In this document: positions 1-64,000 of the stretch, in pieces
Layout of the letters: each line of letters opens with the position of its first letter
How positions within the stretch are numbered: position 1 is the stretch's first letter
Assembly: GCF_900176885.1 (NCBI RefSeq)
Contig: NZ_LT839648.1
Coordinates: 895,049 to 959,048, forward strand
Direction: 5' to 3'
Length of the DNA: 64,000 nucleotides
From: Oceanobacillus senegalensis
Lineage (GTDB): Bacteria; Bacillota; Bacilli; Bacillales; Amphibacillaceae
The notes under the pieces: generated by a model
What the model was told of the DNA's origin: nothing
The model's database searches: none
The model's input: only the letters and a program-made list of their open reading frames with translations
Translations under genes and position numbers: made by a program

Positions 1-66
1 TTTGAAATATTAAAGTTACTAGGTAATATAGCAAAATATAATTTTTTTAAAGGAAGCAGGGAAAAA

Positions 67-1173
67 ATGCGTTATAAAATGACTATCTTTACCTTTGCTT
101 TAGCCTTAATAATAGGATTTACATACTTTGACTCTTACGTCTATGCAGATACAAATCAGGATATAAAGCAGATTCAAAATGAGCGTAAGGATATTAAAGG
201 TAATATAGCGGAAGCAGAGGAAAAAGTATCAAATATATTATCGGAAATAAAATCCTTGAATAACGAGATTAAACAAGTTAATCAAGAATTAATAGAAAAA
301 CAAGAAGAAATAGATCATACACAGGAAGATATTGATAGATTAATAGAAGAAATCAATGTACTTCAGGATGAAATCAAAGAGTTAGAACAAAGCATTAATG
401 AACGATATGAAATTTTGAGGGATAGAATCTCATCCTACCAGCATTCTGGTGGTTCGGTTAATTACTTGGAAGTAATTTTTGGATCGGAAAGTTTTAGTGA
501 TTTTATTAGCCGTGTAACAACTGTTAATAAAATTGTAGAATCAGATGCATCATTAATGGAACAGCTTGAGCGTGATATAGAGAAGGTAGAAAAAAATAAG
601 GTCGATTCTGTAGAAAAACTTGATTTGCTAAATGCGAAAAAATTAGAGCAAGAAGCGGCAATGAAGGTTATGGAAGAAAAGAAGAGGTTGAATGAACAAA
701 AGAAAGCCACATTAGAAAGTAAGAAAAAAGAGATTACATCATTGGTGAAAGAATTGAAAACGAAAGATAGCAATTTAGCATCATTAGAAGCAGATATTAA
801 GGAAAGCTTGAAACCAGACAAGCAACAAGCTAGTCAAACAGTTAAGAAGGTACAAGAAAATTCCAATAAACAGGAGAATAAAGACAAAGAGACGTTTACT
901 GTTACTGCTACTGCCTATACAGTTAGTAGTGCTGGTGGTTCAGGAATAACATATACTGGAATTAATTTAAGAAAAAATCCAAATGCCAAAGTTATTGCTG
1001 TTGATCCAAGTGTGATACCTTTAGGGTCTGTTGTACATGTAGAAGGATATGGCTATGCTGTAGCAGGTGATATTGGTGGTGCTATTAATGGTAAAAAGAT
1101 TGATGTTTTTGTTCCTAACCAAAAAGCAGCAATGAATTGGGGAGTCCGAACCGTTAAAGTTACTATTCAATAA
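67..1173 (+). CDS. Secreted coiled-coil protein with C-terminal 3D domain (cell-wall hydrolase-like)
   Basis: Predicted secreted wall-associated protein of 368 residues. A signal peptide is visible (basic start, hydrophobic residues 5-20, likely cleavage after YVYA near residue 27). Residues 30-250 are a long charged coiled coil resembling the N-terminal half of PcsB/CwlO-type hydrolases. A Lys/Gln-rich linker leads to a C-terminal 3D domain (about residues 280-368) with the three conserved Asp contexts AVDPSVIPLG, AGDIGG and KIDVF. In B. subtilis 3D domains occur in YocH and YuiC, which cut or remodel peptidoglycan by a lytic-transglycosylase-like reaction. A coiled coil plus 3D domain suggests a hydrolase held in check or localised by its N-terminal half. 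Start chosen at 67 behind GGAAGCAGGG. Monocistronic, closed by a strong terminator. Family confident; the exact reaction is inferred. Confidence 0.85.
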   Translation: MRYKMTIFTFALALIIGFTYFDSYVYADTNQDIKQIQNERKDIKGNIAEAEEKVSNILSEIKSLNNEIKQVNQELIEKQEEIDHTQEDIDRLIEEINVLQDEIKELEQSINERYEILRDRISSYQHSGGSVNYLEVIFGSESFSDFISRVTTVNKIVESDASLMEQLERDIEKVEKNKVDSVEKLDLLNAKKLEQEAAMKVMEEKKRLNEQKKATLESKKKEITSLVKELKTKDSNLASLEADIKESLKPDKQQASQTVKKVQENSNKQENKDKETFTVTATAYTVSSAGGSGITYTGINLRKNPNAKVIAVDPSVIPLGSVVHVEGYGYAVAGDIGGAINGKKIDVFVPNQKAAMNWGVRTVKVTIQ

Positions 1174-1195
1174 AAGAAAAAGTTTAATAGCAATA

Positions 1196-1250
1196 AAAAC
1201 TGCACCGTAATTGCTGAATAAATTTTTAGCAATTATAGGTGCAGTTTTTT
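1196..1250 (+). terminator. Intrinsic terminator after the 3D-domain gene
   Basis: Long near-perfect hairpin: AAAACTGCACC and TAATTGCT on the left pair with AGCAATTA and GGTGCAGTTTT on the right, followed by a T run. The A-rich left flank means it may also work for the minus strand. Confidence 0.9.
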
Positions 1251-1345
1251 GTTTTATGTTTTTATTTAATATTTGAATGTAGTAAAAAAAGTGATATTGC
1301 TATAGATTTTAGGCGACCATTTCAAAGTTGCCTTTTGGATTCTAA

Positions 1346-1942
1346 TTAATCAATAGCAGATAATTCATCTTCTACCACCCATTTATGATTGGTAACCTTT
1401 TTATCGGTAATTGTTGATACATAATTAATCATATATACCGTTGTTTTATTTATGGAGTTAATGGTTGCTGTTGCACCTCTCATACCCTTCATGTGATCTG
1501 CTTCTAATATTACTTCTTCTCCAATTGAAAAAGGATGCTTGTCGGCTCCTTTTATTTCTTCATGGATAACCCACTTATGGTTGGATATTTTACCTTCACC
1601 AGTTGTGGGAATAAAGGATACGGTATATGCAATCGTGTCGTATGCACCAACAATGGTTGCTTTGGCACCTTCCATACCAGCTTTATGTGCTGTATGTATA
1701 TAAGCTTTACTACCAATTTGGAAAGTTGGATTTGCAGCTACCCTTAACCCCTTAGGAATGATTTCATCCATAACGGAATCGTTTTTTTCCACTTTTATTT
1801 CATTTGAATTTTTAACATTAGTAATATTTACTTCGGATGGTTGACTCGCATTCTCCCTCTCCGTATTACTATTTTCACAAGCCGATACAGTTAAAATAGT
1901 GAAAATAGCTATAAATCCAATAAAGGCATATTTCCAAGACAT
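1346..1942 (-). CDS. YdhK-like lipoprotein with two DUF1541-type repeats
   Basis: 198-residue predicted lipoprotein. The N-terminus has a hydrophobic stretch ending in a lipobox (TVSAC, Cys at about 22), then a polar linker and two homologous repeats of about 55 residues (roughly 72-130 and 135-192). Both carry a G-M-x-G-A-x-A-T core and end in an NHKWV(I/V) motif. This matches the YdhK/DUF1541 family of Bacillaceae lipoproteins, whose function is not settled; family members are often found near copper or stress genes, but nothing here supports a metal role. It is a single gene on the minus strand. The start ATG lies behind a GGGAGGAG site. Anchored on the outer face of the membrane by inference. 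Confidence 0.85.
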   Translation of the reverse strand: MSWKYAFIGFIAIFTILTVSACENSNTERENASQPSEVNITNVKNSNEIKVEKNDSVMDEIIPKGLRVAANPTFQIGSKAYIHTAHKAGMEGAKATIVGAYDTIAYTVSFIPTTGEGKISNHKWVIHEEIKGADKHPFSIGEEVILEADHMKGMRGATATINSINKTTVYMINYVSTITDKKVTNHKWVVEDELSAID

Positions 1943-2168
1943 TTATTAAACTCCTCCCATTTTTAGACCTTATTAATACACTGCCCAGTTTTCCGTAAGT
2001 TTATGAAAGAATGACCTTTGCTCTCTACAAATGGTATTTGGTGGGGCGAGTAACCGCAGTTCCAGGATAGGAAGACCTTAGCGGAATAAAGGAATCAAGC
2101 GGATTCGAAAATGTTTAATGTAGAAAATGAATAATATATTGGATTGTATTAACTCATCAGCCTGTTAT

Positions 2169-2197
2169 GCATGTTTTAGTTTAAATCGCTCAAACTA
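2169..2197 (+). promoter_or_regulatory. Candidate forespore (sigma-G/sigma-F-like) promoter
   Basis: GCATG at 2169-2173 and CAAACTA at 2191-2197 are 17 bp apart. This resembles the sigma-G consensus (GHATR, about 18 bp, CATACTA) and lies 66 bp upstream of the small gene at 2263. There is no competing sigma-A match close by. The rest of the 320-base gap upstream (1943-2262) shows only a small hairpin (AAGGGAG/CTCCCTT, 2209-2237) and no gene. Confidence 0.4.
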
Positions 2198-2262
2198 ACT
2201 CCTATAAGAAGGGAGGAAAAATATACTTCTCCCTTTAAGTTAAAAGTATAGGAGGTATTTTG

Positions 2263-2424
2263 ATGTCAGAAGAGAATAAAAATAAAAATAAAGATAAAGG
2301 CAGACAGAGAAATGTAATTAAGTATGATACAGAGCCTGAACGTGGTCGTCGGGATGTTGAATTCGCTGAGGATAGTGAATTTGTGAATATTAATGGTAGA
2401 AAAAATAAAAGAAAACGAAAATAG
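2263..2424 (+). CDS. Small basic hydrophilic protein, possibly spore-associated
   Basis: 53-residue ORF with an ideal AGGAGG site 7 bases before ATG. Nearly every residue is polar or charged; it begins MSEENKNKNKDKGRQ and ends in a Lys/Arg-rich tail (RKNKRKRK). The centre contains a DVEFAED motif reminiscent of short spore-associated or YfhD-type proteins, but I cannot assign a family. The sigma-G-like promoter upstream would fit expression in the forespore, where many small basic or hydrophilic proteins are made. The gene is followed at once by a terminator shared with the convergent transporter gene. Existence is well supported by the ribosome site and terminator; function unknown. Confidence 0.7.
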   Translation: MSEENKNKNKDKGRQRNVIKYDTEPERGRRDVEFAEDSEFVNINGRKNKRKRK

Positions 2425-2445
2425 ATTCTATGGATAGTATTAAAA

Positions 2446-2487
2446 AAAAGAAGCATGAAGGAATTTTTCCAACATGCTTCTTTCTTC
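2446..2487. terminator. Bidirectional terminator between convergent genes
   Basis: Hairpin AAGAAGCATG / CATGCTTCTT with an A-rich left flank and T-rich right flank, between the small protein gene (plus) and the sulfur transporter (minus). Confidence 0.9.
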
Positions 2488-2498
2488 GGATTTCAATC

Positions 2499-3749
2499 TT
2501 AGCAAAACGTATCTGTCTTTTTAGGGTTATTTAATCCGAATATTGGTCTTATGAGCAATGCTACTCCAGTACCGAGCATAGCCATAATCATCCAGACCCA
2601 GCCATGAAGACTGAAGGATGCAATTCCTCCAAAGTAAGCACCAATATTACAACCGAAAGCAAGTCTAGAACCATATCCCATTAATAGACCACCAATTACT
2701 GCTGCACCGGCAACACCTGGCTTGATTTTTTTCGGTTTAAAATTACCTTGTGCTGTTGCAGCAATAAATGCTCCAAGAATAATACCGAAATTCATTACAC
2801 TAGTAGAGTCAGCTAAAACAGTTTGTGTTAATGCTTCTCCATTTGCTCCAGCAAAATATCCCCATGAAGAAACATCAACTCCAATGGCTTGAAGTGTTTT
2901 TCCTCCCCAAAGTGCAAATGCGGAGGTAATTCCCCATGGTGTACCTCTTACTGTTAATGTTAGTGCATTAAGAATAGCTAATATAATCCCTGCCCCAAAT
3001 AAAGGCCATGCTCCTCTAAATATTTTTTTCCACCCGTTCGTGGTAGCCAGTGGTTTCATTTGTGGAGGATTTTTTTTCTTTGCAAACAATACTAGTATAT
3101 AGTAGATAAGTCCAAATAATAATAATTGTAAAATCCATGCTCCCATATAACCCAAACTAGTTGATTCTGCTAGGGAGAATGGTTCAAGAGATGGTGTACT
3201 CATCCAAAATGGTAAATGATATGCACCAATGGTAGATCCGATAATAAACGCAGTAATGGTCAAAATCATAGATGATGAACCACCACCTAGGCTATATAAT
3301 GTACCAGATGCGCAACCATTTCCAAGTTGCATACCAATACCAAAAATGAATGAACCGAAAATCACGCTCATACCTACTGGTGAGACGTATCCCGATGGAG
3401 ACATTCCTGTAAAACTAAAACCTGTACTTAAAATAACGGCAAATAACGTTGTTGCAACAGCAAGCATTAGCATGTGTGCTTGTAACCCTTGCACATTACC
3501 GACAGACATTAGTCTCCGGAATGCTGAGGTGAAACCAAAACGGGCATGAAGCAAGGTAATCCCTAATGCCAATCCAATCAAATAAAGTATTCCCTGAGTA
3601 GCATTTGTTGTACTAACAATAGCAATAAACAATATCGAAGCAAGGATGATACCTAACGATAAGAATGGCTTTTGTATTGGATTTAAATCTTTAATGATTG
3701 TAGTTGGACTGCTTGTGTTTCTCTGTTGGAGAAAGCTCTGCTGTTCCAT
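2499..3749 (-). CDS. YeeE/YedE family sulfur-compound transporter (TsuA-like)
   Basis: 416-residue polytopic membrane protein of the Sulf_transp (YeeE/YedE) family, whose best-known member, TsuA, takes up thiosulfate. It has two homologous halves, each with the family's Cys signature: GNGCASGTLYSLGGGS (near residue 145) and FGCNIGAYFGGIASFSLHGW (near 365). About ten hydrophobic segments are visible. The start lies behind a GAGGGGA site. No TusA or rhodanese gene is adjacent, so the sulfur source cannot be read from context. The length fits the two-repeat form of the family. Substrate assignment is by family only; other members have been linked to selenium or different sulfur species. Confidence 0.88.
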   Translation of the reverse strand: MEQQSFLQQRNTSSPTTIIKDLNPIQKPFLSLGIILASILFIAIVSTTNATQGILYLIGLALGITLLHARFGFTSAFRRLMSVGNVQGLQAHMLMLAVATTLFAVILSTGFSFTGMSPSGYVSPVGMSVIFGSFIFGIGMQLGNGCASGTLYSLGGGSSSMILTITAFIIGSTIGAYHLPFWMSTPSLEPFSLAESTSLGYMGAWILQLLLFGLIYYILVLFAKKKNPPQMKPLATTNGWKKIFRGAWPLFGAGIILAILNALTLTVRGTPWGITSAFALWGGKTLQAIGVDVSSWGYFAGANGEALTQTVLADSTSVMNFGIILGAFIAATAQGNFKPKKIKPGVAGAAVIGGLLMGYGSRLAFGCNIGAYFGGIASFSLHGWVWMIMAMLGTGVALLIRPIFGLNNPKKTDTFC

Positions 3750-3865
3750 TGTACATTCCCCTCATTTCATATGAAAATAGTGTGAATTAATATGAATATA
3801 ACGTAAAAGCAGCGAAATGTAAATGGAAATTTTTAGTGACATAGATTATTTAAAATCGTATAAGA

Positions 3866-3962
3866 TATAAAGTGAATCTTCAATCAGTAGGGATTTTCTT
3901 TCATCCCACACCTAACCTCCATTTTTGAGGGGGGTATGATTGACCCTTAACCTGCGATAAAA
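3866..3962 (-). repeat. Dispersed intergenic repeat, copy 1 (minus orientation)
   Basis: Read on the minus strand, it opens with TTTTATCGCAGGTTAAGG at 3962 and closes with ACTGATTGAAGATTCACTTT near 3866, with two G/C hairpins between. The same ends recur at 7235, 21184, 24644 and 44997. It fills most of the gap between the transporter start and the RNase H-like gene. Confidence 0.75.
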
Positions 3963-4056
3963 ATTATTGGAAAAGTTAAATTTGAATGGAGAACAAAGTT
4001 GACAAATTAAGAAAAGAACCAAAAAGTGACGGACACCATAGTGAGGTGAAGGAATA

Positions 4057-4716
4057 ATGAAAGTAAAAATGGAACTAACGTATCGGACGCCAAGTGGTGT
4101 TGAAGCGATATTTTATACTGATGAAATGCGTGTAGAAAAAGCGCTTATGTTAATGGATGATATAGAAAAAAAAGGTCGACTAAAGAATGTCATTTTTATC
4201 GATAGTCAGGAACACATTTGGACATTAAAAGAACTAAAAAAATGGGAAGAAAGTATCCAAACTGAAACTCATCATGTAACGGTTTGTTTTGATGGGGGAT
4301 TTAATGAAAGTTCAAAGAAGTCTGGCTTAGGATGTGCGATTTACTATGAGCAGAATGGAAAAAGGTATCGGTTGCGAAAAAATGCATTGGTAGAGGAATT
4401 GGATACAAACAATGAAGCTGAATATGCTGCTTTGCATCTAGGGTTACAAGAATTAGAGTATTTAGGTGTTCACCATTTAGATGTTACTTTTATTGGCGAT
4501 TCTCAAGTGGTTATTAACCAATTAAGTGGGGAATGGCCGTGCTATGAGAAGGAACTATCTAAATGGGCTGATCGAATAGATGCGAAATTAGAACAATTGG
4601 GTATCCGTCCAGAATATCAGGCTATCTCCAGAAAAAAGAATCGTGAAGCAGATCATTTGGCATCCCAAGCGCTAAGTGGGATAGAAATTATGAGTACAAT
4701 CGAAATAACTTCGTAA
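4057..4716 (+). CDS. RNase H-fold protein (YpeP/RnhA-like)
   Basis: 219 residues. The first 65 residues are a small unassigned N-terminal part; residues 70-212 form an RNase HI fold. The four acidic catalytic positions are all present: CFDGGF, NNEAEYAAL, GDSQVVINQL and READHLAS. Active RNase H cuts the RNA strand of RNA-DNA hybrids. B. subtilis YpeP/YpdQ-type relatives have this layout, but their activity is less clear than RnhB/RnhC. Because D-E-D-D is complete here, activity is plausible. The ribosome site is GGTGAAGGA. Monocistronic; no partner gene is visible. No terminator is obvious in the 263-base downstream gap. Confidence 0.85.
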   Translation: MKVKMELTYRTPSGVEAIFYTDEMRVEKALMLMDDIEKKGRLKNVIFIDSQEHIWTLKELKKWEESIQTETHHVTVCFDGGFNESSKKSGLGCAIYYEQNGKRYRLRKNALVEELDTNNEAEYAALHLGLQELEYLGVHHLDVTFIGDSQVVINQLSGEWPCYEKELSKWADRIDAKLEQLGIRPEYQAISRKKNREADHLASQALSGIEIMSTIEITS

Positions 4717-4979
4717 GCTTAATGTAGTAGTCCTTGTTTCACAAAACTGAACTATTGTAAAAGGGTTTAAATTTAAAAGCTCAATATATGAGAAATAATG
4801 GGGATTCTTGGTGTTTTTTTGATAAATATTAGTGCATAAAATATCAAGGTTCAACATTTTTCGGTGAGTACCAGGTACTAAACAGTTGTATTAATTGCTA
4901 GATTATATTACCATTTAAGATGGTGGAATATTAAATTTGGAATCGTTTAAATTTATGCATATGTAAAGGAGTAAGACAA

Positions 4980-6155
4980 TTGAAAATAGGGATTGACAAG
5001 ATAGGGTTTTATACCCCTAATTTATACGTTGATATGAATAAGTTAGCAGTTGCGAGAGATGTTGAACCGGAGAAATTTACGATTGGTATCGGTCAGGAAA
5101 AGATGGCTGTACCTCCTCTTACACAAGATTCTGTGACCATGGCTGCAAACGCGGCTTTAGAAATTATAGATGAAGTGGATAAAGAAGCGATTGACTTTGT
5201 TATATTCGGTACTGAAACAGGAATCGACCATTCGAAGTCAGCTGCTGTTTATGTACACCATCTGCTTGGGTTACATCCGAATGCTAGGTCGATTGAAGTT
5301 AAACACGCATGCTATGGTGCTACAGCTGCAATACAAATGGCTAAAGGACACATTGCTTTAAATCCAGAAAGCAAAGTATTGGTATTAGGGTCGGATATTG
5401 CCCGATACGGATTAAATACAGCTGGTGAATCAACACAAGGTGCTGGAGCTGTTGCATTAATCATTAGTGCTAACCCAAAAATTATGACATTGGAAGATAA
5501 AAGTACATATCTCACTTCTGACATTATGGATTTTTGGCGTCCAATTTATTCGGATAAGGCATTTGTTAATGGGAAATTTTCAAATGAACAATACATAGCT
5601 TTTTTCAATACAGTATGGGATAAATTTAAAGAAGAGACAGATATGGATTTAAATGATTTTGAGGCAATCTGCTATCATCTTCCATACACAAAAATGGGGC
5701 TAAAGGCGTTACGTACTATTCTTGATGATGTACCGGAGGATGTACAGGAAAAATTAAAAGCGAATTATCAAGCAAGTACGCAATATAATCGCAATGTTGG
5801 AAACATCTATACAGGATCCCTGTATTTAAGCCTACTTTCATTACTTGAAGAAAAAAGTGAGGACTTAGATTCGGGTTCAAGAATTGGGCTATTCAGCTAT
5901 GGCTCTGGAGCTGTTGGGGAGTTCTTTACAGGTGTATTAGAGCCGAACTATCAAGAACATTTATACAAAAATCATCACGATGAACTATTTGCGTCTCGTA
6001 AGGAAATCAGTGTATCTGAATATGAAGAAATCTTTGAAGAAACTCTTCCCGCGGATGGATCAAATATTGAACTAGATATTAATGAAGATCCGGCACCAAT
6101 TTGTTTATCAGGAATTACGGACAACATGCGTCAATATGTAAATAAACTACGTTAG
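4980..6155 (+). CDS. mvaS: Hydroxymethylglutaryl-CoA synthase
   Basis: 391-residue thiolase-fold enzyme that condenses acetyl-CoA and acetoacetyl-CoA to HMG-CoA, the committed step into the mevalonate pathway. The residues known from Gram-positive MvaS fall at the expected numbers: Glu79 (GTETGID), nucleophile Cys111 (HACYGA) and His233 (CYHLPYTKMG). Length equals the usual bacterial enzyme (about 385-390). The start is TTG, decided by AAAGGAG ten bases upstream; no better ATG is in frame. The gene stands alone, with no mvaA or mevalonate kinase in this window, so the rest of the pathway must be elsewhere. Unusual for Bacillus-like organisms, most of which use the MEP route. It is followed by a GAGGCTGG-type hairpin. 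Confidence 0.95.
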   Translation: MKIGIDKIGFYTPNLYVDMNKLAVARDVEPEKFTIGIGQEKMAVPPLTQDSVTMAANAALEIIDEVDKEAIDFVIFGTETGIDHSKSAAVYVHHLLGLHPNARSIEVKHACYGATAAIQMAKGHIALNPESKVLVLGSDIARYGLNTAGESTQGAGAVALIISANPKIMTLEDKSTYLTSDIMDFWRPIYSDKAFVNGKFSNEQYIAFFNTVWDKFKEETDMDLNDFEAICYHLPYTKMGLKALRTILDDVPEDVQEKLKANYQASTQYNRNVGNIYTGSLYLSLLSLLEEKSEDLDSGSRIGLFSYGSGAVGEFFTGVLEPNYQEHLYKNHHDELFASRKEISVSEYEEIFEETLPADGSNIELDINEDPAPICLSGITDNMRQYVNKLR

Positions 6156-6163
6156 AAAATAGA

Positions 6164-6252
6164 AAGAGGCTGGATTTCCGTAGCGGTTTATATGTATTAA
6201 TCATATTCAAACCTTGCTTATGGAGAATATTATTATTCCAGCCTCTTATTTG
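6164..6252 (+). terminator. Long-loop hairpin/terminator after mvaS
   Basis: AAGAGGCTGGA pairs with TCCAGCCTCTT across a loop of about 60 bases that itself contains an imperfect inverted repeat; a T-rich tract follows. GAGGCTGG-type 3' hairpins are common in Firmicutes. Confidence 0.7.
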
Positions 6253-6323
6253 TTATAGTGAAAGTTAAAAATAGATGATCTTAAATAGAGGAGCAAGTCA
6301 AATTCTACATAAAGATCTAGGTT

Positions 6324-6779
6324 TCAATAGATAAGGTCTTCAACTTCTTTGATTTTGATTGCTATTTCACTAGTTAATTCAGTTGCAGTTTTAGGAATAA
6401 CAGTTTTTAATACCGGATTAATTGCAGGCCCTAATACACCTTTTGCTGTAATATCTAAAAAACCTGTGATGCTTGTTTTGGAATCCGTGATTGATCCGGC
6501 TTCAAAATAACCCTTCCCTGAAAAATTTTCATTTAGACCGGTTAAATTAAATGTAACTTTTGTAGGCTCTTGCCACATTGTAATGTCTATTTTCATGTGC
6601 AAGGTTCTTTTTATAATTCCTATATCACTTACAAATTTCCAAGTTGATTGCTTATCATTTATTATTTTATGTTCAATATACCCGGGCACTAATGGAGCCC
6701 AATTGTTTATATCACTCACAAAATTCCATACTCTATCGATTGATGTATGTATTTCAGTGGTGTATTTTCCATTTGGCAT
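6324..6779 (-). CDS. SRPBCC/CoxG-like lipid- or ligand-binding protein
   Basis: 151 residues in a single START-like (SRPBCC) domain of the CoxG type. The N-terminus (MPNGKYTTEIHTSIDRVWNFVSDINNWAPLVPGY) is the typical beta strand, helix-grip start, and the LDITAKGVLGPAINPVLKT stretch is the long C-terminal helix region. CoxG was named in CO dehydrogenase clusters, but many Bacillaceae carry lone homologues without any Cox genes, as here, so a role in CO oxidation should not be assumed. The ribosome site GGAGG is well placed. No neighbour suggests a ligand. Confidence 0.75.
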   Translation of the reverse strand: MPNGKYTTEIHTSIDRVWNFVSDINNWAPLVPGYIEHKIINDKQSTWKFVSDIGIIKRTLHMKIDITMWQEPTKVTFNLTGLNENFSGKGYFEAGSITDSKTSITGFLDITAKGVLGPAINPVLKTVIPKTATELTSEIAIKIKEVEDLIY

Positions 6780-6979
6780 GTGAAAACCTCCAATTGGTGA
6801 GTTTCTTATATGAAAATATATGGTTAAAATACATTACTATTACCAATTTTATTGCAATTTTTTTAAATGATAATTTAGGTACAACTGTTCATTAGAAAGA
6901 CAGTCTTTATTATCAGGAATTAAATAATAAAAATAAGGTGTAAGTAATTCCAAAAAAAGAATATCCTTTTACATTTACT

Positions 6980-7213
6980 TTACTTTGGGCTCCTACACAT
7001 TCCAGGGATTAAAAAAATATCAATAAATAACCAAACCCAAAGTAAACCTAATGGAATATAGCCAATAAGTATCCAAGAAGTAGACCAACCGATAATTCCT
7101 AGTAATAACTGCATGATTCCTGTGCTAATTCTTCCAGTGTAAAAACGATGTATCCCAATTTGGCCAAGAAAGAACCATAGGACATAAGCAAGTGCAATAT
7201 TTTTTTGACTCAT
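6980..7213 (-). CDS. TM2-domain membrane protein
   Basis: 77 residues forming a single TM2 domain: two or three hydrophobic helices with the family pattern GIHRFYTGR near residue 20 and WLFIDIFLIPGM at the end. TM2 proteins are small inner-membrane proteins of unsettled function. AAAGGAGG lies upstream of the ATG. One dispersed repeat begins just upstream of the ribosome site and may carry part of its promoter region. Confidence 0.85.
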   Translation of the reverse strand: MSQKNIALAYVLWFFLGQIGIHRFYTGRISTGIMQLLLGIIGWSTSWILIGYIPLGLLWVWLFIDIFLIPGMCRSPK

Positions 7214-7234
7214 AGGCAGGAAAACCTCCTTTAT

Positions 7235-7599
7235 TTTATCGCAGGTTTAGGGTAGTATGTTTTAAGATTTAGGAGGATTTATATTTTGCCCTATACACCA
7301 GCTTAAACGGTAGTAATGTATCCTTATAGCAAACAAGGCGATAGAGTTCGTCTGCCATAAAAAGTGTAATAATGGATGTAATTCAAAAACAAATAAATCC
7401 GTTTACTCCCAAATAATAGTTGTGTTCATTATTATTTACCTATTTTACAGGGTTATTATATTTTTTGACTCCAAAATGGACTACGATTTTGATGAGCTGG
7501 ATTCAGATTTAAAATATATTTATTACGTTAAGCAGTGCATTGTTCTTTTTTTTCAGTGGGGGTGAAAGAATCCCCCACTAATTTAAGATTTACTTTATA
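7235..7599 (+). repeat. Dispersed intergenic repeat, copy 2 (about 365 bp, degenerate inside)
   Basis: The left end TTTATCGCAGGTTTAGGG lies at 7235. The right end is a perfect hairpin AGTGGGGG/CCCCCACT (7555-7579) followed by AATTTAAGATTTACTTTATA. The interior of about 290 bases is AT-rich and has no credible gene. This accounts for nearly all of the 454-base gap between the TM2 gene and the aminotransferase. Confidence 0.65.
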
Positions 7600-7667
7600 C
7601 CATTATATAGCTTCCTAAAAATATACATCAGATGATAATCACTACTTAAAAAGTCGGGTTGGGTACA

Positions 7668-9014
7668 CTAGGGCATGGATTTTTTGAGGATTTGGACTAG
7701 GAATTGTAGTTCTTCTTTGGTGATGGAGAGTGGTGGTGACATAGTTATTATATTGTTGTAGCCTGCTACAGTATCACTTGTTTTCCCTATGATAAGCCCT
7801 TGTTCCTTACAGCGTGCAACAACTTGTGCAACTAAGTTTTCTTCAAGTGGTTCTTTTGTTTGTTTATCTTTTACGAACTCAATTCCTGCGAGTAATCCCT
7901 TACCACCACGAACGTCTCCTACATTCGGATGGTCCTTTAATGCCTGCAACTCTTCAAACAACCAATTACCTAGTTCTTCGGAGTTTTTAACTAATTCTTC
8001 TCTTTCCATAATTTCAAGATTTTCAAGAGCAACAGCACATGCTGCAGGACTACCTCCAAATGTATTAACATGTCGGAAATGATTATATTCGTCGTTCGAG
8101 ATGAAAGCCTCGTAGATTTCTCGTTTAACGGCGGTTGCTGCTAATGGCATGTATGCACTTGTCAACCCCTTAGCCATGGTAATAATATCTGGTTTCACAT
8201 CATAGTGTGTAAATCCAAATGGTTTACCTGTACGACCAAAACCATTAATCACTTCATCCGAAATCAGTAAGACCCCATGTTTGTCACAAATTTCTCTTAC
8301 ACGTTTCATGTAATTATCATGTGGAACAAGTATTCCACCACCAGTAATGATGGGCTCCATGATAACTCCAGCAACAGTCTCATTGATTTCCCAGGTAATG
8401 GTTCTATCTATTTCGGCTGCAGATTGATCACAGCATTCCTCGTTTTTATTTGGGAAAGGACTTCTGTAACAGTCTGGTGGAGATACATGAACAAAGCCAG
8501 GAGCAAGAGGTTCATATTTAAAAGCACGTTGGTTTTGTCCTCCAGCAGCAAGAGTTGCAAAAGAGCTTCCATGATAAGATCGATAACGGGATATAAATTT
8601 ATGTCGACTAGGCTCGCCTATTTGTTGATAATATTGTCTTGCAATTTTAAATGCTGTTTCATTTGCTTCTGATCCACTATTGGAATAAAAAATAACATAT
8701 TCGTCACCAAGCCATTCATTTAACTTTTCGCTTAATAAAATACCTGGTATATGACTTTGTGTTAGGGGATAGTAAGGCATTTCTTTTAATTGCTTTGCAG
8801 CAGCATCAGCTAGTTCTTCTCTTCCATACCCTACATTTACACACCATAGCCCTGCCTGACCGTCTAAATACTTCTTCCCATCTATATCAGTTACCCACAC
8901 ACCATCAGCTTTCGTACTGATCATCGTACCCTCGGGATTGTATTTCTTCATGGCGTGCCATAGATATTTTTCATCCTTTTTAAGAAGCGATTGCTTTTCA
9001 GATTTATTTATCAT
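7668..9014 (-). CDS. Class III aminotransferase, DoeD-like (2,4-diaminobutyrate transaminase candidate)
   Basis: 448-residue fold-type I PLP transaminase of class III. Visible are the cofactor-phosphate motif NSGSEANETAFKIAR, ISDEVINGFGRTGK (PLP-pyridine Asp) and the Schiff-base Lys in TMAKGLTSAYMPLAA. The start at 9014 is preferred over ATGs farther upstream because GGGAG lies ten bases before it. It is closest in style to omega-amino-acid:pyruvate aminotransferases. Its divergent neighbour is an ectoine-hydrolase homologue, and both promoters carry the same operator. I therefore infer a DoeD role: moving the 4-amino group of L-2,4-diaminobutyrate to give aspartate semialdehyde. The class is certain; the substrate is an inference. 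Confidence 0.85.
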   Translation of the reverse strand: MINKSEKQSLLKKDEKYLWHAMKKYNPEGTMISTKADGVWVTDIDGKKYLDGQAGLWCVNVGYGREELADAAAKQLKEMPYYPLTQSHIPGILLSEKLNEWLGDEYVIFYSNSGSEANETAFKIARQYYQQIGEPSRHKFISRYRSYHGSSFATLAAGGQNQRAFKYEPLAPGFVHVSPPDCYRSPFPNKNEECCDQSAAEIDRTITWEINETVAGVIMEPIITGGGILVPHDNYMKRVREICDKHGVLLISDEVINGFGRTGKPFGFTHYDVKPDIITMAKGLTSAYMPLAATAVKREIYEAFISNDEYNHFRHVNTFGGSPAACAVALENLEIMEREELVKNSEELGNWLFEELQALKDHPNVGDVRGGKGLLAGIEFVKDKQTKEPLEENLVAQVVARCKEQGLIIGKTSDTVAGYNNIITMSPPLSITKEELQFLVQILKKSMP

Positions 9015-9048
9015 ACTCAAAAACTCCCTTCCCATTATCAATATGGCG

Positions 9049-9113
9049 ATTGTCGTTTGTCGACAATGAAAACTAGACAATTCTAATTAAACACAGGTAA
9101 GCGGAAAAGTCAA
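9049..9113 (-). promoter_or_regulatory. Promoter and GntR operator for the aminotransferase gene
   Basis: On the minus strand TTGACT (9113-9108), a 16-bp spacer and TTTAAT (9091-9086) form a sigma-A promoter. About 20 bases downstream lies TGTCGACAAACGACAA (9065-9050), containing the palindrome TTGTCGACAA. The same motif follows two other promoters of this locus, so binding by the GntR protein at 12262 would block transcription. Confidence 0.65.
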
Positions 9114-9407
9114 TGATTTTTGAATAAATTGAAAATTACGTCATCCCAATCATAAGGATTTTTTAACAATAAGGTGGATATTTTTTCTTTAACACGTAAT
9201 AACAGACTGTAAGATTCCGATTCAAAATTAGCTGATAGTGGTTGATAGAAACCTCTGGTAATGACGTTTCATTATATATACATAAAATTGTATTAGTTTC
9301 ATAACATTTTATGAGAAATATTTTTTAATCATTTCGATTGTCTTTTTATCTTATTTTGCATATGCTGCTATAAGGAGATAAATCATAATAATTATGTTCA
9401 TAATATA

Positions 9408-9463
9408 TTGACAATTCAAGTTCCAAGATTTATTATTTACTTAGAATTGCCGACAATCGACTA
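9408..9463 (+). promoter_or_regulatory. Promoter and GntR operator for the ectoine-hydrolase gene
   Basis: Consensus sigma-A promoter: TTGACA (9408-9413), 17-bp spacer, TATTAT (9431-9436). The operator core CGACAATCGACTA (9451-9463) lies just after the expected start of transcription. The resulting leader to the coding start is about 300 nt and contains no convincing ORF. Confidence 0.7.
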
Positions 9464-9649
9464 GGATGTTTATAAAAGTGAGAAAGGAGAGGTATTTCAT
9501 CTTTTACTAATCGCTTTATAAATATATAAAACTATCTTGATCCCTTCCATAACAATAATTACTCCAGTTAGACTTTCTCTTTTCTCCTTAGAATCAATTG
9601 AGGTAATCAATCTTTTACAAATTAAAAATGGGTTGTTTAAAAAGATACG

Positions 9650-9663
9650 AAAAAGCGCTTACA
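9650..9663 (+). promoter_or_regulatory. Candidate cre (CcpA) site in the leader
   Basis: The sequence AAAAAGCGCTTACA matches the cre consensus TGWAANCGNTNWCA at all but the first two positions. It lies inside the leader of the ectoine-hydrolase gene, where CcpA would act as a roadblock. CcpA itself is encoded at 61271. Single-site evidence only. Confidence 0.4.
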
Positions 9664-9743
9664 GCATAAACTATCATAAGAAACTTTTATATTTCCAAAC
9701 AAATTTATTTATTAAGTGAAACTTTATAATTGGAGGGGTTGGT

Positions 9744-10931
9744 ATGGTGTTTTTCCCAATTTCTGAGTATCATGAAAGATTAGCAAAGACGAAACACCGT
9801 ATGGCCGCCAGTGGAATTGACGTATTGTTAGTAACAGATCCAGCAAACATTAATTATTTAAGCGGTTATGATGCATGGTCCTTTTATGTGCATCAGCTGC
9901 TTGTTATTTTTATAGATGAAGATCAGCCATATTGGATTGGTAGGGGGCAAGATGCAAGTGCTGCGATGCATACTTCTTGGCTGGATAAGGAACATGTTTA
10001 TGCATATGCGGACGATTACGTACAATCAACCATAAAGCATCCGATGGAGTTTGTAGGTGATTTTATTAAATCCAAAAATCGCGATAAACATACCATAGGA
10101 GCAGAATTTGATGCTTATTACTTTACGGCTAAAAATTTTATGAAACTTAAAGAGTGTTTACCTAATGCAATGTTTAAGGATGGAACTAATCTTGTTAACT
10201 GGGTGAGAATCATAAAATCGGAAAGGGAAATAGAATGCATAAAAATTGCATCCAAAATTTCCGAGAAAGCAATGCAGGCTGCTTTTGATACGATTGAACC
10301 TGGTGTAAAACAATCAGATGCAGTGGCAGCAATCTATCATGCGCTTATTCAAGGGACGGAGGATTATGGAGGAGACTATCCTGCTATAGTTCCATTATTA
10401 CCTACAGGTGATAAGACATCTGCATGTCATTTAACTTGGACAGATGATCCTTTCATTCAAGGTGATCCAGTTATCATTGAATTAGGAGGGTGCTACAAAC
10501 GATATCACTCACCGCTTGCAAGGACGATCATTTTGGGGATACCTGATGAAAAGTCACAGTATATTGCAGATGTTGTAGTAGAGGGAATTAATACAACGTT
10601 AGATGTCATCCAGCCGGGTATGACCTGTGGGGAAGTTGAGTTAGTCTGGAAAAAGGTAATAGAAAAACACGGTATTATAAAGGATTCCAGGCTTGGTTAT
10701 TCCATGGGATTGAATTATCCACCAGATTGGGGAGAGCATACCGCTAGCTTACGTGCGGGCGATAACACGGTATTAGAGCCGAATATGACATTTCATATGA
10801 TTCCAGGAATTTGGTTGGATAATATGGGGATTGAAATTAGTGAATCTTTTCGTGTAACAGAGTCGGGATGTGAAGTATTGGCTGACTTTCCACGTGAGCT
10901 ATTAGTTAAACCAAATATACGCTTGGCTTAA
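9744..10931 (+). CDS. doeA: Ectoine hydrolase-like M24 protein (DoeA/EutD)
   Basis: 395 residues in the creatinase/prolidase (M24) fold: an N-terminal domain to about residue 160, then the pita-bread domain. Long stretches match what I recall of DoeA/EutD ectoine hydrolases: GYDAWSFYVHQ, IGRGQDAS, YVQSTIKHPM, GGDYPAIVPLLPTG, HLTWTDDPF and NYPPDWGEHT. The M24 metal-binding Asp pair is replaced (ELGGCYKRYHSPLART, residues about 246-261), so the enzyme is probably metal-independent like creatinase. DoeA opens the ectoine ring to N-acetyl-diaminobutyrate. The ribosome site is GGAGGGG. The gene has its own GntR-controlled promoter. The M24 family is certain and the DoeA assignment strong from motifs and neighbours; an ordinary Xaa-Pro peptidase is the alternative. 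Confidence 0.85.
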   Translation: MVFFPISEYHERLAKTKHRMAASGIDVLLVTDPANINYLSGYDAWSFYVHQLLVIFIDEDQPYWIGRGQDASAAMHTSWLDKEHVYAYADDYVQSTIKHPMEFVGDFIKSKNRDKHTIGAEFDAYYFTAKNFMKLKECLPNAMFKDGTNLVNWVRIIKSEREIECIKIASKISEKAMQAAFDTIEPGVKQSDAVAAIYHALIQGTEDYGGDYPAIVPLLPTGDKTSACHLTWTDDPFIQGDPVIIELGGCYKRYHSPLARTIILGIPDEKSQYIADVVVEGINTTLDVIQPGMTCGEVELVWKKVIEKHGIIKDSRLGYSMGLNYPPDWGEHTASLRAGDNTVLEPNMTFHMIPGIWLDNMGIEISESFRVTESGCEVLADFPRELLVKPNIRLA

Positions 10932-10987
10932 ATTTTAGGAGGTTATTTTGTTATCAATACACGATTAAAAAAGCTTTGTCCATTGTA

Positions 10988-11028
10988 AAAAGGACCAATT
11001 CCTTAAAATAAAAGGAACTGGTCCTTTC
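10988..11028. terminator. Bidirectional terminator between convergent genes
   Basis: AAAAGGACCA and TTCCTT on the left pair with AAGGAA and TGGTCCTTT on the right; A-rich before and T-rich after. Confidence 0.88.
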
Positions 11029-11060
11029 CATTATGGGTAACAAAAGTAGTCTAATTAAAT

Positions 11061-12047
11061 TCAGCTTTCTTTATTCAAGTTTTCCCATACTTTAGGGTTG
11101 ATTAGATTTTTTGGTCTTTTTCCATTTAAACCAGCCAGCAAATTTTCAGCTGCTAATTCGGACATTTCTAACTCCGTTTCATAGGTTGAGGATCCAATAT
11201 GTGGCAATGTAACAACATTGTTTAGATTTAAGAGTTCATTTTGTGGATCGACTGGCTCCTGTTCAAAAACATCTAGCCCCGCTGCAAGAATTTCTTTATT
11301 TTTTAATGCATCGATTAATTCATTTTCTACAACAGTACCACCACGAGAAGCATTGATAAAAATTGCGGAATTTTTCATTAATTGGAATTCCCGCTTACCA
11401 ATCATTCCCCTTGTTTCTTCAGTCAGCGGGGTAATTAAGCAGATAAAATCGGATTCTTTTAATAAGCTATCTAAATCCTTATATGTTGCTGCAAATTTCT
11501 CTTCTGCGTCCGTTTTACGCGAGCGGCTGTGGTAAAGAATGTTCATATCAAAACCAAAATATGCCCGTTGAGCAATGGCATTACCAATCCTACCCATACC
11601 TATGATTCCTAATGTTTTATGATGGACGTCAACACCGTAATGCTCCTCTGTTAATGATTCGGTCCATTTTCCAGACTTCACAAAATGGTCTAATTCTGGC
11701 ATTCTTCTTGCCGTAGAAAGTATTAGGCCAAAAACCATATCTGCAACTGTATCGGTTAGAATTCCTGGTGTATTCGTTGCCATAATATTCCGTTTTGTTA
11801 ATTCGGCAATGTCGAGGTTATTATAGCCAACCGATACATTACTTACTATTTTTAAATTCGGTGCTTTTTCTAGTAATTGCTGGTTGACAGGAAGAGCCAA
11901 GCCAATTATTCCCTCTGTTTTTTCTAAAAAATCAAGAAATTCCCTATCACGGTTGGTGTCAATGTTTTTAAAAAACCGGACATCATGCTTCTGTTTTAGT
12001 GCTTCTAAAACAGGTTTTTCTAATCGTTCATATACTAAAATTTTCAT
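11061..12047 (-). CDS. D-2-hydroxyacid dehydrogenase (glyoxylate/hydroxypyruvate reductase type)
   Basis: 328-residue NAD(P)-dependent enzyme reducing 2-oxoacids to D-2-hydroxyacids. The nucleotide fold is marked by GIIGMGRIGNAIAQR (about 147-161). The catalytic triad is present: Arg in NASRGG, Glu in DVFEQEPVDP and His in LPHIGSST. VSVGYNNLDI and NTPGILTDTVAD are typical of the GyaR/GhrB branch acting on glyoxylate and hydroxypyruvate. Start 12047 follows GGGGGAGATATCGA; the longer reading lacks a ribosome site. It lies within the ectoine locus but on the opposite strand, convergent with doeA and divergent from gntR, and shares that intergenic operator region. A role in clearing a hydroxylated C2-C4 product is an inference. 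Confidence 0.88.
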   Translation of the reverse strand: MKILVYERLEKPVLEALKQKHDVRFFKNIDTNRDREFLDFLEKTEGIIGLALPVNQQLLEKAPNLKIVSNVSVGYNNLDIAELTKRNIMATNTPGILTDTVADMVFGLILSTARRMPELDHFVKSGKWTESLTEEHYGVDVHHKTLGIIGMGRIGNAIAQRAYFGFDMNILYHSRSRKTDAEEKFAATYKDLDSLLKESDFICLITPLTEETRGMIGKREFQLMKNSAIFINASRGGTVVENELIDALKNKEILAAGLDVFEQEPVDPQNELLNLNNVVTLPHIGSSTYETELEMSELAAENLLAGLNGKRPKNLINPKVWENLNKES

Positions 12048-12164
12048 TCGATATCTCCCCCCCATATAAAGGTAAAACATCCTTTATACATATACGTTCA
12101 AAATAACCGGTATATTAATAGAAGTCAAGCGGGAGTTTAAATAATTAAATTATTCAAATTATTA

Positions 12165-12222
12165 TTGACAACTTTAAATTGGGCTATTACAATGGAATTA
12201 ACTTAATGTCGACAATCGACTA
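12165..12222 (+). promoter_or_regulatory. Promoter and operator of the gntR gene
   Basis: TTGACA (12165-12170), 17 bp, TACAAT (12188-12193), followed 13 bases later by TGTCGACAATCGACTA (12207-12222). Placement relative to the -10 box matches the doeA promoter almost exactly, implying autorepression. Confidence 0.7.
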
Positions 12223-12261
12223 ATATATTTTTAATGAAATCCAATGAAGGAGACAATCAGG

Positions 12262-12921
12262 ATGAGTAATGAAGGGATTATAGTGAAAAAGTCATTAGGT
12301 GAATTAATTGCAGATCACCTTAGAAGGGATATTTATAATCAACATATTAAATTTGGGGAACGATTAATTGAAGCCGATTTAGCCGAACGATTTGATGTGA
12401 GTAGAAGTACCATTAGAGAATCTTTAAAAATCTTGGAACAAGAGGAATTAATAGTAAGTAAAGCACGAAAAGGGACGTTTGTTTCGGAATTCACAAAAAA
12501 TGATCTTGATGAGATGACTGAAGTGCGTTTACTTATTGAAGCTCATGCATTCGTTACGGCATTAGAAAATTTAAATGAAAAAAACTTCTTAGAGTTACAA
12601 GCTATCATCGAAAATATGAAAATAGAGGCAAAAAAAGGTAATTGGAATGAATTATTTGATTTAGATATGAAATTTCATCAGTATGTCGTTAATATGTGTG
12701 GAAATTCTAGGATTATAAAAATTTATGAATCCATTCGTATCCAAATTCGTATCTACTTTGCGCATCTTGATCAGTATTATTCTAGTCCTATGTCTTTTTA
12801 TAAGGAACATAAGGAATTATTTGAAGTTTTATTGCATAAAGATGGAGAGTTGGTTAAAAAACAAATTGAAAACCATATATTTTATGTAGAAGAGAAATTA
12901 CTTCAGCAACCAGAAAAGTGA
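12262..12921 (+). CDS. GntR-family regulator with FCD domain
   Basis: 219-residue transcription factor. Residues 1-75 form the winged helix of GntR (LAERFDVSRSTIRESLKILEQEELI, then KARKGTFVSEF). Residues 85-215 are an FCD effector domain, all helical, with the metal-site residues Asp and His in DLDMKFHQYV and His in KEHKELFEVL and ENHIFYV. An upstream ATG at 12244 lies in front of the AAGGAG site that serves 12262, so the shorter start is used. It heads the operon to the ALDH, RidA, M20 and dehydratase genes. The operator at its own promoter and at two divergent promoters makes it the likely local repressor, induced by a pathway intermediate. In proteobacteria ectoine loci are controlled by EnuR or DoeX, which are of other types. 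Confidence 0.85.
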   Translation: MSNEGIIVKKSLGELIADHLRRDIYNQHIKFGERLIEADLAERFDVSRSTIRESLKILEQEELIVSKARKGTFVSEFTKNDLDEMTEVRLLIEAHAFVTALENLNEKNFLELQAIIENMKIEAKKGNWNELFDLDMKFHQYVVNMCGNSRIIKIYESIRIQIRIYFAHLDQYYSSPMSFYKEHKELFEVLLHKDGELVKKQIENHIFYVEEKLLQQPEK

Positions 12922-12980
12922 TAGTTTATGTAAGAAAGAAGTAGGGAATTTTAGAAAATAAAAGATGGGAAGTGCTGTCA

Positions 12981-14411
12981 ATGAGAAAATATCAAATCTA
13001 TATTAATGGAGAATGGACAGGAGAAGAATTACAAACGTTAGCTGTTACCAACCCTGCTAATGGTCAACTTGTTGGGGAAGTACCTTACGCAGGTGAGGTG
13101 GAAACCAACGATGCTATTGATGCCGCACATACTGCCTTTCAATCTTGGTCACAATTAACAGCGTTTGAGCGTGCAGGATACTTAAAGAAATTTTATCAGC
13201 TTATGCTAGACAACCAAGAAGAATTAGCCGAAATTATGACTCTTGAGATGGGAAAGCCAATTAAAGAATCGCGCGGTGAGGTTCAATATGCTGCATCCTT
13301 TATTGAATGGTTTGCTGAAGAGGGAAAACGCGTATATGGCGAGACCATTCCTTCTCATGTACACGCAAAGCGTCTTCAGGTTTGGAAGAAGCCAGTAGGT
13401 GTAGTGGCGGCGATTACGCCATGGAATTTCCCGGCTGCTATGTTAACGAGAAAAATGGGTCCGGCGCTTGCAGCAGGGTGTACGGTTGTCATTAAGCCCT
13501 CCAGTGAAAGTCCTCTAACAGCTATTAAATTACTTGAATTATGTGAGAAAGCTGGGTTTCCAAGAGGGGTCGTTAATTTAGTCACGGGTTCTTCTTCTAA
13601 AATAGCGAAGGCAATCATGGATAATGAAAAAGTACGGAAGATTACATTTACTGGTTCCACGGAAGTAGGGAAAATTTTAATTCGCCAAAGTGCTGATCAA
13701 GTAAAGAAACTTTCCTTAGAATTAGGTGGGCATGCACCTATGATTGTTTTAAATGATGCTAATGTCGATGTAGCGGTAAAAGGTGCTGTTGCATCGAAAT
13801 TTCGGAATACGGGCCAAACCTGCATTTGTGCAAACCGAATATATGTTCAGTCCGGGATATATGATGAATTTATTGAAAAGTTTGCGACTGCTGTTAAAGA
13901 GTTGAAAGTGGGAGACGGAATCGATGAAACCGTAGACATTGGCCCTCTAATTAACCAGGAAGGTTTTGAAAAGGTTACTAGTCATGTAGAGGATGCAGTG
14001 AGTAAAGGAGCATCCGTTGTTACTGGTGGAAAAGCGATACGTGATGAGAGTGGGGCATTTTATTCACCAACAGTGATTAAGGATGTAAATGAATCCATGG
14101 TCGTCATGCAGGAAGAAACATTTGGGCCAGTCGCTCCGGTTCAAAAAGTAGAATCTGCCCAAGAAGCGATAAAATTTGCAAACAGCACGCCATATGGATT
14201 AGCTGCTTATGTTTTCACAGAGAATGTAGCTAAGGGTATGCAAGTCATTGAACAGCTTGATTTTGGAATTGTCGGCTGGAATGAAGGAGCACCGTCAGCA
14301 GCACAGGTTCCATTCGGAGGAATGAAAGAAAGTGGTGTAGGAAGAGAAGGTGGTCACGAAGGAATTGAGGCATTTATTGAGTCGCAATATGTTGCAATTG
14401 GAATGGAGTAA
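12981..14411 (+). CDS. NAD(P)-dependent aldehyde dehydrogenase, DoeC/GabD-like
   Basis: 476-residue ALDH superfamily enzyme. Cofactor motifs include TPWNFPAAMLTRK and FTGSTEVGK. The general-base Glu lies in LELGGHAPMIV and the catalytic Cys in NTGQTCICANR. The sequence is of the succinate-semialdehyde dehydrogenase type, a group that includes the aspartate-semialdehyde dehydrogenase DoeC of ectoine degradation. It follows the regulator by 59 bases. ATG at 12981 is preferred to a GTG nine bases earlier because of the GGGAAG spacing. Product by context: L-aspartate from aspartate semialdehyde. GABA catabolism (GabD) is the main alternative, and without assays the two cannot be told apart. Confidence 0.85.
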   Translation: MRKYQIYINGEWTGEELQTLAVTNPANGQLVGEVPYAGEVETNDAIDAAHTAFQSWSQLTAFERAGYLKKFYQLMLDNQEELAEIMTLEMGKPIKESRGEVQYAASFIEWFAEEGKRVYGETIPSHVHAKRLQVWKKPVGVVAAITPWNFPAAMLTRKMGPALAAGCTVVIKPSSESPLTAIKLLELCEKAGFPRGVVNLVTGSSSKIAKAIMDNEKVRKITFTGSTEVGKILIRQSADQVKKLSLELGGHAPMIVLNDANVDVAVKGAVASKFRNTGQTCICANRIYVQSGIYDEFIEKFATAVKELKVGDGIDETVDIGPLINQEGFEKVTSHVEDAVSKGASVVTGGKAIRDESGAFYSPTVIKDVNESMVVMQEETFGPVAPVQKVESAQEAIKFANSTPYGLAAYVFTENVAKGMQVIEQLDFGIVGWNEGAPSAAQVPFGGMKESGVGREGGHEGIEAFIESQYVAIGME

Positions 14412-14616
14412 TGGATTGGTAAGCTGTAAAAGCGATGAAGACTAGAGCCGATTAAGGTCAAAAACCCGTCTTTATCACGGGAATGAAGACCAATGGGTGA
14501 TTGAAAATAAGAAAAATAGGTCTTCATGCCGCAAAATATCCACTTGATTTTAAGGCATGCAAAACACGAAGAATATAGGTTAAAAGTATTCAAGTTTTTC
14601 ATGAAAGGGGAAGGTC

Positions 14617-15000
14617 ATGAAAAAGAAAATTTATACAGAAAATGCACCAAAGCCAACTGGTCCATATTCTCAAGGTGTTGCGGCCGATGGACTGATTTTC
14701 GTTTCCGGTCAGGATGGTGTATTTCCGGACGATACGACAGCCGGTAACAGTCTAAACGAACAAACTGAAGCTTGTTTACAAAATATAGAAAATATCTTAA
14801 ATAAGGCGGGAGCAACTTTAGATGATATCGTTCATGTGACATGTCATCTAGCAGATTTAACAGAGGAAAATGTTCGCGAGTTTAACCAAGCATACGCTAA
14901 ATATTTTGAAGATATCGAGATTAAACCAGCCAGAATAACGGTTGGAAGTGTGTTAATGGAAACAGATATAGAGATTACAGCCATTGCCTATAAAAAATAG
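14617..15000 (+). CDS. RidA family enamine/imine deaminase
   Basis: 127 residues, the whole YjgF/YER057c/RidA fold. The family Arg that binds the substrate carboxylate is present in KPARITVGSVLME, as is the GPYSQGV start motif. RidA proteins hydrolyse reactive 2-aminoacrylate-type enamines released by PLP dehydratases. Two genes downstream is a threonine-dehydratase-family enzyme, which gives this RidA an obvious partner. Start behind AAGGGGAAGG. The 205-base gap upstream contains an inverted repeat (TGAAGACC/GGTCTTCA) but no gene. Confidence 0.92.
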   Translation: MKKKIYTENAPKPTGPYSQGVAADGLIFVSGQDGVFPDDTTAGNSLNEQTEACLQNIENILNKAGATLDDIVHVTCHLADLTEENVREFNQAYAKYFEDIEIKPARITVGSVLMETDIEITAIAYKK

Positions 15001-15031
15001 TTCTCAGGGTATTGGGAGGGGGGATGGTTTA

Positions 15032-16255
15032 TTGACACTTTCTAAGCAAATGGAACGATTAACAGCTGATATGATTTATTGGAGACGTCACCTTCATGCT
15101 AATCCAGAGTTAAGTTTTCAAGAACAAGAAACGTCCCGATTTGTGGCGAAGGAGCTTGAAAAAATTCCCGGGATGCGTGTAGACCAGAGAGTTGGTTATC
15201 CCACAGCGGTTGTTGGTATGCTTTCCTCTAGCCCCGGGCCCACCATAGCAATCCGTGCAGACATGGATGCTTTACCAATTCAGGAACAAAATGACGTTAC
15301 GTATAAGTCAAAGAGAAACTCTGTTATGCATGCTTGTGGTCATGATGCACATACAGCAATTGTACTTGGAGTCGCCAAACTATTAAGTAAATATTTCCAA
15401 AAGGGTTTACTTCAAGGGACTGTTAAATTTCTGTTTCAGCCAGCGGAGGAACATGTGGATGAACGTGGATATAGTGGTGCAAAATATATGGTTGAAGCTG
15501 GAGTTTTAGATGATGTTGATGCAGCCATTGCCTTGCATATGAGTCCGGAAAATCGCGTAGGAGAGATAAAAATAAATGATGGGTATAGTATGGCGAATGT
15601 CGATGTGTTCAAGGGAAAAATACTTGCTACAGGTGGGCATGGTGCCTACCCACATTTAGGTACGGATCCTATTTGGATGTCTGCGTCTGTCCTCCAAGCA
15701 TTATATGGAATTACAGGTCGTAGGATAACCCCTTTAGAGTCTGCGGTAATAAGCATTGGACGTGTTCAAGGTGGGACTACAAGTAATGTTATTCCAAGTA
15801 GTATGGAAATAGAGGGAACGATTCGTAGTTATCAACCTGAAGTGAGAGAACACCTTCTTAAGGAAGTAGAAAATGCCTTCAAAATGGTTAAAAACTTAGG
15901 TGGTGACTACCAACTTCAATTTATTGAAGAAGACCCGGCTTTAAAAAATGACTCAGAGATTAATAACATAATAAGAAAGATTATAGAAAATAAGTTCCCA
16001 TATATTCAAGTTATTGAAGAGCCTTTTGGTTTGGGTGGAGAAGATTTTGCCCATATGGCTAAACATATCCCAGCTTCCATGTTCTTTTTAGGGTGTGCAA
16101 TCGACGATGGAAAAGCCAGGAATCTGCACACTCCCTATTTTGATATAGACGAACAGGTACTCCCTATCGGTGCAATGATTCTTTCTGAAGCAGCTAAATA
16201 TCTATTGGTTAGTGGAAAAAGGAATGATAGAAATGGGAAGGGAGTGGATTTATGA
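15032..16255 (+). CDS. M20 family amidohydrolase, DoeB2-like deacetylase candidate
   Basis: 407-residue zinc-dependent M20 peptidase/amidohydrolase of the M20D (hippurate/IAA-amino-acid hydrolase) type. Metal and catalytic residues are visible: Cys and His in HACGHDAH, the Glu pair in QPAEEH, His in ALHMSPE, and His in LHTPYFDID near the C-terminus. The lid domain lies about residues 190-300. The start is TTG at 15032, chosen for the strong GGGAGGGGGG eight bases upstream; an ATG at 14984 would overlap the ridA 3' end without a ribosome site. In the classical pathway N-acetyl-diaminobutyrate is deacetylated by DoeB (AspA/AstE family). An M20 enzyme called DoeB2 does this in some species, and that is the inferred role here. 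It overlaps the next gene by 4 bases. Confidence 0.82.
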   Translation: MTLSKQMERLTADMIYWRRHLHANPELSFQEQETSRFVAKELEKIPGMRVDQRVGYPTAVVGMLSSSPGPTIAIRADMDALPIQEQNDVTYKSKRNSVMHACGHDAHTAIVLGVAKLLSKYFQKGLLQGTVKFLFQPAEEHVDERGYSGAKYMVEAGVLDDVDAAIALHMSPENRVGEIKINDGYSMANVDVFKGKILATGGHGAYPHLGTDPIWMSASVLQALYGITGRRITPLESAVISIGRVQGGTTSNVIPSSMEIEGTIRSYQPEVREHLLKEVENAFKMVKNLGGDYQLQFIEEDPALKNDSEINNIIRKIIENKFPYIQVIEEPFGLGGEDFAHMAKHIPASMFFLGCAIDDGKARNLHTPYFDIDEQVLPIGAMILSEAAKYLLVSGKRNDRNGKGVDL

Positions 16256-17223
16256 TAGAAAATAAGGTTGAATTACAAGAAATATGGCAGGCTCGAAAAA
16301 GAATATCAACTATAGTAAAACATACTCCCCTCATTTATTCCGATGAACTTTCCAAACTAACAGGAAAATCCATTTATCTAAAACTAGAAAACCTTAATAC
16401 AACGAATTCTTTTAAAATTAGAGGAGCTGCTAATAAGATTTTAAGTTTATCAGAACAAGAGAGAGAGAAGGGAATTACAACCTTTTCAACCGGTAATTTT
16501 GGATTAAGTGTTGCTTTTGTTGCTAAGACATTAGGAATTAGAGCAGTAATATGTATCTCCGGTCGAGTTCCAAATGCAAAAGTAAGCGTATTAAAAGAAA
16601 CTGGTGCTGAGATCCAAATAGTAGGAGAATCACAGGATGATGCTGAAAAACATAGCTACTACCTTGAGAAGGAACAGGGGTTAACGGTTATTCATCCATT
16701 TGATGATCCGTATGTTATTGCAGGTCAAGGTACCATTGGATTGGAAATTTTACAGGATTTACCTGGGGTGGACACCGTACTTGCAGGTCTATCTGGTGGA
16801 GGACTTCATTCAGGACTTGGTATCGCTTTAAAGAATTCGAGTTCATCCATTAAGCTTATCGGTCTTTCCACTGCAAATGGGGCGGCTATGTATGAGAGCA
16901 TACAAGCTGGAAAGCCAACTGTAATTGCGGAAAAAGACACACTTGCTGATAGTTTATTAGGAGGAATCGGTCTTCATAATAAGTATACATTTCAATTCGT
17001 TCAGGACTTTGTGGATGACATCATTTTATTAAATGAAAAAGAATTTGCTGACGGGATGGTCTATATTTTAGAAAAGCACCGCATGGTCATTGAAGGAGCG
17101 GCGGCATCTGGGGTTGGGGCAGTTTTAAATGGAAAGGTTACACTCGGGGAAAATGTTGTGATTGTTTTAAGTGGAAGTAGTGTCGATCTTCCAATTATTA
17201 TGAATTTAATAAAAGAGCAGTAG
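16252..17223 (+). CDS. eutB: Threonine dehydratase-family PLP enzyme, EutB-like
   Basis: 323-residue fold-type II PLP enzyme without a C-terminal ACT domain, so a catabolic form. The PLP Lys is in NSFKIRGAA (about residue 54), the phosphate-binding loop is GLSGGGLHSG and the C-terminal Ser is in LSGSSVD. GQGTIGLEILQDLPGVDTV and KDTLADSLLGGIGLHNKYTF resemble what I recall of EutB, the dehydratase of hydroxyectoine utilisation clusters. Translation is coupled to the M20 gene (ATGA overlap). A likely substrate is a 3-hydroxy amino acid derived from hydroxyectoine, for example a hydroxy-diaminobutyrate or hydroxyaspartate. Threonine/serine dehydratase or serine racemase activity are the alternatives. 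No EutC (cyclodeaminase-like) or EutA is present. Confidence 0.8.
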   Translation: MIENKVELQEIWQARKRISTIVKHTPLIYSDELSKLTGKSIYLKLENLNTTNSFKIRGAANKILSLSEQEREKGITTFSTGNFGLSVAFVAKTLGIRAVICISGRVPNAKVSVLKETGAEIQIVGESQDDAEKHSYYLEKEQGLTVIHPFDDPYVIAGQGTIGLEILQDLPGVDTVLAGLSGGGLHSGLGIALKNSSSSIKLIGLSTANGAAMYESIQAGKPTVIAEKDTLADSLLGGIGLHNKYTFQFVQDFVDDIILLNEKEFADGMVYILEKHRMVIEGAAASGVGAVLNGKVTLGENVVIVLSGSSVDLPIIMNLIKEQ

Positions 17224-17309
17224 AAAACCTTATCATCGTTAATGAAACAGCATAGTTATTCATAGAATATAGTAAGCCTTCCTACATTGCCTTAAGGAGG
17301 AGTTACCGT

Positions 17310-18143
17310 ATGAATAAAATATTAATCAATGATTCTATAATGGAAAGAAAGAAAATGATTGATATTGAGGATCGTGGTTATCAATTTGGCGATGGAATTT
17401 ACGAGGTAATTGGCGTATATCAGGGAAAGTTTTTTATGCTTGATGAACATTTGGAAAGGCTGGAAAGAAGTGCTAGGGAAATTCAATTATCCCTTCCGTC
17501 TTCTATAAGTGAGATAAAAGAAAATCTCATGGAATTGGTTCAGGTGAATAATTTGCAGGAAGGTGTTATTTATTTACAGGTAAGTCGTGGTGTAGCGGAG
17601 CGTTGGCACTATTTTCCGAGCTCAGATACGAAGCCTGTCCTTGTTGCTTATACAAAGCTAGAAGAAACGATGCGTGAGGAAGAGGATAACGGAGCTACAG
17701 CAGTTCTTACAGAAGATATTCGTTGGCTTCGTTGTGATATAAAGACATTGAATCTCCTCCCAAACGTACTTGCTAAACAGAAAGCGGTAGAGCATAAAGC
17801 AGTAGAAGCCATTTTTTATCGTGGCGATGTCGTTACAGAAGCAAGTGCTTCAAACGTGTTTATCGTAAAAAATAATGAGGTTTTAACACACCCAGCTAAT
17901 CATTATATTTTAAATGGAATAACACGTAGAAAAGTACTGTCCCTGTGTGATGATTTGAATATAAACCTACAGGAAAAAGCATTTACGGTAAAGGATTTAT
18001 TAGAAGCAGACGAGGTGTTTGTTACGGCAACGAAATTAGATGTTGTTCCCATTATAAAGGTCGATCAACAAACGATTGGCACAGGTTCGCCAGGTAGGAC
18101 CACAAAGAAAATCTTGCACGCTTTTAGGGCATCTATAAAGTGA
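17310..18143 (+). CDS. dat: D-amino-acid aminotransferase
   Basis: 277-residue fold-type IV transaminase matching bacillar D-alanine aminotransferase. DRGYQFGDGIYEV is at residues 21-33 and the PLP Lys is at 145 (CDIKTLNLLPN), exactly the number known for Bacillus Dat. Substrate-loop and PLP motifs VTEASASNVFIV and TATKLDVVPI follow. It exchanges amino groups between D-amino acids (D-Ala, D-Asp, D-Glu) and 2-oxoacids. The gene follows eutB by 86 bases and precedes an alanine-racemase gene, so D-amino-acid chemistry belongs to this operon. The last codons and the TGA stop lie inside the end of a repeat-like sequence (18134-18176), suggesting the native 3' end was replaced. AAGGAGG precedes the ATG. 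Confidence 0.93.
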   Translation: MNKILINDSIMERKKMIDIEDRGYQFGDGIYEVIGVYQGKFFMLDEHLERLERSAREIQLSLPSSISEIKENLMELVQVNNLQEGVIYLQVSRGVAERWHYFPSSDTKPVLVAYTKLEETMREEEDNGATAVLTEDIRWLRCDIKTLNLLPNVLAKQKAVEHKAVEAIFYRGDVVTEASASNVFIVKNNEVLTHPANHYILNGITRRKVLSLCDDLNINLQEKAFTVKDLLEADEVFVTATKLDVVPIIKVDQQTIGTGSPGRTTKKILHAFRASIK

Positions 18144-18176
18144 AACTTCATTCAGCGGAGGTCTTACTACCAGTTA
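18134..18176 (-). repeat. Partial copy of the dispersed intergenic repeat (right end only)
   Basis: Read on the minus strand, TAGTAAGACCTCCGCTGAAT then GAAGTTTCACTTTATA parallels the right end of the other copies (CAGTAATACCCCCACTGATT then GAAGATTCACTTTA). The left-end TTTATCGCAGG is not recognisable. It overlaps the last codons and the stop of dat. Confidence 0.45.
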
Positions 18177-18237
18177 ATTCGGTAAAATGATTCGGTTGGA
18201 TAGCATCCTTACTTAAACCTCGTTTGGAGGGATTGTA

Positions 18238-19383
18238 ATGCTTCAACACGTAAATTCTCTCGTTGAAGGTCACACAGTTGCTGAGATAAATCTAGCTGCT
18301 CTCCGTTCAAATGTTCAAGCACTTAAAAATAAAATAGATCACCGCATCTTCTTAGCGGTGATCAAAACAGATGCTTACGGACATGGGATTATTCCGATTG
18401 CCAAGGAAGCTTTAAAGGCTGGTGCTGATCGGCTTGGTGTTACAACCGTAGAGGAGGGGATTCTTCTTAGGCAAAATGGAATATATATTCCCATTCATAT
18501 TCTCAGTACGATTACCCCGGAACAAGCAGAGTATGTTGTTCGTTATCGGTTAATTGCCTCTATTAGTTCAGAATATACCGCTAGAGCTATTAGTAAGGAA
18601 GCGGTAAAGCAGAACCAATCTGCATCCGTACACTTAAAGGTGGATACGGGCTTACATCGGTTTGGTATTGATCCATTGAAAGCTATAGAATTTTGTCATC
18701 ATTGCTATTATCTCCCTCATTTATTCTGGGAAGGAATTTATACTCATTTTTCTAGTGCGGATGAAGGAGAATGGGATACAACAGAAAAACAATTTCAATT
18801 ATTCATGGATACGGTGAAGAATTTAGAGAAAAAGCAATTTTACTTTCCTTTAAAACATGTTGGTGCATCAACCATTACAATAGAAAGAAAAGATATGCAT
18901 TTAGACATGGTGCGTCCTGGGATAGCTTTATTTGGTTATCATCCAGCAGTTCGACAACGAAATATAGTTACTTTAAAACCTGTCATGACATTAAAAACGA
19001 AATTAGTTCTTAAACGTTCCCTTGCTGCTAATTCTCAGGTTGGATATGGTGGTGATTATGTAACAAAGGGCCAGGAAACAATAGGGATAATACCAATTGG
19101 GCATGGGGATGGATATAAACGAAGATTATCTAATAATGGGCATGTGCTAATAAGAGGAAAACGAGTGGAAATTGTCGGTACTATCTCCCTTGATCAAACC
19201 TTTATCAATATTACTAATCTTATAGATGCAAAAGAAGGAGATGAAGTTGTTTTGATAGGGAGACAGGGTCAGGAAGAAATTTCAGCTCGAGATATCGCTG
19301 ATTGGATTCATAGTAATGTAGATGAAGTATTAGCAAGTCTAATGTATCGGATCAAAAGAAAATATATTGATGAATTTTCATAA
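18238..19383 (+). CDS. alr: Alanine racemase family protein
   Basis: 381-residue alanine racemase (fold-type III PLP enzyme). The PLP Lys is in AVIKTDAYGHG, the catalytic Tyr in VGYGGDYV and the C-terminal motif in GTISLDQTFI. Length is standard. GGAGG lies nine bases before the ATG. It sits between dat and a tartrate/D-malate dehydrogenase homologue rather than beside acpS or a toxin-antitoxin gene as in the usual Bacillus alr locus. It is therefore probably a second, catabolic racemase of this operon rather than the wall-precursor enzyme; other amino acids (Asp, Ser, hydroxy-amino acids) are possible substrates. The motif GYGGDY differs from the common GYGRTF and may mark altered specificity. 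Confidence 0.88.
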   Translation: MLQHVNSLVEGHTVAEINLAALRSNVQALKNKIDHRIFLAVIKTDAYGHGIIPIAKEALKAGADRLGVTTVEEGILLRQNGIYIPIHILSTITPEQAEYVVRYRLIASISSEYTARAISKEAVKQNQSASVHLKVDTGLHRFGIDPLKAIEFCHHCYYLPHLFWEGIYTHFSSADEGEWDTTEKQFQLFMDTVKNLEKKQFYFPLKHVGASTITIERKDMHLDMVRPGIALFGYHPAVRQRNIVTLKPVMTLKTKLVLKRSLAANSQVGYGGDYVTKGQETIGIIPIGHGDGYKRRLSNNGHVLIRGKRVEIVGTISLDQTFINITNLIDAKEGDEVVLIGRQGQEEISARDIADWIHSNVDEVLASLMYRIKRKYIDEFS

Positions 19384-19394
19384 AGGGGGAGCCA

Positions 19395-20465
19395 ATGAAA
19401 TCATTTAAAATAGCACTTATACCAGGAGATGGAATCGGCCCGGAGGTAGTGGCAGAAGGGGTTAAAATTTTAAAAGCGATAGAAGAAAAGGATCCATCTT
19501 TATCCTTTTCATTTACGGAATTTCCTTGGGGATGTGAGTATTATTTAGACCATGGGACAATGATGGATGAAAACGCGTTAGATATACTCAAAGATTATGA
19601 TGCTATTTATTTAGGTGCAGTAGGCTATCCAAGTGTACCAGACCATATTTCCTTACGAGATTTATTGATTAAAATACGAAAAGGCTTTGATCAATATGTT
19701 AATTTAAGACCGATTGCGTTGCTCCATCCTGAATTAACCCCTTTAAAAAACAAAAAAGAAAAAGATATTGATATGCTAGTAATCCGTGAAAATAGTGAAG
19801 GGGAATATTCTGGTGCTGGTGAATGGTTGTTTAAAGATCAACCGGAAGAAGTGGTTCTGCAAACGGGGGTTTTTTCTCGAAAAGGAGTAGAGCGGATTAT
19901 CCGCTATGCATATGAAGAAGCAAGTAAAACAAATCGAACGCTTACAAGTATTAGTAAGGGAAATGCGCTAAACTATTCTATGGTGTTTTGGGATCAAATA
20001 TTTGAAGAAGTTGGCAGGGAGTATCCAAATGTTGAAACCTATTCTTATTTAGTCGATGCAGCGAGTCTTTATTTTGTATCACAACCAGAACGTTTTGAGG
20101 TGGTTGTTACTTCCAATCTTTTTGGAGATATTGTAACAGATATTAGTGCTGCAATTACAGGTGGATTAGGTTTAGCGACTGGAGCAAATATAAATCCGGA
20201 AAGAAATTATCCATCAATGTTTGAGCCTGTACATGGATCAGCGCCTGATATAGCTGGAAAAGGTGTTGCGAATCCAATTGCAGCTATTTGGTCGGTTAGC
20301 CAAATGTTAGATTTCTTTGGATTAGAGGAATGGGGCTCTGCGGTTCTTGCTACTATTAAGAAAATTATTCGTGAAGAAACATATCTTACACCTGATTTAG
20401 GTGGAATTGCTTCAACACAGGAGTTGGGCAATCATTTTGTTGAGTTATTGATGAAGGATAATTAA
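19395..20465 (+). CDS. Tartrate/D-malate dehydrogenase-like (isocitrate/isopropylmalate dehydrogenase family)
   Basis: 356-residue beta-decarboxylating dehydrogenase. PGDGIGPEV starts the fold, KIRKGFDQYVNLRPI carries the substrate-binding Arg residues, and TSNLFGDIVTDISAAITGGLGLA holds the metal-binding Asp pair. EPVHGSAPDIAGKGVANP is the cofactor loop. The GWEYY-like motif (WGCEYYLDHG) and lack of the LeuB-type loop place it with tartrate dehydrogenase/decarboxylase (TtuC) and D-malate dehydrogenase (YcsA/DmlA). These oxidise 2-hydroxy-dicarboxylates and can decarboxylate the product. The gene begins 11 bases after alr and is closed by a terminator, so it is the last gene of the operon. A role on a hydroxylated C4 acid from hydroxyectoine is an inference. 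Confidence 0.88.
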   Translation: MKSFKIALIPGDGIGPEVVAEGVKILKAIEEKDPSLSFSFTEFPWGCEYYLDHGTMMDENALDILKDYDAIYLGAVGYPSVPDHISLRDLLIKIRKGFDQYVNLRPIALLHPELTPLKNKKEKDIDMLVIRENSEGEYSGAGEWLFKDQPEEVVLQTGVFSRKGVERIIRYAYEEASKTNRTLTSISKGNALNYSMVFWDQIFEEVGREYPNVETYSYLVDAASLYFVSQPERFEVVVTSNLFGDIVTDISAAITGGLGLATGANINPERNYPSMFEPVHGSAPDIAGKGVANPIAAIWSVSQMLDFFGLEEWGSAVLATIKKIIREETYLTPDLGGIASTQELGNHFVELLMKDN

Positions 20466-20554
20466 TCCTTTCATTTTACGTATAGGAAGACCATACTTTC
20501 TAGCAAGGTAGCTATTTGCCATAGTAATTAATAATTTAAAAATATATAAGTAGA

Positions 20555-20597
20555 AAAATCAGCACATTCGTAAGAGGAAACGAATGTGCTGGTTTTC
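20555..20597 (+). terminator. Terminator of the ectoine operon
   Basis: AATCAGCACATTCGT pairs with ACGAATGTGCTGGTT (one G-T pair) with a TTTTCT tail. It is the first strong terminator after 12222, consistent with a single operon of eight genes from gntR. Confidence 0.88.
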
Positions 20598-20726
20598 TAA
20601 TATAAAGAAAACCCAATTAATCAGTTTTACCGATTGAGTAAGTTGTTTCACTTCTTTTTTTCCCTCATATTAGAAGGATTGTGCACCGTAACTCAGTATC
20701 AACAAACATCCCTATAGTTAGCTTCA

Positions 20727-21119
20727 TTAATTCTGCATAATCTTTCCACGTAATTCACCGTTTGGTTTTCTTTTTGATTGAATTTGAACAAATGCTTTAC
20801 CTGTTTCTATCTCATGAGCTAAATCGGATATAGATTTTCCTTCTAGAGGTCCTTGGAGGATTTCCGACGTGATGTAACCTTCCATTACATCGGAGTTAGT
20901 GGGATTGGGAAGTATTGCTACTTTTGGCCCGATGATATTTCTTCTACCTAAATGAATATTTGCTTCGGAAATGAAATCAATTCCAGCAACATCTAATCGA
21001 AAACGTATCTGATTTCTTCGTTTATCTAAATGAAATAAGGCAATGCCATCCGCATTTGATTGAACAGGTGGAACTTCCTTTGAACCAGTTAATAGAGCCA
21101 TATAAAACTGATCATGCAT
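20727..21119 (-). CDS. CHRD-domain protein
   Basis: 130 residues forming one CHRD domain. The characteristic opening (ALLTGSKEVPPVQSNADGIALFHLD), the centre (ANIHLGRRNIIGPKVAIL) and the closing GELRGKI are visible. CHRD domains were named for chordin but are widespread in bacteria as small beta-sandwich proteins of unknown role. No signal peptide is visible, so it is probably cytoplasmic here. Start 21119 is chosen because GGAGG lies eight bases upstream of it. Neighbours give no functional hint. Confidence 0.85.
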   Translation of the reverse strand: MHDQFYMALLTGSKEVPPVQSNADGIALFHLDKRRNQIRFRLDVAGIDFISEANIHLGRRNIIGPKVAILPNPTNSDVMEGYITSEILQGPLEGKSISDLAHEIETGKAFVQIQSKRKPNGELRGKIMQN

Positions 21120-21142
21120 GTATAAAGCCTCCTTTTCCACTA

Positions 21143-21369
21143 TTTATCATAGGTTTTAGGGACAGTAACCCCAGCTATTAGGATTTATCGCAGGTTAAGG
21201 GGCAGTAATACCCCAACTCAAAAATGGGGGAAACTGCTCTTAAAAACCAGATTTGCTCATCTAACAATTCAGTGGGAAAAGTGGAAGTAGAAAATATGTT
21301 GATTCTTGTGATAGGATTTGCATTACTTTTTACGTACCGTGCACTCCACTGGTTGAAGATTCACTTTAC
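21143..21369 (+). repeat. Dispersed intergenic repeat, copy 4, with tandem left ends
   Basis: Two left-end units stand in tandem 41 bp apart (TTTATCATAGGTTTTAGGG at 21143 and TTTATCGCAGGTTAAGGGG at 21184). The right end CCACTGGTTGAAGATTCACT reaches 21369. A 68-codon open frame runs through the interior but has no ribosome site of note and no recognisable family, so the 322-base gap is treated as non-coding. Confidence 0.7.
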
Positions 21370-21463
21370 TTCATCCTATTTCGGTGGGAAAGGCCTTGCC
21401 TGTACTACTGTCATTAGGGATGTTAATTAGATAAAATTTGGCGAAATCCTAAGAGACGGAGGT

Positions 21464-22840
21464 CTATTTATCGATATTTACTTCATACTTTTTTATTCTG
21501 TTATAAAGAGTCACTCTTGAAATTCCAAGTTTTCTAGCTGTAGCAGATTTATTTCCATTCATCTTATTCAGGGTTTCTTCTATTAGTTTTCTCTCTATTT
21601 CTTCCTTTTCTTGTGGGAGGGAAAGAGTTTCTTTTACCATTGATTTTGTAGGAGTGGGATTGGATGGTAGAAAAAAGTGATACAGATCCGCTCCATGAAT
21701 AATTGGTTTCTCAGATAAAATAACAATCCGTTGCATGACATTTCGTAGTTCTCTTATATTACCTGGCCACTCATAATCAAGCATTAATTGTAGTGCATCT
21801 TTTTCCAGTTTTGGTATTGGAGTTTGATATTGTGAGGCAAACTGATGGAGAAAAATATGTGATAATTCAGCAATATCTTCCATTCTTTCTCGTAAAGGAG
21901 GCATTCTGATTTGAATTACATTCAATCGATAAAATAAATCCGAACGAAATTTTTTTTCATTCATTTGTTTCTCTAAGTCTTGATTGGTAGCTGCTAAGAA
22001 ACGTACATTGACCTTCTTTCCTGTCGTGTCACCAATACGGTAAATCTCATTTTCTTGCAATACACGCAATAATTTAACTTGCATCTCTAGTGGAAGTTCA
22101 CCGACCTCATCTAAAAAGATGGTTCCGCCCTCAGCCATCTCAATTTTTCCTGCTTTTCCATTCTTTTCGGCTCCGGTAAATGCTCCACCCTCATACCCGA
22201 ATAATTCACTTTCGAATAATGCACTTGGAATAGCGCCGCAGTTTACTGGAATAAATGGTCCGTCTTTACGATTGCTTGCTTCATGGATAGCACGTGCACA
22301 AATTTCTTTCCCTGTTCCACTTTCACCAAGAATTAATGTAGTGGCGTTTGTATTAGCAGCTTTTTTGGCAATTTGTACTGTTTTCTGTAGTGCTTGGGAA
22401 TTCCCTTTCAGTTTGGAAAAGGGTGAATCTTCCTTTGCTGTATACACCTTTTTTCTTAATTCATATAGTTCTGCAGATGTGGTGATTAGATTATCGTTTA
22501 ATTTCACAATTTGAGTGATATCTCGTTCAACAGAAACCGCTCCAATTAACACGCCATGTCTGTCAAAGACGGGTGAAGCATTAATGACTACATGTTTATC
22601 ATGTCGTGGGCGATGATAGGTGTTTTTAACAGATTCTCTCGTTTTTAGTACAGTAAGAACCATTAAATCATCATGATGGAAAAAATCGTTTATTTTTTTG
22701 TTAAGAATTTCAGATTGCCTAATATTGTACGTTTTTACAGCAGCATCATTCCAGAAAATAACTTCTTTATTCCGGTTTATGACGGTTATGGCATCATCTT
22801 CAGCTTCTAAAATTGCCTTCATGTAATGGATATCCACCAT
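21464..22840 (-). CDS. Sigma-54-dependent activator (PAS, AAA+, Fis), proline/arginine-type regulator
   Basis: 458 residues. Residues 1-115 hold a PAS sensor domain ([20 protein letters not shown]). Residues 145-375 are the AAA+ ATPase, with Walker A GESGTGKE, the sigma-54-contacting GAFTGA loop, [13 protein letters not shown] (Walker B) and the arginine-finger region. Residues 415-455 form a Fis-type helix-turn-helix ([23 protein letters not shown]). It is the size of B. subtilis RocR but not clearly its orthologue. It faces the P5C dehydrogenase gene, which has a textbook sigma-54 promoter, so it almost surely activates it, probably in response to proline or a breakdown product sensed by the PAS domain. 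Confidence 0.92.
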
Positions 22841-22889
22841 AATCCCCCCAATTTATTGAAAAATAATTGTTTATATAATGTACAGTATG

Positions 22890-22905
22890 TTTACATCCTT
22901 GTAAA
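22890..22905. promoter_or_regulatory. Candidate upstream activator site
   Basis: Inverted repeat TTTACATCCTTGTAAA about 100 bp upstream of the -24/-12 promoter, the distance typical for enhancer sites of sigma-54 activators. A further half-site-like CTTACAAAA follows. Inferred from position and symmetry only. Confidence 0.45.
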
Positions 22906-23002
22906 AAGAACTTACAAAATTTTCATATCATTTATTAACCCTTTTATAACTCGACGGAAGACTAACCTCATATCACAAGGGTTTCTACCTTTCTTATAGA
23001 CG

Positions 23003-23018
23003 TGGCATGATTTTTGCT
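23003..23018 (+). promoter_or_regulatory. Sigma-54 (SigL) -24/-12 promoter of the proline operon
   Basis: TGGCATGATTTTTGCT has the invariant GG and GC dinucleotides with the required 10-bp spacing, and 8 of the other consensus positions (TGGCAC-N5-TTGCW). It lies 66 bp upstream of the P5C dehydrogenase start and between that gene and the divergent activator. Confidence 0.88.
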
Positions 23019-23083
23019 TGTTGAGTTGTGATAGCTTTTATCTAGTGATTCGAACGTATAAGAAGGATAAGGAGGTATTAAGA

Positions 23084-24631
23084 ATGGTTTTACCATTTAA
23101 ACATGAACCATTTACGGATTTTAGTAATGAAAATAAACGTAGGGAATTTGAAGAGGGCTTGAGAAAAGTGAAAGAAGAATTAGGAAAAGATTATCCGATT
23201 GTCATTAATGGAGAAAGATTTTTCACAAATGATAAATTAGTATCTATCAATCCAGCAAATAAAAAGGAAGTTATTGGCCATGTTTCAAAAGCAACGAAAG
23301 AACACATTGATAAGGCATTTGAATCGTCTTTGGAAGCGTTTAAATTATGGGGGAAAATGGCACCAGTAGCTCGTGCAGATATATTATTTAAGGCAGCAGC
23401 AATTGTGCGGAGACGCAAGCATGAATTTTCAGCATGGTTAGCATTTGAAGCAGGTAAACCGTGGGGGCAAGCTGATGGGGATACAGCAGAAGGGATTGAT
23501 TTCTTAGAGTACTATGGAAGACAAATGCTTGATTTGGTAAATGGAAAGCCGCTAGAGGATCGAGCTAATGAGCATAATTCTTATTTCTATCAACCTATGG
23601 GACCAGGTGTAACTATTCCACCATGGAACTTTGCATTTGCAATCGTATGTGGAACAACAGTAGCACCAATTGTTGCTGGAAATCCTGTTTTACTTAAGCC
23701 TTCTGAAAATACACCTGTTATTGCTTATAAACTCGTAGAAGTACTAGAGGAAGCAGGTCTACCAAAAGGTGTCTTAAATTTTGTGCCAGGTGATCCTGCG
23801 GTGATTGGAGATTACCTGGTGGATCACAAGGAAACTCGTTTCATTAATTTTACAGGTTCCCGCGCAACGGGTACAAGAATAATTGAAAGGGCATCAAAGG
23901 TACAAGACGGCCAACAGCATCTTAAACGTGTGGTGGCAGAGATGGGGGGAAAAGACACAATTATTGTAGATAAAGACGCTGATTTAGATCTTGCCGCAGA
24001 TGCAATTGTCAACTCCGCGTTTGGCTTTTCTGGACAAAAGTGTTCGGCATGCTCTAGAGCTGTCCTTCATAAGGATGTCTATCATGAGGTTCTAGAAAAA
24101 GCAGTTCGCTTAACCAAAGAATTAACGGTCGGTAATCCAACCGAAAAAGATGTCAATATGGGTGCTGTCGTTAATAAAAAACAGTTTGAGAAGGTAAAAG
24201 AATATATAGAAATTGGTAAAAGAGAAGGAGAGCTAGTGTTAGGTGGAGAAACAGATGATTCAGAAGGATTTTTTGTGAAACCAACTATTTTTAAAGATGT
24301 TGCACCAAAAGCAAGACTAATGCAGGAGGAAATCTTTGGTCCAGTTGTTGCTTTTGCAAAAGCAGATAATTTTGATGAACTACTTGAAATTGCTAACAAC
24401 ACGGAATATGGGCTAACAGGTGCCGTCATCTCTAATAACCGTGAGCATCTAGAAAAAGCACGTTACGATTTCCATGTTGGAAACCTTTACTTTAATCGAG
24501 GCTGTACAGCAGCTATTGTAGGGTACCAGCCATTTGGTGGTTTTAAAATGTCTGGTACAGATTCTAAAGCAGGTGGACCTGATTACTTACAGCATTTCTT
24601 AGAAGCAAAAGTTGTGTCTGAAAGATATTAG
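23084..24631 (+). CDS. rocA: 1-Pyrroline-5-carboxylate dehydrogenase
   Basis: 515 residues, the same length as B. subtilis RocA/PutC. It oxidises glutamate-5-semialdehyde (from P5C) to glutamate with NAD. ALDH motifs are complete: [21 protein letters not shown], catalytic Glu in AEMGGKDTI and catalytic Cys in [15 protein letters not shown] at 23084 is chosen because AAGGAGG stands eight bases before it; a longer reading from a TTG at 23018 would overlap the sigma-54 promoter. It is the first gene of the proline set. The -24/-12 promoter and opposite activator point to induction by the substrate and independence from sigma-A. Confidence 0.96.
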
Positions 24632-24643
24632 ATAGTAGTCATC

Positions 24644-24824
24644 TTTATCGCGGGTTTACTGGCTGTAGGCCCCTAGCAAGAAAGAATTCGAGGAGAATCC
24701 GAAAAGATAAGTAGGAATCAACAAACAGGAAAAGCCTGATTCGTTCAAGGGTCTACTGGTCTCTCATGTGATAGCAACAATAGGTGGGGGATAAAGACCC
24801 CCACATTGAAGTTTCACTTTTATA
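24644..24824 (+). repeat. Dispersed intergenic repeat, copy 5
   Basis: Left end TTTATCGCGGGTTTACTGG at 24644. The right end is the hairpin GTGGGGG/CCCCCAC (24784-24804) followed by ATTGAAGTTTCACTTTTA. It occupies most of the gap between the P5C dehydrogenase and proline dehydrogenase genes, so it may act as a terminator-like structure within the put set. Confidence 0.72.
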
Positions 24825-24898
24825 TTGTAGTAGTTAAGTTTCTACCACAATTATTTATAAATTTTTTTAAATTGGATGTATAAAGGGAGATGCGGAAG

Positions 24899-25897
24899 AT
24901 GAAAAATATAACTAGGAATTTTTTCATCGGTCTTTCCAATAATAAATTATTAAATGAAAATGCTAAACGCTGGGGAGGTTGTTTTGGTTCAAGTAAATTT
25001 ATTGCGGGGACAACTATCGAAAGTGTTGTTGAAACAGTAAAATTATTAAATCAACGAGGTATAAGCTGTACGCTGGATAATTTGGGGGAGTTTGTTGTCG
25101 ATAAATTAGAAGCAGCTCAGGCTAAAGAACATATTCTTACTATTCTAGATGTGATTGCCAAGCACAAATTAGACTGTCATATGTCCGTTAAATTAACACA
25201 ACTTGGTTTAGATATTGAGCAAAAATTTTGTGTAGATAATATGAGAGAGATAGTAGAAAGGGCAAAGAATTATAATATATTTATTAATATTGATATGGAA
25301 GATCACTCTCATTATGTACAGACACTTAAAGTCCTTCAGGTCCTTCGTGTTGATTATGATAATATAGGAACGGTAGTACAATCGTATTTATATAGAGCCG
25401 AAAATGATTTAGAACATCTAAAGGATGTACGACTAAGAATTGTGAAAGGTGCTTATAAGGAAAATGAAAAGGTAGCATATCAAACTAAAAAAGAAATCGA
25501 TCGGAACTTTATCTTACTTGCCAAGAAACGATTGTTGGGGGATACTTTTACTTCAATTGCAACACATGATCATCATATTATCAATGAATTAAAGGAATTT
25601 ATTAAGGAAAACAACATTAGCAAGGATAGATTTGAATTTCAAATGTTATATGGATTTCGAACGGAGATGCATCATGAACTTGTTAGTCAGGGGTACTTAT
25701 TTTGTACGTATATTCCATTTGGAAAAGACTGGTTCGGTTATTTTATGCGCCGTTTGGCTGAGCGTCCACAAAATATGAACTTAATATTGAAAGATTTGTT
25801 TGATAAAAGGAATAAGGTGAAAAAGAAATCTGTAATTACCGTGGCAATTGCTACTGCTATTTTAGTGGTTTGGAGGAGAAAGAATAAAATAATATAA
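24899..25897 (+). CDS. putB: Proline dehydrogenase with C-terminal hydrophobic tail
   Basis: 332-residue FAD-dependent TIM-barrel enzyme oxidising L-proline to P5C. Family motifs are CTLDNLGEF, HMSVKLTQLGLDI, NIDMEDHS, VQSYLYRAEND, RLRIVKGAYKE, ATHDHH, EFQMLYGFR and, at the substrate site, YFMRRLAERP. Compared with B. subtilis PutB (about 303 residues), there is a 25-30-residue extension ending in a hydrophobic stretch (SVITVAIATAILVV) and a basic end (WRRKNKII), which looks like a membrane anchor. Start 24899 is used because the ATG at 24890 overlaps the GGGAG site. Electrons probably go to the quinone pool, which an anchor would favour. Confidence 0.93.
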   Translation: MKNITRNFFIGLSNNKLLNENAKRWGGCFGSSKFIAGTTIESVVETVKLLNQRGISCTLDNLGEFVVDKLEAAQAKEHILTILDVIAKHKLDCHMSVKLTQLGLDIEQKFCVDNMREIVERAKNYNIFINIDMEDHSHYVQTLKVLQVLRVDYDNIGTVVQSYLYRAENDLEHLKDVRLRIVKGAYKENEKVAYQTKKEIDRNFILLAKKRLLGDTFTSIATHDHHIINELKEFIKENNISKDRFEFQMLYGFRTEMHHELVSQGYLFCTYIPFGKDWFGYFMRRLAERPQNMNLILKDLFDKRNKVKKKSVITVAIATAILVVWRRKNKII

Positions 25898-26071
25898 CCA
25901 AGTTAGTTTTCTTAAAGTGCAATCCCACACACTATATTTTTATCTTCAAGTATAGCCCCTTGTTTTTAAAATAACTGAATAATTCGATTTTATGGAAATC
26001 TAAAATTAACAATAATGTGATGGAATTTCATGTTATCATAAAAAAATATGTAGAATAAAAGGGGAGATAGA

Positions 26072-27553
26072 ATGACAGAAAATACGTATCAACTATTAGC
26101 TATCTTGATCTATTTAGTTGGAATGGTTTTAATCGGCTGGTATGCTTATCGCCGAACGAGTAACTTTGATGATTACATGCTTGGTGGTCGGAAACTAGGG
26201 CCGGCAGTATCCGCGTTAAGTGCAGGAGCTAGTGACATGTCACAATGGTTGTTGATGGGTTTACCGGGGGCAATCTATGTATCTGGACTTGTTGAAGGGT
26301 GGATTGCTATTGGTTTAACTATTGGTGCTTGGCTAAACTGGATTTTGGTTGCACCAAGGTTACGAGTGTACACCCACGTGTCAAATAACTCAATCACTAT
26401 ACCAAGTTTCTTTGATAATCGATTTAAAGGAAACACGAAAGTTTTAAGAATTGTGTCAGGTATTATTATATTAGTTTATTTTACATTTTACGTTTCTTCA
26501 GGAATGGTAGCAGGTGGTGTATTCTTCCAAAGTTCATTTGGTTATGATTACCATATGGGTCTTATTGTCGTATCTGCCGTTGTTATTGCCTATACCTTGT
26601 TAGGTGGGTTCCTAGCAGTAGCCTATACGGACTTTATTCAAGGTATGATTATGTTTTTGGCCCTCATTATCGTTCCAATCTTGGGGCTCTCCTTAACTGG
26701 TGGAATTGGAGAAACGCTAGATTCTATTCGTGCGGTTGATCCTCATTTACTTAGTTTCTTTGCTACAGCTTCTGCAGCTGGGGTAATTTCATCGTTAGCA
26801 TGGGGATTAGGGTACTTTGGTCAACCTCATATTATTGTTCGTTTTATGGCTATTAAGGATGTCAAAGAAACAAAATCCGCAAGAAGAATTGGTATTGGCT
26901 GGATGATTTTAACATTATTAGGTGCTGCAGCCACTGCGTTAATTGGGGTCGCCTTTTTCCATCAAAATCCAGGAATGTCCTTAACAGATCCAGAGGCGAT
27001 TTTTATTGAAATGGGACAAATTACTTTTCATCCGTTTATTGCAGGTATTTTGTTAGCTGCTGTCCTTGCAGCAATAATGAGTACGGTATCGTCTCAGTTA
27101 CTAGTTACTTCATCCGCATTGGTTGAAGATATTTATAAATCTGTGTTTCATACCAATGCTTCTGAAAAGCACTATGTTAACCTAGGTCGAATTGCTGTCC
27201 TTGCTATTTCGATTATTGCAGGTATTTTTGCTTGGCAACAAAATGATACGATTCTTGGGTTAGTTTCATTTGCATGGGCTGGATTTGGTGCGGCCTTTGG
27301 TCCGATTATTTTACTAGCACTTTATTGGAGGAAAATTACTGGTACTGGAGCATTATGGGGAATGATTGTTGGTGCAGTTACCGTATTTATTTGGGGGAAC
27401 ACAGCATTATCTGGTTACCTGTATGAAATTGTGCCGGGCTTTATTTTAAACGTCATTGTGACTTATATTGTAAGTTTAATAACCTATAAACCCAATAAAG
27501 AAATTGAGCAGGAGTTTGATAAAACGCTAGAAATAATTAATGAACAAAAATAG
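26072..27553 (+). CDS. putP: Sodium/proline symporter
   Basis: 493-residue SSS-family transporter with about 13 hydrophobic helices. Family residues for Na+ and proline binding are present in GGRKLGPAVSALSAGASDMSQW, ALLGG-like TLLGGFLAVAYTDFIQG and ISSLAWGLGYFGQPHI. The size matches PutP/OpuE. As third gene of the put set it brings in the substrate for PutB and RocA. Its 174-base upstream gap has no obvious sigma-54 site, so it may also have a promoter of its own. OpuE-type osmoprotective uptake is an alternative, but the catabolic context favours PutP. Confidence 0.94.
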   Translation: MTENTYQLLAILIYLVGMVLIGWYAYRRTSNFDDYMLGGRKLGPAVSALSAGASDMSQWLLMGLPGAIYVSGLVEGWIAIGLTIGAWLNWILVAPRLRVYTHVSNNSITIPSFFDNRFKGNTKVLRIVSGIIILVYFTFYVSSGMVAGGVFFQSSFGYDYHMGLIVVSAVVIAYTLLGGFLAVAYTDFIQGMIMFLALIIVPILGLSLTGGIGETLDSIRAVDPHLLSFFATASAAGVISSLAWGLGYFGQPHIIVRFMAIKDVKETKSARRIGIGWMILTLLGAAATALIGVAFFHQNPGMSLTDPEAIFIEMGQITFHPFIAGILLAAVLAAIMSTVSSQLLVTSSALVEDIYKSVFHTNASEKHYVNLGRIAVLAISIIAGIFAWQQNDTILGLVSFAWAGFGAAFGPIILLALYWRKITGTGALWGMIVGAVTVFIWGNTALSGYLYEIVPGFILNVIVTYIVSLITYKPNKEIEQEFDKTLEIINEQK

Positions 27554-27566
27554 GAAATCAGAGTAT

Positions 27567-27600
27567 AAAAAATGGAATGCGGTTAGCATTCCATTTTTTG
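27567..27600 (+). terminator. Terminator after putP
   Basis: AAAAATGGAATGC pairs with GCATTCCATTTTTT around a five-base loop. Confidence 0.92.
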
Positions 27601-27732
27601 TTTAAATACATAGTAGGTCTAATATAGAATATTTTTATGTATAATGGATATAGATAAAGAAGAATTGAAACGAACTACTCTTGCAAACTCTACCATTAGG
27701 GTGATGGTTGTCAAGTAAATTTATTATTGTCG

Positions 27733-27774
27733 AAAACCACCCCTATACTTATGACGATACGGGGTGGTTTTCTT
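27733..27774. terminator. Terminator hairpin between putP and mupG
   Basis: AAAACCACCCC pairs with GGGGTGGTTTT across a 17-base loop. It can end the minus-strand mupG operon and also reads as a plus-strand terminator. The sequence before it (27640-27732) has an isolated TATAAT and a second small hairpin, discussed as a possible small RNA. Confidence 0.8.
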
Positions 27775-27838
27775 GTTATCTAATATGTTTTTGAATGGTA
27801 TATGCGAAAAATTCATGGTTGTTATGCCAAAGAAGTAT

Positions 27839-28909
27839 TTAATCAATCCACTCAATCTGAAAAGCCATCCCGCCTTTGATAAATGGTAGTAGGAATCGGT
27901 CTTCATCGATAACCCGACCGATAACGTTAACTTTTTCATCAGCAGGGAGGGGACGCTTCGTAATTTGAATCTCTCCTTGATAACGACCGTATTTCTCATT
28001 ATCTACAGTGATCGATCCTTCTTTTCTTTCGATGGTGTGGTCAGGTTTTATCGGGAAGTCGCCGATTAGCCCGTATTGCCTCGATTCGGCAGAGCGAATG
28101 ACATCTCTTGCTGCGTCCAAGCGATTAGTTTGTTTTACCCGCAAGCGTTCTTTACTTGTTTTATTGTCGCTATAGCAAAGTGCACGGAGTAAAATGGTAT
28201 CATGTTCATATTTAGCAAACTGTTTTTCCGATGATTTGCTGATTGATGGATCGCTGATTAAAACTTTATCTACCCATTTGTTGTTCAAAAATTCTAAGTA
28301 AGAAGAGAAGGTAGAACGGTTTCGATGTGCTTCTATCGTTGGCAGTCCCTGAAAAAGGGGACCCCGCTTCTCACCATCTCCTGGAATGAAGGCCATCACG
28401 TTTACTCCTTCATTTTTTAAGAAGCGGTTTTTTTCATTAAAGTCTTCCAGGCTCAGTCCTGTTTCAGGACGAGGGTAGTAATTATGCCAGGCCTCTATCG
28501 ATGAAAAGTCAGCATCATATTTTCGTAAACGCTTCATGTTTTCGTGGGTGATTGTACTAGCGTTGAGAGCAATGTTTATTTGCTTGGATAACTCGGCAAT
28601 GGTTTCGTCCGCTATCCCGTAATCCACACGCAGTCCGGTTACTCCCCATTCCTGCAATTGATGCACATTTTTAAATGTGTAGCCAAGATATCCCAGTGAC
28701 TTAGGGGAAATATCCGCAAATAATTCCATGTTGTACAATTGGGTGAGCTTCCCTAAATCTGCTAATCTCTCTTTATAATTTTTTGAGTTGTCCTCTGGGA
28801 TATGCAAGGAGGTGAATACATTGTCAAAGCCCAATTGACGCATTTTTTGAATATAGGATTCTTGCTCTTCCATCGATTGATTGGTTAAATAGATTGAAAT
28901 ACCAAGCAT
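27839..28909 (-). CDS. mupG: MupG-like 6-phospho-N-acetylmuramidase (DUF871)
   Basis: 356 residues: an N-terminal TIM barrel (MLGISIYLTNQS to about residue 240) and a small C-terminal beta domain. This is the DUF871/MupG family. In Staphylococcus aureus MupG cleaves MurNAc-6P-GlcNAc, taken up by the PTS, into MurNAc-6P and GlcNAc. Here it is the last gene of murQ-murP-mupG, exactly the set described for that recycling pathway, so the assignment is strong. The product MurNAc-6P goes to MurQ, and GlcNAc units can enter the nag genes next door. Start ATG at 28909 follows GAAAGGTG. Confidence 0.92.
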   Translation of the reverse strand: MLGISIYLTNQSMEEQESYIQKMRQLGFDNVFTSLHIPEDNSKNYKERLADLGKLTQLYNMELFADISPKSLGYLGYTFKNVHQLQEWGVTGLRVDYGIADETIAELSKQINIALNASTITHENMKRLRKYDADFSSIEAWHNYYPRPETGLSLEDFNEKNRFLKNEGVNVMAFIPGDGEKRGPLFQGLPTIEAHRNRSTFSSYLEFLNNKWVDKVLISDPSISKSSEKQFAKYEHDTILLRALCYSDNKTSKERLRVKQTNRLDAARDVIRSAESRQYGLIGDFPIKPDHTIERKEGSITVDNEKYGRYQGEIQITKRPLPADEKVNVIGRVIDEDRFLLPFIKGGMAFQIEWID

Positions 28910-28933
28910 TGTTACACACCTTTCGCGAGTTAA

Positions 28934-30313
28934 CTAGTCTAAGTTATCGGCCATTTCCTCTTTAAATCCGAAGAAATAGGTAATGATAAATCCTGCAGTA
29001 TAGGTGATCACTACACCTAAGAAATAAAGGAAATACTTGTTATCGACTATTAATGGGATTAACGGGATACCTGAAACACCAACCCCAGCGGCTGCTGTTT
29101 GCATAATTGCTTGGAAAGCTCCGCCTACTGATGCACCAAGACAAGCGGTTAAAAACGGCCGTCCAAGTGGCAAGGTAACACCGTAAATTAACGGTTCTCC
29201 AATTCCTAAAAATCCAGTTGGGAGTCCACCTTTAATCACGTTACGGAGTCGCCTATTCTTCGTTTTGACATAAATCGCAAGTGCGGCACCAACTTGACTA
29301 GCACCAGCCATCGCTAGGATTGGCAATAAGGCGGTTGATCCAAAGGTATTAATTAATTCCATATGAATCGGTGTTAATCCATGGTGAAGACCAAGCATGA
29401 CTAATGGCAAGAAGAAACCTGCAAGCAAGCCACCTGCAAGGGCACTTCCAATAGTACCGCCTAAGCTAAGTACCGCATGAATGCCGGAGGTGATTCCAGT
29501 AGATAGAATACCAGCAATTGGCTGAACCAAAACGAGTGTTAATGTACCAACGACTAAAATGGTTAATAATGGTGTAAAAATGATATCGACAACATTAGGG
29601 ATAAACTTTCTGAATTGCTTTTCGAAAAATACCATGAGCCAAGCAGCAAACATTGCCCCAATAAGCCCCCCGTAACCCGGACTTAATTCATTTCCGAAGA
29701 TCGTAATGTCCGCTAGTGCGGGATTCATCGTTATGATCCCTGCAATGGCACCTAATACTGGTGTACCGCCAAATTCCTTCGCTGTATTCCAACCGACAAC
29801 AATTGCTAAATATCCAAAAATACTTCCGCCAAGTACAGTAAGAATTTGCATCCATGTTAATGTAGGATCCACACCTGAATTGGTTAAGAATCCTGCGGTA
29901 CCATTGATAATACCAGAACCGACAATACCAGGGATAAGCGGTATGAAAATGCTTCCAATTTTTCGAAGCAAATTTTTCATTGGCGTGTTATTTTTCTTCT
30001 TGATGTCAGATTTTACTTTATCTGCTACATCATCCTCATTGACATCTATTGCTTCGCCCATTTTTATTCCTGTGATGTTCGTAATATGGTCAGAAACTTT
30101 ATTCACCGTACCAGGTCCGACAACAATTTGAAGCGTCTCATCTTCAACGACACCCATGATCCCATCTGTTTGTTTTAAATGTTTTAGATTTGCTTTATCA
30201 TTATCTTTTAAATCTAAACGTACACGGGTCATACAATGGGTGAAGGAACGAATATTTTCCTCACCACCAATTTGTTCCAGTATCTCTCTGGCCAGTTTCT
30301 CTTCTTTTTTCAT
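28934..30313 (-). CDS. murP: PTS EIIBC, N-acetylmuramic acid (or MurNAc-GlcNAc) specific
   Basis: 459 residues: EIIB domain first (phosphorylated Cys in SFTHCMTRVRLDL, about residue 27) and then EIIC with about ten helices (LGASVGGAFQAIMQTAA, GIGEPLIYGVTLPLGRPF). There is no EIIA domain. It imports and phosphorylates MurNAc or the MurNAc-GlcNAc disaccharide. Start 30313 follows GGAGGGAG; a longer TTG-started reading overlaps that site. The missing EIIA is probably supplied by the divergent gene at 32674. Confidence 0.92.
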   Translation of the reverse strand: MKKEEKLAREILEQIGGEENIRSFTHCMTRVRLDLKDNDKANLKHLKQTDGIMGVVEDETLQIVVGPGTVNKVSDHITNITGIKMGEAIDVNEDDVADKVKSDIKKKNNTPMKNLLRKIGSIFIPLIPGIVGSGIINGTAGFLTNSGVDPTLTWMQILTVLGGSIFGYLAIVVGWNTAKEFGGTPVLGAIAGIITMNPALADITIFGNELSPGYGGLIGAMFAAWLMVFFEKQFRKFIPNVVDIIFTPLLTILVVGTLTLVLVQPIAGILSTGITSGIHAVLSLGGTIGSALAGGLLAGFFLPLVMLGLHHGLTPIHMELINTFGSTALLPILAMAGASQVGAALAIYVKTKNRRLRNVIKGGLPTGFLGIGEPLIYGVTLPLGRPFLTACLGASVGGAFQAIMQTAAAGVGVSGIPLIPLIVDNKYFLYFLGVVITYTAGFIITYFFGFKEEMADNLD

Positions 30314-30334
30314 TTGATCTCCCTCCAAATCAAA

Positions 30335-31219
30335 TTATTTCGATTGACGAATGAATCCATTAGCATCTTTTAACTTTTCAATTGCTTGCTCCAGGCTACA
30401 GTTTAGTAGAATCATAACAATCGCAGCTTTCACATTATGACCAGATTTTTCTAAGTAGTTTGCTGCTGTATCGTAGTCTGCATTGGTTGCTTCCATGATA
30501 ATTCGTTTGGATCGTTCGATTAATTTCTTATTGGTTGGCTTAAGATCTACCATTAAGTTTTGATAAACCTTGCCAATACCTATCATAGCGGTTGTCGTAA
30601 TCATGTTTAGCACAAGTTTTTGTGCTGTTCCTGCTTTTAATCTGGTAGATCCTGTGATAATTTCGGGACCTGTCACTACTTCAATTGCAACGTTAGCGAT
30701 TTCCCCTATTTTTGAATTCTTATTGTTACTAATGCTGGCTGTGCTAGCACCAATTTGATTGGCGTATGTTAAGCCACCGATTACATAAGGTGTTCTACCA
30801 CTGGCAGCGATTCCAATCACGGTATCTTTTGCTGTTAATGAAAGATTTTTCAGGTCATCACCACCTAAAGTTTCATTATCCTCAGCACCTTCAATCGCAT
30901 CTGTAACCGCCTTCATTCCACCTGCAATTAAACCTTGGACCATGTCTTTCGATACACCGAAAGTCGGGGGACATTCAGATGCATCTAAAACACCTAATCG
31001 CCCACTTGTTCCAGCACCGAGGTAGATTAACCTGCCACCTTGGTTAAAAGATTGAATGACGAAATTGACAGCGGTTTCAATTTGTGGAATCTCTTTTGCG
31101 ATTGCTGATGGAATTTCTTCATCTTCCTGGTTCATCATTTGCAATATTTCATTAATTGACTTTGTATCTATTTGCATGCTTTTGGGGTTTCTTCGTTCTG
31201 TTGTTAATTTGTTAAGCAT
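30335..31219 (-). CDS. murQ: N-acetylmuramic acid 6-phosphate etherase
   Basis: 294-residue SIS-fold enzyme cleaving the D-lactyl ether of MurNAc-6P to give GlcNAc-6P and D-lactate. Diagnostic motifs are GAGTSGRLGVLDASECPPTFG (family signature; catalytic Glu in ASECP) and AIEGAEDNETLG. The C-terminal UBA-like helical part is present. It is the first gene of the operon behind the MurR-type operator. The product GlcNAc-6P is the substrate of nagA at 37400. Confidence 0.95.
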   Translation of the reverse strand: MLNKLTTERRNPKSMQIDTKSINEILQMMNQEDEEIPSAIAKEIPQIETAVNFVIQSFNQGGRLIYLGAGTSGRLGVLDASECPPTFGVSKDMVQGLIAGGMKAVTDAIEGAEDNETLGGDDLKNLSLTAKDTVIGIAASGRTPYVIGGLTYANQIGASTASISNNKNSKIGEIANVAIEVVTGPEIITGSTRLKAGTAQKLVLNMITTTAMIGIGKVYQNLMVDLKPTNKKLIERSKRIIMEATNADYDTAANYLEKSGHNVKAAIVMILLNCSLEQAIEKLKDANGFIRQSK

Positions 31220-31305
31220 TAACCCTCACCCTTTCTGTAAAAGAATAGTTTATAATTATATCCTACACAATATGAAATTATATGTCAATTTAATTTTTGT
31301 AAACA

Positions 31306-31322
31306 ATGAAATTAAATTTCAT
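31306..31322. promoter_or_regulatory. Candidate MurR operator upstream of murQ
   Basis: Perfect inverted repeat ATGAAATTAAATTTCAT in the 130-base gap between murQ and murR, with a second half-site-like ATATGAAATTATAT at 31270. RpiR-type regulators of mur genes bind such A/T-rich repeats; the match is by position and symmetry. Confidence 0.55.
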
Positions 31323-31349
31323 ATCGTGTAAAAAAGGGACATTTCCCAG

Positions 31350-32198
31350 CTATCTTCTTAATCGTATGACTTCATTCCTTGCTTTATGGTATTGCGGTAA
31401 AACATTTTCCCCTTTAGCATTAAATACACTTAGATACAGTGCGTCAATAATCGTCAGTTGTGTCATTCTGGAAGGGATACTGCCAATACGATAGTCTTGT
31501 TCAACAATAGGTGTACATAGACGGATATCAGCTTCTTTATATAGTGGTGATTTATCTAAGTTTGTAATTGCGATAACGATTGCACCTTCTTTTTGGGCAA
31601 ATCTGGATAGCTCCAAAACATCATTTGTTTTACCGGACATACTAATTGCGATAATGACATCATTTTTAGTTAAATATGGGATAGATGATAGCAAAAAGTG
31701 AAAATCCTGATGGGCTGTACATGGATATCCAAGTTTAGTGAATTTATAATACCCATCAACGGCTGCAGTTGCTGATCCGCCAACACCGTAAAAGATTAGT
31801 CTTCCAGCATGTTTCACCGTTCCCACTGCTTTTTCGAATTCTTTTCTATCAAGTGATGTAGATATAGCTTCAATAGCTGATTTATTAACATGAGTCACTT
31901 TTTGAAAAATATCATAGGGTTCACTTTTACTTTGTAAAAAGTTAAAATCAGTAAGGTTCATGTCCTGCGTGGCCAACTCTTTGACAAGTTCCATTTTAAA
32001 TGATTTAAAGCTTCCTATTCCAATTGACTTACAGAAACGAACGACACTAGATTCACTAGTTCCAGCTTTTTTGGATAGATCTTTTGTTGTCATATTTGGA
32101 ATGAATTCAGGATTTTCCAAAACATACAAGCCCATTTTTTTCTCTGCTTCCGATAGTGTATGAAGATTTTCTTTAATTCTTGTTAGTAATGAACTCAT
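31350..32198 (-). CDS. murR: RpiR-family regulator of MurNAc use
   Basis: 282 residues (B. subtilis MurR is about 283). The N-terminal HTH_6 domain (LSEAEKKMGLYVLENPEFIPNMTTKDLSKKAGTSESSVVRFCKSIG) is followed by a SIS sugar-phosphate-binding domain (VKHAGRLIFYGVGGSATAA, DVIIAISMSGKTNDVLEL). It probably senses MurNAc-6P and controls murQPG. Start 32198 follows AGAGGGG; a longer reading overlaps the NagR-like box. It has the same strand and order as the operon it regulates, separated from it by the operator. Confidence 0.92.
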   Translation of the reverse strand: MSSLLTRIKENLHTLSEAEKKMGLYVLENPEFIPNMTTKDLSKKAGTSESSVVRFCKSIGIGSFKSFKMELVKELATQDMNLTDFNFLQSKSEPYDIFQKVTHVNKSAIEAISTSLDRKEFEKAVGTVKHAGRLIFYGVGGSATAAVDGYYKFTKLGYPCTAHQDFHFLLSSIPYLTKNDVIIAISMSGKTNDVLELSRFAQKEGAIVIAITNLDKSPLYKEADIRLCTPIVEQDYRIGSIPSRMTQLTIIDALYLSVFNAKGENVLPQYHKARNEVIRLRR

Positions 32199-32270
32199 TA
32201 GATAATACCCCTCTTTTTGTAGTTGTAAAATCATTATACATAACCTGAAAAATAAAAAACACCACTTACC

Positions 32271-32324
32271 TGGTATAGACATTTGTATGTCTATATTGCT
32301 TATAGGTTATTTTCCAGTTATAAT
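32271..32324 (+). promoter_or_regulatory. NagR (dre-like) operator and promoter for the EIIA gene
   Basis: TGGTATAGACAT at 32271 forms a perfect 9-bp inverted repeat with ATGTCTATA (32287-32295). It is followed by TTGCTT (32296-32301), a 17-bp spacer and TATAAT (32319-32324). The box abuts the -35 element. TGGTATAGAC matches the known NagR/YvoA dre motif. Transcription would start near 32331, about 340 nt before the coding start. Confidence 0.65.
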
Positions 32325-32330
32325 GAAGTT

Positions 32331-32673
32331 GTAACATATTATAAGCAGAGGAAATTTGAACTTTGCTCCCACAGAACAAGAGGAAAGCTTCGAAAACGAA
32401 GTATTCCTTGTCCTGTAAGAACGGCACGTGTCAAGACGTGAGCAGGAAGTGGCTTTCTTCCAAGGAGACTGAGTCTTGTGCCCACAGAAAGCGTAGATAT
32501 TTTCTGAGTCCCAGCACTCAGAAAACTTCAGAATAAGTAAGAGAAGGACCTAAGTATTTTTTGATTTAGCTGTCCATTTGAACTTGTTTTTATTGGTGTA
32601 AAGGTTGAGTATTTATATTTAAAGTAGGGAACATAAGAAGTAAAACGGTATATATGAAAGGATTGTGATTGGA
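32331..32673 (+). other. Long structured 5' leader or intergenic repeat ahead of the EIIA gene
   Basis: The 32345-32545 part is richer in GC than its surroundings and dense in inverted repeats: ACAAGAGGAA-GCTTCG with CGAAG-TTCCTTGT (32378-32415), CACGT/ACGTG near 32430, GGAAG/CTTCC near 32447, and TTTTCTGAG/CTCAGAAAA (32501-32526). No ORF is visible. It may be a regulatory RNA leader or an inserted structured repeat. It shows no match to the glmS ribozyme core. No terminator T run follows the last hairpin. Confidence 0.5.
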
Positions 32674-33162
32674 ATGTTTAAAAATCTTTTTAAGAAGGGT
32701 AAAAAAGAAGAAAAACTCGTTGCCTCTATGAATGGAAAAGTAGTGAAATTAGAAGATGTTCCAGATCCAGTATTTAATCAAAAAATGATGGGCGAAGGAA
32801 TAGCGGTAGAACCAAGTGAAGGGGAAGTATTTTCACCAGTGGATGGGAAAGTTTTACAAATTCCTGATTCAAAACACGCCATTGGCCTCGAAACAGACCA
32901 AGGAACGGAAATTTTACTTCACGTTGGTTTGGAAACGGTAGCATTAGAAGGAAAAGGGTTTACCCCGAATGTCAATGTAGGGGATAAGGTTTCCGCTGGG
33001 CAGTCTCTTATGACATTTGATTTGGAATTTATTCGTGAAAATGCAAGCAGTGTCATAACGCCAATGGTTATTACAAACAGTAAAGATATAGACAAGGAAA
33101 TCAGCCTTGCGGAGGAACCAGAAGCCAAAGCAGGAGAAACCGTTTTAATTACAATAGGATAA
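32674..33162 (+). CDS. Stand-alone PTS EIIA (glucose family)
   Basis: 162-residue EIIA(Glc)-type phosphocarrier. The phosphorylated His lies in ILLHVGLETV and the second active-site His in SKHAIGLETD; FSPVDGKVLQIP is the usual domain start. HPr passes phosphate to it and it passes phosphate to EIIB. The adjacent NagE-type permease (34077) and MurP (30313) both lack EIIA, so this protein probably serves both amino-sugar systems. ATG at 32674 is chosen over a GTG nine bases earlier because AAAGGA then has workable spacing. It carries a lysine-rich N-terminus (FKNLFKKGKKEEK), seen in some free EIIAs. Confidence 0.92.
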   Translation: MFKNLFKKGKKEEKLVASMNGKVVKLEDVPDPVFNQKMMGEGIAVEPSEGEVFSPVDGKVLQIPDSKHAIGLETDQGTEILLHVGLETVALEGKGFTPNVNVGDKVSAGQSLMTFDLEFIRENASSVITPMVITNSKDIDKEISLAEEPEAKAGETVLITIG

Positions 33163-33194
33163 AACAATCAAACACTGAAATGAGGTTCGAAACA

Positions 33195-33926
33195 GTGGTC
33201 CATAAATATTTTAATCAGGTGAAAGATATTTTAGATAAAGTAGAAACAAATGAAGGATTGAAAATAGGAGAAGCAGCTGAGAAAATCAGTGCAACGCTTC
33301 AACAAGATGATGGGGTGGTCCACTTATTCGGCTGTGGGCATTCCCATATGCTTACAGAGGAAGTGTATTACCGTGCAGGTGGGTTAGTTCCCGTTCATCC
33401 GATTCTCCATGAGCCGTTAATGCTTCATGAAGGAGCCATCAAGTCATCTGAACTGGAGCGGCAGCCTGACTATGCAAGGACGTTTATGGAGGAACAAGAC
33501 ATTCGAGAAAACGATGTGATGATTGTCATATCAACATCTGGAAGAAATCCTGTTCCACTGGATACAGCGCTTATTGCTAAAGAAAAAGGGGCGTTTGTGA
33601 TTGGTTTGTCTTCCTTTATATATGCAGAAGGTCAGACATCCAGACACACTAGTGGTAAGTTTCTTCATGAAGTTGTTGATTTAGGAATTGACACCCATAT
33701 TCCAGTAGGGGATGCTTTGTTATCCGATACCAGTGTGGCAGTGAATTTTGCACCAGGTTCCACAGTTGTTGGGGCGTCAATTCTTAATGAGATGATGGGA
33801 AAGGTGATATCAAGCATGGCTGAGAACGGTTTTGACCCCCCTGTGCTTTTAAGTGGAAATGTTGATGGTGCAGATATGCATAACAAAAAAATAATGGAAA
33901 AATATAAGAAAAGAATTTCTTTTTAA
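33195..33926 (+). CDS. SIS-domain protein (UPF0309 type)
   Basis: 243-residue sugar-isomerase-fold protein of the UPF0309 family: VVHLFGCGHSHMLTEEVYYRAGGL and MIVISTSGRNPVPLDTAL mark the phosphosugar loop. The family has no firmly known reaction; the fold binds phosphosugars. A GTG start at 33195 is preferred because GAGG precedes it and it gives the usual MVHKYF-like N-terminus; ATG at 33180 has no ribosome site. It is placed 32 bases after the EIIA gene and before the GlcNAc permease, so a role with GlcNAc-6P, GlcN-6P or MurNAc-6P is likely by context. Confidence 0.8.
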   Translation: MVHKYFNQVKDILDKVETNEGLKIGEAAEKISATLQQDDGVVHLFGCGHSHMLTEEVYYRAGGLVPVHPILHEPLMLHEGAIKSSELERQPDYARTFMEEQDIRENDVMIVISTSGRNPVPLDTALIAKEKGAFVIGLSSFIYAEGQTSRHTSGKFLHEVVDLGIDTHIPVGDALLSDTSVAVNFAPGSTVVGASILNEMMGKVISSMAENGFDPPVLLSGNVDGADMHNKKIMEKYKKRISF

Positions 33927-33940
33927 TAAAAGATATATAG

Positions 33941-33957
33941 TGGTATAGATGACTATA
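33941..33957. promoter_or_regulatory. NagR (dre-like) box upstream of the GlcNAc permease
   Basis: TGGTATAGATGACTATA contains TATAG-N4-CTATA, the same geometry as the box at 37341. It lies 120 bp ahead of the permease start, beside a TATAAT at 33960. Confidence 0.55.
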
Positions 33958-34076
33958 AGTATAATCTTGTAATAAGAGTAAAGGAGGCGGTGTCTGCAAT
34001 TGGTAACGGATGCATTTAAAAATTGTTTAAAGGTAAGTCATAGATTTTATCAATTTTAAAAAGTGGGGTTTTATTT

Positions 34077-35531
34077 ATGATGAAATATCTTCAAAACCTT
34101 GGTAAGTCCCTTATGCTTCCAGTTTCTGTTTTACCTGCAGCTGCGATTTTAATGGGGATTGGTAATGCGATAGACTCCGGTGGCGGGAATTTCCTTTCAG
34201 CATTTTTAATTAGTGCTGGTAGTGCAATTTTAAACTTTATTCCAATCTTATTTGCTGTCGGTGTTGCGATTGGGATGACCAAGTCAAAAGATGGACCAGC
34301 TGCACTTAGTGGTTTAGTCGGTTATTTAGTTGTAACGACAGTACTATCAACAGGTAATGTTGCAAATATACTTCAGATAGAAGTTGAAAGTGTCAATTTA
34401 GCTTTTGAAAATATTGAAAACGTGTTTGTGGGTATTATTTCTGGTCTCGTTGCAGCTGCTTTATACAATCGTTATAGTCATGTGAGATTGCCGGATGCAT
34501 TGGCTTTCTTTAGTGGTAAACGACTAGTACCGATTCTTACAGCGGCAGCAATGGCAGCGATATCTCTCATTTTACTGTTAGTATGGCCTGTTGTTTATAC
34601 TGGATTGGTTACATTTGGTGAGGCAATTAGTGGATTAGGTGCGATTGGTGCTGGTCTCTATGGCTTCTTTAATCGAATTTTAATTCCAACTGGACTACAC
34701 CATGCACTAAATAACGTATTCTGGTTTGATTTAGCTGGTATTAATGATATCGGTAAATTTTGGTCCGGTGAAGGTACACTAGGTGTTACTGGAATGTACC
34801 AGGCAGGGTTCTTCCCGATTATGATGTTCGGTCTGCCAGCTGCAGCACTTGCGATGTATCATACCGCTAAAACGAAGCGGAAGAAACAAACTGCATCACT
34901 ATTAATGGCAGTAGCGTTTGCATCATTCCTTACGGGTGTAACAGAACCACTTGAATTCTCATTCATGTTCTTAGCACCAGCACTCTATGTGGTACACGCA
35001 GTATTAACTGGTTTATCCCTATTTATTGCAGCTACATTCAGCTGGACAGCTGGATTTAGTTTCAGTGCTGGGTTAGTCGACTTTGTATTAAGTGCTGGAC
35101 TTCCATTAGCGAATCAGCCGTTCATGCTCATTGTACAAGGTCTTGTGTTCGCGGTTATCTACTACTTCTTATTCCGCTTTTTAATCGTGAAATTCAATTT
35201 CAAAACGCCAGGTCGTGAGGATGACGATGAAGGTGAAGAAGTGGTAGATACAGAAGCTAATCAAGCTACTTCTGGAAAAGATAAATATGCGGTCATGGCT
35301 GAGCAAATTTATGACGGCCTTGGTGGAGATGGAAATGTTAGATCTGTTGATAATTGTGCCACTCGTCTGCGTTTGGAAGTAGAAGACATGGATAAGGTTG
35401 ATCAGAAGAAAATTAAGGATACTGGTGTTCCTGGTGTCAATGTAGTTGGTAAACATAACGTTCAAGTTATTGTCGGAACTCAAGTTCAGGCAGTTGCGGA
35501 TGAAGTGCATAAATTAAGAAAGAATGACTAG
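34077..35531 (+). CDS. nagE: PTS EIICB, N-acetylglucosamine specific
   Basis: 484 residues: EIIC (about ten helices; LGKSLMLPVSVLPAAAILMGIGNAID at the start, PTGLHHALNNVFWFDL, FLTGVTEPLEFSFMF substrate loop) and then an acidic linker and EIIB (Cys in SVDNCATRLRLEV). There is no EIIA, as in B. subtilis NagP. It imports GlcNAc as GlcNAc-6P. It depends on a separate EIIA, most simply the gene at 32674 in the same cluster. Two ATGs are adjacent (34077 and 34080), with GTGGGG upstream as the ribosome site. GlcNAc specificity is inferred from motifs and the neighbouring nagA, nagB and nagR. Confidence 0.92.
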   Translation: MMKYLQNLGKSLMLPVSVLPAAAILMGIGNAIDSGGGNFLSAFLISAGSAILNFIPILFAVGVAIGMTKSKDGPAALSGLVGYLVVTTVLSTGNVANILQIEVESVNLAFENIENVFVGIISGLVAAALYNRYSHVRLPDALAFFSGKRLVPILTAAAMAAISLILLLVWPVVYTGLVTFGEAISGLGAIGAGLYGFFNRILIPTGLHHALNNVFWFDLAGINDIGKFWSGEGTLGVTGMYQAGFFPIMMFGLPAAALAMYHTAKTKRKKQTASLLMAVAFASFLTGVTEPLEFSFMFLAPALYVVHAVLTGLSLFIAATFSWTAGFSFSAGLVDFVLSAGLPLANQPFMLIVQGLVFAVIYYFLFRFLIVKFNFKTPGREDDDEGEEVVDTEANQATSGKDKYAVMAEQIYDGLGGDGNVRSVDNCATRLRLEVEDMDKVDQKKIKDTGVPGVNVVGKHNVQVIVGTQVQAVADEVHKLRKND

Positions 35532-35537
35532 TAAATA

Positions 35538-35567
35538 GGGCCGGTATTCTAAAAGGATGCTGGCCTT
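35538..35567 (+). terminator. Hairpin between nagE and the next gene
   Basis: GGGCCGG pairs imperfectly with CTGGCCTT across 15 bases; only a weak T tract follows. Possibly a partial terminator or mRNA-stabilising hairpin. Confidence 0.45.
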
Positions 35568-35594
35568 CCTTTAAAGTTTTACGGAGGGATAATT

Positions 35595-36491
35595 ATGAAG
35601 AGGTTGTTGAATTGTTCGGCATCAGACTTTGCTCATATGAATAAACAAGCGTTGTTACAGTCGATTCGTGCAGCGGAAGGAAGAACCATGATTGCAGAGG
35701 TTATGTGTCAGACCGCTCCATTGTACCCTGGGTTAACAAATGCAGAATATGCATCGGCTTTTGGAGCAGATATGATTCTTCTAAATTTGTTTGATGTGTA
35801 TGAACAAAGGGTGGAAGGGTTAGAAAGCATGGAAGAAGGCGAAATCATTCATGAAATCAAGAAACTTATTGGTAGACCGGTTGGAATTAATTTGGAGCCG
35901 GTAGATGATACTGCAGAAGCTTTAGAAATATTGGACAAGTTACCAGAGGGTAGGAGAGCTACAGCAGATTCATTAGCAAAGGCAAAAGAATTAGGTGTGG
36001 ATTTTATTTGTTTAACTGGGAATCCTAAGACCGGTGTATCTAATCAAGCAATTGTAAACAGCATTAAGGCTGCGAAAGACCTGGATTTATTGATTATTGC
36101 TGGAAAAATGCATGGTGCGGGTGTGATCGAAGACGTAGCAGCAGTTGATACAGTTAAAGGGTTGATTGGTGCAGGTTGTGATATTGTTTTATTGCCAGGT
36201 GTTGGAACGGTTCCTGGAACAACGTTAACGAAAACGGAGAAATTAATAGAAGCAGTACATGAAGCAGGAGCCCTTGTTTTAACAACCATTGGTACAAGCC
36301 AGGAAGGGGCCGAAAAAGAGACAGTCCAGCAAATCGCATTATATAACAAAATGGTGGGAGCAGACCTCCATCATATTGGAGATGCTGGAATGAATGGCAT
36401 CTCTGTGCCGGAGCGCATTATGGATTACTCTATCGCCATTCGGGGGAAAAGACACACCTATATACGTATGGCTAGTTCCATACGAAGATAG
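35595..36491 (+). CDS. Conserved protein of unknown function, TIM-barrel-like, in the nag cluster
   Basis: 298 residues with alternating beta/alpha pattern and several barrel-like strands (GRTMIAEVMCQTAPL, ADMILLNLFDV, RPVGINLEPVDD, VDFICLTGNPKTGVSN, LLIIAGKMHGAGV, CDIVLLPGVGTVPGTT, GALVLTTIGTSQEGAE, GADLHHIGDAGMNGI). I do not recognise a named enzyme. Relatives next to PTS genes are often called haloacid dehalogenase-like, but no HAD motif (DxDxT) is visible; it may be the family now numbered DUF7916, which I cannot confirm. It follows nagE by 63 bases with AGGGAT as a weak ribosome site. Conserved Glu, Lys and His residues on strand ends suggest an enzyme acting on a phosphosugar or an oxoacid by-product. 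Confidence 0.6.
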   Translation: MKRLLNCSASDFAHMNKQALLQSIRAAEGRTMIAEVMCQTAPLYPGLTNAEYASAFGADMILLNLFDVYEQRVEGLESMEEGEIIHEIKKLIGRPVGINLEPVDDTAEALEILDKLPEGRRATADSLAKAKELGVDFICLTGNPKTGVSNQAIVNSIKAAKDLDLLIIAGKMHGAGVIEDVAAVDTVKGLIGAGCDIVLLPGVGTVPGTTLTKTEKLIEAVHEAGALVLTTIGTSQEGAEKETVQQIALYNKMVGADLHHIGDAGMNGISVPERIMDYSIAIRGKRHTYIRMASSIRR

Positions 36492-36537
36492 GGCACGATA
36501 CGTGGCACTGATTTTAGTAGAGGTGGAGGCGCCAGCT

Positions 36538-37266
36538 CTAGTCCCGCTTCATTTGCATTTTAAATTTGTATTTGTCAGAGCGATAGGTGGATGTAACATA
36601 TTCAATTGGTGTCTCTTTAACATCGTTCAGGTAACTGGTTCGGTGCATGACTAGGACTGGATCATTTTCATTAATGTTTAAGTAATGGATTTCATCCTCA
36701 TTTGCAAGTGATGCTTCAATCGTTTGATCACCATAATCGATGGTTAAGTTTAATTTTTTTTCAATATAGTCGTAAAAAGATATGTCTATATCCTGCTCAT
36801 TTAATTCTCCGACCAATGCCTTTGGTGTGTAGACGGTTTCTAATGCAACAGGTTCTTCATTTGCAAGGCGAATTCGTTTGATTTCGTAAATTTTATCCGT
36901 TGTTTCCATTTGTAACTTAGAGGCGACTAAAGCGTTTCCACTAGTTTCGTTAAAACTAAGCAATTTACTGGATGGGGTCAACCCACGATTGATCATGTCT
37001 TCACTAAAACTAGATAGTCCGGACAAGTCTTGTTCAAATTTTTTATCAGCAACAAAGGTACCTCTTCCTTTTTGGCGGTAAATCAGTCCTTCTTTGACCA
37101 AGTTTGAGATAGCCTGTCGAACAGTCATTCTGCTAATATCATACTTTTCGGAATAGTCCCGTTCGGAAGGGAGTATATCACCTGGAGCCAGTTCTTCCAG
37201 TATCATGCGACGTATCTCTTCTTCTAGTTGATAGTAAATAGGAATGGGTGAATTTTTATTAATCAT
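36538..37266 (-). CDS. nagR: GntR/HutC-family regulator of GlcNAc use
   Basis: 242 residues: winged helix at 5-75 (IPIYYQLEEEIRRMILEELAPGDILPSERDYSEKYDISRMTVRQAISNLVKEGLIYRQKGRGTFVA region) and a UTRA effector domain from about 95 to 235. B. subtilis NagR (YvoA) has the same size and layout and binds GlcN-6P/GlcNAc-6P. It is divergent from nagA-nagB and convergent with the TIM-barrel gene. Dre-like boxes at 37341, 33941 and 32271 mark its likely regulon. The ribosome site AAAGGGA is 7-8 bases before ATG. Confidence 0.92.
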   Translation of the reverse strand: MINKNSPIPIYYQLEEEIRRMILEELAPGDILPSERDYSEKYDISRMTVRQAISNLVKEGLIYRQKGRGTFVADKKFEQDLSGLSSFSEDMINRGLTPSSKLLSFNETSGNALVASKLQMETTDKIYEIKRIRLANEEPVALETVYTPKALVGELNEQDIDISFYDYIEKKLNLTIDYGDQTIEASLANEDEIHYLNINENDPVLVMHRTSYLNDVKETPIEYVTSTYRSDKYKFKMQMKRD

Positions 37267-37340
37267 GTTTTTTCCCTTTCTATAGTTAATCTAACATTAG
37301 TTTACCAAAAGTATTTTAACTTGTACATAAATATATAAAT

Positions 37341-37356
37341 GTATAGACAACTATAC
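37341..37356. promoter_or_regulatory. NagR (dre-like) box between nagR and nagA
   Basis: GTATAGACAACTATAC is a perfect GTATAG-N4-CTATAC repeat and contains the dre core GTATAGACAACT. Placed to control both divergent genes. Confidence 0.68.
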
Positions 37357-37399
37357 TAATGTATGCTAATTTATAGATAGAAAGGAATGATAATCGGTT

Positions 37400-38572
37400 A
37401 TGGATACAACAATAGTGATTAAGAATGCAACAATTCTTCTTGAAAATCGGGAAGAGATTAATGGAAGCATTCTATTAAAGGATGGAAAAATCAACACCAT
37501 TTATACTGAGAAAAATCAACTAGGTAATGTCCTTGAAAACGCTCGAATCATCGACGCTACGAACCTGACTGCCATTCCCGGTTTTATTGATAGTCATATT
37601 CATGGGGCAAACGGAGCGGACACAATGGATGCAACCGAAGAAGCCCTTGATGGGATGGCTTCCATTTTACCAAAAGAAGGAACCACAAGCTTTCTTGCAA
37701 CGACCATTACACAAGCTCCAGAACAAATTGATAAAGCATTGGAAAATGTCGCAATCTATAAAAATAAACCTGGTCATGCAGAACTGATTGGAGTTCATTT
37801 GGAAGGCCCGTTTGTTGAAAAAACAAAAGCCGGTGCCCAACCATTAAAATACATTGTGGAACCGGATGTTGATCAATTCATGAAATGGCAGGATATATCT
37901 GGGAATACGATTCGGACCATTACTATGGCTCCCGAGCATGATGTCGATGGAACCTTTATCCGTACATTAAACGAACAAGGTGTAACGGTTTCTGCAGGAC
38001 ATACGGATGTAGGTTTTGAAGGTATGAAAAAGGCTGTTGCGCAAGGGGTTACACAGTTGACTCACTTATGCAATGCGATGAACGGAATTCACCACCGCGA
38101 TATTGGAGCAGTTGGAGCGGCATTTCAATTAGAGGCGTTACAGGCAGAATTGATTGCTGACGGGATTCATGTTGCACCAGAAATGATGCAGCTTATTTAT
38201 AATAACGTTGGATGTGACAGGCTTATCCTGATTACAGACGCAATGCGTGCGAAAGGGTTACCAGCTGGAGATTATGAGCTGGGCGGGCAACCTGTAAAAG
38301 TAAATGAAGATCGTGCGGTTTTAGAAGATGGAACACTAGCAGGAAGTATTTTGAAAATGGATGACGCTGCTCGTAGGATGCTTGGACTTGATGGGGTAGA
38401 CCTGCATGACGTGGTTAACATGGCTTCCATCAATCCAGCAAAACAAATCGGTGTCTATGACAAAAAAGGAAGCATTACAACAGGAAAAGATGCGGATATT
38501 TTACTTGTGGATGATGATTTAAATATTAAATATACCATTTGCCGTGGTGAGATTGCGATGGAAGTGGAGTGA
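37400..38572 (+). CDS. nagA: N-acetylglucosamine-6-phosphate deacetylase
   Basis: 390-residue amidohydrolase-fold enzyme giving GlcN-6P and acetate. Metal and substrate motifs are present: DSHIHGANGADT, GVHLEGPF (metal Glu), SAGHTDVGF, THLCNAMNGIHHRDIG and LITDAMRAKG (catalytic Asp). It shares stop/start junctions with nagB (nagB starts five bases after the stop). It receives GlcNAc-6P from both NagE and MurQ and so joins the two halves of the island. The AAAGGA site is 13 bases from ATG, slightly long. Confidence 0.96.
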   Translation: MDTTIVIKNATILLENREEINGSILLKDGKINTIYTEKNQLGNVLENARIIDATNLTAIPGFIDSHIHGANGADTMDATEEALDGMASILPKEGTTSFLATTITQAPEQIDKALENVAIYKNKPGHAELIGVHLEGPFVEKTKAGAQPLKYIVEPDVDQFMKWQDISGNTIRTITMAPEHDVDGTFIRTLNEQGVTVSAGHTDVGFEGMKKAVAQGVTQLTHLCNAMNGIHHRDIGAVGAAFQLEALQAELIADGIHVAPEMMQLIYNNVGCDRLILITDAMRAKGLPAGDYELGGQPVKVNEDRAVLEDGTLAGSILKMDDAARRMLGLDGVDLHDVVNMASINPAKQIGVYDKKGSITTGKDADILLVDDDLNIKYTICRGEIAMEVE

Positions 38573-38577
38573 TAGGA

Positions 38578-39309
38578 ATGAATTTGATAAAAGTAAAAGA
38601 CTACGAAGAAATGAGTAATCGTGCTTGCGAGTATCTTGTAAAAAAAATACATGAACTGGATAATCCAGTGCTAGGTCTTGCAACGGGATCAACACCAGAA
38701 GGTTTGTACAAGCGTTTGATTGAAAAATATAATAGCGATGAAGTATCATTTAAAGGTGTTACAACGTTTAATCTAGATGAGTATGTCGGACTAAGCAAAG
38801 AGGATCCACAGAGTTATCATTATTACATGATGGATAAATTTTTCAACCATATTGGGGATATTTCTTCGGAAAATATTCATCTGCCAAACGGCACTGCCGA
38901 AGACTTAGAACAGGAATGCAAAGATTATGAAGTACTTATTCGAAAGGCAGGCCATGTTGATATTCAAGTTTTAGGAATAGGGAAAAATGGTCATATCGGT
39001 TTTAATGAACCAGGAACACCGTTTACAAGCAGAACCCATGTGGTTGAACTTGATGAATCCACTCGTCAGGCAAATTCTAGGTTTTTTGATTCCATGGATG
39101 ATGTTCCAAAACAAGCAATTTCAATGGGCATTGAAACAATTATGGAAAGCAAGGAAATAATTTTGCTTGTCTCTGGCGAGGGAAAAGCAGAAGCATTGGC
39201 TCGATTGTTGGAAACGGACGCGGAAACGACTGAAGATTTTCCAGCATCGGTATTAAGAAAACATAATCATGTAACGATTATTGCGGATGAAGCAAGTAGG
39301 TTGAAATAA
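38578..39309 (+). CDS. nagB: Glucosamine-6-phosphate deaminase
   Basis: 243-residue enzyme converting GlcN-6P to fructose-6-P and ammonia. Family motifs are LGLATGSTPEGLYKRL, TFNLDEYVGL (catalytic Asp), QVLGIGKNGHIGFNEPGTPF (catalytic Asp/His/Glu region) and SMGIETIMESKEIILLVSGEGKA. Length equals the bacillar NagB, which lacks the allosteric tail of the E. coli enzyme. ATG at 38578 is chosen; a GTG nine bases earlier would overlap nagA. The last gene of nagAB, followed by a terminator. Confidence 0.96.
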   Translation: MNLIKVKDYEEMSNRACEYLVKKIHELDNPVLGLATGSTPEGLYKRLIEKYNSDEVSFKGVTTFNLDEYVGLSKEDPQSYHYYMMDKFFNHIGDISSENIHLPNGTAEDLEQECKDYEVLIRKAGHVDIQVLGIGKNGHIGFNEPGTPFTSRTHVVELDESTRQANSRFFDSMDDVPKQAISMGIETIMESKEIILLVSGEGKAEALARLLETDAETTEDFPASVLRKHNHVTIIADEASRLK

Positions 39310-39328
39310 GTGGGAGAAGAAATTATGA

Positions 39329-39366
39329 AGAACACTTGGGCCTTGGACGGTCCAGGTGTTTTTTTG
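39329..39366 (+). terminator. Terminator after nagB
   Basis: GAACACTTGG and GGAC pair with GTCC and CCAGGTGTT, then a seven-T run. Confidence 0.9.
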
Positions 39367-39450
39367 TTGTATTGGTATGCCGAATGTGGGGAAGGTGGTA
39401 GAATTGTAGATGAATAATGACACATCAAAAGGTACCATGCGCGGGCGTCG

Positions 39451-39540
39451 ACACGATTATGTGCGACTCCATCCAACTGACGTGCGATTTAAAGAAGCTA
39501 TTAGCCTTAATGTACGATTTTAAACCAGGAAAGTGCAATT
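39451..39540 (+). repeat. Short spaced GTGCGAT-like repeats
   Basis: GTGCGA-type words occur at 39461, 39482, 39512 (GTACGA) and 39533 (GTGCAA), i.e. spacings of 21, 30 and 21, equivalent to two 51-bp units. They lie in the 352-base gap between nagB and the D-serine dehydratase gene. The rest of the gap shows nothing else beyond the terminator. Confidence 0.4.
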
Positions 39541-39661
39541 ATGACATCGGGTGATTAAGGAGAATAGTGAGAACCTCAATTTAACACAATTCGACAGCCT
39601 ACATTTCATTTGATATCTTATATATACAGAATACTAGATTTTTAGACATAGGAGGACAAAA

Positions 39662-40969
39662 ATGTTAGCGCATACAGAAATCCAGACTTTACAAGATAAA
39701 TTTCCAATCATGAAAGAAATACTGAAGTTGAAACCGGTATTTTGGGTAAATCCGAAGGCTAAGAAATTAGAGGAAGGTAGTTTTTCATTAGGGCATAAAG
39801 ATGTCGTAGAAGCTGAAAATCTTTGGAGGCGATATACCCCCTTTTTTAAAAAGGTATTTCCGGAAACAAAACAACTTAATGGTTGGATTGAGTCTCCTCT
39901 TGAAAAAGTAGATTCAATGAAAAACGAGCTGGAAAAATTCTATGCTACTACACTAGAAGGGGATCTCTTTTTAAAATGTGATAATAAGCTCCCTATTGCT
40001 GGTTCGGTAAAAGCTCGTGGGGGGATTTTTGAAATATTACATTATGCGGCAACACTCGCTCAAGATGCTGGTCTTATTGGAAAGGAAGAAAGTTTTGAAA
40101 GTTTATCCAATCCGGAGTTTAAGGAACTTTTTAGCGAGTATACCATTGGTGTTGGTTCAACAGGAAACTTAGGCTTGAGCATTGGGATTATGAGTGCAAA
40201 ACTAGGTTTTCAAGTTAATGTATACATGTCAAAGGACGCTAAACAATGGAAAAAGGATCTTCTCCGTGAAAAAGGTGCAACAGTTTACGAGTTCACCGGA
40301 GATTTTAGTGAGGCTGTTACAGAAGGAAGAAAGAAAACAAACGCGAATCCTAAAGGTTATTTTGTAGATGACGAGAACTCCAAGCATTTATTCTTAGGAT
40401 ATAGCACGGTAGCCTTTCGTTTGAAAAAACAACTAGATGAGAAGGGTATAGTGGTTGACCAGGACCATCCATTGTTTGTATACCTTCCATGTGGAGTGGG
40501 TGGTGCACCAGGTGGAATAACATTTGGTTTGAAACAATTATTCGGTGATCATGTACACTGCTTTTTCGCTGAACCAGTACATTCACCAAGCATGTTGGTT
40601 GGACTTTTAACAGGATTAAAAAATGAAGTAAGTGTGCAGGATATTGGGATAGATAATCAAACAGCAGCAGATGGTTTAGCAGTTGGAAGACCTTCCATAT
40701 TTGCCAGCAGTTTTAGTGAGCAATTAGTAAGTGGTATTTATACTATTGAGGATGATAAATTATTTCAATTGCTACAGTTATTGGCCAAAAGTGAGAACAT
40801 CTATGTAGAGCCGTCAGCTACAGCAGGCTTCTCAGGACCATTTGAAGTATTAAATTCAAATTATATGAAAGATAAATCAATGCAAACGGAAAAGGCTACA
40901 CATATTGTTTGGGCAACTGGTGGTGGATTAGTGCCAGAAGATGAAATGAATACGTTTTTAAATAGGTAA
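39662..40969 (+). CDS. dsdA: D-serine dehydratase
   Basis: 435-residue PLP fold-type II enzyme deaminating D-serine to pyruvate and ammonia. The PLP Lys is in IAGSVKARGGIFEILHYA (about residue 117), with GVGSTGNLGLSIGI as the phosphate cup start, YLPCGVGGAPGGITFGLK and a C-terminal ATGGGLVPE motif. Length matches DsdA (about 440). No DsdC regulator or DsdX transporter adjoins. The partner gene downstream is a YbaK-type deacylase. AGGAGG lies seven bases before ATG. Confidence 0.94.
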   Translation: MLAHTEIQTLQDKFPIMKEILKLKPVFWVNPKAKKLEEGSFSLGHKDVVEAENLWRRYTPFFKKVFPETKQLNGWIESPLEKVDSMKNELEKFYATTLEGDLFLKCDNKLPIAGSVKARGGIFEILHYAATLAQDAGLIGKEESFESLSNPEFKELFSEYTIGVGSTGNLGLSIGIMSAKLGFQVNVYMSKDAKQWKKDLLREKGATVYEFTGDFSEAVTEGRKKTNANPKGYFVDDENSKHLFLGYSTVAFRLKKQLDEKGIVVDQDHPLFVYLPCGVGGAPGGITFGLKQLFGDHVHCFFAEPVHSPSMLVGLLTGLKNEVSVQDIGIDNQTAADGLAVGRPSIFASSFSEQLVSGIYTIEDDKLFQLLQLLAKSENIYVEPSATAGFSGPFEVLNSNYMKDKSMQTEKATHIVWATGGGLVPEDEMNTFLNR

Positions 40970-41038
40970 ATTATGGTTGATAGTGACAGAAACATATTAA
41001 TCTGATATGAATGATTTTAGTGGTAAAGAGGTAATTTT

Positions 41039-41521
41039 ATGAAAAGGAAAAAATTGCAAAAGACGAATGCAATTAGATTATTAGAAAAAGAGAACATTGA
41101 CTATAAAATTCATGAATACAAATGGAATGAAATCTCAGAAGCGAAAAAAATAGCAAATGATGTAGGTATTTCACAAGAGAAAATTTATAAAACTCTAGTT
41201 TCTGTTGGGGATAAAACAGGTGTTCTTGTAACCTGTATTCCGTCTTCATCCGAATTAGATTTAAAAGCACTTGCAAAAGTTAGTGGAAATAAAAAAGTTG
41301 AAATGCTTCCAATGAAAAATTTGGAGAAAACTACAGGATATATACGTGGTGGTTGTTCGCCTATTGGGATGAAGAAGCTTTTTCCAACTTATATTTCGTC
41401 TACAGCTGAATCCATGGAAAGCGTCGTTGTATCTGCGGGTAGAAGGGGACTTCAAATAGAAGTTAATCCGGACGAACTTCTGGCAGTGACGAATGCCAAT
41501 TATGCTATTATAACCATTTAA
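41039..41521 (+). CDS. ybaK: YbaK/EbsC family aminoacyl-tRNA deacylase
   Basis: 160 residues, one YbaK/ProX domain. YbaK hydrolyses Cys-tRNA(Pro) misacylated by prolyl-tRNA synthetase. The invariant Lys lies in KIYKTLVSV and the GGCSPIGMKK loop is typical for YbaK rather than ProXp-Ala. The ribosome site is AAAGAGG. It follows dsdA by 69 bases on the same strand, with no promoter obvious between them, so the two may be co-transcribed. Confidence 0.92.
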   Translation: MKRKKLQKTNAIRLLEKENIDYKIHEYKWNEISEAKKIANDVGISQEKIYKTLVSVGDKTGVLVTCIPSSSELDLKALAKVSGNKKVEMLPMKNLEKTTGYIRGGCSPIGMKKLFPTYISSTAESMESVVVSAGRRGLQIEVNPDELLAVTNANYAIITI

Positions 41522-41528
41522 AGAAATA

Positions 41529-41553
41529 GGTAGAAGATCTTAAAACTTCTACC
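41529..41553 (-). terminator. Hairpin at the end of the symporter operon
   Basis: GGTAGAAG pairs perfectly with CTTCTACC around nine bases. On the minus strand it is followed by TATTTCTTT, so it may end the symporter transcript and fold in the ybaK mRNA as well. Confidence 0.55.
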
Positions 41554-41590
41554 GGACTTCGATAAATACTATATAAGTTAAGTAACTTAC

Positions 41591-43033
41591 TTAAACAGAC
41601 AAAAAATCTTCAGCTTTTTCTTTAGGTGGTTTAGTTATTAGGCTAACACTGATGTACAGGAAGGTGGATAGAATAATTCCCCATAGTCCCGAAGAGAGAC
41701 CCAATGGCTTGAGTTGCGTAAATTCAATTACAATCACTACTAATCCACTAATGATAACACTGGTGAGAACTGCTGGGGCAGTTCCTCGCCTCCAGAAAAA
41801 AGCACCAATGATTGCTGGTACAACGACTAACAGACCTGCCGAAGATGAAACAGATAATACAGCTATTAAGTTAATCTCTAGCTGTGCGAACAAGAATGCA
41901 AGAGCTGCAATGATAGGAATAATGATTTTTCCCACATGAAGCTGCATTCTATCACTAGAGTCTATGTTTATGTTTCCATAAATATCTCTAGCAAATAAAG
42001 ATGACAATGTCAGAAGAATAGAATCAATTGTTGAAATGGCAGCTGCCATAATACCAACCATCACAATTACACCTAATATCGGTGGTACCAAATCAGATTG
42101 TAGTACATAAGGAGTAGCCATATCTGCCTTCTCTAAACTTGGGAACATAATTAATGCTGAATATCCCCAAACAACAGCAACGATTGTATATATAAAGCCA
42201 AAAATTAAAAACCCCATAAGCATATGTCTTAAACTCTTTAGTGATGCTGGCATGTACAATCTTTGGCTTACTTGTGGATTGGAAAGGCTGAAGAAGAACC
42301 AAGGAATCGTTAAGCCTAAGAAATTTAAAAAGTTGAAAAAGCCGTTGCCTGGTACTGTTAAGTATTCTGGATAGTTCGTTTCAAGTGTATGAACAAAACT
42401 ATTAATCCCACCTAATCCTTGTATTAATACGATGACAACAATCGTTGCAGTGATAATCATGAATAAAGCTTGTAAAGAATCTGTCCAAGCAACAGAACGT
42501 ATTCCTGCTATATAAGAAAATAAAAGTGCTAGTAGTGTTGCAAGAATTACTCCTGTTGAATAGGAAATCGCATTATTTGTAACACCTTGCATAAGATAAC
42601 CAACACCGGATAATTGAACGGCACTGTATGGTATTAGAAAAATTAAACTTGAAATAGCGGTAATAACTGCTACTCCTTTGTTTTGATAACGATCCCCTAA
42701 CATTTCTGATGGAGTTACATACCCGAACTTTTTCCCAACTTTCCAAAACCTTGGTCCAAAAAAAGCAACAAGAGTAACCCCCATCAGGTAAATTAGCTCG
42801 AATCCGAGTGCACCTACACCACCATTATAAGTAAGTCCAGCTAATCCTACTAACATAAAGGCACTATAGGTTGTTGCACTATAACTAAGTGCAGACACAA
42901 ACCCATTCATTTTACGATCTCCAAGAAAATAACTGTTCATATTATTTTGTTTACCTGACCTAGAAAGAACAGCTATAATAATCGCTATGATGACATATAT
43001 GGTGATAGCCCACCAGACAATCGTGGAACTCAT
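41591..43033 (-). CDS. Sodium:solute symporter (SSS family)
   Basis: 480-residue transporter with about 13 helices. SSS motifs include YFLGDRKMNGFVSALSYSATTYSAFMLVG (Na+ site region), GIRSVAWTDSLQALFMI and SNPQVSQRLYMPASLKSLRH. The pattern is nearest to the pantothenate/amino-acid-like branch (PanF/YodF) rather than PutP. The substrate cannot be read from the sequence. It overlaps a small membrane protein gene upstream (ATGA), an arrangement typical of SSS carriers that need a small partner. The operon is preceded by a perfect palindromic operator. Confidence 0.88.
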   Translation of the reverse strand: MSSTIVWWAITIYVIIAIIIAVLSRSGKQNNMNSYFLGDRKMNGFVSALSYSATTYSAFMLVGLAGLTYNGGVGALGFELIYLMGVTLVAFFGPRFWKVGKKFGYVTPSEMLGDRYQNKGVAVITAISSLIFLIPYSAVQLSGVGYLMQGVTNNAISYSTGVILATLLALLFSYIAGIRSVAWTDSLQALFMIITATIVVIVLIQGLGGINSFVHTLETNYPEYLTVPGNGFFNFLNFLGLTIPWFFFSLSNPQVSQRLYMPASLKSLRHMLMGFLIFGFIYTIVAVVWGYSALIMFPSLEKADMATPYVLQSDLVPPILGVIVMVGIMAAAISTIDSILLTLSSLFARDIYGNINIDSSDRMQLHVGKIIIPIIAALAFLFAQLEINLIAVLSVSSSAGLLVVVPAIIGAFFWRRGTAPAVLTSVIISGLVVIVIEFTQLKPLGLSSGLWGIILSTFLYISVSLITKPPKEKAEDFLSV

Positions 43034-43218
43034 TCTTCTTTACCCCAATTCTTTGTTAAAATATAATTAATAACGATAACGATTAATGTAAGGAACGTCC
43101 ATAATAAAAAACTACCATACCACTTTGCAACATTTGAAAGCACTGTATAGGGTAGAATATAAGAAATAAATAAAATTAATAAAATGAAAGCAGCCCATTT
43201 CTCCTCATTTAAATTCAA
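43030..43218 (-). CDS. Small two-helix membrane protein, partner of the symporter
   Basis: 62 residues with two hydrophobic helices (about 9-27 and 33-55) and charged ends. It resembles the small proteins (DUF3311 or YhdT-like) encoded just ahead of SSS symporters. Its stop overlaps the symporter start by four bases, implying coupled translation at a fixed ratio. The start is behind AAATGAGGAG-type spacing on the minus strand (GGGGGG upstream of the leader). Role as an accessory subunit is inferred from coupling. Confidence 0.75.
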   Translation of the reverse strand: MNLNEEKWAAFILLILFISYILPYTVLSNVAKWYGSFLLWTFLTLIVIVINYILTKNWGKEE

Positions 43219-43299
43219 ATAAACCCCCCCAATCTGTTATATATTGAGAACTTCCTATTATATTTACCAATCCGGTATCTAATTATTCCTTTTAAAAGC

Positions 43300-43323
43300 T
43301 TAATGTGAATATATTCACATTAA
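43300..43323. promoter_or_regulatory. Perfect 24-bp palindrome with a CRP/FNR-type core
   Basis: The core TGTGAATATATTCACA fits TGTGA-N6-TCACA, the target of Fnr, ArcR and other CRP-family regulators; the symmetry extends four bases on each side. It lies about 80 bp upstream of the small membrane protein/symporter pair and so is well placed to control it in response to oxygen or a CRP-like signal. Confidence 0.65.
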
Positions 43324-43471
43324 ATAAAAGCGTTTATCATGTGTTCAGAATAATTATAGCAAATTAACCAATTCTTAGAAACACTTACTTTAGGGTAAGA
43401 AGGAAGAGAGAGGAGAGGCGTGACTTTATTTGTGGAAAGTGAAATAGGTTAAGGGGGAAGAATGGAATGAG

Positions 43472-43615
43472 TTAATCATTCATTTCTTCCCATTGTTTTT
43501 TAACTTGTTTTAGTGCTAACTCCAATATTTGATCATAATCAGTTTCTCTACTCGTTATGACATTGGTATGATACGACTGCCCTTCATAATCAACCGTTAC
43601 ATTTACTTGAATCAT
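43472..43615 (-). CDS. BA3454-like stress-response miniprotein
   Basis: 47 residues beginning MIQVNVTVDYEGQSYHTNVIT and ending with a helical ALKQVKKQWEEMND. This pattern (two strands, then a KQV-K-QW helix) fits the small BA3454-type family of Bacillus, labelled stress-response by annotation; no mechanism is known to me. AAGGAGT lies eight bases upstream of ATG, supporting a real gene. It stands alone. Confidence 0.72.
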   Translation of the reverse strand: MIQVNVTVDYEGQSYHTNVITSRETDYDQILELALKQVKKQWEEMND

Positions 43616-44308
43616 ACATAACACTCCTTATATCTTTGTTGAATTTATAATTTTTAAATAATTTCCATTTTTAATGAAATTATAGGGTAAGGATATGAAT
43701 GTGTCAATAATGTGAACAAATATTTTACATTTATACCTTACAGTATATGCAAATGAAATTTATATTAGTATTGAATTGGCCTATTTATTATGCCAGTTAC
43801 GATTTGATAAAGGATATTAAACTTGTAATTCCTTAAGTTGAAAGATAATTGACATGAATACAAATATACCATTTTAAAAATATGACTATATTAAATTTGA
43901 TTAAGCCAAATATGAATGAGTAAAGAATACTATTATTCCTTCAATGAATTAATTTGTAGCAAGATGATATAGAAAGTCTGATAATCTTAAACTAAGTCCA
44001 TGCTTCCTTTATCATCTGTCTTTATTATTGTTATAATCGTAGTGTTAAATGGAAGGTATTAGGTGATCTATCTACCTTATAAAAGAATAGGGGTTACTTG
44101 AATAGCTTAACGTACTAATCTAAAAAATAACCTTAATTGATACTATTTGTCGAATGATTGGTCCTATTTACAATATGGTTTATTTATCATAAGACGATAT
44201 CGCTTCATCCTAAGAAGAATCCATTTTTGGTTCACTACGTAGGATGGTTTATGTATGGTCTATCGCCTAATATGCAAAATAATGAAAAAGGGAGAAAGGA
44301 ACTGGGGG
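43616..44308. other. Gene-free AT-rich gap of about 690 bases
   Basis: No ORF with a ribosome site, no RNA gene and no repeat copy is visible on either strand. Only small inverted repeats are seen (for example CATCCTA/TAGGATG spanning 44206-44247). It may contain the decayed remains of a gene. Confidence 0.5.
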
Positions 44309-44884
44309 TTACCTTCTGAATAGCCATTGGAAGAAAGTTTTTCTTTGTTTAAATTTTTCTTCCTCCTCTGAAGCTGCAGCAATGAGTCGTTGTGTTTCTA
44401 ACCTTTCCGTAATGGTTCGCATCAATTCCTTATCTCGTTCACTTAACCATTCGTTAATAACTTCCTGCTGTTTATCTAATCGTTCCATTAAACCATGAAT
44501 TAATTCATTTTGATTTCGAATTAACCTTATTATTTCTTCATGGTTTGCACTATTATTTTTATCCATTGGTTCAACTAAACTAGGAGTGTTGGCGGTTTCT
44601 ATCTCATTTGTTTCCTCGGTAGATACTTTTTCCATGACTATTTTGGTAGCCTGTTCTACGGTAATATTGGTTTTATCTCTTAATTCTTTTAGATATCGTA
44701 TTGCTACGATATCCCTATCTACAAATAATCTTGCATTATTTTTATTCTTGAAAAATTTATATCCGGATTTTTCCATATGCTGTGCATATTTCCTTACTGT
44801 TGTTACACCCATGTCAAGCATTGCAGCGATTTCGCTTGTCGAATAAGCTTTCTCTGTCGTATTCATAGCATTTTGCATATCCAT
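44309..44884 (-). CDS. MerR-type HTH, coiled-coil protein (DUF3967-like)
   Basis: 191 residues. Residues 12-75 form a MerR-like winged helix (YSTSEIAAMLDMGVTTVRKYAQHMEKSGYKF, then RLFVDRDIVAIRYLKEL). A linker leads to a coiled coil (about 110-175) and a DUF3967-like end (SERDKELMRTITERLETQRLIAAA) with a basic tail FFQWLFRR. The design recalls RacA-type DNA anchors and plasmid or phage proteins of Bacillus. DNA binding is likely; the target is unknown. Two ATGs (44884, 44878) share one GGGG ribosome site, so the start is uncertain by two codons. Isolated between a gene-free gap and a dispersed repeat. Confidence 0.75.
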   Translation of the reverse strand: MDMQNAMNTTEKAYSTSEIAAMLDMGVTTVRKYAQHMEKSGYKFFKNKNNARLFVDRDIVAIRYLKELRDKTNITVEQATKIVMEKVSTEETNEIETANTPSLVEPMDKNNSANHEEIIRLIRNQNELIHGLMERLDKQQEVINEWLSERDKELMRTITERLETQRLIAAASEEEEKFKQRKTFFQWLFRR

Positions 44885-44996
44885 ATCACCCCTTACTATA
44901 ACATTCTACATTTTATTTCGTTTTCCTTTAGAGTTAATAGTTAATCGTAGGACAAAATTCGATAATAATTGTAATCGTGAGACCTACGGTATATGT

Positions 44997-45051
44997 TTTA
45001 TCGCAGGTTAAGGGGCAGTAATACCCCCACTGATTGAAGATTCACTCTTTA
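44997..45051 (+). repeat. Dispersed intergenic repeat, copy 6 (shortest complete form)
   Basis: About 55 bp: left end TTTATCGCAGGTTAAGG is joined directly by a GGGG/CCCC hairpin to the right end ACTGATTGAAGATTCACT. It shows the minimal unit shared by all copies. Confidence 0.75.
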
Positions 45052-45061
45052 TTTTAATTCA

Positions 45062-45118
45062 TTGACATATGTTATTTTTTTATGGTAAATTATACTTAAT
45101 TAAAAATATCTTAATTAA
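45062..45118 (+). promoter_or_regulatory. Promoter and candidate operator of the dioxygenase gene
   Basis: TTGACA (45062-45067) with TAAATT 18 bp downstream (45086-45091), followed by two TTAATTAA palindromes (45096-45103, 45111-45118) seven bases apart. MhqR/MarR-type repressors control such dioxygenases in B. subtilis; this operator sequence is inferred from symmetry only. Confidence 0.5.
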
Positions 45119-45159
45119 TTATATGAGTAGGAATTATGTTTATAATTGGAGGAGTATAA

Positions 45160-46143
45160 ATGAATGGCTTAAAAGGAATGCACCATGTGACAGCTATCAC
45201 AAGCAGTGCTGAAGAGAATTATAAATTTTTTACGTATGTATTGGGAATGCGTTTAGTTAAGAAGACAGTGAATCAAGACGACATTCAAACCTACCATCTA
45301 TTTTTTGCGGATGATAAGGGAAACCCTGGTACAGACATAACATTTTTTGATTTCCCTAACATACCAAAAGGTACTCATGGTACAAACGAAATTTACAAAA
45401 CATCTTTCCGTGTACCAAGTGATGAGGCATTAGAATATTGGGTAAAGAGATTTGATAGATTGGAAGTTCGACACGGTGGGATTAAAGATCAATTTGGTGT
45501 CAAAACACTTTCCTTTGTCGATTTTGATGACCAACAGTATCAATTAGTTTCCGATGAAAATATGGACGGTGTAGCACCTGGTGTACCCTGGCAAAAGGGC
45601 CCGATTCCATTAGAATATGCCATCACAGGCTTGGGTCCAATTCATGTCCGTATTGCAAACTTTGATTATTTTAAAGAAATGATGGAAAAGGTACTTGAGT
45701 TTAAAGAAATCGATAAGAAAGGCTCTTTACATTTATTTGAAGTTGGAGAAGGTGGTAATGGAGCGAGAGTAATTGTTGAAGAGAATGTAGTTTTACCGCA
45801 AGCACGCCAAGGTTATGGTACAGTTCATCATGCTGCCTTTCGAGTAGAGGACAAGGATGTTTTAGAGTATTGGATTGACCGTATGGCTAAATTTGGTTTT
45901 CAAACTTCCGGATTTGTTGATCGCTTCTACTTTAAATCATTATATGCGAGAGTTGCTCCGTACATTTTATTTGAGTTTGCAACAGATGGTCCAGGATTTA
46001 TGGATGATGAACCATATGAAACACTTGGTGAAAAATTAGCTTTGCCACCATTTTTCGAATCGAAACGAGAGCAAATCGAGGGCTTAGTACGACCTATAGA
46101 TACCGTAAGAAGTACGAAAGAATTTGAAAAAGAATATGAATAA
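45160..46143 (+). CDS. Ring-cleaving dioxygenase of the MhqA/MhqO type
   Basis: 327 residues of the vicinal-oxygen-chelate (glyoxalase) superfamily, with two paired halves. Metal ligands fit the usual pattern: His in GMHHVTAI, His in GPIHVRIANF or GTVHHAAFRV and Glu in ILFEFATDGPGF. B. subtilis MhqO/MhqA relatives act on hydroquinone- or catechol-like compounds and are induced by quinone stress. GGAGG lies eight bases ahead of ATG. Monocistronic, sharing a terminator with maf. Confidence 0.9.
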   Translation: MNGLKGMHHVTAITSSAEENYKFFTYVLGMRLVKKTVNQDDIQTYHLFFADDKGNPGTDITFFDFPNIPKGTHGTNEIYKTSFRVPSDEALEYWVKRFDRLEVRHGGIKDQFGVKTLSFVDFDDQQYQLVSDENMDGVAPGVPWQKGPIPLEYAITGLGPIHVRIANFDYFKEMMEKVLEFKEIDKKGSLHLFEVGEGGNGARVIVEENVVLPQARQGYGTVHHAAFRVEDKDVLEYWIDRMAKFGFQTSGFVDRFYFKSLYARVAPYILFEFATDGPGFMDDEPYETLGEKLALPPFFESKREQIEGLVRPIDTVRSTKEFEKEYE

Positions 46144-46184
46144 AAATCAGCCGTCTACTTTTTTAGGGACGGCTGATTTTTTTA
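46142..46184. terminator. Bidirectional terminator between dioxygenase and maf
   Basis: AAATCAGCCGTC pairs with GACGGCTGATTT around an 11-base loop; A-rich left and seven-T right. It touches the maf stop codon. Confidence 0.92.
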
Positions 46185-46751
46185 AATGTTCAACCCAAGT
46201 TTCTTTAACTCACGTATAACTCTAGCGACTGGTAAACCGACTACTGAAAAATAATCACCGTTTATTTTTTTTACAAGATACGCTCCAAGCTCTTGTATCC
46301 CATAAGATCCAGCCTTATCCATTGGTTCACCGGTTTCAATGTAATTCCAGATTTCTATGTCTGTGAGTGGCCAAAATTCAACAATTGTTTCTTCGTAAAA
46401 GGAAACGATTTGTTTGCCTTTTAATATAGATACACCAGTCAGTACAGAGTGTTCGCGGTCTGACAATTGTTTAAGCGTATGAAAGGCATCTTTTTTCGTT
46501 TTCGGTTTTCCTAATATTTGTCCATCAAGTTGAACAATGGTATCCGCTCCGATTACAAAGGCATCCGGATATTTATTTGCAATAGTAGAAGCCTTTTGAT
46601 TAGCTAGTGACATGACAATTTCGCTAGGCGGTAATGTTTTATCAACCGTTTCTTTTACATTACTGACAATAACATCAAATGTAAGATGAAGGTTTTCTAA
46701 TAATTCTTTTCTCCGTGGTGAACTTGAAGCGAGAATAAGCTGCTGTTCCAT
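46182..46751 (-). CDS. maf: Maf nucleoside triphosphate pyrophosphatase
   Basis: 189 residues, equal to B. subtilis Maf. It hydrolyses dTTP/UTP and modified nucleotides and is tied to septum formation and cell-cycle arrest. Motifs are LILASSSPRRKELL at the start, VIGADTIV (catalytic Asp) and KAGSYGIQELGA. ATG at 46751 is chosen over 46760 because of spacing from AAAGGA. In B. subtilis maf heads the mreBCD/radC region; here it stands alone, which is a rearrangement. Confidence 0.95.
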   Translation of the reverse strand: MEQQLILASSSPRRKELLENLHLTFDVIVSNVKETVDKTLPPSEIVMSLANQKASTIANKYPDAFVIGADTIVQLDGQILGKPKTKKDAFHTLKQLSDREHSVLTGVSILKGKQIVSFYEETIVEFWPLTDIEIWNYIETGEPMDKAGSYGIQELGAYLVKKINGDYFSVVGLPVARVIRELKKLGLNI

Positions 46752-46931
46752 TTTTACCATTTTCCTTTCAGGTTAGCTATATTTTAATAGTTAAGTTATG
46801 GTATCAAACTGAGAACTTTAAGACAACATTTTCCTTTTTTGGATTAGGACTGCATTAGATGACTACATATTATATTTGCAGAATATTCTACCATCCTATA
46901 AACTGTTTATATAAGAAAGGGGATGAGTAAA

Positions 46932-47789
46932 GTGGAGAAGTTACATGTTGGTAGAGCGACTCTAACTTGGCTTAAGGGTGGTGTAACCTTTTTAGATGGA
47001 GGTGCCATGTTTGGGGTGGTCCCAAAGGCGCTTTGGAGTAAAAAGTACCCACATAATGATAAAAATCAAATTGAATTACGAACAGATCCAATTTTATTAC
47101 AATTGGATGGAAAGAATGTATTGATCGAATCAGGACTTGGCAGAAATAAATTTTCAGATAAGCAAATTAGAAATTTTGGAATTAAAGAAGAATCTTTTAT
47201 AGAAGATTCACTTAAAGAGCTTGATTTAACAGTTGATGATATTGATATTGTTTTAATGACACATTTACATTATGATCATGCTTCCGGTCTAACGAAAAAG
47301 GTCGGGGAGGATGAATATGAGTCTGTCTTTAAGAATGCTACTATCTATACTTCAGCAATTGAATGGAGTGAGGTGCGTAATCCGAATATTAGATCCATTA
47401 ATACATACTGGGAAGAAAACTGGCAGCCTATTGAGGAACAGGTGGAAACCTTTGCTGATCAGATGGAAATTGTAAAGGGACTTCGAATGATTCATACGGG
47501 TGGACATAGTGATGGACATGCTATTCTTGTGTTTGAGGATAAGGATGAAACTTTCATCCATATGGCTGATTTGATGCCAACACATGGACATCAGAATAAA
47601 TTATGGGCTTTGGCATATGATGATTATCCAGTAACCTCAGTACATGAGAAAGAAAATTGGATGGAGTATGGATATAAGAAAGAAGCGTGGTATACATTTT
47701 ATCATGATGCTTATTACCGAGCTATCAAATTTGATACTTCAGGTATGAAGGTGGATGAAGTCAAGCGCATCCGTTATGATTATTTATAA
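46932..47789 (+). CDS. ytnP: MBL-fold hydrolase, YtnP-like lactonase
   Basis: 285-residue metallo-beta-lactamase-fold enzyme. The THLHYDHASG zinc motif (about residue 110), HTGGHSDGHA and HMADLMPTHGH are in place. B. subtilis YtnP degrades N-acyl homoserine lactones and a Streptomyces signal; the match in length and N-terminus is close. GTG at 46932 is preferred: AAAGGGG lies nine bases upstream and the resulting MEKLHVG matches YtnP, whereas ATG at 46923 overlaps the ribosome site. It marks the start of the segment collinear with B. subtilis. Confidence 0.9.
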   Translation: MEKLHVGRATLTWLKGGVTFLDGGAMFGVVPKALWSKKYPHNDKNQIELRTDPILLQLDGKNVLIESGLGRNKFSDKQIRNFGIKEESFIEDSLKELDLTVDDIDIVLMTHLHYDHASGLTKKVGEDEYESVFKNATIYTSAIEWSEVRNPNIRSINTYWEENWQPIEEQVETFADQMEIVKGLRMIHTGGHSDGHAILVFEDKDETFIHMADLMPTHGHQNKLWALAYDDYPVTSVHEKENWMEYGYKKEAWYTFYHDAYYRAIKFDTSGMKVDEVKRIRYDYL

Positions 47790-47796
47790 AACAATT

Positions 47797-47840
47797 AAAG
47801 CTGCTCCATAAATTTAAGAAGAGCAGCTTTATTGTTTTTT
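47797..47840. terminator. Terminator after ytnP
   Basis: AAAGCTGCTC pairs with GAGCAGCTTT across 14 bases, followed by ATTGTTTTTT. Confidence 0.9.
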
Positions 47841-47852
47841 CGGATTATAAAA

Positions 47853-48170
47853 TCACTCATTTGTTTTATTGGATGAAATAATAGCACCTGTTTGTGCATC
47901 AACATAGAATTCAAATTGTACGTTATCACCATCAATGTTTCGAGTTATTCCGCCTCTATAAGCATTATAAACAATTCCATTTTTATGTACTTCTTCTGGT
48001 TTCATATAAATCCAAGAACCACTTATAGGACCCGATTTTTTAAACGCTTCCTTTGCAGTTTTTAAAGCATTTTCCGGGCTAACCTTTTGTCTCGCACCTA
48101 TTTGTTGTTTGGTTACATAACCAATCGTAAAGCCCACCCCTAAAGCTAGTAAAATATTACGTTTTTTCAT
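47853..48170 (-). CDS. PepSY-domain protein, YtzB-like
   Basis: 105 residues: a short hydrophobic start (NILLALGVGFTIGYVT) serving as membrane anchor or uncleaved signal, and one PepSY domain (SPENALKTAKEAFKKSG to FYVDAQTGAIISS). PepSY domains often inhibit peptidases. The gene lies between ytnP and ytoP as ytzB does in B. subtilis, which supports the assignment. Strong ribosome site (GGGAGG). Confidence 0.85.
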   Translation of the reverse strand: MKKRNILLALGVGFTIGYVTKQQIGARQKVSPENALKTAKEAFKKSGPISGSWIYMKPEEVHKNGIVYNAYRGGITRNIDGDNVQFEFYVDAQTGAIISSNKTNE

Positions 48171-48363
48171 GTTTCTGCCTCCCTGGATAAGTATAAATGT
48201 CTATTCGGTTGCTTGTCCTAATAAGTTCTCTGTTTACGCATATCTTATATAATTATAAGTATAACTTATCCTTTCCTAAAATGAAATAACAAGGTCAACA
48301 CTGGATAAAATTCATGATAATCCGTTATACTTAATACGTACTTAATAAAGTGGAGGTATCGGT

Positions 48364-49428
48364 ATGAATCAGGAAACCCTTGATTTATTTAAAAATCTGA
48401 CTGAGTTGCAAGGTGCGCCTGGCAATGAACATCGAGTTAGAGAATTTATGCAGAGTGAATTAAGAAAGTATTCAGATGAGTTGATCCAAGACAATCTTGG
48501 TGGTGTATTTGGTGTGAAACATGGTCATGGGCCAAAAGTGATGGTGGCCGGACACATGGATGAAGTTGGTTTTATGGTAACACAAATTACCGAAAACGGG
48601 ATGCTTCGTTTTCAGCCGTTAGGAGGCTGGTGGAACCAGGTTATGTTAGCACAACGTATGCAAGTCATGACCAAAAACGGACCTGTTATTGGTGTGATTG
48701 GATCTATTCCACCACATCTATTAACTGAATCACAACGGAAGAAACCTATGGAAATAAAGAATATGCTAATTGATATTGGTGCGGATAACAGGGAAGATGT
48801 AGAAAGAATTGGCGTGAAACCAGGTGATTCTATCGTACCTGTCACACCATTTGAGCCAATGGCTAATGAGAAAAAAATTATGGCAAAAGCTTGGGATAAT
48901 CGTTATGGCTGTGGTTTATCTATTGAGCTTCTAAAAGAACTGAAGGATGAGACACTTCCTAACGAATTATATTCTGGTGCGACAGTTCAGGAGGAAGTAG
49001 GCTTAAGGGGATCTAAAGTTGCAGCTAACATGATTAAGCCGGACATATCCTATGTACTTGATGCTTCGCCAGCCAATGATGCATCTGGTGATAAAACAGC
49101 ATTTGGACAATTAGGAAAAGGTGCTCTTTTACGAATTTTTGATAGAACGATGATTACACATCAAGGAATGAAGGAATTTATACTGGATACAGCAGAATCA
49201 AACGATATTCCTTATCAATATTTTATTTCACAAGGTGGAACAGATGCAGGAAGTATTCACTTATCAAATGATGGTGTACCAAGTGCTGTTATTGGTATTT
49301 GTTCTCGTTATATTCATACATCTGCTTCCATTATTCATGTAGATGATTATGCAGCGGCTAAAGAATTACTTGTTAAATTAGTGAAAACAACGGATCAAAA
49401 TACGGTAGAGCAAATCCGCTCTAAGTAA
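48364..49428 (+). CDS. ytoP: M42 family glutamyl aminopeptidase, YtoP-like
   Basis: 354-residue cobalt/zinc aminopeptidase of the M42 (FrvX) family. Metal and catalytic residues are in [31 protein letters not shown] and [12 protein letters not shown]42 enzymes form large tetrahedral complexes that trim peptides in the cytosol. The start is behind GTGGAGG. Position matches ytoP in B. subtilis. Confidence 0.93.
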
Positions 49429-49436
49429 AACATTAA

Positions 49437-49472
49437 AGTAACTGCTGTCAATTTTGGCGCAGTTATTTTTTG
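49437..49472 (+). terminator. Terminator after ytoP
   Basis: AGTAACTGC pairs with GCAGTTAT across a 13-base loop, then a T run. Confidence 0.8.
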
Positions 49473-49511
49473 TTTGCGTTGTTTATCAAACGAGAATTAA
49501 AGGAGTAAAAA

Positions 49512-50018
49512 ATGAAAATTGTAATTGGTTCAAAAAATCCTACAAAAATTAATGCTGTAGAAGAAGTTTTTCCGGAATTAGAAGTTTCTTCCAAGGATGT
49601 ACCTTCCAAAGTTGCTGCTCAACCTTTTTCAGATGAAGAAACAAGACATGGTGCTATTAATCGAGCAAAACAGTGCAAAGATATATCAAAAGGAACAATA
49701 GGAATAGGGCTTGAGGGTGGTGTTATGTATGTCGAGGATGAGCTATATTTATGTAATTGGGGGGCATTAGTGACAGAGGATGAACAAATTTTTACAGCAA
49801 GTGGAGCTCGAATAAAATTGCCTAAAGAAATAGATGAACAGTTAAAGAGAGGATTAGAATTGGGAGATATAATGGATGATTATGCTAAACGTGAAAATGT
49901 TCGTAAAAATGAAGGAACGATAGGAATCTTTACAAATGACCTCGTTTCAAGAAAAAACATGTTCCAACACGTTGTTAAATTGCTAAGGGGACAGTGGGAA
50001 TACTGGGAAAAGCCTTAG
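49512..50018 (+). CDS. DUF84 (YjjX-type) inosine/xanthosine triphosphatase
   Basis: 168 residues of the DUF84/YjjX family, which removes damaged purine triphosphates (ITP, XTP). Motifs are IGSKNPTKINAVEEVF at the start and IGIGLEGGVMY (metal-binding Glu) with RKNEGTIGIFTND. The ribosome site is AAAGGAG. It is inserted between ytoP and ytoQ relative to the B. subtilis order as I remember it. Confidence 0.88.
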   Translation: MKIVIGSKNPTKINAVEEVFPELEVSSKDVPSKVAAQPFSDEETRHGAINRAKQCKDISKGTIGIGLEGGVMYVEDELYLCNWGALVTEDEQIFTASGARIKLPKEIDEQLKRGLELGDIMDDYAKRENVRKNEGTIGIFTNDLVSRKNMFQHVVKLLRGQWEYWEKP

Positions 50019-50081
50019 AGCGTGATAATTAGATGTCTAGTACCTAATTATACAATCATGGAACAGTAAGTATCCTATTCT

Positions 50082-50125
50082 AATACACGTAGCTTCTTTT
50101 CGAGATATGAGGAGCTACGTGTATT
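50082..50125. terminator. 13-bp perfect inverted repeat between convergent genes
   Basis: AATACACGTAGCT and AGCTACGTGTATT enclose 18 bases. There is no T run on either strand, so it may be a weak terminator or a protein-binding site. Confidence 0.55.
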
Positions 50126-50138
50126 CAAGTTAGATCAT

Positions 50139-50579
50139 CTATTCATATATATATGCTAGAACATCTAGGGCTTGGTCAACGGTTTCTACCGTTACATTGG
50201 CTTTATTTGATAGTTCTTTTAAAGGATGTATTAATGAGGAAGGTCTTACTATAATTGTTGGTTTATTCATCGTGATTGCAGCACTTGCATCCATTGCAGT
50301 ATTCCACTGCTTGTATTGTTCACCAAATAATGCAATAACGACATCAGCTTTCTGCAAGAGTACCTGTGTTCTAAGGTTATTAATGTCAGAGGCTGCATCA
50401 TCTTTATATAATGGACTAGGTTGTTCCCCTAAGATATCTTCTCCGATGCTATCAGATCGGTCGTGACTAGTTTGTGGTCCAACAAATTTGATAGGAAGTT
50501 TTTTCTCCTTTGCTTTCTCTGCTACTAGGTTACGCCAGTCATCGTGTATCTGTCCGGCTAAATATACTACTAACTCCAT
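50139..50579 (-). CDS. ytoQ: YtoQ family protein
   Basis: 146 residues beginning MELVVYLAGQIHDDWR, the hallmark of YtoQ proteins, with a nucleoside 2-deoxyribosyltransferase-like alpha/beta layout (ADVVIALFGEQYKQWNTAMDASAA). No reaction is established for the family. Strong GGAGG site. It lies near ytoP and ytpP as in B. subtilis. Confidence 0.9.
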   Translation of the reverse strand: MELVVYLAGQIHDDWRNLVAEKAKEKKLPIKFVGPQTSHDRSDSIGEDILGEQPSPLYKDDAASDINNLRTQVLLQKADVVIALFGEQYKQWNTAMDASAAITMNKPTIIVRPSSLIHPLKELSNKANVTVETVDQALDVLAYIYE

Positions 50580-50732
50580 ATAATCTCCTCCTAATTAGTA
50601 TCTATTTGCATATGTTAAATGAATTTTGATAAAATTTCCAATAAATTGCTTTTAACTCTAGGATTTTATCCCTGCTCTATTTTTAGTAATATATGAATAG
50701 TGTAGACCAATTATTATATGGAGGATAAAATA

Positions 50733-51248
50733 GTGAAGTTACTATATAAATTTTCAATTATAACTATATTATTTTTTGTTGTACTAAGTGGTTGTAATAA
50801 CCTGTCAGAAGAGGAGGTTGTTCAAGAAGCTAGGGAAAAGGCCATGTTGACCTTTAAAGATGAAGAAAAAATGGAACCAAATAATGAAATCAATGGTGTC
50901 CCAATTTATATCCCAGATCGTCTAGACATTCAAAGTGGCGATGAGAATAATCTTATTTTGGAAGATGGAGACCAAACCTATATTATTTTCCATAATAAAA
51001 TTGAAAATCAAAAAAGTACATTAAACTATAAATCCGCTCAAACTGATGAAGCCATTCTAATAGAAGCATTTGAAGATGCGGAGAAATTTGGCTATATTCG
51101 TATCCTTCCACCAAATAAAGAGGAAGGATATGAATTACAAGTTGGAGTCGGTGGAACGAAAATAACAACCTACACAACAAAAAGACAAATGATAGAAGAT
51201 GCGAAAGATATGATGAAAACGGCTAAAGGTTTTGCATTAAATAATTAA
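50733..51248 (+). CDS. Predicted lipoprotein of unknown function
   Basis: 171 residues. The N-terminus (VKLLYKFSIITILFFVVLSGC) is a lipoprotein signal with lipobox LSGC; the mature part is acidic and hydrophilic. No domain was recognised. The GTG start at 50733 is used because GGAGG lies nine bases upstream and overlaps the ATG at 50718. It precedes ytpP by 72 bases, possibly in one transcript. Confidence 0.75.
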   Translation: MKLLYKFSIITILFFVVLSGCNNLSEEEVVQEAREKAMLTFKDEEKMEPNNEINGVPIYIPDRLDIQSGDENNLILEDGDQTYIIFHNKIENQKSTLNYKSAQTDEAILIEAFEDAEKFGYIRILPPNKEEGYELQVGVGGTKITTYTTKRQMIEDAKDMMKTAKGFALNN

Positions 51249-51320
51249 TCAGTTCAGTTAATTGAATAAGATGGAAATCAACGATAAGATGTAAATGAAA
51301 TAGATAAGGAGTGGAAAGTA

Positions 51321-51641
51321 ATGAAAGAGTTAGAATCTGTCAATCAATATAATGAATTAATTGCCAAGGATAATGTAATTATGCTATTTTCCGCAGATTG
51401 GTGTGGAGATTGCCGCTTTATTGAACCGGAGTTACCAGAAATTGAAGAAACTTTTCCGACATATACGTTTGTAAAAGTTGATAGGGATAAGTTTATTGAA
51501 ATATGCCAGGAACATGCTATTTTAGGAATACCTAGTTTTCTAGCATATCAAAATGGAAAAGAAGTAGGTCGCTTTGTGAGTAAGGATCGAAAAACGAAAG
51601 AAGAAGTGATTAAATTTATAGAAGATCTACCCTCTATATAA
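51321..51641 (+). CDS. ytpP: Thioredoxin-like protein YtpP
   Basis: 106-residue thioredoxin fold with the active-site pair in WCGDCRF (CGDC rather than CGPC) and the cis-Pro in LGIPSFLAY. YtpP of B. subtilis has the same variant site and has been linked to CoA-thiol redox control. Start behind AAGGAG. First of ytpP-ytpQ-ytpR. Confidence 0.92.
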   Translation: MKELESVNQYNELIAKDNVIMLFSADWCGDCRFIEPELPEIEETFPTYTFVKVDRDKFIEICQEHAILGIPSFLAYQNGKEVGRFVSKDRKTKEEVIKFIEDLPSI

Positions 51642-51680
51642 ATAAAGGAAATGGTAAGTAAAAGAAAGGAGGTTGTATCG

Positions 51681-52487
51681 TTGAAGAAAATGACTAGTTT
51701 ACAGATGAAAAAAAAGCTTGAACAACGATTAAGTAATGATAAATATAAAACTTCTTATAATAGGGACAAGGATACACTTCGAATAGAGTGGAAGGAATCG
51801 AAACAAGGATTAACCATCTCTTTACCCAGTGTTATTGCAAAATATAACGAACGTGGAGAAATGGCTATCGAAGAATTAGAGGACCATATTACAGAAGCTC
51901 TTCGCATTATGAATGAAGATCATCAATTGTCCGGTAAGGAGAAAAATATATATCCTGTTATCCGTTCAACATCTTTTCCAACTGAAACGAAAAAAGGGAA
52001 AAAGCTGATAACAAAGGAACATACAGCTGAAACGAGAATATTCTATGCACTAGATTTGGGTAAATCCTATCAACTGATAGATGAAGGATTATTGGAAAGA
52101 GAAGGTTGGGATAGTGGGCGTTTGGATGAAATTGCAAGTTTCAATGTACGTTCGTTGTCTACAGAGCCAAAAAAGGATACGGTAGCGAAAAATGACTTTT
52201 ATTTTATAGCTACACAAGATGGCTACGATGCTAGCCGTATTTTGAATGATGCATTCTTAGAGGAAATGAGTGCTAACGCTAAAGGAGAACTAGCGCTTGC
52301 TGTCCCACATCAGGATGTCTTAATTATTGCTGATATTCAAAATAAAACTGGATATGATATATTAGCACAGATGACGATGAAATTTTTTGCAGAGGGAAGA
52401 ATTCCAATTACATCATTACCATTGATTTATGAGGATAAGAAATTAGAGCCTATCTTTATTCTTGCAAAAAATCGACCAGAGAAATAG
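51681..52487 (+). CDS. ytpQ: DUF1444 family protein YtpQ
   Basis: 268 residues, as in B. subtilis YtpQ (about 269). No catalytic motif is recognised; the family is conserved in Bacillaceae and always beside ytpP and ytpR. TTG at 51681 is chosen: AAAGGAGG lies eight bases upstream and the N-terminus then reads MKKMTSLQ, like the B. subtilis protein. A longer ATG reading (51651) covers the ribosome site. Confidence 0.85.
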
Positions 52488-52504
52488 TAGGAAGGATGAA
52501 CGAA

Positions 52505-53110
52505 ATGGATGTATTTTATAATCCAAATGGAATTGGAGATGTACTAATCCTCCCAATTGACGACGGAAACCGCTATGAAATCAGTCATGAAAAAATTGGG
52601 GATGTAGTAAGGATAGTTGCTAATGATGGGAAAGTATTAGGCTATAATATTTTTCAAGCAGCAAAATATTTTCAAATAAATGAGACCGGTGCAATTAAAT
52701 TAACGGAAGATTTACTTGAGAAAATCAAAAAGCTTTTTACTGAAAATGGAATAAAAGATTCCTTAGATTTTGATTTATCACCTAAGTTTATTGTGGGATA
52801 CGTGGTTGATAAGCAGCCTCATGAAAATGCGGACAAGCTAAGTGTTTGTAAAGTTGATGTCGGGGAAGATAATCCATTGCAAATTGTTTGTGGTGCACCA
52901 AACGTTGATAAAAATCAAAAAGTTGTTGTTGCAAAAGTTGGTGCAACCATGCCAAGTGGTATGAAGATAAAACCTACTGAATTACGTGGGGTACCATCCA
53001 ATGGTATGATTTGCTCACAAAAAGAATTAGGTTTACCGAATGCTCCAAAAGAAAAGGGAATTTATGTATTAGATGAATCTTATCGTGTTGGTGAAGAATT
53101 TCAGTTTTAA
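52505..53110 (+). CDS. ytpR: YtpR-like tRNA-binding domain protein
   Basis: 201 residues, identical in length to B. subtilis YtpR. An N-terminal DUF4479 part (to about 95) is followed by a tRNA-binding EMAP/OB fold resembling the one in PheT ([48 protein letters not shown]). It probably binds tRNA or related RNA. ATG at 52505 gives correct spacing from AGGAAGG. Confidence 0.92.
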
Positions 53111-53116
53111 TTATAA

Positions 53117-53153
53117 GAACAACCCAAACTTTAGAGTGAGGGTTGTTTTTTTG
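53117..53153 (+). terminator. Terminator after ytpR
   Basis: AACAACCC pairs with GGGTTGTT and is followed by a T run. Confidence 0.92.
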
Positions 53154-53354
53154 TATTTCCACAGTGGTCATAAACGATGTTTCCCAATCAAACTAAGAGA
53201 TTGACAAGAATCTACCAAAAGAGTTTTACCATTAAAATTCACATTTCTAAATGAATACAATTCCCTTACAATTAGTAAATTCTATTTCAATAATAACAAA
53301 TCATGCTACAATAGTAATTACAAAAAATGAAAGAAATGGAAAAGAGTGAGTTTG

Positions 53355-55961
53355 ATGTTGGATAAATGGAAGAATAAAATAAAAAAATTATTTTCCGATG
53401 ATTTGGAGGAAGCCCCACAGGAGAGAAAACCACCAAAAGTGGAAAAGAAAAAGCAGAGTTTAGAAGCGAAAGTTACGTACCAATATCCAAAACAAAGGCC
53501 TTTTCGCTTTCCTGTAATCCCAGATGAACCAACTCAGTATAATCAAAAAGGTAGAGGTAAAGGAAAACGTAAAGATGAACATAAACCACCTCATAATGAA
53601 TCTAGTAATAATGAAAGTTTAAAGGCTAAGCCCGAGAAAAAGAAGAAGGAAGAACGTCAAGAAGAAAAAGTTTCAACAAGTAAAGGGGTTCCATCAGCTG
53701 ATAAGAAAAAAATATATAAACAATCGGACGAGCCTTTCAGAGTATCCGAAGTACCATCTCCTATTTTTGGATTTCAAAAAAGGGATAAGCAAGAAGAAAA
53801 AAACAAAAGTATGCCAGCGGTAGATGACAGCAATAAGGATTATAATAATAAAAAGGAAACATCATATGAGACTAACCATGAACATAGAGTTGAATTGGAA
53901 TCTTATAATGAAATCGCAAATACGGTGGAAATAGAAGAAGTCGAAGAATCCTCCCTTAATCAAGTAGAATTGGGTTCAACAGAAACAGAAGAGGATTTGA
54001 TTCAGAAACATGTAACTGAAATGGAACCAGAGAATGTACATAGAAATGATGTAATGAACGAATTTGAGAACGAAGATAAAGAAACTTCTAATTTAGAACC
54101 AAAAGAAAGTGAACTGGAAGGAAATAGTAATGATGTAGACCCAGCCCAACAATTAGAAGAAGAATTGTCAATGCCAGAACAACAAGTGAATGAGAATGAG
54201 GATAAACACGAAATACTAACAGAAGAGGAAATGGAATTAAAGAGTGAACAAAAGGAAAATAATGCAGAAAATCAAGACGGGAGAAAGGAAGAACCTACAC
54301 AGAAAAACAAAACACAAAAAGAAACCTTATCAGAAAATAAAGAAGAAAAACCATACGTTTTCCCATTCAATGTCATTATGACACCAAGTGATAAAAGGAA
54401 TTTACAAAGGCGAAAAAAGGAAAATCAAATTCAAAAAAAGCAAACTATAAAAGATACATCAGATAATAAAACAACAGATGCGGTTGATGAGGTTAAAGAA
54501 ACTCAAGGAAACGAAATCAGTTCAGAAACATCTGAGGTGCTTGAAGACGTTGAAAGAAAGGATATCTATATCCCATATCACCTGTTAGATGATCCATCGC
54601 CAATAAATAATGATGATCGTAAATGGGTGGAAGAGCAACAGGCTCTGCTTGAGCAAACACTGAAGTATTTTAAAGTTAGGGCGGAGGTTGTAAAGGCAAC
54701 AAAAGGTCCTTCTGTTACTCGTTTTGAGGTTCATCCAGAACTTGGGGTAAAGGTTAGTAAAATAAAAAACCTTAGTGATGACTTGAAATTAAACATGGCA
54801 GCCAAAGATATTCGCATTGAAGCACCAATTCCAGGGAAAAATACGGTTGGGATTGAAATACCGAACGAAAAAGCTCAAACAGTAGGCCTTCAGGAAATCT
54901 TTGAAACAGAAGCGTTTAAAGAAAATGAATCACCGTTAACCATTGCTCTGGGTTTAAGTATCGAAGGAGAACCGAAAATTACGAACATCCAAAAAATGCC
55001 ACATGGTTTAATAGCTGGAGCTACAGGATCAGGTAAAAGTGTATGTATAAACACCATGCTTGTAAGCTTGCTTTATAAAGCCCATCATGATGATGTTAAA
55101 ATTTTATTAATTGATCCAAAAATGGTTGAACTAGCGCCTTATAATGGAATTCCGCACTTGGTGGCACCGGTAATTACAGATGTGAAGGCGGCAACTCAAA
55201 GTTTGAAATGGGCTGTTAATGAGATGGAGGATCGTTATGAGAGGTTTGTTCAGGAAGGTGTTCGAAATATAGAGGGCTATAATAAAAAAGTGAAGCAACA
55301 AGGTCACTTTAGTAAAAAAATGCCATTTATCGTTATTGTAATCGATGAATTAGCAGATCTAATGATGACGTCACCACAGGATGTAGAGGATTCTATTAGT
55401 AGAATTGCTCAAAAAGCGAGAGCATGTGGAATTCATTTAATCTTGGCAACCCAACGACCTTCTGTTGATGTAATAACAGGATTAATAAAGGCCAACATAC
55501 CGACTCGAATTGCCTTTAGTGTATCCTCGCAAGTAGATTCAAGAACCATTATTGATACTAGTGGTGCTGAAAAGCTTCTAGGAAAAGGGGATATGTTATT
55601 CGTAGAGAATGGGGCAGGCAAAAGTATTCGACTCCAAGGACCTTTTGTTTCAGATGATGAAATTGAACGAATCACAAATTATGCTAGAAGCATTGCAGAA
55701 CCAGATTATTTATTTGAGCAAGAGGAATTACTGGAACAGGTCCACATAGATGAAGAAGAGGATGAATTATTACAGGAAGTAATTGAATTTGTAGTAAGTC
55801 AAAATTCTGCTAGCACTTCTATGATTCAAAGACGTTTCAAAATTGGATACAATAGGGCAGCTCGATTAATGGATACACTCGAATATAGGGGAATTATTTC
55901 GGGTCAAAATGGGAGCAAACCAAGAGACGTACTAATAAGCCAAAAACAGGAAGATTTGTAA
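53355..55961 (+). CDS. sftA: DNA translocase SftA (FtsK/SpoIIIE family)
   Basis: 868-residue motor protein that clears chromosomal DNA from the division septum. Unlike SpoIIIE it has no membrane helices: residues 1-400 are a very Glu/Lys/Asn-rich, low-complexity linker. The FtsK motor begins about residue 410, with Walker A GATGSGKS, LLIDPKMVEL, IVIDELADLMM (Walker B) and ATQRPSVDVITG. The C-terminal gamma domain (about 810-868, RRFKIGYNRAARLMDTLE) reads DNA polarity sequences. It occupies the ytpS position before murC. The start ATG at 53355 is preferred; a GTG nine bases earlier is possible. Confidence 0.95.
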   Translation: MLDKWKNKIKKLFSDDLEEAPQERKPPKVEKKKQSLEAKVTYQYPKQRPFRFPVIPDEPTQYNQKGRGKGKRKDEHKPPHNESSNNESLKAKPEKKKKEERQEEKVSTSKGVPSADKKKIYKQSDEPFRVSEVPSPIFGFQKRDKQEEKNKSMPAVDDSNKDYNNKKETSYETNHEHRVELESYNEIANTVEIEEVEESSLNQVELGSTETEEDLIQKHVTEMEPENVHRNDVMNEFENEDKETSNLEPKESELEGNSNDVDPAQQLEEELSMPEQQVNENEDKHEILTEEEMELKSEQKENNAENQDGRKEEPTQKNKTQKETLSENKEEKPYVFPFNVIMTPSDKRNLQRRKKENQIQKKQTIKDTSDNKTTDAVDEVKETQGNEISSETSEVLEDVERKDIYIPYHLLDDPSPINNDDRKWVEEQQALLEQTLKYFKVRAEVVKATKGPSVTRFEVHPELGVKVSKIKNLSDDLKLNMAAKDIRIEAPIPGKNTVGIEIPNEKAQTVGLQEIFETEAFKENESPLTIALGLSIEGEPKITNIQKMPHGLIAGATGSGKSVCINTMLVSLLYKAHHDDVKILLIDPKMVELAPYNGIPHLVAPVITDVKAATQSLKWAVNEMEDRYERFVQEGVRNIEGYNKKVKQQGHFSKKMPFIVIVIDELADLMMTSPQDVEDSISRIAQKARACGIHLILATQRPSVDVITGLIKANIPTRIAFSVSSQVDSRTIIDTSGAEKLLGKGDMLFVENGAGKSIRLQGPFVSDDEIERITNYARSIAEPDYLFEQEELLEQVHIDEEEDELLQEVIEFVVSQNSASTSMIQRRFKIGYNRAARLMDTLEYRGIISGQNGSKPRDVLISQKQEDL

Positions 55962-56027
55962 GACATATGTTAATATAAAAAAATCGATATAGTGCAATAC
56001 TTCACAGTCAAAGGAGTAACATAAAAA

Positions 56028-57143
56028 ATGAAAGAAATCACATTAAAGCTGAATGGTGAAATTAAAAGATTAACCAATAGAACATTTAAGTTTGATGAAC
56101 GTATTAAGGAAGGATGGTTTTCAGCTGTCTATTTTTTGAAAACCAAGAAAATCGTAGAAGCAAAAGTACCAAATAACTATGTAACAATGCAGTTTTTTCA
56201 AAAGGACAATGCTGTACTTTGTGGTACGGATGAAGCTATAGCTTTAGTTCATACGTTTGCAGACAATCCAGAGAAATTAGAAATCCATTCATTAAAAGAT
56301 GGTGACAAAATTGAACCTTTTGAGACGGTTCTTACCGTTTCAGGTTCCTATCAGGATTTTGGTTATTTAGAAGGAATTATTGATGGGATACTTGCAAGAA
56401 GAACATCCGTTGCAACGAATGTATACAATGTTGTAAAAGCCGCACAGTCTTCCGGTAAGCAAAAACCAGTTATTTTTATGGGAGATCGAGATGATCATTA
56501 TACCACTCAAGCTGGAGATGGGTATGCAGCATATATTGGAGGATCAACAGCTCAAGCTACACATGCCATGAATGAATGGTGGGGAAGAGAGGGAATGGGT
56601 ACAATGCCACATGCTTTAATTCAAATGTTTCGTGGTGATGTGGTGGCAGCTACAAAGGCATATCATGAAATTTATCCTGAGGATGAACTGGCAGCACTTG
56701 TTGATTATAATAATGATGTTATTACCGATTCCTTAAAAGTTGCCAGAGAATTTGGTGATCAATTAGTTTCAGTAAGGCTTGATACCTCAAGGACTTTGGT
56801 TGACAAGTACTTTCTTAGAAATCACCATCTCATGGGTTCGTTTGATCCTAGAGGTGTAAACCCTGAATTAATTTTTGCGCTTAGAAAAGCATTGGATGAA
56901 GAAGGATTTCATCATGTGAAGATTATGGTATCCGGTGGTTTTAATGAAGAGCGTATTCTAAAATTCGAATCAAAGGGAGTTCCAGTAGATATGTATGGTG
57001 TAGGCAGGAGTCTACTAGAACGGAATATTGGATTTACGGGAGACAACGTTTTATTAAATGGGGAACCGGAAGCAAAAGAAGGACGCAGATATCGACCAAA
57101 TCCTCGACTGGAAAAAGTGGAATATTTTAATGTAAATGAATAA
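56028..57143 (+). CDS. pncB: Nicotinate phosphoribosyltransferase
   Basis: 371-residue enzyme of the NAD salvage pathway joining nicotinate and PRPP. The N-terminal QPRTase-like domain (residues 1-115) is followed by the barrel; the active-site His is likely in FMGDRDDHYTTQ or THAMNEWWG, and VSVRLDTSR and VSGGFNEERI are phosphate-site motifs. It is of the shorter bacterial type (about 370), not the 490-residue YueK form. It lies between sftA and murC, where B. subtilis has no such gene as I recall it, so it was inserted or moved here. AAAGGAG precedes ATG. Confidence 0.88.
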   Translation: MKEITLKLNGEIKRLTNRTFKFDERIKEGWFSAVYFLKTKKIVEAKVPNNYVTMQFFQKDNAVLCGTDEAIALVHTFADNPEKLEIHSLKDGDKIEPFETVLTVSGSYQDFGYLEGIIDGILARRTSVATNVYNVVKAAQSSGKQKPVIFMGDRDDHYTTQAGDGYAAYIGGSTAQATHAMNEWWGREGMGTMPHALIQMFRGDVVAATKAYHEIYPEDELAALVDYNNDVITDSLKVAREFGDQLVSVRLDTSRTLVDKYFLRNHHLMGSFDPRGVNPELIFALRKALDEEGFHHVKIMVSGGFNEERILKFESKGVPVDMYGVGRSLLERNIGFTGDNVLLNGEPEAKEGRRYRPNPRLEKVEYFNVNE

Positions 57144-57259
57144 GTTAATACAGAGATATAAAAGATTATTTTATTATGATTTAATTTTTGATATAATATA
57201 TCAGGATTACAAGCATTTTCAGGATGAATTATTTGATGAACATGATGGAGGTTCGTTTT

Positions 57260-58570
57260 ATGACAACTTACCATTTTATTGGTATTAAGGGGACGGGAAT
57301 GAGTGCTCTCGCACAAATACTTCATGATTCTGGTGAAATTGTGCAAGGGTCTGATGTTGATAAACGATTCTTTACACAGGAAGCTTTAGAACATAAAAAC
57401 ATTCCAATCTATCCCTTTTCAGAAAGTAATATTAAAGAAGAATATACAATTATTGCGGGAAATGCTTTCCCAGATAATCATATTGAGATTGAAGAAGCTA
57501 AACGGTTAGGATGTGCTTTTTATCGTTATCATGAATTTTTAGGAGAGTGGCTGAAGCAATATACCAGTATTGCTGTAACAGGAGCTCATGGGAAAACGTC
57601 TACTACAGGTCTATTAGCTCATGTTTTGAATGAGTCGTATCCCATATCTTATCTAATCGGTGATGGAACTGGAAAAGGGCATGTAGATAGTGAATATTTT
57701 GTTTTTGAAGCATGTGAATATAGAAGGCACTTTTTAAGTTACGAGCCGGATTACGCAATAATGACGAATATAGATTTCGACCATCCGGACTATTTTACAA
57801 GTATTGAAGATGTATTTGACGCCTTCCAATCGATGGCCGACCTTGTCAAAAAAGGTATCATAGCCTGTGGTGATGATGAACAATTACAGCAAATTACAGC
57901 GAAAGTTCCCGTTGTTTACTATGGATTCGGCGATACTAATGATTTCCAAGCTCAAAATATTCATGAGACGGAAGAAGGGACTACTTTTGATGTTTTTGTA
58001 AGAAATACCTACTATGATACATTTACCATCCCGATGTTTGGAGATCATAATGTTTTAAATGCACTGGCTGTTATTGCAATTTGTCATTATGAGGATGTAA
58101 AAGCGGAGAAAATTAAAAAAATGTCCATTTTCCAAGGGGTAAAGCGTAGATTTACTGAAAAGAAAGTAGGAAGTCAAGTATTGATAGATGATTATGCTCA
58201 TCATCCAAGAGAGATTATGGCAACTATCGAATCAGCTAGAAAAAAATATCCAAAAAAACAAATTATAGCCATTTTTCAGCCACATACTTTTACAAGAACG
58301 AAAACTTTTCTGCAAGAGTTTGCCGATAGTTTAAGTGGTGCGGATTTTGTTTATTTGTGTGATATTTTTGGGTCTGCAAGAGAAGAGTCAGGGAAATTAA
58401 CAATAAACGATTTAAAAAAACGAATTGAAAAAAGTGAAGTACTGGCATTGGATCATACGAAAGTACTTGCAAACTATAGTGACAGTGTTTTAATTTTCAT
58501 GGGTGCAGGTGATATTCAAAAATTCCAGGATGCTTATGAAAATACATTAGATAATACAATTCAGCAGTAA
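57260..58570 (+). CDS. murC: UDP-N-acetylmuramate--L-alanine ligase
   Basis: 436 residues (B. subtilis MurC about 432). It adds L-Ala to UDP-MurNAc, the first amino-acid step of wall precursor synthesis. [17 protein letters not shown] is the UDP-binding Rossmann start, [12 protein letters not shown] the ATP loop, ACEYRRHF and DFDHPDYF the central part and [10 protein letters not shown] the C-terminal domain start. Start 57260 follows GGAGG by eight bases; longer readings lack ribosome sites. Confidence 0.96.
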
Positions 58571-58597
58571 GAAATTTATTTAAATGATGGAAGATAG

Positions 58598-58628
58598 AGT
58601 CTGAAAGTTATTTCAGGCTTTTTATTTT
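58598..58628 (+). terminator. Terminator after murC
   Basis: AGTCTGAAA pairs with TTTCAGGCT around four bases; the tail is TTTTATTTT. Confidence 0.88.
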
Positions 58629-58830
58629 GTAATTGAAAAGTAGCGTTCAGAGCGTTCCAATTTTCGTCTATACGGTGATTGTCTACGCTTTTGATTTTAA
58701 CTATTTTTTCCTTCTTTTTATCGAAAATACAACTTTTCTTGATTTTCATAAAAGGAATTTCGGTGTTCACTGTCGAAATTATTAGGAGAAAGGGATATAC
58801 TAAATATGCTTATTAATTATTTTTACATAG

Positions 58831-58855
58831 GTTTAGGCATTTATGATTAGGGAAT
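58831..58855 (+). promoter_or_regulatory. Sigma-B-type promoter for ytxG-ytxH
   Basis: GTTTAG (58831-58836), 13-bp spacer, GGGAAT (58850-58855) fits the general-stress consensus GTTTAA-N13-15-GGGWAW with one mismatch. It is 85 bp ahead of ytxG. The B. subtilis ytxGHJ operon is sigma-B dependent. The 369-base gap after murC holds only this and the murC terminator. Confidence 0.75.
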
Positions 58856-58939
58856 GAATAATGATATCTGCTATAAAATATTTCTTGATTGTCTATTCAT
58901 GTAAAAATGTTATACACATACACAAGGAGCTGACATAAT

Positions 58940-59356
58940 ATGGAATTCTTATTGTACATTTCTGCTTTTATTGCTGCTATCGCTTTTGTCATACTAGTTA
59001 TTTATGTTGTTGGTGCAATAAAAGCAACCAAACAGACTTTAAATGATGTTTCTGAAACGATGCAGGGGATTGAAAAGCAAATAGAGGGTGTTACCACAGA
59101 GACAACACAGTTGTTAAATAAAACAAATAAATTAGCAGATGACATGGGCCAAAAAACTACTAAATTAGACTCATTATTTGAAGGTGCAAAAGGAGTTGGA
59201 GACACTCTAAAAGATTTTAATCAATCATTATCAAAATTATCTAGCAGTATTTCCTCAGCATCAAAAGTAGATAGTGAAAAAACTGCTCAAGCAGTGAAAT
59301 GGGGAGCTGCCATTGTAGATTTTGTTAATGGTAGAAAAAATAATAAAAATAAATAG
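58940..59356 (+). CDS. ytxG: General stress protein YtxG (DUF948)
   Basis: 138 residues: one N-terminal membrane helix (residues 3-26) and a cytoplasmic or extracellular helical tail with heptad-like repeats of Thr/Lys/Asp (DUF948). Role unknown; induced by general stress in B. subtilis. Weakly basic C-terminus GRKNNKNK. Precedes ytxH by 11 bases. ACAAGGAG site. Confidence 0.9.
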   Translation: MEFLLYISAFIAAIAFVILVIYVVGAIKATKQTLNDVSETMQGIEKQIEGVTTETTQLLNKTNKLADDMGQKTTKLDSLFEGAKGVGDTLKDFNQSLSKLSSSISSASKVDSEKTAQAVKWGAAIVDFVNGRKNNKNK

Positions 59357-59367
59357 GAGGTATATGG

Positions 59368-59775
59368 ATGAGTGAAAGTAATATAGACACAAAGGATTTT
59401 GTTATTGGAACATTAGTAGGTACAATTGTCGGTGCTTCTGTAGCCTTAATATTTGCACCAAAATCCGGAAAAGAACTTCGTGGGGATATTAATCAAGGTG
59501 CTATTCAAGTGAAAGACCGTGCAGGTGATTGGAAAGAAATTGCACAGGAAAAAGGCACTAACTGGAAGGAAAAAGCATTTACAACTAGTGCAGACTTCAA
59601 ACAACGTGCGATGGATACATCATCAAAAATAACAAAGAATGTTTCGCAAAAAACGCAAAACATTACTAAAAATTTATCAACTAAATTGAGTGATGAACAA
59701 AATGATGCTAATGCAACCATAGAAAATGTTGCTGAAACAGAAGAAGAAAAACAAGTAACGGAAGAAGCAAAATAA
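59368..59775 (+). CDS. ytxH: General stress protein YtxH
   Basis: 135 residues with a Gly-rich membrane helix (FVIGTLVGTIVGASVALIFAPKSGKELR, the YtxH signature) and a long hydrophilic, helical, Lys/Thr-rich tail. It belongs to the ytxGHJ group of general stress proteins. The third member, ytxJ, is missing: the operon ends at a terminator directly after this gene. Ribosome site AGGAGG. Confidence 0.9.
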   Translation: MSESNIDTKDFVIGTLVGTIVGASVALIFAPKSGKELRGDINQGAIQVKDRAGDWKEIAQEKGTNWKEKAFTTSADFKQRAMDTSSKITKNVSQKTQNITKNLSTKLSDEQNDANATIENVAETEEEKQVTEEAK

Positions 59776-59778
59776 GGA

Positions 59779-59813
59779 AAAAAACTACAGTTAATGACGC
59801 TGTAGTTTTTTTG
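59779..59813 (+). terminator. Terminator after ytxH
   Basis: AAAAACTACAG pairs with CTGTAGTTTTT around nine bases, followed by more T. Confidence 0.92.
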
Positions 59814-59994
59814 TGTGATAAACTTTATTATAGCCGTTTGAAAGATTGCTTATTAATGGAAATAACATAGATTATTTCTTACATAAAACATAAATCTACA
59901 AATATAGTAAAACAACTGGTGACAAATGAGCAGATTTTAGCTATAATTGTCACTAATTATTAAAATCTTAATTATTTCTACAGGGGGACTAATA

Positions 59995-61071
59995 ATGACA
60001 AATGAATTCGAACAATTAAGAAACCAGTTGGATGATGTAAATTTAGAAATACTGCAGTTAATTAATCAACGTGCAGCTTTGGTTCAACAAATTGGCCAGG
60101 TTAAAACAAAACAAAGTATAAGAAAAGAATTTGACCCTGTAAGAGAACGTGAAATGCTGGATTTAATCACATCCAAAAATACGGGACCATTTGAAAATTC
60201 TACAATTGAGCATATCTTTAAGGAAATCTTTAAAGCCGGCTTAGAATTACAGGAGGATGATCACCGTAAAGCATTACTAGTATCACGTAAAAAGAAACCA
60301 GAAAATACGGTTATCGATATTAAGGGTGTAAAAATTGGTAATGGTAATACCAACCATGTTTTCGGTCCATGTGCAGTTGAAAGCTATGAGCAAGTAGCAC
60401 AAGTAGCAGAAGTTGTAAAAAGTAAAGGACTAAAACTTCTACGAGGTGGTGCATTTAAACCAAGAACTTCTCCGTATGATTTCCAAGGTCTTGGACTAGA
60501 GGGATTGCAAATTCTTAAAGAAATAGCAGATAAGTATGATTTAGCAGTTATAAGTGAGATAGTTACTCCTACAGACTTAGAAAAAGCTGTTGACTACATT
60601 GATGTCATTCAAATTGGTGCAAGAAACATGCAGAACTTTGAATTGCTAAAAGCAGCTGGAGAAGTAAATAAACCAGTACTATTAAAACGTGGTCTATCTG
60701 CTACGATTTCAGAATTTATCAATGCTGCTGAATATATTATTTCTAAAGGTAACGGCAATATTATCTTATGTGAACGTGGAATACGTACTTATGAAAAAGC
60801 AACACGTAATACATTGGATATTTCTGCTGTTCCTATTTTAAAACAAGAAACACACTTACCAGTAATGGTTGATGTCACACATTCAACCGGTAGACGTGAT
60901 TTACTTCTTCCTACTGCAAAAGCTGCCCTTGCAATTGGAGCAGACGGTATTATGGCGGAAGTACATCCAGACCCATCTGTTGCGCTTTCTGACTCTGCTC
61001 AGCAAATGGATATTCCAACTTTCGATAAGTTTTATGAAGAATTAACAGATTTAGAGAATCGTCTAAAATAA
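59995..61071 (+). CDS. aroA: Bifunctional chorismate mutase/DAHP synthase
   Basis: 358 residues, the same as B. subtilis AroA(G). The N-terminal AroQ chorismate mutase (residues 1-90; [28 protein letters not shown]) is fused to a type I-beta DAHP synthase (about 110-358; [47 protein letters not shown] metal His). It starts the shikimate pathway and is feedback-regulated through the mutase domain by chorismate/prephenate. ATG at 59995 follows AGGGGG; a longer reading has no ribosome site. It precedes ccpA as in other Bacillaceae. Confidence 0.96.
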
Positions 61072-61082
61072 TTTAGTTTCTA

Positions 61083-61113
61083 AAAAGACTAGCCATTAAC
61101 GGTTAGTCTTTTT
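61083..61113 (+). terminator. Terminator between aroA and ccpA
   Basis: AAAAAGACTAGCC pairs with GGTTAGTCTTTTT around six bases. Confidence 0.9.
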
Positions 61114-61270
61114 ACAATTTAGGGAAAATATAAAGGAACAAAAGAAGAATTTTCTTTTTTCCACCTATCGAATCTGGTTTTGAACTGATAAATATTTTGT
61201 AATTTTTTTCATGATAGAGTATGATATAAACAACAGTAGTGCTTTTTGAAAATTAGGAGGTAACATAATA

Positions 61271-62272
61271 ATGACTATAACAATATATGATGTAGCAAGG
61301 GAAGCAAATGTATCGATGGCTACTGTATCTCGAGTAGTAAATGGTAATCCGAACGTTAAGCCAACCACTCGAAAAAAAGTGCTAGCAACGATAGAACGTT
61401 TAGGTTACCGTCCAAATGCAGTTGCAAGAGGTCTTGCTAGTAAAAAAACAACAACTGTCGGTGCGATTATTCCTGATATATCTAGTATATTCTTCTCCGA
61501 ATTAGCGCGTGGGATAGAAGATATTGCAACAATGTATAAGTATAATGTAATTTTAAGTAATTCTGATCAAAATAAAGATAAAGAAATTGCCCTTATTAAT
61601 ACAATGTTGGAGAAACAAGTTGATGGAATCCTATTTATGGGTGGTACGATTACAGATGACCATCTTCAGCAATTTAAAACAGCAAATGTTCCTGTAATCT
61701 TAGCTGCAACGTACGATGACACAAAAGAAATGGCAATGGTAAATATCGACTATGAAGAAGCGGCCTATGAAGTGACAAAATATTTTATTGAAAAGGGAAA
61801 AACACATCCTGCATTTGTTAATGGAGGAGAAGATACGAGTGTTAATCGTTATAAATATAATGGATATAAGCGGGCTTTAGAGGAAGCAAATATCTCTATT
61901 AATGAGGATTACATTGTACAAGGTGACTTTTCATATGAGTCAGGTATCGAAGCGGTTAAACAGCTAGAAAAACTAGAAAATAGACCAGAAGCAATTTTTG
62001 TAGCTTCTGATGAGATGGCATTAGGTGTTATTCATGGTGCGCAAGATATGGGATATCAGGTACCAAATGACGTAGAAGTATTTGGTTTTGATAATACACG
62101 TCTTGCTACAATGGTTCGACCTACCCTATCAACTGTGGTACAACCAATGTATGATATTGGTGCAGTAGCTATGCGTCTATTAACGAAATATATGAACAAG
62201 GAAGAAGTTACAGAAAAAAATGTGATTTTACCACATCGTATTGAGTTAAGAAATTCAACATTAGATAAATAA
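61271..62272 (+). CDS. ccpA: Catabolite control protein A
   Basis: 333-residue LacI-family regulator (B. subtilis CcpA 334). The HTH ([26 protein letters not shown]) and hinge ([16 protein letters not shown]) are typical; the core domain binds HPr-Ser46-P. It represses or activates catabolic genes through cre sites, one candidate being at 9650 in the ectoine locus. AGGAGG lies ten bases upstream. The gene order aroA-ccpA-motP-motS is conserved. Confidence 0.97.
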
Positions 62273-62349
62273 TGCCGATATAGATTATAGATGTTGATTT
62301 ATAGTCCTCATCTATTTTGTCATTTTTGAAGTTTGAGGAGATTTTAAGA

Positions 62350-63169
62350 ATGAATAAACGTGATATATTAACTCCATTCGGCATTACCATAGGATTTATA
62401 ATGATTATACTTGCGATTTTATCAAATGGAGGGACGGATGAAATTGCTTCATTCGTTGATTTAGCAGGTATTTTCATTGTTATTGGTGGCTTAATTGCTT
62501 CAATGTTGGTTACTTTTAGATTCAATGATTTAAAACAAATTGGAAAAATCCTGAAAGCTGCATCATATCAGAATAATATACCATTACCTGAACTTATAGA
62601 GCTTTTTATCACATTATCAGAACGTGCTAGAAGAGAAGGGATACTTGCGTTAGAGAATAATATAGATGAAATAGAGGACCCTTTTATTCGTAAAGGTATA
62701 TTATTAGTAGTGGATGGAATGGAACCTGAAGTTATTAAGGATGTATTAGAGGCTGAAATAATGGCAATGGAAGACAGGCATTATAAAGGTAGAATATTGT
62801 TTGAAAAAGCAGGGGGAATATGCCCCGTCATGGGGAGGTACATTAATTGGTTTAGTCCGTATGCTGAATCGACTATCCAATCCCGCTACTTTGGGACCAA
62901 GCATGGCCGTTGCATTACTAACCACGTTATACGGAACTATTTTAGCTAATCTGTTTTTTAATCCCATGACTAATAAATTAGAAGGGAATACAAATGAAGA
63001 AATTTTTATAAAACAGATTATGATTGAAGGAATCTTAGGAGTACAATCCGGTCAGAATCCGCGGATTTTGGAAGAAAAATTAAATGCCTTTCTATCCAAT
63101 GAAGATAAGCTTAAACAACAAGAAAATGTAAGGAAAGCATCAGAAGAACTTTTAGGAGAACATTCATGA
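62350..63169 (+). pseudogene. motP: Flagellar stator MotP, interrupted by a frameshift
   Basis: MotA/MotP-family Na+-stator subunit of about 272 residues in two frames. The first frame (62350 onward; TMs from ILTPFGITIGFIMIILAI and DLAGIFIVIGGLIASMLV; RARREGILALE, DPFIRKGI) is correct to FEKAG. It then runs out of frame at the G5 tract 62812-62816 and stops at 62949. The frame that continues (GEYAPSWGGTLIGLV, NPATLGPSMAVALLTTLYGTILANLFF) runs to 63169. Dropping one G restores the family sequence, but GTLIGLV then lacks the Met-Ile normally preceding it. The motS start overlaps the end (ATGA), so coupling is kept. True mutation, phase-variable tract or sequencing error cannot be decided here. 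Confidence 0.88.
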
Positions 63170-63924
63170 AGCGTAGACGTGTAAAAAAGTCAACAAATAA
63201 GGGTACTCCAAAATGGATGGTTACCTATTCTGATATGATTACACTTATCCTTGTATTTTTTGTCCTAATTTTCTCTATGTCTCAAATCAACGAGGAAATG
63301 TTTGAAGCGGTATCGGAATCTTTTCAGAATCGAATGATATTTGACTTTATGCCATCAGCTGTACCAGTGGATTATCCGTCAGAGTCATCGGTGCATGATA
63401 AGGAAGCTTACGATGAGTTAGAAAAGCCATTGGATAGTAGAAAGAATAATGAAGTTTATGAAGAAGGTTCATTAAATAGTTTAGTAGAGGACATTGAATC
63501 GTTTTTAGACGATAATGAATTAAATGGTGTGATTACCGCGGAAAGATCTGACGAAGGTGTTGTATTAGTTTTACAGGAAAGTATTTTATTTGAAACTGGT
63601 CAAGCCTCTATACTAGAATCTGCAGAGTCTTTCTTAAATCAGATTGGTGTGTATTTACAAGGTGTACCAAATCAAGTGCGTGTAGAAGGCCATACAGATT
63701 CTCGTCCTATTACTAGTTATCGCTATCCATCGAATTGGGAACTATCTGGTGCAAGGGCAAGTAGTGTTATTCGCTATTTAGTTGATAGATTCAATATAGA
63801 AGAATTCAGATTTACCTCCATAGGCTATGCCGATACAAAACCTACTGTTCCTAATAACTCAAAAAATAATTGGAGAAAAAATAGAAGAGTGGAAATAGTT
63901 ATTATGGAGAGTGAAAATGGCTAA
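63166..63924 (+). CDS. motS: Flagellar stator protein MotS
   Basis: 252 residues: a basic N-terminus, one membrane helix with the ion-binding Asp in YSDMITLILVFFVLIFS (Asp about 23), a linker and a C-terminal OmpA-like peptidoglycan-binding domain (VRVEGHTDSRPI, NWELSGARASSVIRYLV, GYADTKP). It pairs with MotP to form the Na+-driven stator in B. subtilis and alkaliphiles. It is intact, though its partner gene upstream is frameshifted. Start overlaps the motP stop. Confidence 0.94.
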   Translation: MKRRRVKKSTNKGTPKWMVTYSDMITLILVFFVLIFSMSQINEEMFEAVSESFQNRMIFDFMPSAVPVDYPSESSVHDKEAYDELEKPLDSRKNNEVYEEGSLNSLVEDIESFLDDNELNGVITAERSDEGVVLVLQESILFETGQASILESAESFLNQIGVYLQGVPNQVRVEGHTDSRPITSYRYPSNWELSGARASSVIRYLVDRFNIEEFRFTSIGYADTKPTVPNNSKNNWRKNRRVEIVIMESENG

Positions 63925-64000
63925 GAGGCTGGGACACATAATTCATGTGTTTAACTCAAAAAACGAACAATGTTCTAATTTCCGAGTGCTTTTCGCACCG
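63918..64000 (+). other. Start of a GAGGCTGG-type 3' element, cut by the window edge
   Basis: The sequence right after motS opens with AAGAGGCTGGGACACA, the same 5' arm as the mvaS hairpin (6164). The complementary right arm is not reached before the window ends. Confidence 0.35.

Follow-up and report, generated by a model that had tools for sequence, protein, structure and literature searches.

A conserved gene set in some salt-tolerant relatives of Bacillus seems to digest ectoine and hydroxyectoine unusually, through a D-amino acid and D-malate rather than along the known path to aspartate. In Oceanobacillus senegalensis the set lies within the 64-kb stretch of DNA analysed here (the window), where eutB-dat-alr-ttuC (16252-20465) sits downstream of a doeA ectoine-hydrolase gene. 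We give an even chance to the scheme as a whole, in which the genes form an ectoine/hydroxyectoine catabolic regulon running through D-configured intermediates to pyruvate. That this is a new pathway for ectoines in salt-tolerant Bacillota, with Alr a 2,4-diaminobutyrate (DABA) racemase and both routes converging on 4-amino-2-oxobutyrate and continuing through D-malate to pyruvate, is a tentative proposal that falls just short of even.

Open reading frames and family profiles confirmed the eutB-dat-alr-ttuC set and the reductase at 11061 that a sequence-only reading of the window had named. DoeA (9744..10931, plus strand), a predicted DoeA/EutD-like ectoine hydrolase, scored 481.6 bits against TIGR02993, below the cut-off of 613; among solved structures its closest relatives carry the name ectoine hydrolase DoeA (391 bits, with 120 for the runner-up), and it matched the ectoine hydrolase DoeA structure 6twk at E 3.8e-116. 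HPR (11061..12080, minus strand; PF00389/PF02826) is a D-2-hydroxyacid dehydrogenase resembling GhrB/2-ketogluconate reductase, and its closest profile, GhrB, scored 400.2 bits, below the cut-off of 492. It is followed on the plus strand by genes for a GntR/FCD regulator (12244..12921; PF00392 and PF07729), a succinate-semialdehyde-type aldehyde dehydrogenase (12972..14411; TIGR01780, 660.6 bits against 646.35), a RidA-type imine/enamine deaminase (14617..15000; PF01042) and an M20 amidohydrolase (14984..16255; PF01546), a putative N-acetyl-DABA deacetylase that passed TIGR01891 (386 bits against 153.75) and scored 233 bits with the DoeB2 model, below its cut-off of 550. The EutB-type PLP dehydratase (16252..17223, plus) fell slightly below the cut-offs of both EutB models (PRK07476, NF005680, 406.6 against 413; TIGR02991, 365.1 against 413.35), yet these two were its top matches. 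Dat (17310..18143, plus) and the Alr-type racemase (18238..19383, plus) passed the curated models for D-amino-acid transaminase (TIGR01121, 372.7 bits against 277.45) and alanine racemase (TIGR00492, 344.2 against 168). TtuC (19395..20465, plus), a tartrate/D-malate dehydrogenase, lies above the curated cut-off of TIGR02089 (482.2 against 470.4) and below that of a second model, PRK08194 (474.4 against 501), and matched the tartrate dehydrogenase/decarboxylase structure 3flk at E 3e-105. A class-III transaminase of the PRK07678 group is encoded at 7668..9020 on the minus strand (PF00202; PRK07678, 780 bits against 488). An MleN identity for the NhaC-like gene after alr was dropped, the search having given nothing useful.

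The doeA type of the window (type 1) occurs in 36 of 147 family genomes, across 13 genera, so the grouping of these genes is not chance; the co-conservation with doeA in relatives by which the earlier reading proposed to be judged holds for this doeA type. With per-gene identity thresholds of our own choosing, HPR was counted in all 36, Dat and Alr in 35 each (the contig of G018 stops before both), EutB in 33 and TtuC in 26, the last made up of 24 from the locus count plus G070 and G125 from a genome-wide search. The total is 36 rather than 35 because G032, whose DoeA is just below 65% identity, has the gene set at its locus (L079); G001, with a DoeA of about 65% and no gene set, was left out, and its stretch, L078, falls within the range L044-L079 used below. 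Monophyly of type-1 DoeA was recovered with G001 (support 0.70) and not without it. EutB is missing from G018 and G041, at contig ends, and from G144, which gave no EutB match at E<=1e-60 genome-wide and kept Dat, Alr, TtuC and HPR; the operon of Oceanobacillus halophilus also lacks EutB. Searches of whole genomes left ten of the 36 without a TtuC of the operon kind: six carry just a 45-52% relative, and G019, G032, G129 and G139 had no TtuC at E<=1e-100. Within the stretches read, and at our thresholds, the aldehyde dehydrogenase was not seen in G054, G076, G089, G122 and G144, nor M20 in G032, G089 and G144, while RidA was seen in 20 of 35 type-1 genomes.

HPR, Dat, Alr and TtuC were absent alongside the other doeA type of the family (type 2), Dat and Alr occurring in 0 of 44 type-2 and 0 of 20 other-family doeA loci. 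RidA gave no match at E<=1e-10 in the 44 type-2 loci and was matched in type-1 loci only. Outside the family, 35 DoeA places were listed, and 25 of them were covered by reading 20 stretches that belong to other families in the class; the best DoeA proteins of these stretches are 57-65% identical. At E<=1e-10 the 20 stretches gave no match to HPR, GntR, Dat, Alr or TtuC, and they supplied no informative operon variants. Inside the family, 80 of 87 listed DoeA places were fetched, the window's own being among the remaining seven. Some type-1 loci have an ABC transporter set adjoining doeA; the single permease scanned among these sets (L051) scored 230.9 with the EhuD ectoine transporter model (cut-off 205.2).

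An operator with the consensus TGTCGA-N3-TCGACA stands ahead of three promoters in the window: TGTCGTTTGTCGACA (9051..9065) before the class-III transaminase gene, TGCCGACAATCGACT (9448..9462) before doeA, and TGTCGACAATCGACT (12207..12221) between HPR and GntR. These are the only three matches at <=2 mismatches in the 64 kb. Of 33 regions upstream of doeA, 24-29 contain the core 8-mers of the doeA operator, and those of the HPR-GntR operator return in 22-28 of 28 HPR-GntR intergenic regions. At <=1 mismatch, 64 sites were found in the 36 loci L044-L079, compared with 2 in 44 type-2 loci and 0 in 20 other-family loci. The GntR/FCD protein is presumed to bind this operator, and through it would control the whole gene set.

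The residue changes in Alr bear on the substrate. Alignment with 4y2w places the gate at window position 362, equivalent to Tyr354 of the Geobacillus enzyme; it is Asp in all 32 operon Alrs (one per genome) and Tyr in all 31 other Alrs. The operon proteins form a separate clade in which the residues at Asn210, Tyr289, Met318 and Met139 are also replaced. They retain K43, Y270, R226, R141, K134, H170 and D319, which we take to be the catalytic residues of alanine racemase. Passages of PMC4517790 and PMC3485190 describe the gate as governing substrate choice, and the former reports two true Thermoanaerobacter alanine racemases with Gln and His there, so the gate is not always Tyr. An Asp gate should repel hydroxyaspartate and would suit a cationic substrate such as DABA, and operon Alr is likely to represent a new racemase specificity. 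A parallel is found in the lysine-preferring Lyr/Bar racemases as described in PMC3485190, which share the Alr fold and admit a longer cationic side chain after replacement of the gate tyrosine, by Thr/Ala there as opposed to Asp here.

Operon Dat likewise forms a separate group, with group-specific residues G35, A240, K242 and D244, and keeps the catalytic K145 and the carboxylate trap Y31, R98 and H100 in 37 aligned rows (one gapped at Y31; genomes fetched twice are included). Among the matches listed, 8 of the best 80 Dat loci belong to the operon type (65-80%), and the other 72 hold ordinary Dats (55% or less) without the operon. Because the side-chain pocket retains K242, DABA is not favoured over dicarboxylates. 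We dropped this lysine as a clue to an acidic substrate; a residue of this kind is explained as a 2-oxoglutarate binder in the available part of PMC10003956, and Dat therefore does not discriminate.

We infer every substrate and reaction of the proposed pathway. DoeA would open the ring of ectoine or hydroxyectoine, and the M20 enzyme would deacetylate the products to L-DABA and 3-hydroxy-DABA, respectively. Alr would epimerise L-DABA to D-DABA, and Dat would transaminate this to 4-amino-2-oxobutyrate. For the hydroxylated compound, EutB would remove water from 3-hydroxy-DABA and RidA would aid imine hydrolysis, giving 4-amino-2-oxobutyrate in one step, so that EutC would be unneeded. HPR would then reduce 4-amino-2-oxobutyrate to (R)-4-amino-2-hydroxybutyrate, from which D-malate would arise by way of a GABA-type transaminase and the semialdehyde dehydrogenase. 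TtuC would decarboxylate D-malate oxidatively to pyruvate; consumption of D-malate whose source is an amino acid from ectoine would set it apart from known D-malate/tartrate dehydrogenases. The short route from L-DABA to L-aspartate uses none of Alr, Dat, HPR and TtuC, a point against the detour, and the TtuC gap means that D-malate would need another outlet in ten genomes.

The absence of EutA and EutC reported from the window by the earlier reading extends to the whole genome, which had no TIGR02990 match at E<=1e-20 and no TIGR02992 match at E<=1e-70. EutC was found in 0 of 33 type-1 genomes having EutB, whereas the 9 of 44 type-2 loci with EutB are all in genomes with EutC. An earlier proposal, in passages of PMC5924519, counts against our scheme in that it has EutABC act on the intact hydroxyectoine ring; PMC8739950, in the sections available, calls their activities unknown. 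The same sections report that Ruegeria on hydroxyectoine contains hydroxy-alpha-ADABA and DABA, with hydroxy-DABA scarce, and that hydroxy-DABA becomes DABA, so the hydroxyl would be lost there no later than hydroxy-DABA and before the aspartate level.

The genes for the lower part of the proposed pathway also occur as a unit of their own. G100 (L125) keeps HPR-GntR-dehydrogenase-TtuC-transaminase together, with operator sites, in the absence of DoeA, Dat, Alr and EutB; it adjoins two deacylases and a TRAP transporter, a setting that weakens the argument from it. HPR adjoins TtuC in G046 (L128); this partial unit and that of G114, both on short contig-end stretches, showed no operator. In 26 of 28 type-1 loci showing both genes, a class-III transaminase stands between GntR and the dehydrogenase, and both of those scanned score as GABA transaminases (764 and 760.4 bits against 676). 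The window operon itself has none, so a different class-III transaminase would have to perform the C4 step there; we propose the protein at 7668..9020. TtuC could equally act on tartrate.

The sequence-only reading had placed these genes in an ectoine-type regulon with a D-amino-acid branch, which was borne out; its 3-hydroxyaspartate substrate and its exit to glycerate or hydroxypyruvate are probably wrong. Hydroxyectoine would on that account give 3-hydroxyaspartate, which Alr and Dat would turn into oxaloglycolate and TtuC into hydroxypyruvate or glycerate, with HPR as reductase, a route that we hold improbable. TtuC-type enzymes do accept oxaloglycolate and tartrate, L-erythro-hydroxyaspartate would be correctly configured at C3, HPR is closest to the hydroxypyruvate reductase GhrB, and the window genome has ectD. 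Against this stand the invariant Asp gate of operon Alr and the earlier loss of the hydroxyl in Ruegeria (PMC8739950, same sections). EutB would moreover be redundant with Alr and Dat, yet 33 of 36 genomes retain all three, and G144, lacking EutB, still keeps the others; the chain would be broken in the G100 unit without Dat and Alr. Glycerate kinase (PF02595) was matched in 132 of 147 genomes, the window's included, a near-universal presence that says little. G146, which has the operon, matched neither PF02595 (E<=1e-30) nor the glycerate kinase family PF13660, which counts against the exit in that genome, and the window operon contains no glycerate kinase gene.

Alr and Dat might instead carry out ordinary D-Ala/D-Glu chemistry, either for the cell wall or for amino recycling, in which Dat would work with pyruvate and Alr would turn D-Ala back to L-Ala; ectoine would then go to L-aspartate, with HPR and TtuC as side enzymes. 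The curated models that both proteins pass, the intact alpha-carboxylate trap and 2-oxoglutarate-type lysine of Dat, and the mostly present aspartate-route genes fit this account, but the genome holds two further Alr genes, both with the gate tyrosine, and in operon Alr that tyrosine is gone, along with further residues that do not vary among the 31 other Alrs. Dat and Alr also track type-1 doeA in 35 of 36 genomes and neither type-2 nor other-family loci, and we consider both variants, taken jointly, unlikely. Still less probable is that Alr and Dat use 3-hydroxy-DABA itself, with HPR, the transaminase, the dehydrogenase and TtuC processing a tartrate-like product and EutB otherwise employed. 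The gate argument applies as it does for DABA, tartrate is a substrate of TtuC-type enzymes, and ectD occurs more often in type-1 genomes (17 of 35) than in the remaining 112 (18; p=2e-4), but EutB, kept in 33 of 36, would be a rival for that substrate, and the ectD excess is weak against the other fetched doeA genomes (12 of 39, p=0.15), family genomes not being independent.

The preferred pathway, through D-DABA and D-malate, would share ring opening by a DoeA/EutD-like enzyme, deacetylation, a class-III transaminase, an SSADH-type dehydrogenase and EutB with the EutABCDE-Atf-Ssd/DoeABCD systems of Ruegeria, Sinorhizobium and Halomonas. It differs from them in the lack of an EutA or EutC match in the genome, in a GntR/FCD regulator in the operon in place of the MocR-type EnuR, in an M20 deacetylase with the additional Alr, Dat, HPR, TtuC and RidA, and in its proposed end product, pyruvate rather than L-aspartate. 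In the beta-hydroxyaspartate cycle (BhcABCD), an EutB-like PLP dehydratase acts on a beta-hydroxy amino acid. With the BhcB model NF045641 (cut-off 550), window EutB reaches only 212.7 bits, one protein elsewhere in the genome reaches 171.9 with the BhcC model NF045642 (cut-off 690), and the genome has no EutC-type reductase at E<=1e-70. A candidate pair for this cycle elsewhere in the genome (L007) was rejected, its PALP protein being closest to threonine synthase and its partner far below the BhcC cut-off. The Bacillota cluster pucR-eutBCD-atf-abgB-thrA-adh, as described in part of PMC13188858, shares doeA/eutB, an amidohydrolase and an aldehyde dehydrogenase with the window operon and resembles type 2; it has EutC and PucR, unlike the window operon, and its cluster section names no racemase, D-amino-acid transaminase, D-hydroxyacid dehydrogenase or tartrate/D-malate dehydrogenase. 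We found no title or abstract describing the gene set or the route, in a search that supplements and most subscription journals lay beyond.

Ectoines commonly serve as protectants against salt stress, and in saline habitats they are also a nutrient. The breakdown of the hydroxylated form is unsettled according to passages of PMC8739950, and ectoine use by Gram-positive bacteria had not been demonstrated, as stated in part of PMC13188858. The regulon provides a second proposal for hydroxyectoine breakdown, one that is chemically complete, with a defined operator and with predictions for individual genes that tell the use of ectoine apart from that of hydroxyectoine. If the proposal is true, these bacteria would have solved hydroxyectoine breakdown without EutA or EutC.

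In the window (bases 895049-959048 of contig 4 in a 4.3 Mb genome), gene order begins with a class-III transaminase on the minus strand (7668-9020), followed by the ectoine hydrolase DoeA on the plus strand (9744-10931) and a D-2-hydroxyacid dehydrogenase (HPR) on the minus strand (11061-12080). A plus-strand run ending at 20465 then encodes a GntR/FCD regulator, a succinate-semialdehyde dehydrogenase-type (SSADH-type) aldehyde dehydrogenase, RidA, an M20 amidohydrolase, EutB, a D-amino-acid transaminase (Dat), an alanine-racemase homologue (Alr) and a tartrate/D-malate dehydrogenase homologue (TtuC). The coordinates of the sequence-only reading agreed exactly with the gene calls, and EutA and EutC were missing as it had stated, neither model giving a match in the genome under the thresholds applied. 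The genome also carries ectD, two other Alr genes and a further TtuC relative at 50% identity. Two neighboring clusters were judged by eye: one for proline/P5C utilisation (21464-27553; sigma-54-type activator, P5C dehydrogenase, proline dehydrogenase, then a sodium:solute symporter, which alone was profile-scanned) and one for MurNAc-6-phosphate utilisation (27839-32282; etherase, PTS permease, RpiR-type regulator).

A DoeA search of 147 genomes of the family matched 77, and up to 20 kb was read around 80 of the 87 DoeA places. The loci fell into type 1, with DoeA about 65% or more identical to that of the window, and type 2, with 62% or less. Type-1 loci encode, in nearly constant order, HPR, GntR, usually the transaminase, aldehyde dehydrogenase, M20, EutB, Dat and Alr, and often TtuC; one type-1 DoeA stands alone, without the set (locus L078, genome G001), and from some stretches read the dehydrogenase, M20 or RidA is absent. 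The 44 type-2 loci often have M20 together with an aldehyde dehydrogenase that is less closely related, and nine have EutB, but none had a match to HPR, GntR, Dat, Alr, TtuC or RidA at E<=1e-10. The 36 type-1 genomes, a count to which G032 was added, are spread over 13 of 46 genera, although genomes of one family are non-independent observations; HPR is present in 36/36, Dat and Alr each in 35/36, EutB in 33/36 and TtuC in 26/36. Named carriers among the Dat loci listed are Oceanobacillus, Virgibacillus, Lentibacillus and Compostibacillus species, and 20 stretches read in other families of the class lacked the set. Five loci from other families (L145, L146, L147, L148, L151) each had two DoeA matches near each other. 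One stop codon lies inside the matched DoeA stretch in seven genomes (G100, G114, G026, G083, G099, G023, G082), which may reflect decay or a match overrunning the gene end.

An ABC transporter set adjoins DoeA in some type-1 loci, with a permease cluster in five, and the single permease scanned exceeded the cut-off set for EhuD, an ectoine/hydroxyectoine model. AbgT-family transporter genes close to type-1 operons (L276:4412-5974, L047:4191-5714) could possibly serve uptake of an intermediate. In many type-1 operons an NhaC-like antiporter gene (PF03553; e.g., L136:13321-14871) also follows alr, and it precedes ttuC in those operons that have ttuC.

With up to two mismatches allowed, the inverted repeat TGTCGA-N3-TCGACA has three matches in the window (64 kb), one preceding the transaminase gene, one preceding doeA and one in the HPR-GntR intergenic region. 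Since 13 of 100 shuffled sequences also gave at least three matches, the number is ordinary, and the weight of the evidence is in site position and conservation. Eight core 8-mers of the operator are shared by 22-28 of the 28 intergenic regions between HPR and GntR, and by 24-29 of the 33 regions upstream of doeA. At one mismatch or fewer, loci L044-L079 (36 in all) together contain 64 sites, the 44 type-2 loci two and 20 loci of other families none. The operator was not found in three of the 36: L049 and L061, in which no GntR gene was visible, and L078, which lacks the gene set; L056 has a site although no GntR gene was visible. The GntR protein is presumed to bind the repeat.

EutB keeps different company in the two locus types. 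All nine genomes of the EutB-bearing type-2 loci (L085, L092, L094, L095, L097, L099, L102, L103, L108) have EutC, the reverse of type 1, in which 0/33 genomes with EutB had a EutC match. The one EutC scanned also gave 160.8 bits, a score below the cut-off, with the BhcD model for iminosuccinate reductase, in line with a predicted imine reductase role and fitting EutB and EutC working through an imine after ring opening. RidA, which hydrolyses imines of the kind EutB would yield, was found in 20 of 35 type-1 genomes and matched in no type-2 locus. An older proposal has EutABC act on the intact ring, according to the part of that source consulted (PMC5924519).

The sequence-only reading had proposed that hydroxyectoine passes through hydroxyaspartate to glycerate or hydroxypyruvate; we favor a route from 2,4-diaminobutyrate (DABA) through D-malate to pyruvate. 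The racemase bears on this choice. When 32 operon Alrs (one per genome) were aligned with 31 others from the class, catalytic residues were retained, several residues invariant in the others were changed, and the pocket-gating residue was Asp in 32/32 operon Alrs and Tyr in 31/31 others. This position (Tyr354 in the Geobacillus enzyme, Gln360 in that of Thermoanaerobacter) is described, in the portions consulted, as determining the side chains that the enzyme will take (PMC4517790, PMC3485190, PMC3245724), one source noting that it faces the substrate side chain, and Asp or Glu there lowered alanine activity of the Thermoanaerobacter enzyme (PMC4517790). Asp at the gate would suit a positively charged side chain, as in DABA, and not a second carboxylate. 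In the tree the operon Alrs group as a single clade (support 0.95), and across 101 class genomes no Alr besides the window's own was more than 40% identical to it. Operon Dats, too, stand apart as a group: they share 63-80% identity with that of the window, ordinary Dats 55% or less (both among matches listed), and their pocket charge has shifted from position 35 to position 242. A positive residue at either place has been explained as binding the far carboxylate of 2-oxoglutarate (PMC10003956, seen in part), and Dat therefore does not discriminate between the candidate routes. Elsewhere in this genome (at about 3.79 Mb; L007:1303-3568), a threonine-synthase-like PALP gene precedes a distant relative of the 3-hydroxy-D-aspartate aldolase BhcC, which scores 171.9 bits where the cut-off is 690.

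In the DABA route, the imine from the EutB step would be hydrolysed by RidA to 4-amino-2-oxobutyrate, the same product that Dat would form from D-DABA. From there an unbroken line to D-malate and on to pyruvate would run through HPR, a GABA-type transaminase, the SSADH-type dehydrogenase and TtuC, and the (R) configuration suits HPR as well as a D-malate dehydrogenase. The window's operon is without a GABA transaminase, and this step would fall to the divergently oriented transaminase or to another gene in the genome. Labor might be divided such that Alr and Dat serve ectoine and EutB serves hydroxyectoine, the remaining enzymes being shared. Gene patterns fit this division: EutB is absent from genome G144 (E<=1e-60), which retains DoeA, HPR, Dat, Alr and TtuC, and the Oceanobacillus halophilus operon lacks EutB, with a 55% copy elsewhere in the genome. 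The partial units of three other genomes fit as well. That of G100 (L125, 2235-12830) comprises HPR, GntR, aldehyde dehydrogenase, TtuC and transaminase with operator sites, has no DoeA, EutB, Dat or Alr, and lies beside two deacylases and a TRAP transporter, facing the transporter and one deacylase; its substrate may show the module's original role. G114 has a shorter piece and in G046 HPR adjoins TtuC, both on short contig-end stretches in which no operator site was found. Ten type-1 genomes have no TtuC of the operon kind, and in four of these no TtuC relative matched at E<=1e-100. For the substrate assignments we depend on a single gate residue, on gene company and on metabolite data from another organism.

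Putative Bacillota clusters of the form pucR-eutBCD-atf-abgB-thrA-adh have been described (PMC13188858); as far as that source was consulted, they look like type 2, and neither "alanine racemase" nor "hydroxyaspartate" occurs in its main text. As our literature search found no paper on the present set, we count it as a new form of ectoine catabolism, and the proposed route itself would be new, if confirmed.
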